Shown: positions 1 through 40,428 of the stretch, one piece after another
Layout of the letters: every line of letters starts with the position of its first letter
How positions within the stretch are numbered: the first letter of the stretch is position 1
Origin: an uncultured Rhodospirillales bacterium
GTDB lineage: Bacteria; Pseudomonadota; Alphaproteobacteria; Acetobacterales; Acetobacteraceae
Length of the DNA: 40,428 nt
Assembly: GCA_903843125.1 (NCBI GenBank)
Contig: CAIMOR010000122.1
Span: forward strand, 1 to 40,428
Reading direction: 5' to 3'
Position numbers and translations under genes: made by a program
Notes under the pieces: generated by a model
Database searches by the model: none
What the model saw: only the letters and a program-made list of their open reading frames with translations
What the model was told of the DNA's origin: nothing

Positions 1-770
1 ATGCCCGCAACCGCGAGCATGGCCTGCGGGCGGCGCCGCGCGGGTGCCGCCCGTGAGTGGTGTTTGGCCTCGTGCGGCGGCGGGGCGGAAGCGGAGGCGG
101 AGGGCGGAGGCGCGTCGCGCGCGGCCGGGCTGGTGACCGGGCCGCCGACCGGGCGGGGTGCGGCGGTCAGCACGGCGCGCGGCTCAGCCATGGCCAGCAG
201 GTGCGGCGGCGCGGGCGGCGGCAGCGGCAGTACTTCCTCCTCGGCGATGGCGTCCGCCGGGGGGGCGGGCACGGTCGTCACGGCCTGGGGAACGGGCGGC
301 GCTGCGGCGGCAATGACGCGGGGGGGTGGCGTCGCCGCGCTGATGCTCGCCGCGGGCGCCAGCGTGCTGGCCAGCACCACGGCGGGCGTGGCGGGCTCGG
401 GCAGCAGCAGCGCAATGGCCATGTCGGGCGCCGAAGCGCCCTCGCGCAGGGCGAAGGCCGAGGGCGCCGCCTCCGGCGTCTGCGCGGGCGGCAGCCGGCG
501 CTCCAGTTCGGCGAAGCTGCGGTTCTGCGGTGTCTGCGACATCTCCTGCGGCAGCAGTTGCTGTGAGAGTTGGCGCAGCCGCGGCAGGTCGTTCAGCGTG
601 CCCCAGACGGATTCCAGCGTCTCCTTCTGCTTTTGCACCTGCTTGATCTGTTCGGCGATGCCGGCCAGCTCGCGGTCCAGCAGGGCGGTGCTGTGCTTCA
701 CCTGAAACAGATTCCAGCCGAAGCCGGCGGCGACGAGGAAGCAAAGGACGGTGAAGGGTCGGAAGATCAT
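1..770 (-). CDS. ftsL: Cell division protein FtsL-like, partial (C-terminus beyond left edge)
   Basis: FtsL is a bitopic inner-membrane protein that pairs with FtsB and FtsQ in the divisome. I read this frame directly on the minus strand. It starts with ATG overlapping the rsmH stop (ATGA) and stays open to base 1, giving 256 codons without a stop. Residues 3-22 form one hydrophobic segment, residues 24-58 look like a coiled coil, and residues 55-69 ([15 protein letters not shown]) resemble the conserved alphaproteobacterial FtsL segment. From about residue 90 the chain becomes an Ala/Pro-rich, probably disordered tail of more than 150 residues, which is long for FtsL. Position directly after mraZ-rsmH is the canonical ftsL place in the division cluster. 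The call rests on position plus topology, because FtsL sequences are poorly conserved. Confidence 0.8.
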
Positions 771-1726
771 GCCACGTCCATCCTGCCGCCCGAGGCGGCG
801 CTTATGCATTCAAGCCCGCGCAGCCGAGCCGAGCGCGCGCGCGGGTTGGAATCGGTTTCCGCGGCACCGGGGCGCAACGCTTTCGGTGCCAGCAGCCGGA
901 ACGGCGCGGCAGCGCCACGGTTTTGCAGTGCCGCAGGGTTGTGCCGTGATGCGCTTCCTGCGCGACCGCAGGCGGCCTGCATGAACCGCTTGACGATGCG
1001 GTCCTCCAGCGAGTGGAACGCGACGACGACCAGTCGCCCGGCAGGCGAGAGCAAACTCAACGCAGCGGCGAGCCCACGCTCGACCTCGCCGAGCTCGTCG
1101 TTCACCACGATGCGCAGCGCCTGAAAGCTGCGGGTCGCGCTGTCGATGCCCGAAGGGTCGCGCGGAACCTTGCTGCGGATCACCTCGGCCAGCCGCTGCG
1201 TGGTGGTGATCGGCGCCTCGGCACGGGCAGCGACGATGGTCTTGGCGATGCGGCGCGACAGCCGCTCCTCGCCGAAGGTGTAGAGGATGTCGGCCAGCTC
1301 GGCCTCAGGCAGCTTGTTGACCAGGTCGGCGGCGGTCTGGCCCTCGCGCCCCATGCGCATGTCCAGCGGCCCGTCGGTGCGGAAGCTGAAGCCGCGTTCC
1401 GCCTGGTCGAGCTGGAAGGAACTGACACCGAGGTCCAGCACCACGCCGTCCAGCCGGGTCACGCCACGTTCGGCCAGCAGCTCCACCATGTCGCCGAAGC
1501 AGCCGGGCACCAGATGCAGCCGGCCCGGGAAGCGCGCGGCCAGCGCGGCGCCGCGGGCGATGGCGTCGGGGTCGCGGTCGATCGCGTAGAGCGTGCAATC
1601 GGCGGCCGACAGAATGGCTTCGGCATAGCCGCCGCCGCCGAACGTGCCGTCCAGGTAGGTGGCGCCGGCGCGGGGGGCCAGCGTCTCGACCACCTCGGCC
1701 AGCATGACGGGGACATGGCCGCTCAT
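767..1726 (-). CDS. rsmH: 16S rRNA (cytosine-1402-N4)-methyltransferase RsmH (MraW)
   Basis: RsmH methylates N4 of C1402 in the decoding centre of 16S rRNA using S-adenosylmethionine. The protein is 319 residues, normal for the family. The N-terminus HVPVM (4-8) is typical, the SAM-binding loop DGTFGGGGY is at 26-34, the acidic residues that follow it are in AIDRD (48-52), HSLEDR is at 238-243, and the family tail signature [10 protein letters not shown] is at 294-303. The ATG at 1726 overlaps the mraZ stop as ATGA and gives the family-standard start; a longer in-frame extension upstream only duplicates mraZ sequence. It is the second gene of the mraZ-rsmH-ftsL operon, with four-base overlaps on both sides that suggest translational coupling. 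Confidence 0.97.
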
Positions 1727-2154
1727 GCCGCGGCCTCCAGCTCGGCATCGCGGGCCAGTTGCTCGGCGTAGAGCGCGGGGGTCCAGATGTGGAACAGGTC
1801 CACCATGCCAACGAAGCTGACCGGGCCTTCCAGCCTGGCGTGCTTGATCAGCGCGTCGGGCAGGCTCAGGCGGCCATCGCCATCCACCCGCGCGGTGATG
1901 GCGCTGGCGGCCCATTTGCGGCTGAGCCGAGCGAATTCCGGGGTGAAGCGGCCCACGCCGCGCAGCGCCTCGGCCAGCACTTCCTGATAGACCGGCTGCG
2001 GCCAGACCTCGATGCAGGGCGCGCTGTCGCAGGCGCGGAGCATGACTTCCTCGGCGTTCAGCTGGGTCAGTTTCTGGCGGTAGGGCGCGGGCACGGAAAG
2101 ACGGCCCTTGCGGCTGTCAAACGTGCCATCATAACTGCCCGTGAATTGGGACAT
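1723..2154 (-). CDS. mraZ: Transcriptional regulator / division cluster protein MraZ
   Basis: MraZ is a DNA-binding protein of the AbrB-like fold that forms a ring and regulates its own division and cell-wall (dcw) operon. The 143-residue protein has the two expected MraZ repeats, each with a D-x-x-x-G-R type motif: DSRKGR at 13-18 and DGDGR at 91-95. The start chosen (ATG at 2154, protein beginning [12 protein letters not shown]) matches the family; an ATG 30 bases upstream would add residues not seen in relatives. It is the first gene of the operon and overlaps rsmH by four bases. Upstream lies a GGG array with a 10-bp period (2290-2332) resembling MraZ operator repeats, so autoregulation is likely. 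Confidence 0.96.
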
Positions 2155-2289
2155 GGTCCCGCACCGCCCCCCGAAGGCTTGCAACCCCGGCCGGGGGAAG
2201 CGGCCGGTAAGGAGCCCCCCGACCCCTTACCGGCTCGCCCGACCTGCCCGGTCCGAACGGCTCGCCCCCCCGAGCGTCGCGTTCTTCAC

Positions 2290-2332
2290 GGGCATCGGTG
2301 GGATAGCATGGGCCAGAGCGGGCATTCAAGGG
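2290..2332. promoter_or_regulatory. Putative MraZ operator: five GGG units at exact 10-bp period
   Basis: On the plus strand GGG occurs at 2290, 2300, 2310, 2320 and 2330, exactly ten bases apart. Two of the units are TGGGN, the others CGGG or AGGG. E. coli MraZ is known to bind TGGGN repeats separated by five bases, which gives the same 10-bp period. The array lies 136-178 bases upstream of the mraZ ATG. The GGG runs are on the strand opposite to mraZ, which is a caveat, and GGG is common in this GC-rich DNA. Confidence 0.5.
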
Positions 2333-2334
2333 TC

Positions 2335-2339
2335 GAGTC
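2335..2339. promoter_or_regulatory. GANTC (CcrM methylation) site
   Basis: GAGTC just upstream of the MraZ-type repeats. Alphaproteobacterial CcrM methylates GANTC, and GcrA reads its methylation state at some cell-cycle promoters. A single 5-base match is weak alone; its interest is the company of DnaA and CtrA boxes in the same gap. Confidence 0.35.
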
Positions 2340-2419
2340 TGGTCCGGGCTGGGTTTCGACGGCCGTTATTTGGTTAATCGCCAGTAAGTGACGCGCCTTC
2401 GCCGCACCGACGCGCAGCG

Positions 2420-2435
2420 GTTAAGGTGGCATTAA
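2420..2435 (-). promoter_or_regulatory. CtrA-type box TTAA-N7-TTAAC upstream of mraZ
   Basis: Read on the mraZ strand the sequence is TTAATGCCACCTTAAC, an exact match to the CtrA consensus TTAA-N7-TTAAC of alphaproteobacteria. It lies about 265 bases upstream of the mraZ ATG and overlaps by one base a possible -10 hexamer TATACT. AT-rich motifs of this kind are rare in this GC-rich window, which supports the call. Binding next to a -10 would suggest repression of that promoter; activation of another start point cannot be excluded. Confidence 0.55.
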
Positions 2436-2442
2436 GTATACC

Positions 2443-2447
2443 GATTC
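2443..2447. promoter_or_regulatory. GANTC (CcrM methylation) site
   Basis: GATTC lies just upstream of the possible -10 TATACT and the CtrA-type box, in the spacer of a possible mra promoter. It is the second GANTC site in this control region. Confidence 0.35.
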
Positions 2448-2472
2448 GCCACCAAGCAATGGCTTGCGCGGC

Positions 2473-2492
2473 TGTGTAAATGCTGTGGATAA
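2473..2492 (-). promoter_or_regulatory. Tandem DnaA boxes, 11 bp apart
   Basis: On the mraZ strand TTATCCACA (2492-2484) is a perfect consensus DnaA box. ATTTACACA (2481-2473) matches the relaxed consensus TTWTNCACA at eight of nine positions. Both have the same orientation and lie 11 bases apart, about one helical turn, an arrangement typical of cooperative DnaA binding. They sit between the rnpB 3' end and the mra control elements. A replication origin is unlikely, since there is no dnaA, dnaN, gidA or hemE neighbour and no AT-rich unwinding region. Confidence 0.55.
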
Positions 2493-2508
2493 ACTTGGGG
2501 ACAGGAGT

Positions 2509-2924
2509 GCGCCAGGCGGCCTGTAAGCCGGGTTCTGTACGCTCGGGGGATAAAACCCGGGCGCGACGACCATTCCTCTGCGGCGCGCCTTGCGGCGAAC
2601 CTGTAGCGACCAACCCGAGGGACAGGGCGGGAACGCCCCCGCGCCAGCAGGCAAGCCTGCCGCGCCGGCCCCTCCTATTCGGTCTTGCTCCGCGATAGGG
2701 TTTACCGTGCCACCCCCATTGCTGGGGGTGCGGTGGGCTCTTACCCCACCCTTTCACCCTTACCCTGGGCCGCGAACGGCGCAGGGCGGTTTGCTTTCTG
2801 TGGCACTTTCCCTGAAGGCGTTGCCGCCTCCGCCGGCCATTAGCCGGTATCCTGTTCCCATGGAGCCCGGACTTTCCTCCGGCTTCGGTTGCCCGAAGCC
2901 CGCGGTCGTCCGGCCGCCTGACGC
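2509..2924 (-). ncRNA. rnpB: RNase P RNA (class A)
   Basis: This is the catalytic RNA of RNase P, which cuts 5' leaders from pre-tRNAs. On the minus strand the conserved 5' core GAGGAAAGTCCGGGCTCCAT, the mid-molecule element GGGTAAGAGCCCACCG and the 3' core ACAGAACCCGGCTTA occur in the right order. The ends were set from helix P1: thirteen bases at 2924-2912 pair with thirteen at 2521-2509, with a single G-U wobble. The length, about 416 bases, fits alphaproteobacterial RNase P RNA. The 5' end also coincides with the start predicted from the promoter at 2931-2960. Open reading frames crossing this stretch are chance frames. Confidence 0.97.
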
Positions 2925-2930
2925 CAGGGC

Positions 2931-2960
2931 GCTATGCGCCCGGCGGGCCGATGTCGTCAA
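2931..2960 (-). promoter_or_regulatory. Predicted sigma-70 promoter of rnpB
   Basis: On the minus strand TTGACG (2960-2955) and CATAGC (2936-2931) are separated by 18 bases. The -35 matches the consensus at five of six positions, the -10 at three. The expected start, six bases after the -10, falls on base 2924, where helix P1 of the RNA begins, which supports the assignment. Confidence 0.55.
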
Positions 2961-3054
2961 TCGGTCACGCAGGCGAAGGGATCGCCGGGCCGGTCGATGC
3001 GGACTGGCGACGGGGCCCAGGCGCCCTGTCGTGGAAAGCTTCGCGTCTCGCTCG

Positions 3055-3936
3055 CTAAGCGACGGCGCGGGCGGCGCCGGCCACCTCGTCGTTCGTGGTG
3101 CGCCGCAACTCACGCGGCTCGTTCAGGTCGTAGGCGCGGCCGCGGTGCAATGTAGCGCGATTGTCCCACATCACGAGGTCGCCGGGCTGCCAATGGTGGG
3201 TGTAGCGGAACTGCGGCTGGGTGGCGTGTTCCAGCAGGTCCAGCAGCAGCATCTTGCCCTCGGCCACGCCCATGCCGAGGACGCGGCGGCAATGGATGCC
3301 GCAGAACAGCACGTCCCGCCCGCTGCCGGGGTGCAGGCGGTGCAGCGGCCAGACCACGGCGGGCAGCGCCGCCAGTTGCTCGGGCGTGTAGCCGTCATCG
3401 CCCAGCAGCGTCATGCGCGAATGCAGTGCGAAATGCTCGGCTTCCAGGCCGCGGACCTTCTGCTTCAGGCGCGCCGGCAGGGCGTCCCAGGCGGCACGCA
3501 GGTCGACATATTCGGTCTCCCCGCCCCAGCTGGGCAGCTTGACCGCCGACAGCATGGAATAGCTGACCGCCGGTGCCTGGAAGCTGCTGTCCGAGTGCCA
3601 GAGCTGGTTGGCCAGGCCGCTGATGATCTTGGGGTTGTCGCGCGGCAGCGGCACGCCGTCCGGGTCCACGTTGGAGATGTCGATCAGCGCCAGGTCGCGC
3701 ATGCGCTCCACCCGGCCGCCGATCTTCTTCAGGCCGGGGTTCAGTGGGCCGAATTGGCGGGCCATGGCGACCTGCTGCTCCTGCTCCATCGGCTGGCCGC
3801 GCCAGACCAGGACCGCGTGCTGGTCCAGCGCGGCCACCACCTCGGTGATTTCGGCCGGGCTGAGCGGGCGGGTCAGGTCGAGACCGCTGGCCTCGGCAAC
3901 GAAATGCGGGTGCAGCGGGCGGAGGGTCAGGGTCAT
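3055..3936 (-). CDS. TauD/TfdA-family alpha-ketoglutarate dioxygenase, TfdA-like
   Basis: Members are cytoplasmic Fe(II)/alpha-ketoglutarate-dependent hydroxylases. TfdA itself cleaves the ether bond of 2,4-dichlorophenoxyacetate. The 293-residue protein has the iron triad H114-x-D116 (QLWHSDSSF) and H264 (ATLHRGR), with co-substrate arginines near 274-279 (RELRRTT). Several stretches read like TfdA rather than taurine dioxygenase, for example YSMLSAV (126-132), EHFALHSR (167-174) and GDLVMWDNR (252-260). The ATG at 3936 is preceded by GAGGAAA at good spacing. It is transcribed away from the amidase behind it by a 29-base gap, so the two may share a transcript. The real substrate is unknown; a natural aryloxy or sulfonate compound is as likely as a herbicide. 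Confidence 0.88.
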   Translation of the reverse strand: MTLTLRPLHPHFVAEASGLDLTRPLSPAEITEVVAALDQHAVLVWRGQPMEQEQQVAMARQFGPLNPGLKKIGGRVERMRDLALIDISNVDPDGVPLPRDNPKIISGLANQLWHSDSSFQAPAVSYSMLSAVKLPSWGGETEYVDLRAAWDALPARLKQKVRGLEAEHFALHSRMTLLGDDGYTPEQLAALPAVVWPLHRLHPGSGRDVLFCGIHCRRVLGMGVAEGKMLLLDLLEHATQPQFRYTHHWQPGDLVMWDNRATLHRGRAYDLNEPRELRRTTNDEVAGAARAVA

Positions 3937-3965
3937 GGCCGGTTTCCTCAGGCTTTGCGCGGAGG

Positions 3966-4649
3966 CTAGCCCCGGTTGGCCAGGCGCGCCACTGCCGCCA
4001 GCATGGCCAGGGTCTCGGGGTCCGCCCGCCCGGTCACGGCGGCGGGCCGCCAGTGGCGCTGGAACGCGGTGAGCAGCACGTCCAGCGGCAGGTCGGTGCG
4101 GTAGCCGATGGCTTGCAGCAGTGGCAGGGCGGGCTGGTCCGGCACCGCCGGCGCCTCGGTGGGCCACAGCCCGAGGCCGCAGCCGGCCAGGCCCTGCCAG
4201 TCGAACAGCTCGCCCGGGTCCTGCTTGCGGTCGGGGGCGATGTCGCTGTGGGCCACGACGTTGCGCGCGGGGATGGGGTGGCGGGCGACGATGCCCAGGC
4301 ACAGCTCGGCCACCGCGGCCATCTGCAATGCCGGGAATTCGCGGTAGCCCCATTCATGCCCGGGGTTGACGATCTCGATGCCGATGGAGCGGCCGTTGAG
4401 TGCCTCTGCGCCGCGCCAGTGGGAGATGCCGGCATGCCAGGCGCGGCGTTCCTCGGGCACCAGGCAGTGGACCAGGCCATCCTCCTCCACCACGTAGTGG
4501 CTGGAGACCGTCTTCGGCGCGTCGGGGTCGCACAGCAGTGCCAGGGCGGCGGCGGCGGTCTGCATGCCGGTATAGTGCAGCACCAGGTGGTCCACCGGTT
4601 GGCCGTCCGGCCGCGCATCGTGGTTCGGGCTGGGGGTTTGGCGGACCAT
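3966..4649 (-). CDS. N-acetylmuramoyl-L-alanine amidase (AmpD/AmiD type)
   Basis: This Zn-dependent amidase of the Amidase_2/PGRP fold cleaves the bond between muramic acid and the stem peptide in murein or anhydro-muropeptides. The 227-residue protein has zinc ligands H25 (LVLHYTG), H134 (VVAHSD) and D144 (RKQDPG), with the ten-residue H-D spacing of AmpD, and a probable catalytic glutamate E92 (GIEIVN). Residues about 165-225 form a small helical domain like the peptidoglycan-binding domain of AmiD. No signal peptide or lipobox is visible with this start, which points to a cytosolic recycling role as in AmpD. The start is uncertain: an ATG further upstream would overlap the neighbouring gene, and the ATG at 4649 has no strong ribosome binding site. 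Confidence 0.85.
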   Translation of the reverse strand: MVRQTPSPNHDARPDGQPVDHLVLHYTGMQTAAAALALLCDPDAPKTVSSHYVVEEDGLVHCLVPEERRAWHAGISHWRGAEALNGRSIGIEIVNPGHEWGYREFPALQMAAVAELCLGIVARHPIPARNVVAHSDIAPDRKQDPGELFDWQGLAGCGLGLWPTEAPAVPDQPALPLLQAIGYRTDLPLDVLLTAFQRHWRPAAVTGRADPETLAMLAAVARLANRG

Positions 4650-4737
4650 GCGCCCGGCGCCCGTGCTCACGCCCGGTCGGTCTCCCGCAGAATAGCCGCG
4701 CTTAGCCCAGCGCTGGCTCCGGACCGCGGCGCCATGC

Positions 4738-5535
4738 TCAAAGCCCCCGCTCACGCTTGATCCGGTCCCAGGCGGCGTTGATCTCGGCGACCTTGTCGGT
4801 GGCGCGCTTGACGAATTCCTGGGGGACGCCGCGGGCGGCCAGGCTGTCCGGGTGGTTTTCCCGCATCAGGCGGCGCCAGGCCTGGCGCAACTCGTCGTCG
4901 CTGGCGGCGCGGCTGACACCGAGGGTCATGTAGGCGTCGGTGGCGGATTCGCTGGCGGCGGTGCTGCCGGTGCTGCCGCTGGCCCGGCCGTCCTTGGCGC
5001 GTTCCCAGGCCAGCCGGTCCAGCCCGAGGGCAATGTGCGCCTGTTTCAGGAAACCCAGTTCGGCGTTGTTCACCGGGCCGTCGGCGCGGGCGATGGCGAA
5101 CAGCGCCGCCAGCACGTCCTCCAGCATCGACTTGTTGTCGGCGAAGGCCTCGCCGAGCCGTTCGGCGAAGGGCTCGAAGCCCTCGGCGCTGTCGCGGGCG
5201 CGGTCGAACAGCTGGGCGACCTCGTTGAGGTTCTCGGGCGGGATGCGGAAGCTGCGCTTGAAGGTGTCGATCTCCGCCCGCTTCACCGGGCCATCCACCT
5301 TGGCCAGCTTCGCCGAGAGCACGATGACGCTGATAGCGAACAGGGTTTCGCGGTTGCCGAGCATGGCGGCCAGGTCCGCCGCGCCGGGCAGCGCGCGGCC
5401 GGCGGCGGCGAAGGGGCCGCGGCCCAGCACGCCTTCATCGGCGGCGTGACCCATGGCCATGCCGACCATGGCGCCGAACGGGCCGCCCATGGCAAAGCCC
5501 GCCATGCCACCGATGATCTTGCCGAATAGACTCAA
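4738..5535 (-). CDS. djlA: DjlA-like TerB plus J-domain co-chaperone
   Basis: DjlA-type proteins stimulate DnaK through a J domain and are usually membrane anchored. The 265-residue protein starts with a glycine-rich hydrophobic segment (residues 5-30). Residues about 55-170 are a TerB-like helical domain, and residues 200-265 are a J domain with the essential HPD motif at 228-230. I chose the TTG at 5535 because the resulting N-terminus (MSLFGKIIGGMAGFAMGG) matches the family, and AGGG lies about six bases upstream; the next ATG would remove part of the anchor. It is divergent from the pseudouridine synthase gene, with a 115-base gap holding the promoters, and is upstream of the amidase gene in the same direction. 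Confidence 0.88.
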   Translation of the reverse strand: MSLFGKIIGGMAGFAMGGPFGAMVGMAMGHAADEGVLGRGPFAAAGRALPGAADLAAMLGNRETLFAISVIVLSAKLAKVDGPVKRAEIDTFKRSFRIPPENLNEVAQLFDRARDSAEGFEPFAERLGEAFADNKSMLEDVLAALFAIARADGPVNNAELGFLKQAHIALGLDRLAWERAKDGRASGSTGSTAASESATDAYMTLGVSRAASDDELRQAWRRLMRENHPDSLAARGVPQEFVKRATDKVAEINAAWDRIKRERGL

Positions 5536-5650
5536 CTGCAGCCCCTGGGCATCCGCTGCGCAACGCTTAGCACGGCAAGGTGGCCAAGGGCATCACGGGG
5601 TTGCTATGCGATATCCTGGCGCCATCGGCCTTGCGTGCTAAACCCCCGGC

Positions 5651-6655
5651 ATGACCGTTCAACTCCGCACCGTGACCGCCGGTGACGCCGATACCCGGCT
5701 GGACCGCTGGTTCCGCCGCCATTTCCCGCAACTTACCCAGGGCGCGCTGCAGAAGATGCTGCGCACCGGCCAGGTTCGGGTGGACGGCAAGCGGGCCGAG
5801 GCCAATACCCGGCTGGCCGAGGGCCAGGAAGTGCGCATCCCGCCGCTGCCGGAAGGGCCGGCGCCGGAAACCCGCAAGACTGTGAAGGTGGACGAGCGCG
5901 AGCAGCGCGCGCTGGAAGCCATGGTGATCTACCGCGACAACGAGGTGATCGCGATCGACAAGCCCTCCGGCCTGGCGGTGCAGGGCGGCCCCGGGATCAT
6001 CAAGAACCTGGACGCCATGCTGGACGCGCTCCGCTTCGGGTCCGAGGACCGCCCGCGCCTGGTGCATCGGCTGGACAAGGACACCTCCGGGGTGCTGCTG
6101 CTGGCCCGCACCCCGCATTCCGCCGCCAAGCTGGCCGAGAGCTTTCGCGGGCGGGAGATGCAGAAGACCTACTGGGCCGTGGTGGTCGGCGAGCCGACGC
6201 CGCCGGAAGGGCGGATCGACCTGGCACTGGCCAAGCAGGGCGGGCCGCGTGGGGAGCGGGTGGTGGCGGTGGAGGAGGCGCGCAACGCCATCGGCATGCA
6301 CGACCCCCGGCTGGGGGCGCGGGCCATCACCGATTTCTCCACGCTGGACGCGGCCAAGCGCAAGGCGGCCTGGGTGGAACTGCGGCCGGTGACCGGGCGC
6401 ACCCACCAGCTGCGCGTGCATTGCGCCGAGGCGCTGGGCTGCCCGATCCAGGGCGATGGCAAGTATGGCGGCAGCGCCGCGCATATGGAGGGGCTGGACG
6501 GCAAGCTGCACCTGCACGCGCGCAGCCTGGTGCTGCCGCATCCGGTCAGCGGCACGCTGGAGATCGCGGCGCCGCTGCCGGCGCACATGAAGGCCACGTT
6601 CAAGTTCTTCGGCTTCGAGGAGCCGCGCACGCCGAAGCCGCGCAAGCTGGCTTAG
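5651..6655 (+). CDS. RluA-family 23S rRNA pseudouridine synthase (RluC/RluD-like)
   Basis: This enzyme isomerises specific uridines to pseudouridine, most likely in 23S rRNA. The 334-residue protein has an N-terminal S4 RNA-binding domain (about 15-65) followed by the RluA catalytic domain. The signature HRLDKDTSG starts at H139, making D142 the catalytic aspartate. GRTHQLRVH lies further on and is also family-typical. The length and S4 domain fit RluC or RluD better than RluA; I cannot choose between these two from reading alone. The gene stands alone between divergent djlA and the following hydrolase gene, 54 bases downstream. Confidence 0.92.
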   Translation: MTVQLRTVTAGDADTRLDRWFRRHFPQLTQGALQKMLRTGQVRVDGKRAEANTRLAEGQEVRIPPLPEGPAPETRKTVKVDEREQRALEAMVIYRDNEVIAIDKPSGLAVQGGPGIIKNLDAMLDALRFGSEDRPRLVHRLDKDTSGVLLLARTPHSAAKLAESFRGREMQKTYWAVVVGEPTPPEGRIDLALAKQGGPRGERVVAVEEARNAIGMHDPRLGARAITDFSTLDAAKRKAAWVELRPVTGRTHQLRVHCAEALGCPIQGDGKYGGSAAHMEGLDGKLHLHARSLVLPHPVSGTLEIAAPLPAHMKATFKFFGFEEPRTPKPRKLA

Positions 6656-6709
6656 CGCGGCGCGGCGCACCGGCTAGGCTGCGCCCCAATACCAGGGGAG
6701 ACGCCTGCC

Positions 6710-7825
6710 ATGACCGACCTGCCACCGCTGGACGCCAGCGTTCTGCCCGCCGGCATCACCGCCCGCTTCCTGGCCGATATCAATGGCCTGCGGGTGCATG
6801 TGCTGGAAGCCGGCAACCCCGCCGACCCGCTGCTGCTGCTGCTGCATGGCTTTCCGGAACTGGCCTATTCCTGGCGGCACGTGATGCCGGCGCTGGCCGC
6901 GGCCGGCTACCACGTGGTGGCGCCGGACCAGCGCGGCTATGGCCGCACCACCGGCTGGGTGGGGGATTTCGACGGTGACCTGGCGCTGTTCACCCTGCCC
7001 AACCTGGTACGGGACGCGTTGGGCGTGGTGCGCGCCACCGGCCACGACCACGCCGCCGTGGTGGGGCATGACTACGGGGCCAGCGTGGCGGCCTGGTGCG
7101 CGCTGCTGCGCGGCGACGTGTTCCGGCGCATGGCGATCATGAGCGCGCCCTTCGCCGGGCCGCCGGCGATCCGGGATGGGATGGCGCCGCCGACCGATGT
7201 CCACGCCGCGCTGGCGGCACTGCCGCGGCCGCGGAAGCATTACCAGTGGTACTACTCCGAGCGGCGGGCCGGGCCGGACATGCTGCACGCGCCACAGGGG
7301 CTGCACGCCTTCCTGCGGGCCTACTACCACCACAAGAGCGCGGATTGGGCTGGCAACCAGCCCTTCCCGCTGACGGGCTGGACCGCCGAGGAACTGGCGA
7401 AGATGCCAACCTACTACGTGATGGACCTGGGCGAGACCATGCCGGAGACGGTGGCGCATCACATGCCCAGCCCGGCTGAGGTGGCGGCCAACCGGTGGCT
7501 GACCGAGGCGGAGATGGCCGTCTATGCCGCCGAATATGCACGGACGGGTTTCGAGGGCGCGTTGACCTGCTATCGATGCCGGACGACCGGGCGGTACAAC
7601 GGCCTGCTTGAGGTCTTCGCCGGGCGACGGATCGAGGTGCCCAGCAGCTTCATCGCCGGGGCGCAGGATTGGGGCATCCAGCAGAATCCCGGCGCGCTGG
7701 AGCGGATGGCGGGGCAGACCTGCACCGATTGGCGCGGGACGCACCTGGTGCCGGGTGCGGGCCACTGGGTGCAGCAGGAACAGCCGGCGGCGGTGGTGGA
7801 GCGGTTGCTGGCCTTTCTCGGCTGA
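6710..7825 (+). CDS. Alpha/beta hydrolase, soluble epoxide hydrolase-like
   Basis: The fold and motifs are those of epoxide hydrolases and haloalkane dehalogenases, which use an aspartate nucleophile. In this 371-residue protein the oxyanion-hole motif HGFPE is at 46-50, the nucleophile D121 is in GHDYGA (119-124), the acid is probably D320 (AQDWG) and the general base H352 (GAGHWVQ). A lid domain with paired tyrosines (TYYVMD) is inserted between. GGGGAG lies just before the ATG. It could act on epoxides in catabolism or detoxification; the substrate cannot be read. Its direction matches the RidA gene that follows 60 bases later, so co-transcription is possible. Confidence 0.88.
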   Translation: MTDLPPLDASVLPAGITARFLADINGLRVHVLEAGNPADPLLLLLHGFPELAYSWRHVMPALAAAGYHVVAPDQRGYGRTTGWVGDFDGDLALFTLPNLVRDALGVVRATGHDHAAVVGHDYGASVAAWCALLRGDVFRRMAIMSAPFAGPPAIRDGMAPPTDVHAALAALPRPRKHYQWYYSERRAGPDMLHAPQGLHAFLRAYYHHKSADWAGNQPFPLTGWTAEELAKMPTYYVMDLGETMPETVAHHMPSPAEVAANRWLTEAEMAVYAAEYARTGFEGALTCYRCRTTGRYNGLLEVFAGRRIEVPSSFIAGAQDWGIQQNPGALERMAGQTCTDWRGTHLVPGAGHWVQQEQPAAVVERLLAFLG

Positions 7826-7885
7826 GGGGTTGCCGGCGCCGGGGTGAAAGCGCCACGCTGCCGGCCTTCCCCGAGGAGCCAGCCG

Positions 7886-8272
7886 ATGCCGATTCAGCCC
7901 ATCATCCCACCCGGTTCGCCGCCGCCGCTGGCGCCCTACAGCCCCGGCACCAAGGCTGGCGGGTTCATCTACGTCTCCGGGACGCTGGCGATCGGGCCGC
8001 AGGGCGAGACGCTGCACCCGGGTGACGCTGCGGCGCAGACGCGCGACGTGCTGGAGGCCATCCGGTCCGTGCTCGCGGCGGGTGGTGGCTCCCTGAAGAG
8101 CGTGGTGTTCAACCAGATCTTCCTGAAGGACATGGCCGACTACGCGGCGATGAACGCGGTCTACAAGGAATACTTCCCGGAAGCGCCACCGGCCCGCTAC
8201 TGCATCCAGTCGCCCTTGGTGCGGCCGGACTTCCTGGTGGAGATCGCGACCACCGCCTACGTGGGCGACTGA
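7886..8272 (+). CDS. RidA/YjgF/Rut C-like family protein
   Basis: RidA proteins hydrolyse reactive enamine/imine intermediates such as 2-aminoacrylate to keto acids and ammonia. The 128-residue protein has the two residues expected for activity: R104 (PPARYC) and E119 (LVEI), equivalent to Arg105 and Glu120 in RidA. Start ATG 7886 is preceded by GAGGAGCC; a longer upstream frame has no family similarity. It ends 15 bases before the convergent stop of the molybdenum hydroxylase gene, with a perfect inverted repeat between. A RidA member next to opine-dehydrogenase-like and RutB-like genes fits imine-producing N-catabolism, but RidA genes are also general housekeeping genes. Confidence 0.9.
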
Positions 8273-8284
8273 GGCAGCGCGTTG

Positions 8285-8306
8285 CGCTCAGGCCGAGGCC
8301 TGAGCG
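8285..8306. terminator. Perfect 22-bp inverted repeat at convergent gene ends
   Basis: CGCTCAGGCC and its exact complement GGCCTGAGCG are separated by two bases, between the ridA stop and the last codons of the convergent molybdenum hydroxylase gene. It could fold as a hairpin in either transcript and act as a two-way terminator. There is no T-tract on either side, so rho-independent termination is not assured; a protein-binding palindrome is the alternative. Confidence 0.4.
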
Positions 8307-11005
8307 AGCAGCCCCGCCTTCAGCCTGTGTGGCAGCAGCGGCAGCCGTACGGCACGGAACCCGGTGGCGTGCCGCACCGCGCCGACGATGGCCGCCGCCG
8401 TCGGCACCAGTGCCGGCTCGCCGACGCCCTTGGCGCCGAAGGGGCCGAGCGGTTCCGGGTCTTCGACCAGGATGCACTCGATCGGCGGCACGTCCAGCGT
8501 GGTCGGCAGCAGGTAGTCGTGCAGGTTGTCGGTAATGCCCGGCAGGTATTCCTCCAGCAGGGCAAAGCCGAGGCCCTGGGCGATGCCGCCGCGGATCTGG
8601 CCCTCGACCATGGCTGGGTTCACCGCGCGGCCGACATCGTGCGCGGCCACCATGTTCAGCACGCGGGCCATGCCGAGTTCGGTATCCACTTCCACCAGGG
8701 CGAGTTGCGCGCCGAAGGCGTAGGTGGCGTAGGGACTGCCCTGGCCTTGCGCGTCCAGGTTGCCGGCGGGCGGGTCGAAAGTGCCGGTGGCAAGCAGCAC
8801 GTCGCCATTCGGCAGCGGCGGCAGCGTGGCCAGGGAGACCAGGCGTTCGTGGCCGGCTTCGGTCAGGCGAACCTGGGAGCCCCCGAAGTGGATGGCGGCG
8901 TCCGGCCCGGCATTGGCCAGGCGGCAAAGCTGGCGGCGCAGGTCGAGCGCGGCCTCATACGTTGCGCGGCCACTGATGAAGGTCTGACGGGAGGCGGAGG
9001 TCTTGCCGGCGTCCAGCGTGCGGTCGGTGTCGCCCATCACCACCGTCAACGCGGCCAGCGGCACGCCCAGCGCTTCGGCCGCAATCTGCGCCATGGCGGT
9101 GCTGCCGCCCTGGCCGATCTCGACCACGCCGGAATACAGCGTAAGCGCGCCTGCGGCCGAAAGGCCGAGGCGGATGCTGGACGGGTTGGCCTGCGACGTC
9201 GCGCCGATGCCGTACCACATGCAACCGATGCCGACCCCGCGCCGCAGCGGCCCAGGCGTGGCGTTGTGCGCGGCACAGGCGGCCTGCCATTCCTGCCAAC
9301 GCGGCTGCAGCGCATCGAGGCAGGCGCCGAGGCCGGCGGAATGCTCCAGAAGCTGGCCGGTGCAGGTGGTGTCGCCGGCGGCGAGCGCATTGCGGCGGCG
9401 GATGGCCCAGCGGTCCAGTCCCAGCTGCTCGGCCAGGTCGTCCATCAGGGTTTCATGCGCGAAGGCGACCTGCGGAATGCCGAAGCCGCGGAAGCCGCCA
9501 GCGGGGGCGACGTTGGTGAACCAGGCACGGGCGGTATTGGCCTGGTGCGGCACGCGGTAGGGGCCGGCGGCGTGGATGGGGATGCGGATGGCGACCGTGG
9601 GGCCGGCGCTGGTGTAGGCGCCGGTGTCGAGCTCGGTGCTGACCTCGGCGCTGACCAGGTTGCCCTCGGCATCGGCGCCGAGGCGCGCGGTGATTCTGGC
9701 GGGGTGGCGCTTGGTGGAGGACGCCATGCTCTCCTCCCGCCCGAAGACGCAGGCGACGGGGCGGCCGAGCGTCCAGGCGGCCAGGGCGATGACGGGATGC
9801 ACCGACATGTCGAACTTGCCGCCGAAGCCGCCGCCGACCGCGGTGGGCAGCACGCGCACACTCTCGGCCGGCAGGTCGAGCATATGCGCGACCAGGCGCT
9901 GCACGTGATAGGGGCCCTGGGTGGAGACGTGGATTTCCAGCCGGTCGCCGACGCGCTCGGCCCAGCCGGCCTCGGGTTCCAGGTAGGCGTGTTCGACGAA
10001 GGGCGTGTGGAAGGTGCCGCTTGCGGTGACATGGCTTTCGGCCAGGGCCGCGCCGGCGTCGCCGCTGCGGACCGCGCTGCGGATCAGCAGGTTGTCGGCG
10101 CGATGATGCTGCACCAGGCGGTCCCCGGCCTGGGCGGCAGCGATGCCGAAGACGGGCGCCTCCGGCGTGTAGTCGATGGGCAGCGCGGCTTCCGGGATGC
10201 GGTCGACAACGTACCGCGGCCCGACCAGGGCGAGGACGGGTTCGCCGATGTGGCGGACATGCCCGGTGGCCAGCGCCGGCTGGTCGTAGCTGCTGGGGGT
10301 GTAGCCGTGGCTGTTGTTGGGAAAATCCTGGCCGGCGAAGATGCGGACCAGGCCGGGATGTGCGGCGAGCACGGGTGTCAGGTCGCCGATACGCAGGCTG
10401 GCGCGATGGTGCGGCGAGCGGATCAGGCGGACCCAGAGCGCGCCAGCCGGGATGCCATCGGCGCCATAGCTCTCCTGGCCACTGACCTTGCGCTGGCTGT
10501 CCAGCCGCGGGGCACGGGTGCCGAAGCCATCCGGTGCCGTGGTGGGAGCGGTGCGGGGTGCGGCGCTGGCGTCGAGGATGGCGTCGATGATGGCCTGGTA
10601 GCCGGTGCAGCGGCACAGCACGCCGGAGAGCGCCTCGCGGACCTCTTCGGCATTCGGGTGCGGGTTGGCGGCCAGCAGGGCGGTCGCGGTCATCAGCATG
10701 CCGGCGGTGCAGAAGCCGCATTGCGCTGCGTCGTGTCGGCGGAAGGCTTGTTGCAGCGGGGATAGCACGCCATCGGTGGCCAGGGATTCGACGGTGTGGA
10801 TCTCGGTGCCGTCGAGCCGTCCGACCGGCAGCAGGCAGGCGCAATGCGGCGCGCCATCCACCAGGACCGTGCAGGCGCCGCAGTCGCCCTCGCCGCAGCC
10901 CTGGCGCGTGCCGCCGAGCGCCAGGGCGCCGCGCAGGTAGTCGGTAAGGCGCTGGGCCGAGGGTTCGGTGGTGCAGGGCAGACCGTTGACGGTGAAGCGG
11001 GTCAT
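8288..11005 (-). CDS. Xanthine dehydrogenase-family hydroxylase: [2Fe-2S] domain fused to Mo-cofactor large subunit
   Basis: This 905-residue protein joins two subunits that are separate in the second set of this window. Residues 1-150 are the iron-sulfur part: the plant-type cluster uses C37, C42, C45 and C57, and the second cluster C96, C99, C131 and C133 (CRCTGY). Residues about 165-905 are the molybdopterin part, with FGGKFDM, the substrate loop GGFRGFG and the expected catalytic glutamate E863 (GVGEPALVP). Such enzymes hydroxylate heteroaromatic rings or aldehydes with water and pass electrons through FeS to FAD. The start overlaps the FAD subunit gene by four bases. Together they form an operon preceded by the TGTGATCACA operator. 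The substrate is unknown; purines, nicotinate-like pyridines and isoquinoline-like rings are family options. Confidence 0.92.
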   Translation of the reverse strand: MTRFTVNGLPCTTEPSAQRLTDYLRGALALGGTRQGCGEGDCGACTVLVDGAPHCACLLPVGRLDGTEIHTVESLATDGVLSPLQQAFRRHDAAQCGFCTAGMLMTATALLAANPHPNAEEVREALSGVLCRCTGYQAIIDAILDASAAPRTAPTTAPDGFGTRAPRLDSQRKVSGQESYGADGIPAGALWVRLIRSPHHRASLRIGDLTPVLAAHPGLVRIFAGQDFPNNSHGYTPSSYDQPALATGHVRHIGEPVLALVGPRYVVDRIPEAALPIDYTPEAPVFGIAAAQAGDRLVQHHRADNLLIRSAVRSGDAGAALAESHVTASGTFHTPFVEHAYLEPEAGWAERVGDRLEIHVSTQGPYHVQRLVAHMLDLPAESVRVLPTAVGGGFGGKFDMSVHPVIALAAWTLGRPVACVFGREESMASSTKRHPARITARLGADAEGNLVSAEVSTELDTGAYTSAGPTVAIRIPIHAAGPYRVPHQANTARAWFTNVAPAGGFRGFGIPQVAFAHETLMDDLAEQLGLDRWAIRRRNALAAGDTTCTGQLLEHSAGLGACLDALQPRWQEWQAACAAHNATPGPLRRGVGIGCMWYGIGATSQANPSSIRLGLSAAGALTLYSGVVEIGQGGSTAMAQIAAEALGVPLAALTVVMGDTDRTLDAGKTSASRQTFISGRATYEAALDLRRQLCRLANAGPDAAIHFGGSQVRLTEAGHERLVSLATLPPLPNGDVLLATGTFDPPAGNLDAQGQGSPYATYAFGAQLALVEVDTELGMARVLNMVAAHDVGRAVNPAMVEGQIRGGIAQGLGFALLEEYLPGITDNLHDYLLPTTLDVPPIECILVEDPEPLGPFGAKGVGEPALVPTAAAIVGAVRHATGFRAVRLPLLPHRLKAGLLAQASA

Positions 11006-11817
11006 GCCGCGGCCTCGGCTGTGAGCGTGGCAAGCAGGCGGCGCAGCAGCGTGATGGCAACCTGCTGGCGGTAGGCTGCTGGCGCGCGGAAATCGTCCAG
11101 CAGCGGCAGGTGCGCCAGGTACGAGGCGTCGACCGCGGCGCCGAGCGCGGGAGTGGCGGGCTGGCCGGCCAGCGCCGCCTCCAACCCGGGCAGGCGCTGC
11201 GCAGCCTGCAGGCAGCCGCCGAGGGCGAGGCCGGCTGCACGGATGCGGCCGCCGGCGATATCGAGGTGGACCGCCGCAGTGACCTCCGCCACGTTGACCG
11301 CGTGGCGGGAGCCGTGCTTGGCGAAGCCGCTGTGCGCCACCGGCGGGAGGTTGATGGCGACGAGCAACTCGTCCGGCGCCAGCGGCGCGCCGGCCAGGAA
11401 TGCGGCCAGCGCCAGGCTTCGGCCGGCGGTGCTGCTGGCCAGTTCCAGCGTGGCGTCCAGCGCCAGCAGTGCCGGCGCGCCATCGGCCGAGGCGAAGCGG
11501 GCGGCGATGTTGCCGCCGATGGTGGCCTGGTGGCGCACCTGCGGGGAGGCGACTGTTGCCGCCGCCTGACGCAGCGCCGCAATGGGGGCGCCGAGCAGCG
11601 CGGTCCAGCTGGTTGCAGCGCCGATGCGCCAGCCCGCCGCGGTGGCGGTGATGCCCTGGAGCGCGGGGATGCCGGAGATGTCCAGCATGTCTGCATCCCA
11701 GTCAGCGGGCGTGGCGCCGCGTACCAGGCGGGTGCCGCCGGCGAGGATGCGGGGCCTTTCCGCGCCAAGGATGCGGAGCGCTTCGGGCAGGTTTGCGGGG
11801 CGCCAGTATCGGCCCAT
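11002..11817 (-). CDS. Xanthine dehydrogenase-family FAD-binding (medium) subunit
   Basis: This subunit takes electrons from the [2Fe-2S] centres and passes them to an external acceptor. The 271-residue protein has the PCMH-type FAD motifs LAGGT (25-29) and TIGGN (99-103), and a C-terminal CO-dehydrogenase flavoprotein domain. It is first in the operon and ends four bases into the fused FeS/Mo subunit gene, so a complete FAD-FeS-Mo enzyme is made from two genes. The ATG at 11817 follows a 178-base gap shared with the divergent GntR gene; a -35 TTGACA and the palindrome lie in that gap. Confidence 0.92.
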   Translation of the reverse strand: MGRYWRPANLPEALRILGAERPRILAGGTRLVRGATPADWDADMLDISGIPALQGITATAAGWRIGAATSWTALLGAPIAALRQAAATVASPQVRHQATIGGNIAARFASADGAPALLALDATLELASSTAGRSLALAAFLAGAPLAPDELLVAINLPPVAHSGFAKHGSRHAVNVAEVTAAVHLDIAGGRIRAAGLALGGCLQAAQRLPGLEAALAGQPATPALGAAVDASYLAHLPLLDDFRAPAAYRQQVAITLLRRLLATLTAEAAA

Positions 11818-11919
11818 CAGCTAGCGGCCCTGTCGCTTCGTGCAGCCTGCTTCGCTGGTAACGGGATGCACGGTGCGGTTCCCCCGGCTATGTTGCCGCT
11901 TCCGGCTCGACACGAGAAA

Positions 11920-11948
11920 AGACTGTGATCACAGTGGCTGGTTGTCAA
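11920..11948 (-). promoter_or_regulatory. Candidate promoter of the FAD/FeS-Mo hydroxylase operon
   Basis: On the minus strand a perfect -35 TTGACA (11948-11943) is followed after 17 bases by a weak -10, CAGTCT (11925-11920). The GntR-type palindrome lies in the spacer and reaches the -10, so a bound repressor would block RNA polymerase. The weak -10 is the main doubt. Confidence 0.4.
11924..11933. promoter_or_regulatory. GntR-type operator TGTGATCACA, site 1
   Basis: A perfect palindrome which extends to fourteen bases here (ACTGTGATCACAGT, 11922-11935). It has the GT-N4-AC core of FadR-subfamily GntR operators. It sits between the FAD-subunit gene and the gntR gene, 62 bases before the chosen gntR start, and could control both. 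It is one of five copies in the window, all in intergenic gaps before operons. Confidence 0.75.
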
Positions 11949-11995
11949 CGCGCAAATCGCCGCCTGGGCGCGTCAGGCCGAGTTGGGGTGACGCC

Positions 11996-12727
11996 TTGAT
12001 CCGCCGTATCGGAGCAGTACCCGCCAGGAATGACCAGGCCGCCCAGCAGGGCAGCGTGGAGGAACAGGTCTATTCGGAGCTGCGCGACCGCTTCATGAGC
12101 GGCGTGTTCCTGCCCGGCCAGGTGCTGACGCTGCGCAACTTGGCAGCGAATCTCGGCGTCAGTCCCATGCCGGTGCGGCAGGCGGTGCGCTGCCTGATCG
12201 TGGAGGGCGCGTTGGAGATGCTGCCGAACCGGACCATGCAGGTGCCGCGGATGACGCGCGACCGGCTGGCCGAACTGCTCGGCGTTCGGCGGGCGCTGGA
12301 GGGCATTGCCACCGAGGCCGCGTGCCGGGTGATAACGGCCCGGCAGATCGGCGCGCTGGAGAAGATCCATGCGATGTCGCGCAAGGCGTTCGAGAGCGGC
12401 GACATGCGGCGCAGCCTGGTGATGAACCAGCGATTCCACTTCACGCTGTATGAATCGGCGCAGTCGACCGTGCTGATGCCGATCATCCAGGGGCTTTGGC
12501 TGCAGGCCGGGCCGTTCATGCACCTTGCGCTGAGCTCGACCGCCGGCATGCACTGGGACGGCACGCACCACCTGGAGCTGGTCCAGGCGCTGCGCGACGG
12601 CGACCCGGCCGAGGCGCGGCAGGCGATAGAGCGCGACATCAACAAGACCGCCGAGGCGTTGCTGGTAACGCCGCACTTCGCCGCCGGCCGGGCGGAAACG
12701 CCGGAGCGACTGCGGGCGCGGGGTTGA
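11996..12727 (+). CDS. GntR-family (FadR/FCD type) transcriptional regulator
   Basis: Proteins of this class are usually ligand-released repressors of catabolic operons. The N-terminal winged helix-turn-helix spans about 20-88 (EEQVYSELRDRF, LRNLAANLGVSPMPVRQAV). An all-helical FCD effector domain follows (about 95-225) with histidines (FHFTLYES, GTHHLELV) typical of its metal/carboxylate pocket. No ATG exists at the right place; I chose TTG 11996, which follows GGGGTGA and gives 243 residues, normal for FCD regulators. Longer in-frame starts would add about 50 residues unlike the family and would overlap the palindrome at 11924. The operator next to it and four more copies nearby make it the probable regulator of the whole island; the effector is likely an organic acid. 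Confidence 0.9.
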   Translation: MIRRIGAVPARNDQAAQQGSVEEQVYSELRDRFMSGVFLPGQVLTLRNLAANLGVSPMPVRQAVRCLIVEGALEMLPNRTMQVPRMTRDRLAELLGVRRALEGIATEAACRVITARQIGALEKIHAMSRKAFESGDMRRSLVMNQRFHFTLYESAQSTVLMPIIQGLWLQAGPFMHLALSSTAGMHWDGTHHLELVQALRDGDPAEARQAIERDINKTAEALLVTPHFAAGRAETPERLRARG

Positions 12728-12753
12728 CAGCCCGTTGGCTGTGATCACACCAT
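12724..12753 (+). promoter_or_regulatory. Candidate promoter of the dpaA-like operon
   Basis: A perfect -35 TTGACA (12724-12729) overlaps the gntR stop codon, and a weak -10 CACCAT (12748-12753) follows after 18 bases. The palindrome at 12740-12749 fills the end of the spacer and touches the -10, the same layout as at 11920-11948. Confidence 0.4.
12740..12749. promoter_or_regulatory. GntR-type operator TGTGATCACA, site 2
   Basis: A perfect ten-base palindrome in the 49-base gap between gntR and the dpaA-like gene, ending 27 bases before the GTG start. It overlaps the predicted promoter spacer, which fits repression. Confidence 0.75.
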
Positions 12754-12776
12754 GAACAGGCTGTGCAAGCGGGGGC

Positions 12777-13670
12777 GTGGTGGACTGGAAGCGGTTGGTC
12801 ATTGCCATCATTGCCGGCGACAGGCGCGAACAGGAAATCGCCCGCTGCGCCGCGGCCACCGGCGCCACGGTTCGGGCCTTCGGGTTTCCATGGCCTGAGG
12901 CCGGCATCGCGGACGTGACGCGTTGCGCGACGGCCGATGCGGCACTGGCCGGGGCCGACATTGCGCTGTTCCCCATTCCCGGCATCGCCGCCGATGGCGC
13001 ACTGTTCGCGCCGGCGCACGACGGGCGACTCATTCCCACGCGGGAGATGCTGGCGGGCATGCGGGCGCCGGCGAACATCATCCTTGGCTGGGCGGATGCG
13101 AAGCTGAAGGCGCATTGCGAGGCGCTGGGCATCACGCTGCATGAATACGAGTGGGATGACGACCTGATGCTGCTGCGCGGCCCCGCCATTGTCGAAGGGA
13201 TGCTGCGCGTCATCATCGAGAACACCGATATCACCATCCATCGCGCGAAGATCGTGATGCTGGGGCACGGCACCATTGGCGGGTTGGCGTGTCGCGCCCT
13301 GGTCGGGCTGGGCGCGCGGGTGCACGTGGTGGCGCGCAACCCGGTGCAGCGTGCGGAAGCCTATGCGGCGGGCGCGGAGCCGCATGAGTTTGCCGCGCTG
13401 CCGGAGGTGCTGCCGGGTGCGGATATCGTGATCTCCAGCATTCCCGCGCGCGTGCTGCATGCCGACGCACTGGCGTTGCTGCCGAAGCACGCGCTGCTGG
13501 TTGACTTGGCGGCACCGCCGGGTGGCATGGACCGCGATGCGATCGCAACGCTGGGCCTGCGCGCGGTATGGGCGCGCGGCCTGGGCAGCCGGGCGCCGGT
13601 GACGGTGGGGCGCAGTCAGTGGAGCGGCATTCGCCGCCGGATCGAAGCGCTTGCGGGCGCGAAGGAGTAG
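12777..13670 (+). CDS. Dipicolinate synthase subunit A-like NAD(P)-dependent protein
   Basis: In spore formers DpaA (SpoVFA) with DpaB makes dipicolinic acid. This 297-residue protein has the DpaA layout: an N-terminal domain beginning VIAIIAGDRREQEIA (8-22), a linker region AIVEGMLRVIIENTDITIH (137-155) that closely resembles DpaA, and a Rossmann domain with G-x-G-x-x-G at 163-168. The later VDLAAPPGG resembles the DpaA stretch LDLASRPGG. No DpaB partner is in the operon and nothing else suggests sporulation, so it probably reduces or oxidises another cyclic imine or dicarboxylic substrate. The start is GTG 12777 after a G-rich stretch; the nearby ATG at 12752 is out of frame. It leads an operon with a tautomerase, VOC, enolase-superfamily and M24 gene. 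Confidence 0.75.
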   Translation: MVDWKRLVIAIIAGDRREQEIARCAAATGATVRAFGFPWPEAGIADVTRCATADAALAGADIALFPIPGIAADGALFAPAHDGRLIPTREMLAGMRAPANIILGWADAKLKAHCEALGITLHEYEWDDDLMLLRGPAIVEGMLRVIIENTDITIHRAKIVMLGHGTIGGLACRALVGLGARVHVVARNPVQRAEAYAAGAEPHEFAALPEVLPGADIVISSIPARVLHADALALLPKHALLVDLAAPPGGMDRDAIATLGLRAVWARGLGSRAPVTVGRSQWSGIRRRIEALAGAKE

Positions 13671-13673
13671 CCG

Positions 13674-13868
13674 ATGCCGTTCGTTGTGGTTGAGATGTGG
13701 GAAGGCCGCACGGTGGAGCAGAAGCGCCGCCTGGTGAAGGCGATCACCGACGCCATGGTGGAACACGCCGGCTGCAAGCCGGACCACCTGCATGTGGTGA
13801 TCCACGATACGCCGAAGGACAGCTGGGGCCGTGCCGGCGCGCTCGGCATAGACATGAAGGAAGGCTGA
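13674..13868 (+). CDS. 4-oxalocrotonate tautomerase family protein
   Basis: Members move double bonds in 2-hydroxymuconate-type keto-enol compounds using an N-terminal proline. The 64-residue length is the standard short form. The protein begins MPFVVVEMWEGRT, so Pro2 becomes the catalytic Pro1 after removal of methionine, and arginine follows at 12 (EGRTVEQKRRLV). It lies three bases after the dpaA-like gene and one base before the next start. In this operon it suggests an unsaturated keto acid intermediate, as in ring-cleavage or dehydration pathways. Confidence 0.9.
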   Translation: MPFVVVEMWEGRTVEQKRRLVKAITDAMVEHAGCKPDHLHVVIHDTPKDSWGRAGALGIDMKEG

Positions 13869-13869
13869 G

Positions 13870-14235
13870 GTGAGCGCGGGCGTGAAGGGCTTCGGCCACC
13901 TGCTGCTGATGGTCAGCGACATCGAGGCCTCGACCGCCTTCTATCAGGGACTGCTCGGCTTCACGCCGCGCAACGCCAAGCCGCTGGCGGATGGCCGGCC
14001 GTTCACCGCCTTCAACCATGGCTTCGCGTTGATCAAGGGGCGCGAGGCCGGACATCGGCAGATCGACCACATCGCATTCGAGGTCGCCGATGTGCGGGCG
14101 CTGCGCGAGACGTTGCAGGCAGCGGGCGTGGTGTTCTTCGAGGACCTGCACGATGGACCCTACGGGTTGACGGTGTACGTGGCGGACCCCGACGGCACCA
14201 AGGTTGAACTGTACCAGGTAGGCGAGAGCGCCTGA
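13870..14235 (+). CDS. VOC-superfamily (glyoxalase/extradiol-type fold) protein
   Basis: The fold covers glyoxalase I, extradiol dioxygenases and methylmalonyl-CoA epimerase, all using a divalent metal. This 121-residue single-domain protein has a likely metal set H10 (GFGHLLLMV), H67 (IDHIAFEV) and E113 (KVELYQ). The start is GTG 13870, one base after the tautomerase stop. The motif DPDGTKVELYQ (106-116) is typical for the C-terminal part of VOC domains. It could be a small dioxygenase, lyase or epimerase for the operon's substrate; the sequence does not decide. The next gene begins 20 bases later after GAGGAAA. Confidence 0.82.
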   Translation: MSAGVKGFGHLLLMVSDIEASTAFYQGLLGFTPRNAKPLADGRPFTAFNHGFALIKGREAGHRQIDHIAFEVADVRALRETLQAAGVVFFEDLHDGPYGLTVYVADPDGTKVELYQVGESA

Positions 14236-14255
14236 GTCGCTGCGAGGAAATTGCC

Positions 14256-15416
14256 GTGCCCGTCATCAAGGCCATCGATACCATCCTGATCCAACTGCCG
14301 ACGCGGCGTGAGCACAAGTGGACCGGCCTGACCGAGCCGATTGGCCGCTACGTCATGGTGCGGATCACCGATGATGCTGGCCATGTCGGCTGGGGCGAGG
14401 CGCCGGCGCTGAAGGATTGGGGCGGCGAGTTCGGTCGATACTTCGGCGAAAGCCCGGCGATAACCCAACTGGTGATCGATAAGTACCTGGCGCCAGCGGT
14501 GCTGGGCGTGGAGCTCGGCGATGCGGCGACGCTGCATGCGCGGATGGATGCGATCATCAAGGGGTATCCCTATGCCAAGGGCGCGGTGGACTTTGCCTTT
14601 CACGACCTGGCCGGGCGGTGGCTCGGCGTGCCAGTGCATATCCTGCTTGGTGGCAAGCATCGCTCGCGGGTGCCGGTGACGCATTCCATTGGCTTGATCC
14701 CGATTGAGCAGGCCGTGACCGAAGTGGCGAAGGTGGCGGCGGAGGGCATCCGCACCATCAAGATCAAGGTCGGCGTGGACGCGAAGCGCGACATCGAGAT
14801 GGTGCGACAGATCCGGGCTGCGGTCGGCCCCGCCGTGTCGCTCTGCGTCGACGCGAATGAGGGCTACGCCACGCCCGGCGAGGCGATCCGCACCATCCGC
14901 GTGATGGAGGAAAGCGGCATCATCTATGCCGAGCAGCCGGTGATGGGGATAGAGCGCATCGCCGAAGTCGCGCGCGCCATCGACACGCCTGTCATGGCCG
15001 ACGAGAGCGCCTGGAACGCGCATGACGTCATCCAGATCATCGAGAAGCGGGCGGCGCAGATCGTCTCGATCTACACCACCAAGCCGGGCGGCCTGTTGCG
15101 GGCCATGGAGGTGGCGGCGGTGTGCCGTGCGGCCGGTATCATCTGCAACGTCAACGGCTCGGTGGAAACCGGCGTTGGGAACCTGGCCAACATTCACCTG
15201 GCGGCGGCCGCGGCGGCGGTGACGCTGTCCTGCGTCGTGCCGGTCTCCACGCCGGCGGCGGAGCAGCATGGCCAGGTGGGCGGCATCTACTACAAGGACG
15301 ACCTGCTCGTGGCGGGGATGCAACTGGAGGATGGCTGCATCGTGGTGCCGACGGCGCCGGGCATGGGCATCGATGTCGATCTGGCGAAGATCGAGACCTA
15401 TCGCGTGAGGGATTAG
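14256..15416 (+). CDS. Enolase-superfamily protein, MLE subgroup (copy 1)
   Basis: These Mg-dependent enzymes remove a proton next to a carboxylate; known MLE-subgroup activities include muconate cycloisomerase, dipeptide epimerase, N-succinylamino acid racemase and proline-betaine epimerase. The 386-residue protein has the acid/base pair K169-x-K171 (TIKIKVG), metal ligands D199 (VDAN), E226 (AEQP) and D249 (ADES), and the opposite lysine K276 (TTKPGG). The KxK plus later lysine places it in the MLE rather than the mandelate racemase subgroup. The GTG start is preceded by GAGGAAA. It is a paralog of the protein encoded at 24145, with all six active-site residues at identical positions. It is followed after three bases by an M24 gene. 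Confidence 0.9.
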   Translation: MPVIKAIDTILIQLPTRREHKWTGLTEPIGRYVMVRITDDAGHVGWGEAPALKDWGGEFGRYFGESPAITQLVIDKYLAPAVLGVELGDAATLHARMDAIIKGYPYAKGAVDFAFHDLAGRWLGVPVHILLGGKHRSRVPVTHSIGLIPIEQAVTEVAKVAAEGIRTIKIKVGVDAKRDIEMVRQIRAAVGPAVSLCVDANEGYATPGEAIRTIRVMEESGIIYAEQPVMGIERIAEVARAIDTPVMADESAWNAHDVIQIIEKRAAQIVSIYTTKPGGLLRAMEVAAVCRAAGIICNVNGSVETGVGNLANIHLAAAAAAVTLSCVVPVSTPAAEQHGQVGGIYYKDDLLVAGMQLEDGCIVVPTAPGMGIDVDLAKIETYRVRD

Positions 15417-15419
15417 GCC

Positions 15420-16556
15420 ATGCGGGACGATATCGCACAGCGCCAGGCGAAGGCGATGGTGGCGGCCGGGCTGGACGCCATGGTGTCCTGCTCGCCGGAG
15501 AATTTCGCCTATGTGACCGGCTTCGTCGTGCCGTCGCAGCCGCTGATCCGGCATCGGCACGCCATGGCCATTGTGCAGGCCAGCGGCGCTGTGGCGCTGT
15601 TCGGCGTGGACATGGAGAGCAGCACCATCGCGCGGCACGCGCCGGGTGTGCCGACGCGCATTTGGGCGGAGTTTTCCGACGACGCCATGCTGGTGCTGGC
15701 GGCGCAACTGAGCGACCTGGGGCTGGCACGCGGGCGGATCGGCATTGAGCTGGACTACCTGCCGGCCGGGGATTTCATGCGGCTGCAGGCGGCGCTGCCG
15801 GGCGCCACGTTCAGCGCTTGCGAGGGCATTCTGGCGCGACTGCGGCAGTTGAAGACGCCCGATGAGCAGGCGCTGCTGAGCCGGCTGTCACGCATTGCCG
15901 ACCAGGCGATAACGGATGCGATCGGCGCGGTGAAGGCCGGCGATACCGAGATGGATATCGCCGCCCACCTGACGCGCAACGTGTATGAACTCGGCGCCGA
16001 ACACTTCAAGCTGATGATCGTGGCGACCGGTGAGCGCAGCCAGTTGCCGAATGTAGGGCCGACCGACCGCAAGCTGGTGCGGGGCGATGTCTGCCGGGTG
16101 GAGATTTTTGCGGTCATCGGCGGTTATCAGGCTGGCGTGTGCCGAACCGCCGTGGTGCAGGAAGCTCCGCCGATGGCTGCAGAGATCTGGGCGCATCTGG
16201 TGGCGTGCAAGTACCAGATTCTGCAGATGGTGAAGCCAGGGGCTTCGTGCCGCGCAATCTATGATGCCTTCATCGCCAAGCTGGACGAGATGAAGCTGCC
16301 GCCGATTTCCTTTGTCGGGCATGGCATCGGGTTGCACCTGCATGAGGACCCGTACCTCGGCGTCACGCCCATCCTCGGCAAGCCGGGCAGCGATGCGGTG
16401 CTGGAGGCTGGGATGGTGCTGGGGTTTGAGCCGCTGTGCTACCGCACCGGCTATGGCTACGGCATGCAGAACAAGGACATGCTGCTGGTGACCGAGAATG
16501 GCGCCGAGCTGATCTCGGACTACGCCGATACCGACAGGCTGCTGGTCATCCGGTAG
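15420..16556 (+). CDS. M24-family hydrolase with degenerate metal site (copy 1), creatinase-like
   Basis: The M24 'pita-bread' fold includes Xaa-Pro dipeptidases, which need two metals, and creatinase, which works without metal by cleaving a C-N bond. The 378-residue protein has an N-terminal creatinase-type domain (1-140) and a C-terminal M24 domain. The five metal ligands are mostly lost: the first Asp is E228 (CRVEIF), the second is G239 (AGVCRT), His is kept (H301, VGHGIG), the first Glu is kept (E337, GFEP), and the last is K352 (QNKDM). It is therefore more likely a metal-free or non-peptidase C-N hydrolase than an aminopeptidase. It ends the dpaA-like operon; its stop directly abuts the stop of the convergent TctA gene. 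Confidence 0.85.
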   Translation: MRDDIAQRQAKAMVAAGLDAMVSCSPENFAYVTGFVVPSQPLIRHRHAMAIVQASGAVALFGVDMESSTIARHAPGVPTRIWAEFSDDAMLVLAAQLSDLGLARGRIGIELDYLPAGDFMRLQAALPGATFSACEGILARLRQLKTPDEQALLSRLSRIADQAITDAIGAVKAGDTEMDIAAHLTRNVYELGAEHFKLMIVATGERSQLPNVGPTDRKLVRGDVCRVEIFAVIGGYQAGVCRTAVVQEAPPMAAEIWAHLVACKYQILQMVKPGASCRAIYDAFIAKLDEMKLPPISFVGHGIGLHLHEDPYLGVTPILGKPGSDAVLEAGMVLGFEPLCYRTGYGYGMQNKDMLLVTENGAELISDYADTDRLLVIR

Positions 16557-18059
16557 CTACTCACGGAACGCTTCCTGACGGCCGCGGCGGATGCTGGGCA
16601 GCAGCACGGCGGCCAGCAGCAGCGCGGCCGCAACCAGGAAGGCCAGGCTGATCGGGCGGTGCAGGAAGACCATCGCATCGCCATCCGACAGTACCATGGC
16701 GCGGCGGAAATTTTCCTCCAGCAGGGGGCCGAGTACGAGGCCGAGCATGAGTGGTGCCGGCTCGCAGTCCAGCTTGCGGAAGACGTAGCCGAGCACGCCG
16801 AAGATCGCCATGAGCACGACATCGCCGGTGCTGCTGTCCACCGTGTAGGTGCCGACCGCGCAGAACACGATGATGGCAGGGAACAGGAAGGCATAGGGCA
16901 CCTGCAGCAGCTTCACCCAGATGCCGATCAGCGGCAGGTTGAGGATGACCAGGATGACGTTGCCCACCGCCATGCTGGCGATCATGCCCCAGAACAGCTC
17001 TGGCTGCTTGGTGATGATGGAGGGGCCCGGTTGGATTCCGTGCACCATCATGGCGCCGACCATCAGCGCCATCAGCGCGTTGGGTGGAATGCCGAGGCAG
17101 AGCATGGGAATGAAGCAGCTCTGCGTCGCCGCATTGTTGGCGGCTTCCGGCGCTGCCACGCCTTCCACCGCGCCCTGGCCGAAGCGCGAGGGGTCACGCG
17201 CCACTTTCTTTTCCACGCTGTAGGCGCTGAAGGCGGCGATGGTCGGGCCGCCGCCGGGCAGGATGCCGAAGGCCGCGCCGATGACGGTGCCGCGGACCAT
17301 CGCGGGGAAGGCCTGCCACAGCACGGCGCGGGAGGGCCAGAGGCTGCCGACCTTCTTGGCGATGGCGGTGCGGCCGGCCATGCTTTCCAGGTTCACCATG
17401 ATCTCGGCCAGGCCGAACAGGCCCATGGAGATCGGCACGAAGCCGAGGCCATCGGCCAGCATGTCGAGGCCCATGGTGAGGCGGTAATCGCCGCTGGCAA
17501 CATCGGTGCCGACCGTGCCGAGCAGCAGGCCGAACAGGATCATCAGCAGCGCCTTCAGCACCGAGCCATGCGCCATGACCACGGCGGAGACCAGGCCGAG
17601 CAGCATGACCGAGACGTAGTCGGCGGATTGGAACAGCAGCGCCACATCGGCCAGCGGCGGACCCGCGGCGGCGATCAGCAGCGTGGTTGCCATGCCGGCG
17701 ACGACCGAACCGATGGCGGCGATGGCGAGCGCAGTGCCGGCCTGGCCTTTAAGTGCCATGGCGTAGCCGTCCAGGCAGGTGACGACCGAGGAGGTTTCGC
17801 CGGGCAACCGGGCGAGGATGGCGGTGGTACTGCCGCCGTACTGCGCGCCGTAGAACACGCCGGCCAGCATGATCAGCGCGCCGGTCGGGTCCAGCGCGAA
17901 GGTGAAGGGCAGCAGCATGGCCACGGTGGGCAGCGGGCCGATGCCGGGCAGCACGCCGATGGCGGTGCCGAGGACGCAGCCGATGAAGCAGAGCCCGATA
18001 TTCTGCAGGCTCAGTGCCACGCCGAAGCCCATGGCCAGGTTGCTGATCAGGTCATGCAT
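16557..18059 (-). CDS. tctA: Tripartite tricarboxylate transporter permease, TctA family
   Basis: TctA is the large membrane subunit of the tripartite tricarboxylate-type transporter, driven by an ion gradient and fed by a periplasmic Bug receptor. The 500-residue protein is very hydrophobic with about ten to twelve membrane segments and two copies of the family loop: GVLPGIGPLPT (about 35-45) and GILPGGGPTIAAF (about 270). The ATG at 18059 is three bases after the TctB stop. It is last in the operon OpDH-Bug-Bug-TctB-TctA, so the substrate is probably a carboxylate handled by the island's enzymes. Convergent with the M24 gene with no terminator between. Confidence 0.93.
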   Translation of the reverse strand: MHDLISNLAMGFGVALSLQNIGLCFIGCVLGTAIGVLPGIGPLPTVAMLLPFTFALDPTGALIMLAGVFYGAQYGGSTTAILARLPGETSSVVTCLDGYAMALKGQAGTALAIAAIGSVVAGMATTLLIAAAGPPLADVALLFQSADYVSVMLLGLVSAVVMAHGSVLKALLMILFGLLLGTVGTDVASGDYRLTMGLDMLADGLGFVPISMGLFGLAEIMVNLESMAGRTAIAKKVGSLWPSRAVLWQAFPAMVRGTVIGAAFGILPGGGPTIAAFSAYSVEKKVARDPSRFGQGAVEGVAAPEAANNAATQSCFIPMLCLGIPPNALMALMVGAMMVHGIQPGPSIITKQPELFWGMIASMAVGNVILVILNLPLIGIWVKLLQVPYAFLFPAIIVFCAVGTYTVDSSTGDVVLMAIFGVLGYVFRKLDCEPAPLMLGLVLGPLLEENFRRAMVLSDGDAMVFLHRPISLAFLVAAALLLAAVLLPSIRRGRQEAFRE

Positions 18060-18062
18060 CGG

Positions 18063-18470
18063 TCAGATCCGCGGCCAGATGCGCAAAGGCAGGCCGAGCG
18101 CGAAGATGAAGAGGGCAATGTTCATCAACACCAGCACGCCGGCCAGCATCGCGGCGCGCCAGATGTTCAGCAGGCGGCCGGCCAGGCTGGCAATGAGGGC
18201 CACGGCGAAGAGCGTGATGGCGAAGCCGGCGATATCCAGCAGCGCGGCGAAGACCACGGCGCTGGCGCTCACCATCAGCAGCGGCCACCAGTGCCAGGCT
18301 TCCGGCAGCTCACCCTTGCGCAGCAGGCCGGCCAACGCGGTGAGGCAGCCCAGTGCGATGATAAGCGCGCAGACCAGGCGAGGGTAGAAGCCGGCCTCCA
18401 TGGCGCCGGCGGTGCCGGATTCCAGCGGCATCGCCAGCATCAGGCCGCCGGCACCGATGCCGATGAACAT
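18063..18470 (-). CDS. tctB: Tripartite tricarboxylate transporter small subunit, TctB family
   Basis: TctB is the small membrane subunit with about four membrane segments. From the ATG at 18470 the protein is 135 residues with hydrophobic segments near 3-18, 32-50, 60-85 and 100-128. The true start is probably upstream: the same frame continues back with L-S-L-R-P-N-K-D-L-L-T-G, which resembles the usual TctB N-terminus, up to the stop of the preceding gene, but contains no ATG, GTG or TTG. A CTG overlapping that stop (18509) or CTG 18503 may be used. I give the ATG coordinates as the conservative choice. Confidence 0.85.
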   Translation of the reverse strand: MFIGIGAGGLMLAMPLESGTAGAMEAGFYPRLVCALIIALGCLTALAGLLRKGELPEAWHWWPLLMVSASAVVFAALLDIAGFAITLFAVALIASLAGRLLNIWRAAMLAGVLVLMNIALFIFALGLPLRIWPRI

Positions 18471-18505
18471 CAGGCCGGTCAGCAGGTCCTTGTTGGGGCG
18501 CAGGC

Positions 18506-19468
18506 TCAGTGCTTGCGCGCCTTGACCAGGCCGGCTTCGTCCAGGATGCCGTAGAGCAGCGCGTCGTCGGCGCGCCAGCGGGCCAGGGTTCTTGCGGCGT
18601 TGCCTGGCTGGATGGTGAAGCCCGCGGTGCGCGCGCGGGTGGCGAATTCCTCGGTACGCATGGCAGCAAGCAGTCCGTCCTGCAGTATCTTGAGGCGGTC
18701 TGCCGGGATGCCCTTGGGGCCGGCGATGCAGCGCCAGGAACCGACATCCACGTCGAAGCCCTGTTCCTTGAAGGTGGGGATCTCGGGCGCCATGAAGTGT
18801 CGCTCGGGCGAGGAGACGCCGAGGATTTTCAGCTTGCCCTCGCGGTGGTATTCGATGGTGTCGGGAATCGCAACGGTGGCGGTGTCGACCTCGCCGCCCA
18901 GCAGCGCCGTGACCGTCGGGGCGTAGCCGGCATAGGGCACCTTCTGGATGCGGAAGTTCATCATCTTCTCGTAGCTGGCCACCGCCAGGAAGCTGGCGCC
19001 GCCCGGTTGGTCGTTGCCGTTCTTGATCTTGCCGGGGTTGGCGCGGGCGCGGGCCACGAAGTCGGCCAGCGAGGTGATGCCGCTGGCCTTGCTGGCCTGG
19101 ATGGCGCTGGGGTCGGAGCCGAAGAAGGCCAGCGGCTCCAACTCGTCGATGGTGTTCGCATTGGCGTTCAGGTAGGGCGCGGCGACGCCGGCGGTGCTGA
19201 ACATGCCGAAGGTCAGGCCATCCGGCCGCGCATTGACGATGGCGCGGTGACCGATGGCGCCGGCGGCACCAGGGCGGTTGTCCACCACCACCGGCACGCC
19301 GAACTGCTTGGAGGCGGCCTCGGCGACCAGGCGCATGGCGATGTCGCTGCCACCGCCGGCGGGCCAGGCGACGATCAGCGTCATCGGCCCGCCCGGGAAG
19401 GACTGGGCGTGCACGGCGGGCGCGGCCAAGGCGGTGCCGCCGATCAGCAGCAGATGGCGTCGGAGCAT
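18506..19468 (-). CDS. Bug-family (TctC) periplasmic solute receptor 1
   Basis: Bug proteins capture small organic acids in the periplasm for the TctAB permease or for sensing. The 320-residue protein has a cleavable signal peptide (1-21, RRH start, hydrophobic core, A-V-H-A end) and the mature N-terminus typical for Bug, MTLIVAWPAGGGSD, followed by VVVDNRPGAAG and VPYAGYAPTVTALLGG. It begins one base after the stop of the second receptor gene, with which it is clearly paralogous, and overlaps or abuts tctB. Two receptors with one permease suggest either a broad substrate range or one receptor serving sensing. Confidence 0.92.
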   Translation of the reverse strand: MLRRHLLLIGGTALAAPAVHAQSFPGGPMTLIVAWPAGGGSDIAMRLVAEAASKQFGVPVVVDNRPGAAGAIGHRAIVNARPDGLTFGMFSTAGVAAPYLNANANTIDELEPLAFFGSDPSAIQASKASGITSLADFVARARANPGKIKNGNDQPGGASFLAVASYEKMMNFRIQKVPYAGYAPTVTALLGGEVDTATVAIPDTIEYHREGKLKILGVSSPERHFMAPEIPTFKEQGFDVDVGSWRCIAGPKGIPADRLKILQDGLLAAMRTEEFATRARTAGFTIQPGNAARTLARWRADDALLYGILDEAGLVKARKH

Positions 19469-19469
19469 G

Positions 19470-20444
19470 TCAGGTCCCCTGTTTGCGGCGGGCCTTGACC
19501 AGGCCCAGTTCGTCCATGATCGGGTAGATGCTGGTATCGGATTCAGCCCAGGCAGCGGCGGTGCGGGTGTGGTCGCCCGGCGTGACGGCGAAGCCGGCGT
19601 GGCGGGCGCGGGCCTGGAAATCGGAGTCCTTGAAGACGGCCAGCAGGCTGTCCCGCAGGACCGCAAGGCGGTCCGGCGGGATGCCGACCGGGGCGGCGAT
19701 GCTGCGCCAACCGCCGATGACCACGTCGTGGCCGAGTTCGCGGAAGGTCGGGACGTCCGGCGCCATGAAGTGGCGGTCCGTGCCGGAGACGGCGAGCAGG
19801 CGCAGCCGCCCGGCATTGTGGTGCTCGATCACGTCCGGCACCGGAACGCTGGCGCTGTCGATCTCGCCGGAGAGCAGGGCGGTGACGGTGGGCGCGTAGC
19901 CGGCATAGGCCACCTTGGTGACGTGGATATCCAGCCGGCGTTCGTAGTAGGCCATATAGAGGAAGGAGGCGCCGGGCGCCGGGTTGCCGCCGTTGCGCAG
20001 CTTGCCCGGCGCGGCCTTGGCGCGGGCGATGTAGTCAGCCAGCGTGGTGATGCCGGTGCCGGGATGCACCTGGAGCGAGCCGGGTTCCTCGCCGAAGAAG
20101 CCGAGCGGTTCGAATTCCGACAGCGCCGGCGCATTGGCGTTGCCGTACTGCGCAGTGATGGCGTCCTGCGAGAACATGCCGATGGTCTGGCCATCCGGCC
20201 GCGCGGTGGCGATGGCGCGGTGGCCGATGGTGCCGGCGGCGCCAGGGCGGTTCTCCACCAGCACCGGGACGCTCAGCCGGCGGCTCAGCGCCTCGGCCAC
20301 CAGGCGCATGCTGACATCGCTGCCGCCGCCGGCCGGCCAGGCAACGATGAGCGTGATCGGGCCGTCCGGAAACCCGGCGGCGCGGGCCAGGCGTGGTGTC
20401 GCCAGGGCGGCCGCGGAGAGCGCGAGGATGGAACGCCGGTGCAT
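19470..20444 (-). CDS. Bug-family (TctC) periplasmic solute receptor 2
   Basis: This is a second 324-residue solute receptor with signal peptide 1-22 (HRRSILALSAAALATP, A-R-A end). The mature part repeats the landmarks of receptor 1: ITLIVAWPAGGGSD, VLVENRPGAAGTIGHRAIA, VAYAGYAPTVTALLSG. The ATG at 20444 is chosen because it starts the signal peptide; the longer frame upstream lacks a signal. It lies 48 bases after the opine-dehydrogenase-like gene, in the same direction. The pair probably arose by tandem duplication. Confidence 0.92.
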   Translation of the reverse strand: MHRRSILALSAAALATPRLARAAGFPDGPITLIVAWPAGGGSDVSMRLVAEALSRRLSVPVLVENRPGAAGTIGHRAIATARPDGQTIGMFSQDAITAQYGNANAPALSEFEPLGFFGEEPGSLQVHPGTGITTLADYIARAKAAPGKLRNGGNPAPGASFLYMAYYERRLDIHVTKVAYAGYAPTVTALLSGEIDSASVPVPDVIEHHNAGRLRLLAVSGTDRHFMAPDVPTFRELGHDVVIGGWRSIAAPVGIPPDRLAVLRDSLLAVFKDSDFQARARHAGFAVTPGDHTRTAAAWAESDTSIYPIMDELGLVKARRKQGT

Positions 20445-20492
20445 CAGGTTGCTCCGCTGGTCGCTTCGACGGACGCTTCGCAAGAAATGTGC

Positions 20493-21608
20493 CTAGGGGG
20501 CATCAGGGTAGCCTTGTTCGAGCAGTTGCACGGCCGCGGCGGCGCTCAGGCCGGCGAGGCCGACGCGGTCCAGTGTCAGCCCGCTGGCGCGATAGTCCTG
20601 TCCGGTGGCGAGGCAGGCCAGGTGGACCAGGTGGTCGATGCCGGGCGTGGCGACGCCGGCCAGGCGCGCCAGGTTTGCGAGCAGCACCAGGCCGAAGGGG
20701 ACGTCTTCCTCCAGGAAGCGGTGGTTGAGGCTGGTTGGGGCGCGGATCCAGCGGTCCGGCGCCGACTGGTGGAAGGCTTCGTAGGCCAGCCCCGTCTCGC
20801 GCGCCGCGGCCGTGGTGTAGCCGATGCGGTGGAAATGCTCGACGAAGGGCAGCACCTCGACACAGAAGGCGGCGCCGATGGCGCGACGCTCAAGGTCCAG
20901 CGAGTCGATGACCCGGCCAACCGCGGGGCTGATGCCGTCGTAGTAGTGGTGGTAGTCGCCCTGCGTGGCCTCGATGCGGCCGGCATTCATCAGCGTGGCC
21001 GGCGGATGGTGGATGGCGTTGGTGTAGGGGAACACGGTTTCCAGCAGATGCCGATGCGGCGCGATGGCGGGAAACACCGGGGCAAGGCGGGCGGCCAATT
21101 CCGCGGTGCGGTGACCGGGGAAGGCGGCGAAGGGCAGCCGGCGCGCGGCCTGGGTGATGCGCACGGCGGCGGGGCCGGACTTGCGCGCGATGTAGGGCAG
21201 GGTGGCGGTGTCGCCGAACGGGATTACCGCCTTGCCGTGACGGCGCAGCACGTTGGGGATCAGCAGCAACGTATGTCCGGGCGCGGCAAGTAGCATCTGT
21301 TGCGGCACCAGGTGCGGTGCGACGGTTTCCGCCATGCTCGCATGGGCGTGGGTCGGGCCCATCAGGATGACGAGGTCGGCGCCTGCCATGGCTGCCGCGG
21401 CGCTGTTGGTGATGAGCGCGAGCGGGACGAAGTCCTCCGCTTCATCGGCGGCAAGGGTTATGCCGCCGGCCTGGCGGATCGGCTCGATGGTGCCGGGACT
21501 GCGGCCGTAGAGGCGTACCTCGAAGCCGCGCTGGGTCAGGTCCGCGCTGGCGGCGCAACCGCCATGGCCGGCGCCGATGACGGCGATGCTGCGGATGGCT
21601 GCGGTCAC
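20493..21608 (-). CDS. Octopine/nopaline (opine) dehydrogenase family protein 1
   Basis: Opine dehydrogenases join a keto acid to an amino group through an imine and reduce it with NAD(P)H, or run the reverse oxidative cleavage. The 371-residue protein has the N-terminal Rossmann motif G12-A-G-H-G-G17 and a C-terminal helical domain with the N-x-x-x-H-P type motif (TNAIHHPP) giving the probable catalytic H201. The GTG at 21608 is preceded by GGAG at eight bases; a longer upstream frame is not conserved. It leads the transporter operon, preceded by a TGTGATCACA site. It is divergent from a second, related opine dehydrogenase gene, so uptake and C-N bond chemistry are co-regulated. Confidence 0.88.
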   Translation of the reverse strand: MTAAIRSIAVIGAGHGGCAASADLTQRGFEVRLYGRSPGTIEPIRQAGGITLAADEAEDFVPLALITNSAAAAMAGADLVILMGPTHAHASMAETVAPHLVPQQMLLAAPGHTLLLIPNVLRRHGKAVIPFGDTATLPYIARKSGPAAVRITQAARRLPFAAFPGHRTAELAARLAPVFPAIAPHRHLLETVFPYTNAIHHPPATLMNAGRIEATQGDYHHYYDGISPAVGRVIDSLDLERRAIGAAFCVEVLPFVEHFHRIGYTTAAARETGLAYEAFHQSAPDRWIRAPTSLNHRFLEEDVPFGLVLLANLARLAGVATPGIDHLVHLACLATGQDYRASGLTLDRVGLAGLSAAAAVQLLEQGYPDAP

Positions 21609-21653
21609 ACCGGCTCTCCTGCGGCGCACGGGCGGGGGTCGCGCCTGGCCAGA

Positions 21654-21663
21654 TGTGATCACA
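21654..21663. promoter_or_regulatory. GntR-type operator TGTGATCACA, site 3
   Basis: A perfect palindrome 46 bases upstream of the opine dehydrogenase 1 start. On the minus strand a -35-like TTGCAA (21682-21677) and a -10-like TCACAT (21658-21653) with an 18-base spacer overlap the site, again fitting repression of the operon leading into the Tct transporter. Confidence 0.72.
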
Positions 21664-21868
21664 GTGACGCAGCGGATTGCAAGCGGGATGGGCGGCCAGC
21701 CCGGTGGCGCCGCGCTTGGTCTGCCCGTTCGCTGTGCAGGCCGAGGCCGCGCAGGGCGATAAGCGGGCGGCACGCGAGCATGGCCTGGCGGCGGTGGCGT
21801 GGCGGGGCATGACGCGAGCGGATGGACGGTTGACAGCGGGGCTTGGGCGAACGGAAGCTGTTCGTCGG

Positions 21869-21878
21869 TGTGATCACT
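21869..21878. promoter_or_regulatory. GntR-type operator, site 4 (TGTGATCACT)
   Basis: Nine of ten bases match the palindrome. It ends 21 bases before the GTG start of opine dehydrogenase 2. A perfect TTGACA (21830-21835) lies upstream, without a good -10, so the site is probably near or just after the transcription start. Together with site 3 it brackets the shared divergent promoter region. Confidence 0.65.
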
Positions 21879-21899
21879 GCGGGTGAATGGAGGCGCTTG

Positions 21900-23030
21900 G
21901 TGGCTGGTGCTGCGACCATGGGCAACGGGTCGGTCGGATGTGTCGCGGTACTAGGCGCGGGACATGGCGGCTGCGCCGCCGCCGCCGACCTGATGCTGCG
22001 CGGCTTCCGCATTCGGCTGCATGCGCGCAGCGCGGCGCGGCTGGCACCGTTGCGGGCGCGCGGCGGCATCGAGGCGCACGGCGTGCAAACCGGCTTCGTG
22101 ACCCCGGAGGTGATGACGACGGACCTGGCCGAGGCGATCGACGGCGCTGACCTGATCATGCTGGTGGTGCCTTCCGTGGCGCACAGCTTCTACGCTGCCG
22201 GCCTGGCGCCGCTGCTGGATGGCCGCGTGCCGGTAATGCTGAACCCCGGGCACACCGGCGGCGGGCTGCATTTTCTGTCAGACCTGCGGGCGGCGGGCTA
22301 CACGGATGCGCTGCCGCTGTGCGAGACGGTTTCGCTGACCTACATCACCCGCATGGAGGGGCCGGCCAAGGTCGGCATCTACAGCTATGCGAAGCAGCTG
22401 CGCTTTGCCGCGCTGCCGGCAAGCCGGACGGCCGAGCTGTTCGCGCTGGTGCAGCCGCTGTATCCGGGCATCCGCGCTGCGGCGAACGCGCTTGAATCGG
22501 CGCTTGGCAACGTCAACGCGGTGTTTCACCCGCCGGGCATGCTGATGAACGCCGGCTGGATCGAGAGCACCGGCGGCGATTTCCTGTTCTACAACCAGGG
22601 CATCACGCCGGCCGTCGCTCGCGTGACGGCTGCGGTGGATGCGGAGCGGATGGCGGTGGCGGCGGCGCTGGGCGTTCCGGCGATACCCTTCCTGCAGACC
22701 TTCTTCGAGTTTGGCGCAACAACCGCTGAAGCGTATGCGAGTGGCGACATCGCCCGGGCCTGCCGCGAGAGTGCGCCGAACGCGACGATCAAGTCGCCGA
22801 AGTCGCTGGATGACCGCTACATCCACGAGGATGTCGGCACCGGCCTGGTGCCGATGGCCGCGCTGGGCCGCGTGGCCGGCGTGCCGACGCCCACGATGGA
22901 TGCGCTGGTGCACCTGGCCAGCCTGGCGCTCGGCGTCGATTTCAACCAGGCCGGGCTGACGCTGGAAAAGCTGGGTGTCGCCGGCATGACGCCTGCACAG
23001 CTGCTGCGCTTTGTCGAGGAGACTGCCTGA
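21900..23030 (+). CDS. Octopine/nopaline (opine) dehydrogenase family protein 2
   Basis: This 376-residue paralog of the divergent gene carries the Rossmann motif G19-A-G-H-G-G24 and the catalytic-type histidine H210 in VNAVFHPP, followed by MLMNAGWIE as in protein 1 (TLMNAGRIE). I chose GTG 21900 because GGAGG lies six bases upstream; TTG 21897 and ATG 21918 are alternatives. It starts a four-gene operon (opine dehydrogenase, M24, enolase superfamily, luciferase-like) whose stop and start codons overlap, here as TGATG with the M24 gene. With the M24 hydrolase it suggests oxidative or hydrolytic opening of a secondary amine. Confidence 0.88.
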   Translation: MAGAATMGNGSVGCVAVLGAGHGGCAAAADLMLRGFRIRLHARSAARLAPLRARGGIEAHGVQTGFVTPEVMTTDLAEAIDGADLIMLVVPSVAHSFYAAGLAPLLDGRVPVMLNPGHTGGGLHFLSDLRAAGYTDALPLCETVSLTYITRMEGPAKVGIYSYAKQLRFAALPASRTAELFALVQPLYPGIRAAANALESALGNVNAVFHPPGMLMNAGWIESTGGDFLFYNQGITPAVARVTAAVDAERMAVAAALGVPAIPFLQTFFEFGATTAEAYASGDIARACRESAPNATIKSPKSLDDRYIHEDVGTGLVPMAALGRVAGVPTPTMDALVHLASLALGVDFNQAGLTLEKLGVAGMTPAQLLRFVEETA

Positions 23031-24148
23031 TGGAACACGAGGTCTTCACCAAGCTGCGCACCGCGGCCCGGGCAGCGGGATTCGATGCACTTGTTGCTTT
23101 CTCGCCGGACAATGTCACCTACACGTCCGGCTTTCAGGTGCCGAGCCAGTTGAGCAACCGGTTCCGCCGAACCATCAGCGTGCTGGCGGGCGACAGCTTC
23201 GCGGCCGAGCTGGTGGTGAACGTGGAGGAGAACCTGGCGCGGCAACGCTCCCGCTTCGGCGATATCCGCAGCTACAACCAGTTCACGCAGGACCCGGCCG
23301 ATGTGCTGGCTGACATGCTGCTGGAAGCGGGCGTTGGCGAGGGCCGCATTGGCATTGAACTGGACTACATGCCGGCCCAGGATTTCGTGCGATTGCGCGA
23401 ACGGTTGCCGAAGGCGGTGCTGCTGCCGTGCCGCGAGCTGTATTTCGCCACGCGGATGATCAAGACCGCTGAGGAGATCGCCATCCTCAAGCGGGTTGGA
23501 GCGCTGACCGACCGCATTGCCGGCGAGGTGCTGGCCGAGGTGCGGCCAGGGATGACCGAGAAGGCGGTGAGCCAGATGGTGGCGAGCCGGATGATGGATG
23601 GCGGCTGCGATGGGCTGAAATGCCAGGTCGGCTCCGGCGTTCGCAGCGGGATCACCAACTGCTCGCCGACCGCGAAGCAGATCGAGCGCGGTGACGTGGT
23701 GCGCCTGGAGATCCTCGGCGACATGGGCGGCTACCGCAGCAACGTTACTCGGACCGCCGTGGTGGGCAAGCCGACCGACGAGATGCTGCGCACCTGGGAG
23801 GTGATGATCGGCGCGCGCGACCTGTGCAAGACGATGCTGAAGCCGGGATCGCCGGTGCCGGCGCTGTACCAGGCGTACGTGGACTATCTGCGGGCGCGGG
23901 GCATTGAGCCTACTCTGAAATTCCTCGGGCACGGCATCGGCCAGACCATCCACGAGGAGCCCTATATCACGGATACGCGGACCGTTGCGCTGCAACCCAA
24001 TGTGACGATGACGATGGAGCCGCTCTACATGATCCCCGGCCGCATGGGTTTCCATGTGGAGGACATGTACCTGATCACCGAAACCGGCTTCGAGCCGATC
24101 ACCGGACTGCTGTCCCCGAACGACCAGCTGATCGAGATCGGCGCATGA
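23030..24148 (+). CDS. M24-family hydrolase with altered metal ligands (copy 2)
   Basis: This is a 372-residue paralog of the M24 protein at 15420, with the same N-terminal domain landmarks (SPDNVTY-TSGFQVPSQ, IGIELDYMPA). In the catalytic domain the first metal Asp is replaced by E227 (VRLEIL) and the second by N238 (RSNVTRT), while H301 (LGHGIG), E330 (MEPLY) and E344 (HVEDM) are kept. It keeps one more ligand than copy 1. It may bind a single metal or act like creatinase. The ATG overlaps the upstream stop by one base, and the gene ends in a four-base overlap with the enolase-superfamily gene, so tight co-expression is likely. Confidence 0.86.
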   Translation: MEHEVFTKLRTAARAAGFDALVAFSPDNVTYTSGFQVPSQLSNRFRRTISVLAGDSFAAELVVNVEENLARQRSRFGDIRSYNQFTQDPADVLADMLLEAGVGEGRIGIELDYMPAQDFVRLRERLPKAVLLPCRELYFATRMIKTAEEIAILKRVGALTDRIAGEVLAEVRPGMTEKAVSQMVASRMMDGGCDGLKCQVGSGVRSGITNCSPTAKQIERGDVVRLEILGDMGGYRSNVTRTAVVGKPTDEMLRTWEVMIGARDLCKTMLKPGSPVPALYQAYVDYLRARGIEPTLKFLGHGIGQTIHEEPYITDTRTVALQPNVTMTMEPLYMIPGRMGFHVEDMYLITETGFEPITGLLSPNDQLIEIGA

Positions 24149-25302
24149 AGATCACCTCGCTGCGCACCTGGCGCATCGCGCTGCCGCTGCGCCGGCCGCA
24201 TACCTGGGCGGGCAACTTCACGCCGGTGGGCTATGGCTACACCGTGCTGAAGCTGGAACTGGAGGACGGCACGGTCGGCTGGGGTGAGGCCCAGGTGCTG
24301 AAGGACTGGGGAGGTGAGTTCGGCAGCCGCTACGGCGAGGCACCGCAGACCACGAAGATCGTGATCGAGGAGTTGCTGGCGCCGCTGCTGGTGGGTGAGG
24401 ACTGCCGCCGGATTGAGCTGCTGCTGGCGAAGATGGACAAGTTCGTCCGCGGCTATCCCTACGCCAAGGCGGCTATCGACGTGGCGCTGCACGACGCGGT
24501 GGGAAAGCTGTACGGGATTCCCGTGTACCAGCTGCTGGGCGGGATGTATCGGCGGGAGGTGGCGCTGGCGCATAGCCTGGGGCTGATGGAGATCCAGGTG
24601 GCGGTGGATGAGGCCAGGCAGGTAGTGGACGAAGGCATCACCACACTGAAGGTCAAGGTCGGCATCGACGCCAAGCGCGACATCGAGCTGGTGAAGCGCC
24701 TGCGCGCCGCAGTAGGGCCGGATGTGAAACTGCGGGTGGATGCGAATCAGGGCTACAAGTCCTGGAAGGAAGCGCTGCAGGTTACGCGCGTGATGCAGGG
24801 CGAGAACATCTGGTACATGGAGCAGCCCTGCGAGGGGTTGGAGAACATGGCCCGCGTGGCGCAGAATACCGAGGTGCCGGTGATGGCCGACGAGAGCGCC
24901 TGGACCGCACATGACGTGCTGCGGATCATCCAGTTCCAGGCGGCGGAAATGCTCTCAGTCTACTACACCAAGCCGGGTGGGTTGCTGAAATCCAAGAAGC
25001 TGCTGGCGGTGGCGGAAGCGGCCGGGTTGCGCTGCGACATCAATGGCAGCGGCGAGATGGGGATCGGCAACGCGGCGAACCTGCACCTGGCGGCGTCGAG
25101 CGCGATCATCGATCTGCCGGGGACCATTCCGGTGACCTCCACGGCGCAGGTCGTGCGGACCAAGGTGGCCGGCCACAAGTATTTGGATGACATCATCGAC
25201 GAGCCCTTCGTCTACCGCGATGGCTGCATGCTGGTACCGGAAGGGCCGGGACTCGGCATCACGGTTAACGAAGCGAAGCTCGACCAGTACAGCGTCGGCT
25301 GA
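24145..25302 (+). CDS. Enolase-superfamily protein, MLE subgroup (copy 2)
   Basis: This 385-residue protein has K169-x-K171 (TLKVKVG), D199 (VDAN), E226 (MEQP), D249 (ADES) and K276 (YTKPGG), the same residue numbers as copy 1 at 14256. Other shared stretches include LKDWGGEFG (52-60), GYPYAK (103-108) and DAKRDIE (175-181), so the two are colinear paralogs. The same racemase, epimerase, dehydratase or cycloisomerase chemistry is expected, perhaps on a different stereoisomer or side chain. The ATG overlaps the M24 stop (ATGA). The order M24 then MLE is the reverse of the first cassette. Confidence 0.9.
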   Translation: MKITSLRTWRIALPLRRPHTWAGNFTPVGYGYTVLKLELEDGTVGWGEAQVLKDWGGEFGSRYGEAPQTTKIVIEELLAPLLVGEDCRRIELLLAKMDKFVRGYPYAKAAIDVALHDAVGKLYGIPVYQLLGGMYRREVALAHSLGLMEIQVAVDEARQVVDEGITTLKVKVGIDAKRDIELVKRLRAAVGPDVKLRVDANQGYKSWKEALQVTRVMQGENIWYMEQPCEGLENMARVAQNTEVPVMADESAWTAHDVLRIIQFQAAEMLSVYYTKPGGLLKSKKLLAVAEAAGLRCDINGSGEMGIGNAANLHLAASSAIIDLPGTIPVTSTAQVVRTKVAGHKYLDDIIDEPFVYRDGCMLVPEGPGLGITVNEAKLDQYSVG

Positions 25303-25314
25303 ACGGAGCGCGTG

Positions 25315-26304
25315 ATGGCAGCGAAACTCGGCCTGGCCTTCGATGGCTTCGTGACGACGGCGGAAGCCATCGACATGGCGCGCCAGGCGGTGGCCGCGGG
25401 GGCACAAAGCCTGTGGATGGCGGAGCACCTGGGCTATCGCAGCGCGACGGGGAGTTGCATGGCCTTCGCCACGGCGGCGCCCGGGCCGCTGCTGGTGCCG
25501 ACTGCGATCAGCCCTTACCTCTGGCATCCGATGCCGGTCGCCATGGAAATCGCAACGCTTGACGAGTTGGCGCCGGGACGCGCGGCGATTGCGCTGGGGG
25601 TTGGCAATCCGCTGTTTCTGGCGGAGTCCGGCAAGGCAATGGCCAAGCCGATTCCTCTGATGCGGGAGTTCGTTGAAGCCCTGCGTCGGCTGTGGTCCGG
25701 CGAGGCGGTGCAGATGCAGGGCGAGCACGTGCAGCTTGCCGGCGCGCGGATGGCCTTCAAGCCGAGCGTGGCGCCGCCGATCTACATCGCGGCCACAGGG
25801 CCAGACATGCTGAAATTGACAGGCCGCATTGCCGATGGCGTTGTGCTTTCGGCGGCGCTGTCGGTGCAGTCCGTGCGCGAATCGCTGGCGATCTGCGCCG
25901 AGGCCGCTTTGAAGGCTGGGCGCGGCGGAGTCGAGTTCCGGCGCGCCGGCTACCTGTTCTTCAGCACGCAGGAAAGTAGTCGCGCCGCGGTGGATGCGGT
26001 GCGGACGAAGCTGGCCTTCGTGATGCGCAATCGCTTCCTGGCGGAGAACGTGCGGCGCTCCGGCATTGCCATTGACCATGAGGCGGTCATCGCGGCGGTG
26101 GCGAAGCGCGACCTGGCGACGGCAGCTTCGCTGATACCGGATGAGGCGGTGGAGGCCTTCGCCGTGGCGGGGACGCCGGCGGAATGCCGCCGACGGCTTC
26201 AGGACTACATCGACGCTGGGCTGGACGAGCCGGTGATTTCGCCGATCGGTGGGGCGGCCAGCCTGCCGCTGATTTTGCCGATCCTGCGCGATTTCGCAGG
26301 ATAG
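25315..26304 (+). CDS. LLM-class (luciferase-like) flavin-dependent oxidoreductase
   Basis: This family uses reduced FMN or F420 in a TIM barrel for monooxygenation or for hydride transfer. The 329-residue protein has the barrel landmarks LGLAFDGF (5-12), SLWMAEHLGY (about 38-47), AIALGVGNP (about 99) and PPIYIAATGP (about 160-169). GGAG lies six bases before the ATG at 25315; the GTG three bases earlier is an alternative. It is the last gene of the opine-dehydrogenase-2 operon. Many relatives are tetrahydromethanopterin reductase-like; in this setting a flavin monooxygenase opening a C-N or ring bond is possible but unproven. Confidence 0.87.
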   Translation: MAAKLGLAFDGFVTTAEAIDMARQAVAAGAQSLWMAEHLGYRSATGSCMAFATAAPGPLLVPTAISPYLWHPMPVAMEIATLDELAPGRAAIALGVGNPLFLAESGKAMAKPIPLMREFVEALRRLWSGEAVQMQGEHVQLAGARMAFKPSVAPPIYIAATGPDMLKLTGRIADGVVLSAALSVQSVRESLAICAEAALKAGRGGVEFRRAGYLFFSTQESSRAAVDAVRTKLAFVMRNRFLAENVRRSGIAIDHEAVIAAVAKRDLATAASLIPDEAVEAFAVAGTPAECRRRLQDYIDAGLDEPVISPIGGAASLPLILPILRDFAG

Positions 26305-26461
26305 GGCGGCCCCGCCTTCCTCCGCCGGCTTTGCTGGAATTGCGCGCTATGGCGGCAGCCGCGAGGGCAGCGCGCCGCCAGTTAGCGCGTTGGCGGCACG
26401 GCCAGCGCGGGAATGCGGGGTCCGGGATGGTTGACCATGCGAAGGCGCCGTGTGAGCCTGC

Positions 26462-26471
26462 TGTGATCACA
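26462..26471. promoter_or_regulatory. GntR-type operator TGTGATCACA, site 5
   Basis: A perfect palindrome in the 210-base gap before the cupin gene, ending 43 bases before its ATG. A -35-like TTGACC is at 26431-26436, with no good -10; the site would lie close to the transcription start. The rest of this gap shows only a weak GC hairpin (26374-26397) that may end the previous operon. Confidence 0.72.
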
Positions 26472-26514
26472 CGTCGCAGCCCGGGTCCCGCTCCCGCTTG
26501 TCGAGGAACTCGTC

Positions 26515-27054
26515 ATGAACGTCGCCGCCCGACACTCGCTCGCCCCCGACCTGGTCGGCAAGAGCCTTGAGGAAATCTTCGACCGCAGCATCGGTCGCTT
26601 CCGCGACAAGGTGCCGGACTGGGCCGCCTTCGAGGATGCGAAGGTCGAGGGGTTCAAGCGCGCGCAGCACCGCTTCATCGGTGCTGGCGGTTCGGGCAAG
26701 CACGCCGACCCGAACGCGATCCCGGCGCGCGGCTTCACGCTGAGCATCATGTATGTCGAGCCAGGGCAGGGCAACGCCGCGCACACCCATGAGGTGGAGG
26801 AGGTGTTCTTCGTGCTGCAGGGATTGCTGACGGTATTCGTGGAGGACGAGACCGGCCGGCAGTTGAAGACGCGGATCGGGCCGTGGGAGTGCGTGTGCTG
26901 CCCGCCCGGCGTGATCCACGGCTACATCAACGATAGCCTGGAGCCGGTGTATTTCCAGGTGATGCTGGGCCGTGCCAAGCCGGACCTGATGGGCTACGCC
27001 GACCCCAAGTTGTTCGAGAGCCGCGGCGGCCACCTGCGCGAAGGCGATGTGTAG
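26515..27054 (+). CDS. Cupin-domain protein
   Basis: Cupins are small beta barrels, often metal-dependent dioxygenases, isomerases or binding proteins. The 179-residue protein has cupin motif 1 with H90-x-H92 and E96 (AHTHEVEEVFFVLQG) and motif 2 with H135 (CPPGVIHGYIN), so the full 3-His/1-Glu metal set is present. The N-terminal 70 residues are not recognised. It is first in an operon with a decarboxylase-like amidohydrolase and a three-subunit molybdenum hydroxylase, four bases between genes. It could be a ring-cleaving dioxygenase of gentisate or hydroxyanthranilate type, but it is shorter than those enzymes, so this is open. Confidence 0.85.
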   Translation: MNVAARHSLAPDLVGKSLEEIFDRSIGRFRDKVPDWAAFEDAKVEGFKRAQHRFIGAGGSGKHADPNAIPARGFTLSIMYVEPGQGNAAHTHEVEEVFFVLQGLLTVFVEDETGRQLKTRIGPWECVCCPPGVIHGYINDSLEPVYFQVMLGRAKPDLMGYADPKLFESRGGHLREGDV

Positions 27055-27057
27055 CGC

Positions 27058-28008
27058 ATGACGCGCGTCGTCGCCCTCGAGGAGCACTACTGCGACGCCG
27101 AACTGGCCGAGCATTTCAGCGGCGGCGACAGGCTTGCGCCACCGCTGCGGGCACGGCTGCTCGATATCGACCTGCGGCTGCGCGACATGGATGCCGCGGG
27201 CATCGACGTGCAGGTGCTGTCGCACACGGCGCCGGCGCTGCAGAAACTGCCGGCTGAGGTCGCGGTGCCGCTGGCGCGGGGCGTCAACGACCGACTGCAG
27301 CGGATCGTCGAGGCGCATCCGACGCGCTTCGCCGGCTTCGCCACGCTGCCGACCGACGACCCGGACGCAGCGGCGGCGGAGCTTGAGCGTTGTGTCACCC
27401 AGCACGGCTTCAAGGGCGCCATGGTGCACGGGTTGACCGGCGGCGCCTTCCTGGATGAACGGCGGTTCTGGCCCATCCTGGCCGCGGCCGAGGCGCTGGA
27501 CGTGCCGATATACCTGCATCCGTCGGTGCCGAGCCCGGTGGTGACCGAGGCCTATTACGAGCCCTATGCCGCCGAGTTCCCGATGCTGCTGCGGGCCGGC
27601 TGGGGCTTTACCGCGGAGACGGCGACGCAGGCGATCCGCCTGGTGCTCAGCGGTGCACTGGAGGCTTACCCGCGGCTCAAGCTGATCCTTGGTCACCTGG
27701 GCGAGACGCTGCCCTTCCTGCTCTGGCGGGTCGACCAGGCGCTCTCGCGCGAGGGCAATCGGCCGCTGCGTTTCCGTGAGGCGTTCTCCCGGCATTTCTG
27801 GGTCACGACGAGCGGTTTCTTCTCCAACCCGGCGCTGCTGTGCACGATGATGGAAATGGGCATCGACCGGGTGATGTTCTCGGTCGACTGGCCATTCGTC
27901 GACAACAGGCAGGGCGTGGATTGGCTGAACGCGGCGCCGGTCTGCGCCGAGGATAGGGCCAAGGTGTTTGGCGGCACCGCGACGGCGTTGCTGCGGCTTC
28001 AGGAGTGA
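27058..28008 (+). CDS. Amidohydrolase-2 (ACMSD / gamma-resorcylate decarboxylase-like) protein
   Basis: This clan includes 2-amino-3-carboxymuconate semialdehyde decarboxylase, gamma-resorcylate and 2,3-dihydroxybenzoate decarboxylases, and some lactone hydrolases. The 316-residue protein shows the metal set E8-x-H10 (LEEHY), H154 (YLHPS) and D277 (SVDWPF), plus the second-shell pair H213 and E216 (GHLGE). The E-x-H start and spacing fit gamma-resorcylate decarboxylase closely. It lies three bases after the cupin gene. It probably removes a carboxylate from an aromatic or muconate-like intermediate of the pathway, before or after the hydroxylase encoded by the next three genes. Confidence 0.87.
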   Translation: MTRVVALEEHYCDAELAEHFSGGDRLAPPLRARLLDIDLRLRDMDAAGIDVQVLSHTAPALQKLPAEVAVPLARGVNDRLQRIVEAHPTRFAGFATLPTDDPDAAAAELERCVTQHGFKGAMVHGLTGGAFLDERRFWPILAAAEALDVPIYLHPSVPSPVVTEAYYEPYAAEFPMLLRAGWGFTAETATQAIRLVLSGALEAYPRLKLILGHLGETLPFLLWRVDQALSREGNRPLRFREAFSRHFWVTTSGFFSNPALLCTMMEMGIDRVMFSVDWPFVDNRQGVDWLNAAPVCAEDRAKVFGGTATALLRLQE

Positions 28009-28012
28009 TACG

Positions 28013-28873
28013 GTGAAACTGCCTGCTTTCGATTACGCGACGCCGACGAGCATCGGCGAGGCGGTGGCGTTGCTGGCTGCCGGCGACGGCAGCGCGCGGC
28101 CCCTTTCCGGCGGTCAAACGCTGATGCCGCTGCTGGCGTTCCGGCTTACGGCGCCGAGCCTGCTGGTCGACCTTCGCGGCATCCCTGGGCTGGATGCGGT
28201 TGAGATCGGCGAGGCTGGCACGCGGTTGGGCGCGCGGGTGCGGTGGTGCGACATCGAGGCCCACGCCGGGCTGGCGGCGGCACAACCGCTGCTGGTGGCG
28301 ATGATCGGCCACGTCGCGCACTACCAGATCCGCAAGCGCGGTACGCTGGGCGGCAGCATGGCGCACGCCGACCCCGCCGCCGAAATGCCCGGCGTGGCTG
28401 TCGCCTGCGACGGCGTGCTGCACCTGGTCGGCGCGGGCGGGGCGCGAGACGTGGCGGCGCGCGATTTCTTCCTGGGCCCATTGACCACGGCGTTGGCGGC
28501 TGACGAGTTGATCGTCGGCATTACCTTGCCGGCCTGGCCGCACGGGCGGCGCTGGGGCTTTCAGGAGTTCGCGCGTCGGCGCGGCGACTTCGCGCTGGCC
28601 GGCGTGGCCGTGCACTACGACGAGGTCGGCGGTCGGGCGGTGGGCGCGCATGTGGCTGTCATCGGGGCGTGCAGCGCGCCGCATCGGGTGGCGGCGGCCG
28701 AGGCCCTGCTGGAGGGCAGCGCGGTGACTTCGGCGCTTGCTGCCGAGGTTGGTCGGGCGGTGGCGGCGAGCGTGAGCCCGCCCGAGGACATCCATGCGAC
28801 GGCGGCGTACCGACGGTCCCTGGCCGGGACCTTGGCGGAACGCGCATTGGCGGCAGCGGGAGGCCTGGCGTGA
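28013..28873 (+). CDS. Molybdenum hydroxylase FAD-binding subunit (CoxM/XDH medium, set 2)
   Basis: This 286-residue FAD subunit has the motifs LSGGQTLM (31-38) and TLGGSMAHAD (111-120), typical of CoxM-like proteins; the following residues PAAEMP are also family-standard. The GTG at 28013 is preceded by AGGAG overlapping the upstream stop region; no better start exists. It ends in a GTGA overlap with the small subunit gene. The order FAD-FeS-Mo differs from set 1, where FeS and Mo are fused, and it is not a close copy of the set 1 FAD subunit. Confidence 0.93.
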   Translation: MKLPAFDYATPTSIGEAVALLAAGDGSARPLSGGQTLMPLLAFRLTAPSLLVDLRGIPGLDAVEIGEAGTRLGARVRWCDIEAHAGLAAAQPLLVAMIGHVAHYQIRKRGTLGGSMAHADPAAEMPGVAVACDGVLHLVGAGGARDVAARDFFLGPLTTALAADELIVGITLPAWPHGRRWGFQEFARRRGDFALAGVAVHYDEVGGRAVGAHVAVIGACSAPHRVAAAEALLEGSAVTSALAAEVGRAVAASVSPPEDIHATAAYRRSLAGTLAERALAAAGGLA

Positions 28874-29346
28874 GGGACGTTGCGTTCGAGGTGAACGGCA
28901 AGGCATGCCGCGTGGCGGTGGAACCGAGGACGACGCTGGCGGACTGCCTGCGGCATGACCTGGGGCTGACCGGCACCCATGTGGCCTGCGCGCATGGCGT
29001 ATGCGGCGCTTGTACGGTGCTGGTCGACGGTGAGGCCGTGCGGTCCTGCCTGACGCTGGCGGTGCAGATGGAAGGCGCGGCGGTGACGACGATCGAGGGC
29101 CTGTCGAGCGAGGACGGGCTTTCTCCGCTGCAGGCGGCGTTCCGCAAGCATGGCGCAGTGCAGTGCGGCTTCTGCACGCCGGGGATCATCACCACGATGC
29201 ATGCGCTGCTGACCACGGAACCCCATGCCGACGAGGCGCGGGTGCGGGAGGTGCTTTCCGGCAATATCTGCCGTTGCACCGGCTACATGGCGATGGTCGC
29301 GGCAGTGCTGGAAGCGCGCGCTGCCTATCAGGGAGCGCCGGCATGA
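28870..29346 (+). CDS. Molybdenum hydroxylase [2Fe-2S] small subunit (set 2)
   Basis: This 158-residue electron-transfer subunit has plant-type cluster ligands C40, C45, C48 and C60, and the second cluster C99, C102 (QCGFCTPG), C134 and C136 (CRCTGY). The GTG start overlaps the FAD subunit stop by four bases, and its own stop overlaps the ATG of the large subunit (ATGA). A longer upstream frame is not conserved. It links the Mo centre to FAD in the heterotrimer. Confidence 0.95.
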   Translation: MRDVAFEVNGKACRVAVEPRTTLADCLRHDLGLTGTHVACAHGVCGACTVLVDGEAVRSCLTLAVQMEGAAVTTIEGLSSEDGLSPLQAAFRKHGAVQCGFCTPGIITTMHALLTTEPHADEARVREVLSGNICRCTGYMAMVAAVLEARAAYQGAPA

Positions 29347-31628
29347 ACGCGCCACTCCGCGGGCCGGGCAACAACTTCGTCGGCCAATCGGTAGAGCGGC
29401 TGGAGGATATGCGGCTGCTGCGCGGCCAGGGCCTGTTCACCGACGACGTCTCGCGCCCCGGCCTGGTTCACGCGGCGATCCTGCGCAGCACGGTGGCGCA
29501 TGGCTGGTTGCGCGGCGTGGACAGCGCGGCGGCGCTGGCGCTGCCGGGAGTGGTCGCGGTGATCACCGCCGCGACCATGGGCGCCAAGGTACCGGCGATT
29601 CCGATGCGGCTGGCGCCGCTGGACGAGTTGGAGCCGTACTGGCAGCCGGTGATCGCAGCCGACAAGGTGCGCTATGTCGGCGAACCCATTGCGGTGGTGC
29701 TGGCCGAGAGCGCGGCGATTGCCGAGGACGCGCTGGAGTTGCTGGTCGCGGAGATCGAGGCCTTGCCGCCGGTGGTGGATACCGCGACGGCGCTGGCTGA
29801 CGGGACGCTGCTGTTCGAGGCGCAGGGCACCAACCTGGCCGTGCTGTACACCGCACAGAAAGGCGAGGCGCAGGCCGAGTTCCCCGGTGCCTATGTGCGG
29901 CGTGAAAAGATGGACACGCAGCGCCATACCGCGACGACGATGGAGACGCGTGGCCTGCTGGCCGAATGGGACGCGACGACGGAGGTGCTGCGGATCCACG
30001 GCGCCTCCAAGGTGCCCTTCGCCAGCCGCGGGATGCTGGCCAAGCAGATGGGTCTGCCGGAGACCAGCATCGAGATGATCGAGGTGGATGTCGGCGGCGG
30101 CTTCGGCATGCGCGGCGAGTTCTATCCCGAGGATTTCCTGGTGCCCTTCGCCGCGAAGCATTGCGGCCGGCCGGTGAAGTGGATCGAGGATCGACGCGAG
30201 CATCTGCTGGCCTGCAACCACGCCCGCGAATTCGACTGCGACCTGGAACTGGTGTGCAGCCGGGAGGGCGATATCCTGGCGCTGCGCGGCACGGTGAATG
30301 GCAACATGGGTGCCTACATGCGGGCCAATGTCGCGGTAGCGCCGCGCAATGTCGGGCAGTTCCTGTCCGGGCCCTACGCGGTGCCGAACGTGCACGTGGA
30401 GGTGCGCGCGCTGCTGACCAACAAGACACCAACCGGCACCTATCGGGGGCCAGGGCGGTTCGAGGCGGATTTCTTCCGTGAGCGGTTGCTGGATTTGGCG
30501 GCCGACGACCTCGGGATCGACCGGGTGGCCTTCCGCCGCCGCAACCTGGTGAAGATGGCGGAGATGCCCTATCCGCTGGCCACCGTGACGCCGCCGAAGA
30601 AGGAGGAAAAGCTCGACAGCGGCGACTACGTCATGACGATGGACCTCGCCCTGGCCGAACTGGACTGGGACGCAAAGCTGCCGCTGCAGGGCAAGCTGAT
30701 CGACGGGCGCTACCATGGGCTCGGCGTGGCCTGCTTCATCGAAGGCGGCGCCGCCGGGCCGCGCGAGCGGGCCAGGGTCGAACTGGTGGAGGACGGGACC
30801 GTCGCGGTCTATGTCGGCTCCACCCTGGTCGGGCAGGGGTTGGAGACGGTGATGACGCAGATCGCCGCCGACGCGATGGAATGCAGCATGGATACCATCC
30901 GCTTCTTCCATGGCTCGACCACCTACGTCTCGGAAGGTTTTGGCTCGTTCCATTCGCGTTCCACCGTGATGGGCGGCTCGGCGATCCTGCTGGCGATCGA
31001 GGAGTTGCGGCAGCGGATGCGCGAGGCCGCGGCCGCCCGGCTGGGCTGCAAGGCGGAGGCGGTTCGGCTGGAGGAGGGCCGCGCCGTGGCCCCGGGCGGG
31101 GGTGCCCTGAGTTGGGCCGAGCTGGCCACCGCAGGACTGAGCGGCGACGGCGTGTTCCACAACCACACGCATACCTACGCCTATGGCGCCCATGCCTGCC
31201 ACGTGGCGGTGGACCCCCGCAGCGGCCATGTCGAGGTGGTCGACTACGTCGCGGTCGAGGATGTCGGCCGGATGATCAATCCGCTGGCGCTGCAGGGCCA
31301 GATCGTCGGCGCCGTGGTGCAGGGCCTGGGCGGCGTATTCCTGGAGCACCTGGTCTACGATGCCGAGGGCCAGTTGCTGACCGGCTCCTTCGCCGACTAC
31401 CTGCTGCCGACCGCGACGGACTACCGCAGCATCCGGGCGGTGGCGATGGGCGTGCATACCGGCGCTGTCGGCCCGTTGGGTGCCAAGGGCGCCGGCGAGG
31501 GCGGGATCATCCCGGTGGGCGGCTGCATCGCCAACGCGGTGGCGGCGGCATTCTCCGGCAAGGTGCAACCGATGTCCCTGCCGCTGTCGCCCTCCCGGCT
31601 ATGGGCGATGATCGAGGCCGCGGGCTGA
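29343..31628 (+). CDS. Molybdenum hydroxylase large Mo-cofactor subunit (CoxL/XDH-like, set 2)
   Basis: This 761-residue subunit binds the molybdopterin cytosine dinucleotide cofactor and the substrate. Landmarks are GQSVERLEDMRLLRGQG (14-30), VGGGFGMRGEF (about 254), the active-site loop GTYRGPGRFEADF (about residues 363-375) and the catalytic glutamate in KGAGEGGIIP (about 718). The loop lacks the AYxCSFR signature of true form I CO dehydrogenase, so it is a hydroxylase of the wider family. It closes the cupin-decarboxylase-hydroxylase operon. The 134-base gap to the ABC transporter operon carries no palindrome; read-through is possible. Confidence 0.93.
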   Translation: MNAPLRGPGNNFVGQSVERLEDMRLLRGQGLFTDDVSRPGLVHAAILRSTVAHGWLRGVDSAAALALPGVVAVITAATMGAKVPAIPMRLAPLDELEPYWQPVIAADKVRYVGEPIAVVLAESAAIAEDALELLVAEIEALPPVVDTATALADGTLLFEAQGTNLAVLYTAQKGEAQAEFPGAYVRREKMDTQRHTATTMETRGLLAEWDATTEVLRIHGASKVPFASRGMLAKQMGLPETSIEMIEVDVGGGFGMRGEFYPEDFLVPFAAKHCGRPVKWIEDRREHLLACNHAREFDCDLELVCSREGDILALRGTVNGNMGAYMRANVAVAPRNVGQFLSGPYAVPNVHVEVRALLTNKTPTGTYRGPGRFEADFFRERLLDLAADDLGIDRVAFRRRNLVKMAEMPYPLATVTPPKKEEKLDSGDYVMTMDLALAELDWDAKLPLQGKLIDGRYHGLGVACFIEGGAAGPRERARVELVEDGTVAVYVGSTLVGQGLETVMTQIAADAMECSMDTIRFFHGSTTYVSEGFGSFHSRSTVMGGSAILLAIEELRQRMREAAAARLGCKAEAVRLEEGRAVAPGGGALSWAELATAGLSGDGVFHNHTHTYAYGAHACHVAVDPRSGHVEVVDYVAVEDVGRMINPLALQGQIVGAVVQGLGGVFLEHLVYDAEGQLLTGSFADYLLPTATDYRSIRAVAMGVHTGAVGPLGAKGAGEGGIIPVGGCIANAVAAAFSGKVQPMSLPLSPSRLWAMIEAAG

Positions 31629-31762
31629 CATGGCGGCGGCGTTGACAGGGCCGCGGCTGCACGCGACGCTTCGCCACCGGCGCCGGCAGAAGCGCCGCCA
31701 GGGAGCGGACGGAATCGCCCCGCCGCACGGCGCCTCGCCTGAACACGCAACGGGGATCAGCC

Positions 31763-32776
31763 ATGCATAGCTTCCAGACCAGGCGTTTGCTGCTGGGCGC
31801 GGCCGCCGCCTTGGCCGCCCCGCGACTGGGGCGTGCCGCCGGGCTAACTCCGGTAACGATGCGCCTGGACTGGATTTTCCAGGGGCCGAACAGCGGCTTC
31901 GTCGTCGCCCGGGACAAGGGCTTCTACGCCGCTGCCGGGTTGGATGTGGAGATTGGGCCTGGCCGCGGTTCCAGCAGCACTGCGCAACTGGTGGCGAGCA
32001 ATGCGACCCAGTTCGGCTTCGCCGACGGCTTCGTGGTTGGCAACAGCGTCAGCCGCGGCATGGATGTCCGCACGGTCGGCGGCGTGTACCGGCGCAATCC
32101 CTGCGCGGTGATGGTGCTGGAGGACAGCGACATCCGACAGCCGAAGGACCTGGAGGGGAAGTCGATCGGCATTGCGGCCGGCTCGGCGCAGTTCCAGCAG
32201 TTCCCAGCCTGCGCCCGCGGCTTCGGGCTGGACCTGGCCAAGGTTCGTGTGGTGGCGATCGACCCCGTAGCCGGCATTCCCGCGTTGCTCGAGGGCAAGG
32301 TGCAGGCGCTGGGCGGCTTCGCCCAGGGCTATGTGCCGGGGATAGAACTGCGCAGCGACAAGCGCGTGCGGCTGTTCTGGTATGCCGATGCCGGGGTGAA
32401 CGCGGTCAGCAACGGCATCATCGTGCACAACGACCTGATCAAGCGGGAGCCGGCGCTGGTGCGGGCCTTCGTGGCGGCCAGCCTGCAGGGCTTCCTGTAC
32501 GGGCGGCAGCACCCGGACGAAGTGCCGGTCATCGTGAAGAAATATTCGGAGACGGTGAACCCGGCGATCGTGCGGCGGGAGCTGGAGCTTTCCTGGAACA
32601 CCTGGGTCACGCCGAACACCGCGCACAAGCCGTTGGGCTGGTCCTCGGCGGCGGATTGGGCGGCGACGGTGGAAACGCTGAAGCAGTATGGCGGCGTGAC
32701 CGCACCGCTGGAGGCTGGACAGCTGTTCAGCAACGACTTCGTGCCCGAGGGCGCGGAATTCGTGCCGCCGCAATGA
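31763..32776 (+). CDS. ABC transporter substrate-binding protein (NMT1/THI5, NitT/TauT type)
   Basis: The protein captures a small nitrogen or sulfur compound in the periplasm. The 337 residues begin with a signal peptide carrying twin arginines (TRRLLLGAAAALAAP) and ending near residue 26 (GRAAG). The mature part has family features: MRLDWIFQGPNSGF, KGFYAAAGLDVEI and DLEGKSIGIAAGSAQFQQF. The relatives bind nitrate, taurine, aliphatic sulfonates, pyrimidine precursors or riboflavin, so the ligand cannot be assigned. GGGGAT precedes the ATG. It starts a five-gene operon whose later genes overlap or nearly overlap. Confidence 0.92.
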   Translation: MHSFQTRRLLLGAAAALAAPRLGRAAGLTPVTMRLDWIFQGPNSGFVVARDKGFYAAAGLDVEIGPGRGSSSTAQLVASNATQFGFADGFVVGNSVSRGMDVRTVGGVYRRNPCAVMVLEDSDIRQPKDLEGKSIGIAAGSAQFQQFPACARGFGLDLAKVRVVAIDPVAGIPALLEGKVQALGGFAQGYVPGIELRSDKRVRLFWYADAGVNAVSNGIIVHNDLIKREPALVRAFVAASLQGFLYGRQHPDEVPVIVKKYSETVNPAIVRRELELSWNTWVTPNTAHKPLGWSSAADWAATVETLKQYGGVTAPLEAGQLFSNDFVPEGAEFVPPQ

Positions 32777-33414
32777 CCGACGGGCTGCTGGTGACGCTGG
32801 CCGAGAAGGCGGCACCGGCGCGCGCGGCGCTGCTGGTGATAGATGTGCAGAACGACTTCCTGGCCGATGGCGGCTTTTTCCATCGCGCCGGCTACGACGT
32901 CAGTACGGCGCGGGCCGCGGTGCCGCCGTTGCAGCGCCTGGTGGGAGCGGCACGGCATGCAGGGGTGGCGGTGGTGTTCGTCCAGGCCATCTACGACGAC
33001 GAGCATTGCTCCCCGGTGATGCGGGAGCGCAATCAGCGGCGCGGCCTGGTGGCGCCGCGCTGCCTGAGCGGCAGCTGGGGCGCCGATTTCTACCAACTGC
33101 AGCCGGCGCCGGGCGACGCGGTGGTGGTGAAGCATCGCTACAGCGCGATGCTGGGCAGCGGACTGCCGGCGCTGCTGCGCGCGCGGGGCATTGAGAGCCT
33201 GCTGCTGGCGGGCGTGGCGACGGATACCTGCGTGGAATCCACCGGTCGCGATGCCTACTTCATGGACTGGTACGTCACGCTGGTGGCGGATTGCTGCGGA
33301 GCGGCTTCGGCCGCGGACCACGCCGGGGCGCTGGCACGGTTCGACCGCGACTATGGCACGGTGTGTTCCTCAGCCGAGTTGATGGCGGCGTGGGGCCAGC
33401 CGGCGCATGGGTGA
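32773..33414 (+). CDS. Isochorismatase-family cysteine hydrolase, RutB-like
   Basis: The family contains isochorismatase, N-carbamoylsarcosine amidase, nicotinamidase and RutB, the ureidoacrylate/peroxyureidoacrylate amidohydrolase of pyrimidine breakdown. In this 213-residue protein the triad is D24 (VIDVQNDF), K120 (VVVKHRYS) and C153 (ATDTCVES). Several stretches resemble RutB: ADGGFFHRAGYDVSTAR (31-47), GSWGADFY (100-107), KHRYSAM and CVESTGRDA. The ATG overlaps the upstream stop as ATGA, and the gene overlaps the ATPase gene by eight bases. An amidase placed within an ABC importer operon probably acts on the imported compound or its product, releasing ammonia or carbamate. Confidence 0.88.
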   Translation: MTDGLLVTLAEKAAPARAALLVIDVQNDFLADGGFFHRAGYDVSTARAAVPPLQRLVGAARHAGVAVVFVQAIYDDEHCSPVMRERNQRRGLVAPRCLSGSWGADFYQLQPAPGDAVVVKHRYSAMLGSGLPALLRARGIESLLLAGVATDTCVESTGRDAYFMDWYVTLVADCCGAASAADHAGALARFDRDYGTVCSSAELMAAWGQPAHG

Positions 33415-34192
33415 CGCCATGCTGGAACTGCGCGAGCTTTCCAAGCTTTACGCGACGGGCAACGGCGTGGTGCGCGCGCTGGACCGGATCTCGTTGGTGC
33501 AGAGCCCGGGGGAGTTCGTCTCCATCGTGGGGCCGAGCGGCTGCGGCAAGAGCACGCTGCTGATGCTGGCGGCCGGGTTGGTCGGCGCCAGTGCCGGCCA
33601 GGTGCTGGTCCAGGGACGCGCGGTGACGGGACCGCGGACCGATGTTGGGATCGTGTTCCAGAGCCCCGTGCTGCTGGAATGGCGGACCGCGCTGGGCAAC
33701 GTGATGCTGCAGGCCGAGGCACGCGGTCTGCCGAGACGGGCGGCGGAAGCACGGGCGCGGGAGCTGCTGGCGCAGGTCGGCCTGGCCGGGTTCGAGCAGA
33801 AATATCCGCATGAACTATCCGGCGGGATGCGTCAGCGGGTCTCCATCTGTCGCGCGCTGATCCATGCGCCGCAACACCTGCTGATGGACGAGCCGTTCGG
33901 CGCGCTGGACAGCCTGACGCGCGACCAGCTGGTGCTGGACATCCAGCACATGTGGCAGGCGCGGGAGCGGGCGATGACGGTGACGTTCATCACCCACAGC
34001 GTGCAGGAGGCGGTGTTCCTCTCGGACCGCGTGGTGGTGATGACGCCGCGCCCGGGGCGGATCGACCAGGTGATGGAGATAGACCTGCCGCGGCCGCGCA
34101 CGCTGGCGATGCGCGAGCAGCCGCCGTTCAACGCCTATTGCCGGCAGGTCCTGGACCTGTTCCTGCAGCGCGGCGTCCTCAGGGAACATTGA
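33407..34192 (+). CDS. ABC transporter ATP-binding protein (NitT/TauT type)
   Basis: This cytoplasmic ATPase powers the importer. In the 261 residues the Walker A motif GPSGCGKST is at 42-50, the Q-loop glutamine is Q85, the signature LSGGM at 137-141 and Walker B LLMDEPF at 158-164; THS near 195 is the switch histidine. It is of SsuB/TauB/NrtD type. It overlaps the hydrolase gene by eight bases; a second ATG at 33419 is possible, neither has a strong ribosome site, in line with translational coupling. Confidence 0.95.
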   Translation: MGDAMLELRELSKLYATGNGVVRALDRISLVQSPGEFVSIVGPSGCGKSTLLMLAAGLVGASAGQVLVQGRAVTGPRTDVGIVFQSPVLLEWRTALGNVMLQAEARGLPRRAAEARARELLAQVGLAGFEQKYPHELSGGMRQRVSICRALIHAPQHLLMDEPFGALDSLTRDQLVLDIQHMWQARERAMTVTFITHSVQEAVFLSDRVVVMTPRPGRIDQVMEIDLPRPRTLAMREQPPFNAYCRQVLDLFLQRGVLREH

Positions 34193-34194
34193 GC

Positions 34195-35037
34195 ATGGCC
34201 GAGGATGCCCTGCTGCGGCTGGAGGCAGTTCTGCTGACGGCGCGACGGCGGCTGGAATGGCGCCGGCGGCTGGCCACGGTGCTGGCACCAAGCGTCGCCG
34301 TGCTGGTGCTGCTGCTGTTCTGGGAATACGGCGCCAGGCTGTTCGCCATTCCGCCCTACCTGTTGCCAGGGCCTCAGGTGGTGCTGGCTTCCATGCGCGA
34401 GAACGCCGCGGCGCTGTGGACGCAGGGGCTGGTGACGACGTGGGAGATAGTGCTGGGCTTCGCGCTCAGCGTTGCGGTCGGTCTGCCCTTGGCGTTGGCG
34501 ATCTTCCTGTGGCAGCCCTTTGCCCGGGCGGTGTACCCGCTGATGATCGCGTCCCAGGCCATGCCGAAGGTGGCGGTGGCGCCGCTGTTCCTGGTGTGGT
34601 TCGGCTTCGGCCTGCTGCCGAAGGTGTTGATCGGCTTCCTGATCTGCTTCTTCCCGATCGTCATCAACACGGTCATGGGGCTGCACGGGATCGAGCGCGA
34701 GAAGATCTACCTGGCGCAGTCGATGGGGCTGGGTAGCGCCGCCACGTTCTTCAAGATTCGCCTGCCCAATGCGCTGCCGGCGATCTTCGGTGGCTTGAAG
34801 ATAGCGATCACGCTGGCGGTGGTGGGTGCCGTGGTCGGAGAGTTCGTCGGCGGTGATGCCGGGCTGGGCTACCTGCTGATCACGGCCAATGGCAACATGG
34901 ACACGGCGCTGCTGTTCGCCGGGATCGTCTGCCTCACCGTCATCGGGGTGGTGCTGTTCCTGCTGGTGGAACTGGCCGAGCGGCTGCTGTTGCCGCGCCA
35001 TGCGGTGGGTGGCGGCGCTGCGCGGGACGCCGCCTGA
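34195..35037 (+). CDS. ABC transporter permease (NitT/TauT type)
   Basis: This 280-residue inner-membrane protein has about six hydrophobic segments (first at about 28-45) and the BPD_transp_1 domain. The coupling-loop EAA-like motif is seen around AQSMGLGSAATFFKIRLP. It begins two bases after the ATPase stop and its own stop overlaps the next start as TGATG. As a single permease gene it probably forms a homodimer, as in SsuC or TauC systems. Confidence 0.94.
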   Translation: MAEDALLRLEAVLLTARRRLEWRRRLATVLAPSVAVLVLLLFWEYGARLFAIPPYLLPGPQVVLASMRENAAALWTQGLVTTWEIVLGFALSVAVGLPLALAIFLWQPFARAVYPLMIASQAMPKVAVAPLFLVWFGFGLLPKVLIGFLICFFPIVINTVMGLHGIEREKIYLAQSMGLGSAATFFKIRLPNALPAIFGGLKIAITLAVVGAVVGEFVGGDAGLGYLLITANGNMDTALLFAGIVCLTVIGVVLFLLVELAERLLLPRHAVGGGAARDAA

Positions 35038-35996
35038 TGTCCCTCTACCCGGCGCTGGTGCGGCCGCTGCTGTTCCGCCTTTCGCCGGACCGAGCGCATG
35101 CCCTGGCACAGGCGGCGCTGCGCTGGCCGGCCCTGTGGCGCCTGCTGGCCGCCGGCGCGGCGCCGGGCCAGCCGGTGCGCTTCGCCGGCGTGGAACTGGC
35201 CAACCCGGTCGGTCTCGCGGCAGGCTTCGACAAGAACGCCGAGCTGGTGGCGGCGCTGTCGCAGCTGGGCTTTGGCTTCGTCACCGTCGGTTCGCTGATG
35301 GCGGAGCCGCGCTTCGGCAACCCCTTCCCGCGCCTGGTGCGCTACCCGGAGACGCTGTCGATGGCGGACTCGATGGGGCTGCCGAGCAAGGGGTTGCCCT
35401 ATGCGCTGGCGCGGCTGCAGGCGCTGCGGCCCTCGTGCGTGCCGGTCTTTGCCAATGTCGCGGGCTTCAGCGCGGAGGCGATCGTCCGCAGCGTGCGTGC
35501 GGTGGCGCCGCTGGTAGCCGCAGTGGAGATCAATCTGCTCTGCCCGAATATCACCAAGGGTGAGCGCTTCGACGAGATGGCGTTCCTGCGGGAGGTGCTG
35601 GACCAACTGGCCGGGCATGCCGGACCGCTGGTGGTGCGGCTGCCGAACGACACGGTGGCCGATGCCGATCGGCGCGCCGAATTCCTGGAGATCTGCATCG
35701 GCGGTGGCGTGAAGGGCGTGAAGATCGGCGGCGGGCGGCCGGTGGCGGAGCCTCGGCTGGGCACCGGGCAGGGCACGCTGCATGGCCAGGCGATCTTCGA
35801 TCGCGCCTTGGAGCATGTCGAGGCGGCATCACGAGTTGTTCGCGGCCGGCTCGACATCAAGGGCAATGGCGGCGTTGGCAGCGCCGCGCAGGTCCGGGCG
35901 ATGCAACGGGCGGGGGCCTGCTGCGTCGACCTGTACAGCGCCTTCGTTTACCAGGGCTGGGGCGTGGCGCGGGCGATCAACCGCGACCTGGCCTGA
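35037..35996 (+). CDS. Dihydroorotate dehydrogenase-like flavoprotein with altered active site
   Basis: The 319-residue TIM-barrel FMN protein resembles class 2 dihydroorotate dehydrogenase: NPVGLAAGFDKNAE (56-69) and KGNGGVGSAAQ (275-285). Key places differ. The catalytic base position is C169 in NLLCPNI, as in class 1 enzymes, not the class 2 serine. The orotate-binding motif GFNN reads GLPSKG (114-119). The NTT region reads KIGGGRP (229-235). The FMN-contact lysine of KIAPD is R201 (RLPND). N166 and N171 are kept. I infer that it acts on another cyclic amide or heterocycle. It is co-translated with the ABC permease and is the last gene of the importer operon, a place more fitting for catabolism than for pyrimidine synthesis. 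A divergent but genuine pyrD remains possible. Confidence 0.8.
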   Translation: MSLYPALVRPLLFRLSPDRAHALAQAALRWPALWRLLAAGAAPGQPVRFAGVELANPVGLAAGFDKNAELVAALSQLGFGFVTVGSLMAEPRFGNPFPRLVRYPETLSMADSMGLPSKGLPYALARLQALRPSCVPVFANVAGFSAEAIVRSVRAVAPLVAAVEINLLCPNITKGERFDEMAFLREVLDQLAGHAGPLVVRLPNDTVADADRRAEFLEICIGGGVKGVKIGGGRPVAEPRLGTGQGTLHGQAIFDRALEHVEAASRVVRGRLDIKGNGGVGSAAQVRAMQRAGACCVDLYSAFVYQGWGVARAINRDLA

Positions 35997-36371
35997 TCAG
36001 CCCTTGGCGGCGGCCTGCAGGATGTGCTCCGGCGTGGAGGAGACCACCTGCACGTAGCGCGGCTTGAAGGCGGCTGGGCCACCTTCGATGTACTTGATGA
36101 ACTCCGGCTTCATGTCCTTCAGGATCGGCAGGATGCGGGCATGTTCCTGGATGCTGGCCCATTCGGCGATCAGGAAGAATCGCTGCGGGTCGGTCTCGTC
36201 GCGGCAGAGCACGCCATCCTTCACCTGGGCGGCGGATTTATGCATCGGGTTGTCGGCGCCGTAGTCGAACGCCTCGAACAGGCGGACGAACTCTTCCTCG
36301 TGGCCGGCCTGCACGCGAAAGTCGTAGATGTGGAGGTAGTTGCCGGCGGTCGCCAGGGGTTCCTGTGCCAT
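35997..36371 (-). CDS. Small ABM-like (antibiotic biosynthesis monooxygenase fold) protein
   Basis: This 124-residue soluble protein has a ferredoxin-like beta-alpha-beta pattern seen in ABM/dabb proteins: an opening strand HIYDFRVQAGHEEEFVRLF (14-32), a central strand RFFLIAEWASIQEH and a closing strand. Such proteins can be cofactor-free oxygenases or have no known reaction. No catalytic residues can be assigned. Its stop is adjacent to that of the convergent dehydrogenase-like gene. It is divergent from the Rieske oxygenase gene, with 122 bases between them that hold the promoters. Confidence 0.65.
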   Translation of the reverse strand: MAQEPLATAGNYLHIYDFRVQAGHEEEFVRLFEAFDYGADNPMHKSAAQVKDGVLCRDETDPQRFFLIAEWASIQEHARILPILKDMKPEFIKYIEGGPAAFKPRYVQVVSSTPEHILQAAAKG

Positions 36372-36440
36372 GCTGTCCTCGGTTCTGCTATGCCACGAGC
36401 AGGCTAGGCCGGAGCCGGGGCGACAAGCAATGGCACTGCG

Positions 36441-36469
36441 TTGCGTGAGGCCGGGAAGCGCGGCATACT
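36441..36469 (+). promoter_or_regulatory. Candidate sigma-70 promoter of the Rieske oxygenase operon
   Basis: TTGCGT (36441-36446) and CATACT (36464-36469) are separated by 17 bases. The -10 matches at four of six positions and the -35 at three. A strong AGGAGG follows at 36480-36485, eight bases before the ATG at 36494. Confidence 0.35.
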
Positions 36470-36493
36470 GAGCATTCCCAGGAGGGCGCGGCC

Positions 36494-37753
36494 ATGGACA
36501 TCTCCCCGGAACATCCCCGCAATGCCGGCCGGCTGCTGTGGCCCGGCGACGACCTGACGCGCATTCCGGACTGGGTCTACACCGACCAGGAAGTCTACGA
36601 ACGGGAGGTGGAGCGGATCTTCCACGGCCGCACCTGGAACTATGTGGCGCTGGAAGCCGAACTGCCGAACGCCGGCGATTTCATCCGCAGCAATGTCGGG
36701 CCCACGCCGGTGGTGGTAAGCCGCGCCAAGGATGGCGCAGTGCATGTGTTCGAGAACCGCTGCACGCATCGCGCCGCCGAGTTCTGCCGCGAGCTGACCG
36801 GCAACGTAAAGGAGTTCGTCTGTCCCTATCACCAGTGGACATATGACCTGAAGGGCAGGCTGCAGGGCGTGCCGTTCCGGCGCGGCGTGGCCGGTGCCGG
36901 CGGCATGCCGAAGGAGTTTACCACCGCCGATCACAGTCCGCGGCAGTTGGCGGTAACGACGCATCGCGGCGTGGTCTTCGCCAGCTACGCGCCGGATATG
37001 GAGCCGCTGGCCGACTACCTGGGGCCGGAGGTAATGCGCGAGTTCGAGGCGACCTTCGACGGTCGCGCGCTGGTCATCCTGGGGCACTACCGCCACAGCC
37101 TGCCAGGCAACTGGAAGCTGTACCACGAGAACCTGAAGGACCCCTACCACGCCACGCTGCTGCATACCTTTCTGGTGACCTTCGGCCTGCTGGTAGCCGG
37201 CAACAAATCCCTGATGCTGGCCGACGCCAGCGGGCGCCACGGCGTGATGTGCAGCGCCAAATCGGACGTCAGCAAGGTTACAGCCGAAGCCAAGGGCGAG
37301 ATGCGCGCCTTCAAGGAAGGCATGAAGCTGGCCGATGCGCGGATGATGGCGTTCATCGACGAGTTCGATAGTCCCTGGTCGGTGACGATGGCGACGATCT
37401 GGCCGAACCTGATCGTGCAGCGGGAGATGAACACGCTCGGCATTCGCCAGCTGGTGCCAACCGGGCCGAACGAGTTCATCATGAAGTGGACCATGTTCGG
37501 CTTCGAGGGTGACAGCGAGGAGATGACGCGGCATCGGCTGCGCCAGGGCAACCTGATGGGACCAGCCGGCTTCCTTGGCCTTGAGGACAACGAGGCGATC
37601 AAGTTCGTGCAGGACGGCATGCTGCGCGTACCCGGCGGCGAGCACCTGGTGGCGCTGGACCCGGCAACACCGTTCGGCACGTCGGAGACGCTGATCTCGG
37701 AAAGCGCGATCCGCGGCATGTATCGTCATTGGCGCGAGGTGATGGGGCTGTGA
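36494..37753 (+). CDS. Rieske non-heme iron ring-hydroxylating oxygenase, alpha subunit
   Basis: The alpha subunit binds a Rieske [2Fe-2S] cluster and a mononuclear iron and adds oxygen to an aromatic ring. In this 419-residue protein the Rieske ligands are C90-x-H92 and C110-x2-H113 (CPYHQW). The iron-site stretch is NWKLYHENLKDPYHATLLH, with bridging D216 and iron ligands H219 and H224. The size and a small beta subunit partner suggest the anthranilate, salicylate or benzoate-type group. No ferredoxin or reductase gene is in the window, so electron partners must be encoded elsewhere. The strong AGGAGG supports high expression. Its stop overlaps the beta subunit start as GTGA. Confidence 0.93.
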   Translation: MDISPEHPRNAGRLLWPGDDLTRIPDWVYTDQEVYEREVERIFHGRTWNYVALEAELPNAGDFIRSNVGPTPVVVSRAKDGAVHVFENRCTHRAAEFCRELTGNVKEFVCPYHQWTYDLKGRLQGVPFRRGVAGAGGMPKEFTTADHSPRQLAVTTHRGVVFASYAPDMEPLADYLGPEVMREFEATFDGRALVILGHYRHSLPGNWKLYHENLKDPYHATLLHTFLVTFGLLVAGNKSLMLADASGRHGVMCSAKSDVSKVTAEAKGEMRAFKEGMKLADARMMAFIDEFDSPWSVTMATIWPNLIVQREMNTLGIRQLVPTGPNEFIMKWTMFGFEGDSEEMTRHRLRQGNLMGPAGFLGLEDNEAIKFVQDGMLRVPGGEHLVALDPATPFGTSETLISESAIRGMYRHWREVMGL

Positions 37754-38241
37754 CCGACCCTCGCCTGGAAGCACTGCTGTTGCGCGCGGAGATCGAGGCC
37801 TTCAATGCCGATTACTGCGCCAGGCTGGACCGGCAGGACCTGAACGCCTGGGTGCAATGCTTCACCGAGGACGCCTTCTACGTGGTCATCAGCCGCGAGA
37901 ATTTCGAGCGCGGGCAGCCGGTGGGCCTGATCTATTGCGAGGGGCGGCCGATGATCCAGGACCGGGCCTTCGCCTTGCTGAATACCGCGATGTTCGGCCC
38001 GCGTTACCTGCGCCACATGGTCAGCAACCTGAGCGTCGCAGCGCAGCCGGATGGCAGCGTGCAGGCGCGCGCGAATTTCGTCGTGTTCGAGGTGCTGACC
38101 GACCGTCCCGATGCGCGCCTGCTGCAGGTCGGTGAATACCGCGACGTCTTCGTGCGCGACGGCGAGGCGCTTAAGCTGCGCGAACGCCGCTGCGTCTACG
38201 ACAATCTGCTGATACCGACGGCGCTCTGCATCCCCGTCTAG
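37750..38241 (+). CDS. Ring-hydroxylating oxygenase beta subunit
   Basis: The beta subunit is a small NTF2/SnoaL-like fold that stabilises the alpha3beta3 oxygenase and has no cofactor. The 163-residue length and stretches such as EIEAFNADYCARLD (16-29), RYLRHMVSN (about 91-99) and ERRCVYDN (about 146-153) are typical. The GTG start overlaps the alpha stop. Its stop codon shares bases with the stop of the convergent MarR gene (CTAG, 38238-38241), leaving no room for a terminator. Confidence 0.92.
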   Translation: MTDPRLEALLLRAEIEAFNADYCARLDRQDLNAWVQCFTEDAFYVVISRENFERGQPVGLIYCEGRPMIQDRAFALLNTAMFGPRYLRHMVSNLSVAAQPDGSVQARANFVVFEVLTDRPDARLLQVGEYRDVFVRDGEALKLRERRCVYDNLLIPTALCIPV

Positions 38242-38795
38242 GCGGCAGCAGGGCCGAGGGCAGCGCGTCCGCTGCCATTGTTGGCGTCCACCAGGCGCAG
38301 CAGCATCGCCATGAACAATACGCGCTCCGCGCTGCCGAGCGGCTCCAGCAGGCGTTCCTGCGCCCGTTTCATGGCGACCAGCATGGCACGCGTGACGCGC
38401 AGGCCTTCCGGCGTCAGGCGGGCCAGGACGGCGCGGCGGTCGGTCGTGCTGCGGTGGCGCTCGACCAGGCCGCGTTGTGCCAATCGGGCCAGCACGTCGG
38501 CGACGTTGCTGCGGTCGATCCCGACATCCTGCGCCAGCGAGTTCTGGTCCACGTCCGGCTTCAGCGACAGGGTGGTGAGGACGCCGTACTGCACTGGGGT
38601 GATGTCGAAGGCCTGGCATTCCTCGACGAAAAGCGCGGTGTGGATCTGGTGCAAGCGGCGCACCAGGTAGCCGGGGCGGCGCCATAGCGGCAGGCGCTCG
38701 ATCAGCTGGCGCAGTTCGGGGTCGCTGACCGCCTCGGCGACGGTCGCACGGGTGGCTTCGGCCGAGGGGCGCAGGCGCGGGATGGGCTTTTTCAT
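38238..38795 (-). CDS. MarR-family transcriptional regulator
   Basis: MarR proteins are dimeric winged-helix regulators that often respond to phenolic compounds. In this 185-residue protein the DNA-binding domain spans about 65-140: FDITPVQYGVLTTL, DQNSLAQDVGIDRSNVADVLARL (recognition helix within) and the wing STTDRRAVLARLTPEG. The N-terminal 45 residues are a longer extension than usual. It is convergent with the Rieske oxygenase genes and divergent from the molybdenum hydroxylase gene at 38906. An inverted repeat in the 110-base gap before that gene may be its operator, so it is a likely local regulator for aromatic catabolism. Confidence 0.92.
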   Translation of the reverse strand: MKKPIPRLRPSAEATRATVAEAVSDPELRQLIERLPLWRRPGYLVRRLHQIHTALFVEECQAFDITPVQYGVLTTLSLKPDVDQNSLAQDVGIDRSNVADVLARLAQRGLVERHRSTTDRRAVLARLTPEGLRVTRAMLVAMKRAQERLLEPLGSAERVLFMAMLLRLVDANNGSGRAALGPAAA

Positions 38796-38846
38796 CGGTG
38801 GTCAACATAGGGACGCTGCGCCTGCGGGCAAAGATGCGTTGACGGC

Positions 38847-38870
38847 GGCATGCGGTTTGCTCAGCATGCC
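38847..38870. promoter_or_regulatory. Inverted repeat, possible MarR operator
   Basis: GGCATGC (38847-38853) and GCATGCC (38864-38870) are exact complements separated by ten bases, in the gap between marR and the divergent molybdenum hydroxylase gene. A half-site spacing of about 17 bases suits a dimeric winged-helix regulator. A -35-like TTGACG overlaps its upstream side (from 38839). GCATGC is self-complementary, which raises chance occurrence. Confidence 0.35.
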
Positions 38871-38905
38871 CCGTAAATGCGGCGCAATGGCTGGCGGGGG
38901 CGGTT

Positions 38906-40428
38906 ATGGACGGTATGGACCAGCATGGCCGCAATGCGGCCGGCCACGGCATTGGCGCCCGGGTGCGCCGTAAGGAAGATGCACGCCTGCTGGCCGGGCA
39001 TGGCCAGTATGTCAGCGACATCCGCATTGCCGGCATGCGCGACGTAGCGTTCCTGCGCAGCCCGGTGGCGCATGCCCGGGTGGTTTCCCGTCGCAGGCCC
39101 GAGGGTGCCGAGATTTTCTTCCTGGCGGACCTGCCGGGGGTGAAGCCGATCATCACCCGCTCCGCGATCCCGGGCTACAAGCTTTCCGAATGGCCGGTGA
39201 TGGCGGCGGATCGCGTTCGCTATGTCGGCGAGATCGTTGCCATGTGCCTGGCCGATACCCGCGCCGCCGCCGAGGATCTGTGCGAGCAGGTCGAGGTCGA
39301 GTTCGACGAGTTGCCGCCGGTGACGAGCTGCACCGCCGGGCGCGCGTCGAACGCGCCATTGCTGCATGAGCAGTGGGGCGACAACCTGTTCCTGCAGACC
39401 AGCTTCGACAGCGGCATCGCGCCGGTGATCGAGACCGCGCCGGTGAAGGTGGAACTGGAATTGTCGTGCGCGCGGCAGACCATGCACCCGATGGAGGGCA
39501 AGGGCGTCGTGGCCTGGTGGGACCATCGGGCCGGGCAGCTGGTGGTGCACAGCTCGACGCAGGTGCCACATCTCATCCGCGCTGGTTTGGCGGAAGTGCT
39601 GGGCATTCCGCAGGCGATGCTGCGCGTGGCGCCCCCCGATATCGGCGGCGGCTTCGGCTACAAGTGCCAGTTGCAGCCCGAGGAGATTTGCGTCGCCTGG
39701 CTGGCGCTGACGCGCAAGGCGGCGTTCCGTTGGATCGAGGATCGCCGCGAGCACCTCGTCGCCGGCGCCAACGCTCGGCAGCACCACTACAAGCTGACCG
39801 CCTATGCGGATGCGCGCGGCAAGCTGCTGGGGCTGGACGCCGAGATTTCCGTCGACACCGGTGCGTACTCGGTGTGGCCGTTCACCGCGGTGCTGGAGGC
39901 GGCGCAGGCCGGTGGCAACCTGCCTGGCCCGTATGACTTCCGCGCCTATCGCTGCAAGGTTTTCTCGGTGGCGACGAACAAGCCGCCCTTCGCCCCCTAC
40001 CGCGGCGTGGCGCGGCCCGGCGTATGCTTTGCGATCGAGCTGACCATCGATGCGATCGCGCGGGCGGTGGGGCGCGAAGCCGCCGATGTGCGGGCCGAAA
40101 ATCTGGTTCCCGGGGCGGCGATGCCCTACGTCAATGTCACCAACAAGCACTACGATACCGGTGATTATCCGGCTTCGCTGGCGACGGTGCGCGAGATGAT
40201 TGGGTTGGATGATTTCCGAGCCGGGCCGAGGCGGGATGCCAAGGGCCGCTATCTCGGCATCGGCTTTGCCACCTATACTGAGCAATCCGCACATGGCACC
40301 AAGGTCTTCGCCACCTGGGGCCTGCCTCTGGTGCCGGGTCACGACCAGGCGCATGTGAAGCTGACGCCGGATGGCGCGCTGGAAGTGAAGGCGGGCATTC
40401 CCACCATCGGCCAGGGCCTGGAGACGAC
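38906..40428 (+). CDS. Molybdenum hydroxylase large Mo-cofactor subunit (XDH family, set 3), partial
   Basis: The first 507 codons are present and the gene runs off the right edge. It has the family N-terminus GARVRRKEDARLLAGHGQY, the cofactor segment DIGGGFGYKCQLQPEE (about 247-262) and the loop APYRGVARPG (about 364-373), different from the TYRGPGR loop of set 2 and the GGFRGFG loop of set 1. The ATG at 38906 follows a G-rich ribosome site; a second in-frame ATG lies nine bases on. No small subunits precede it, so they may follow outside the window, or the protein may use shared ones. It is divergent from marR and may be controlled by it. Confidence 0.9.
   Translation, partial: MDGMDQHGRNAAGHGIGARVRRKEDARLLAGHGQYVSDIRIAGMRDVAFLRSPVAHARVVSRRRPEGAEIFFLADLPGVKPIITRSAIPGYKLSEWPVMAADRVRYVGEIVAMCLADTRAAAEDLCEQVEVEFDELPPVTSCTAGRASNAPLLHEQWGDNLFLQTSFDSGIAPVIETAPVKVELELSCARQTMHPMEGKGVVAWWDHRAGQLVVHSSTQVPHLIRAGLAEVLGIPQAMLRVAPPDIGGGFGYKCQLQPEEICVAWLALTRKAAFRWIEDRREHLVAGANARQHHYKLTAYADARGKLLGLDAEISVDTGAYSVWPFTAVLEAAQAGGNLPGPYDFRAYRCKVFSVATNKPPFAPYRGVARPGVCFAIELTIDAIARAVGREAADVRAENLVPGAAMPYVNVTNKHYDTGDYPASLATVREMIGLDDFRAGPRRDAKGRYLGIGFATYTEQSAHGTKVFATWGLPLVPGHDQAHVKLTPDGALEVKAGIPTIGQGLET

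Follow-up and report, generated by a model that had tools for sequence, protein, structure and literature searches.

The operon and its conservation

The window (the whole stretch of 40,428 nucleotides that was analysed) contains an open reading frame without internal stops that encodes P0001, a protein of 319 residues belonging to the dihydroorotate dehydrogenase (DHOD) family (Pfam DHO_dh, 145.5 bits). The stop-to-stop frame looks coding, with a GC content of 0.78, 0.54 and 0.81 at the successive codon positions. An earlier note, made from the sequence of this DNA alone, had placed the gene here and had singled out C169, GLPSKG, R201 (in RLPND, for the usual KIAPD) and IGGGRP, all of which were recovered upon translation. 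Its statement that the gene overlaps that of an ABC permease is likewise correct: bases 35035-35039 read TGATG, so that the permease stop and the ATG of the DHOD-like gene have one base in common. The genes are arranged in the order cupin, Amidohydro_2, CoxM, CoxS, CoxL, binding protein, isochorismatase, ATPase, permease and DHOD-like gene (Table 1), and the binding-protein and isochorismatase genes overlap too, as do the isochorismatase and ATPase genes.

Table 1. Genes of the operon in the window that ends with the DHOD-like gene
Position	Strand	Feature	Remarks
26515..27051	+	Cupin	71-73% identical in 5 orthologue genomes
27058..28008	+	Amidohydro_2 family protein	
28013..28873	+	Molybdenum hydroxylase FAD subunit (CoxM type)	Putative GTG start
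28867..29346	+	Molybdenum hydroxylase 2Fe-2S subunit (CoxS type)	Approximate start
29343..31628	+	Molybdenum hydroxylase large subunit (CoxL type)	In all 4 orthologue loci reaching there; 59% identical homologue scanned
31763..32776	+	NMT1/THI5-type substrate-binding protein	In 5/5 orthologue loci
32773..33414	+	Isochorismatase-family hydrolase	Closest models are RutB and biuret hydrolase, cut-offs not reached
33407..34192	+	ABC ATPase	In 5/5 orthologue loci
34195..35037	+	ABC permease	Adjoins DHOD-like orthologue in 5/5 loci
35037..35996	+	P0001, putative DHOD-like flavoenzyme with an altered substrate pocket on a class 2 fold	Translation, profile, alignment, model

Five orthologues of P0001 (53-58% identical) were found in a second order of the class, that of genome G979, where 5 of 18 genomes carry the gene. 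All five loci carry a second NMT1-like protein, the cupin, the NMT1-type binding protein, the ATPase, the permease and the DHOD-like gene, the last of these following the permease at a distance of 2-16 bp. The CoxM-CoxS-CoxL molybdenum hydroxylase lies upstream in all four loci that reach that far; in these same four it is preceded by a CocE/NonD-type hydrolase and a further molybdenum large subunit (in two of them cut by the edge of the fetched stretch), and a TetR regulator lies downstream. An aldehyde dehydrogenase with an alpha/beta hydrolase is present in two of the five loci, as is an arylmalonate decarboxylase/EutA-like gene in two of five. At E values up to 1e-6, the second NMT1-like protein, the CocE-type hydrolase, the TetR regulator and the aldehyde dehydrogenase were not found in the window, and the isochorismatase and Amidohydro_2 protein of the window had no match in the five orthologue loci. 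The constant core consists of the importer, the molybdenum hydroxylase, the cupin and the DHOD-like gene, and the hydrolases vary by host.

The earlier note had read the isochorismatase-family hydrolase as RutB-like and had used it as a clue to the substrate. It reaches 121 bits in the RutB model TIGR03614, below the cut-off of 378 bits, and because it is absent from the five orthologue loci (E values up to 1e-6), it says little about the substrate. The pyrimidine reading that was based on RutB was therefore dropped, the Amidohydro_2 protein being without a match in these loci as well.

In the order of G979, the cupin and the DHOD-like gene are found in precisely the same genomes (5 of 18), and in a sample of the class the cupin occurs in 10 of 362 genomes. 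As a marker of the pathway it was nevertheless rejected, since eight new cupin loci (~19 kb each) gave no DHOD-like match at E values up to 1e-8. One of these (L201) has distant CoxMSL matches, aldehyde dehydrogenases and TetR. In another (L205) the cupin is accompanied by an aldehyde dehydrogenase, an alpha/beta hydrolase and a CoxL end, a third (L203) adds to the cupin nothing but distant ATPase matches, and the remaining five match by the cupin alone. The cupin of the operon is 63-72% identical in eight genomes (L192-L199), and some of the surroundings (L200-L207, with gene lists for L200-L205) look catabolic; genes around it include ones resembling tricarballylate dehydrogenase (L202) and the alpha subunit of sulfopyruvate decarboxylase (L204), as well as an aspartate dehydrogenase (L205).

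With few carrier genomes, differing hydrolases and a cupin that is found without the DHOD-like gene, the content of the operon names no single substrate. Nine plasmid matches, obtained with P0001, the binding protein, the hydrolase or the second NMT1-like protein, had no copy of the operon in their annotated neighbourhoods.

Family membership and distribution of P0001

Among the NCBIfam models, those of class 2 PyrD rank first for P0001, every one of them below its cut-off. In TIGR01036 (cut-off 200 bits) P0001 reaches 129 bits and the orthologues L082, L180 and L181 reach 157, 151 and 163 bits, so that all four proteins tested miss it. The class 1 models follow behind the class 2 models at 62-84 bits, and no PreA model is among the 14 models listed for P0001 at E values up to 0.01. 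An AlphaFold2 model, built from P0001 and 41 homologues and containing no ligand, has a mean pLDDT of 93.7 and a pTM of 0.92. Its best solved matches in Foldseek are class 2 DHODs (the 50 rows listed are all DHODs), and VIA-align 2 superimposes it on E. coli PyrD with a Z of 42.2 and an rmsd of 2.0 Å over 309 residues. This alignment spans residues 2-318 of the model and thus includes the N-terminal quinone domain. The predicted fold, N-terminal quinone domain included, is that of class 2 and not that of class 1 or PreA, which agrees with the class 2 backbone claimed for P0001 in the earlier note.

In a tree of 53 rows, selected from those at hand and rooted on three class 1B rows, P0001 and its five orthologues form one clade (100/100) on a stem of 1.05 changes per column. 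It lies outside a separate clade of 39 canonical class 2 rows (100/100), and five Chloroflexota rows form a third clade (98/91); the branching order of these three at the root is left unsettled by the tree.

The DHOD-like gene looks rare and patchy, and yet two orders of one class have it. A class sample of 385 genomes yielded one orthologue, in G979 (57% identical); apart from it, only G738 gave a match with an E value of 1e-42 or lower, and that protein is canonical by motif. A six-row profile found only the window's own genome (G000) and G979 in a second class sample of 337. No orthologue was found in the other five genomes of the genus or the rest of 60 relatives (best other match 7.2e-40, 37%), no further one among 299 genomes of the order (best other match 1.0e-41), and no further one among 398 genomes of the phylum at a cut-off of 1e-46. 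These samples overlap and every one includes the window's own genome; the best 5-7 first-look candidates per genome were scored in the order, phylum and both class samples, and 9 in the cupin sample. A scan of the contigs of named genomes with the C-terminal 220 residues of P0001 gave no relative. In the scan of named genomes with alignment A1 the best 80 listed loci are canonical-looking or Chloroflexota class 2 proteins, and the GLAAGFDK pattern is common among these genomes. Among plasmids 145 records match, all at less than 60% identity. Viral contigs gave five loci with 28-37% identity.

Could the gene be a non-catalytic or decaying duplicate that is carried along with the importer genes? 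The long stem of the clade can also mean fast evolution of a relaxed duplicate, 44 of the 97 positions that are at least 93% conserved among 29 class 2 rows (plus-strand loci) are changed in P0001, and the gene is rare in the sampled genomes. Against this, dN/dS is 0.10 and 0.18 in two close orthologue pairs, which indicates purifying selection (in the remaining pairs dS is close to 1 or higher and dN/dS lies at 0.14-0.38, P0001 against its orthologues being at the higher end, 0.28-0.38), the changed residues are identical in six proteins, and the frame has stayed open behind the same permease in two orders. We therefore regard decay as highly improbable.

DHODs are commonly regarded as housekeeping enzymes, and the earlier note had proposed looking for a second, canonical pyrD besides the gene at 35037-35996. 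PF01180 matches the window's own genome in four places, namely C218 (269 bits), C462 (232 bits), the window gene (146 bits) and a short, weak one (27 bits). The C218 gene (L001) encodes a canonical class 2 PyrD with GFNN, SSPN, KIAPD and NTT, which reaches 370 bits in TIGR01036 (cut-off 200), is 40% identical to P0001 and clusters in the tree with those of Acetobacteraceae and relatives, which points to Alphaproteobacteria as the probable class. The C462 protein is of class 1B type and passes the class 1-type model PRK07259 (340 against a cut-off of 269); a gene of FAD/2Fe-2S type, read by eye, lies directly upstream. With C218 and C462 present elsewhere, the window gene is an additional member of the DHOD family, and not the sole pyrD. 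A canonical PyrD is also present in the orthologue genome G979.

The substrate pocket

Pocket positions were compared in human/rat DHODH numbering, anchored by fixing K100, with two sets of rows: 58 proteins from sampled genomes and plasmid loci, and 82 rows comprising the best 80 loci among the named-genome matches listed plus L001 and L083 (L001 being common to both sets). The scan patterns of the latter set fix residues 59-66 or 88-95, which means that conservation at those residues is selected. Differences of P0001 from the human enzyme include the following: N145 is D111, K255 is R201, N284 is G232, T285 is G233, S305 is H249 and S214 is L168. The positions of N145, K255, N284, S305 and S214 are each invariant in the 58 rows and in the 82 (best 80 listed plus two), and none of these rows has the residue of P0001. 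The exchanges of Asn145 for Asp, Lys255 for Arg, Asn284 and Thr285 for Gly, and Ser305 for His are common to P0001 and all five orthologues.

Of the six residues that we take to be the orotate contacts (human K100, N145, N212, N217, N284 and T285), P0001 keeps three, as K66, N166 and N171, and has lost the other three, for which D111, G232 and G233 stand; N166 is Ser in the five orthologues. Human K255, N284 and T285 are presumably contacts of the substrate or FMN. Position 231 (human T283) is Gly or Ala in the six proteins and R234 is Gln in two of them. Invariant in all six are K66, T83, R102, D111, S112, P116, K118, C169, N171, R201, P203 and N204, as well as K229, G232, G233, T247, H249, K275, N277, D298, Y300, S301 and W308. 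K229 and K275 are thus conserved throughout the clade, and by alignment K118, R201 and H249 add conserved positive charge in or near the site. H21 and R102, also invariant in six, align with human H56 and R136, which we assume to line the quinone tunnel. GG278-279 are kept in the clade together with Y300 and S301, presumably as the site of the FMN phosphate. According to PMC12534982, N145, N217 and S305 of DHODH matter for dihydroorotate or FMN.

Not all of the changes noticed at first are distinctive. Cys occupies the position of the catalytic base in 1 of 58 and 19 of 82 rows (the 82 being the best 80 listed loci plus two), and in these two sets 3 and 8 rows, respectively, have Pro for the first Asn of GFNN. 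As both are seen in other class 2-like rows, neither is proof of a new function when taken alone, and Cys169 and the change of GFNN to GFP or GLP were dropped as such. The class 1-type Cys, to which the earlier note had attached weight, is common in class 2-like rows; of its claim that the usual orotate contacts have been replaced, GLPSKG and IGGGRP are there as described, but the Pro of the former occurs elsewhere too. The three rows with Pro among the 58 (L038, L039 and L054, from genomes G075, G164 and G125 of genus g66) are class 2 PyrDs with GFPGEG for GFNNxG. G075 and G164 have no other PF01180 match over the full profile, the further ones being weaker and partial.

Judged from its sequence, P0001 is a class 2-type DHOD homologue with what appears to be a rebuilt pocket. 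It shares with class 2 PyrD (TIGR01036/PRK05286) the whole fold and the N-terminal domain, as well as Lys66, Arg102, His21, GG278-279 and Tyr300, and differs from it in scoring below the cut-off, in lying outside the canonical clade, in the replaced equivalents of N145, K255, N284, T285 and S305, in its Cys base and in its importer operon. The Chloroflexota proteins (SAR202/Dehalococcoidia, L090-L094), which branch deeply near the root of class 2 and have altered ANT motifs, resemble P0001 in having GFP for GFN, Glu164 and KLPP (similar to RLPN). Unlike P0001, they keep the equivalents of N145, K255 and N284, the three of the five that were tested pass TIGR01036 at 213-214 bits, and no importer operon was recognised around them by eye.

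It may be argued that P0001 is a diverged yet working dihydroorotate dehydrogenase, serving as a spare pyrD or acting on imported dihydroorotate. The full class 2 fold with its N-terminal domain would allow this, as would the retained equivalents of K100, N212 and N217. Other class 2-like proteins, too, have Cys as the base or GFP in place of GFN, and class II DHODs in which the base is Cys are active (PMC8520639). However, the equivalents of N145, K255, N284 and T285 are replaced in all six proteins, and at the first three of these not one of the 82 rows (best 80 listed plus two) differs. Moreover, P0001 falls below the curated PyrD cut-off, G000 and G979 each have a canonical PyrD, and inspection by eye showed no gene of pyrimidine synthesis near the DHOD-like gene. 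On balance, a working dihydroorotate dehydrogenase seems rather unlikely.

The positions that contact FMN raise a separate matter. With K255 changed to R, S305 to H and N212 to Ser in the five orthologues, binding of FMN is not certain, and these changes, together with Gly or Ala for T283, could mean that P0001 works reductively or with a changed cofactor, i.e. not as a quinone-linked dehydrogenase. As GG278-279, Y300, S301 and the N-terminal domain are all kept, this is considered very unlikely.

Candidate function and known relatives

It seems probable that this operon-bound side branch of class 2 DHOD is a membrane-associated, quinone-linked FMN dehydrogenase for a pathway intermediate, and that it has ceased to take part in the synthesis of pyrimidines. 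In the class 2 enzymes, dihydroorotate loses a proton to a base and electrons pass via the flavin to quinone (PMC8520639). By analogy, FMN would sit at the mouth of the barrel of P0001, Cys169 would act as the base that takes a proton from the carbon next to a carbonyl, the neighbouring carbon of the substrate would deliver hydride to FMN, and quinone would reoxidise FMN via the N-terminal helical domain. Asp111, Gly232, Gly233, Arg201, His249 and Lys118 may remodel the pocket to suit a different substrate from dihydroorotate. Because side chains that hold dihydroorotate are lost (Asn145 to Asp, Asn284 and Thr285 to Gly) and positive charge is added, this substrate would be a different one and perhaps larger or anionic. 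An anionic, partly reduced N-heterocycle or cyclic amide might be envisaged.

The intermediate may derive from a compound that is imported by the adjacent ABC importer and that is also acted on by the adjacent molybdenum hydroxylase. Going by the habits of these families, the two might hint at a substrate that is formed when a small N-heterocycle or a related compound is taken up and hydroxylated. The earlier note had proposed a new flavin enzyme acting on an imported cyclic amide or heterocycle; the presence of an additional, non-canonical DHOD-family protein stands, its pocket and operon link recurring in five orthologues, while the arguments from the Cys and from RutB fall away, and a cyclic amide or heterocycle may still be suggested as the substrate class. 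More tentatively, and with less confidence than in the dehydrogenase role itself, the class 2 branch that has left pyrimidine synthesis could act as a quinone-linked dehydrogenase on a partly reduced N-heterocycle or cyclic amide that the cell imports. It would then work alongside one molybdenum hydroxylase, or two, in a catabolic pathway that is not yet described, and would correspond in class 2 to what the dihydrouracil oxidase and DHase X1 branches are on the class 1 side.

The first of these branches is known from fungi, where, according to PMC10395836, DHODH-like proteins are really dihydrouracil oxidases. Like P0001 as interpreted here, the fungal enzyme is a DHODH-family protein that is not a DHODH and it has a catalytic Cys; unlike P0001, which has LCPNI on a class 2 backbone, it is class 1A-like with SCPNV (same source). 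P0001 could accordingly be imagined as a class 2-derived dihydropyrimidine (dihydrouracil-type) oxidase or dehydrogenase that degrades pyrimidines together with the molybdenum hydroxylase and the RutB-like hydrolase of the window, the fungal precedent and the hydrolase both speaking for it. That the fungal oxidases are class 1A-like and keep SCPNV speaks against it, as do the lack of the hydrolase in the five orthologue loci (E values up to 1e-6) and the conserved Lys, Arg and His that the alignment places close to the pocket and that suggest a charged substrate. A dihydropyrimidine enzyme is thus unlikely, and a quinone-linked dehydrogenase for another intermediate remains the preferred reading. 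PreA/PydA dihydropyrimidine dehydrogenase shares the superfamily and the ring dehydrogenation chemistry with P0001 as read here, and differs in being class 1-like with a partner subunit.

DHase X1 (PMC4016543, section 5) is likewise an uncharacterised DHOD-family dehydrogenase that is clustered with a three-subunit xanthine dehydrogenase-type enzyme and hydrolases. It belongs, however, to the class 1B/PreA side of the tree in that paper, and its neighbours are a hydantoinase and a carbamoyltransferase rather than an NMT1-type importer. The same section treats the class 2 subtree only as DHODases. A literature search that lay mostly outside subscription papers brought up no paper in which a class 2 DHOD-like gene neighbours both a molybdenum hydroxylase and an NMT1-type importer.

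If the preferred reading is true, the quinone-linked class 2 form of DHOD has also been recruited for catabolism. D111, R201, GG232-233 and TLHG would then be marker residues for spotting wrong annotations, and the clade of P0001 would be a natural experiment on the residues that fix dihydroorotate specificity. Its substrate, once found, would give a function to the importer, the molybdenum hydroxylase and several hydrolases together.

Some other genes of the window may be mentioned. A dipicolinate synthase subunit A-like gene lies at 12756-13667 (+) (DpaA_N 69.6 bits; DpsA 190 against a cut-off of 261), with enolase-family and M24-type genes (read by eye) nearby. Two divergent opine/octopine dehydrogenase-like genes lie side by side at 20496-23027; the one on the minus strand matches Octopine_DH with 133.9 bits and the other was read by eye. 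A small ABM-like protein (35997-36371, minus strand; 21.2 bits against a cut-off of 23.1) ends back to back with the DHOD-like gene and had no match in the orthologue loci at E values up to 1e-6. Further downstream, at 36494-38241 (+), a ring-hydroxylating dioxygenase pair is nearest to anthranilate dioxygenase AndAc/AndAd, at 394 of 750 and 133 of 230 bits (i.e. below the cut-offs), and by this pair lies a second CoxL, at 38843, which is cut by the end of the contig.
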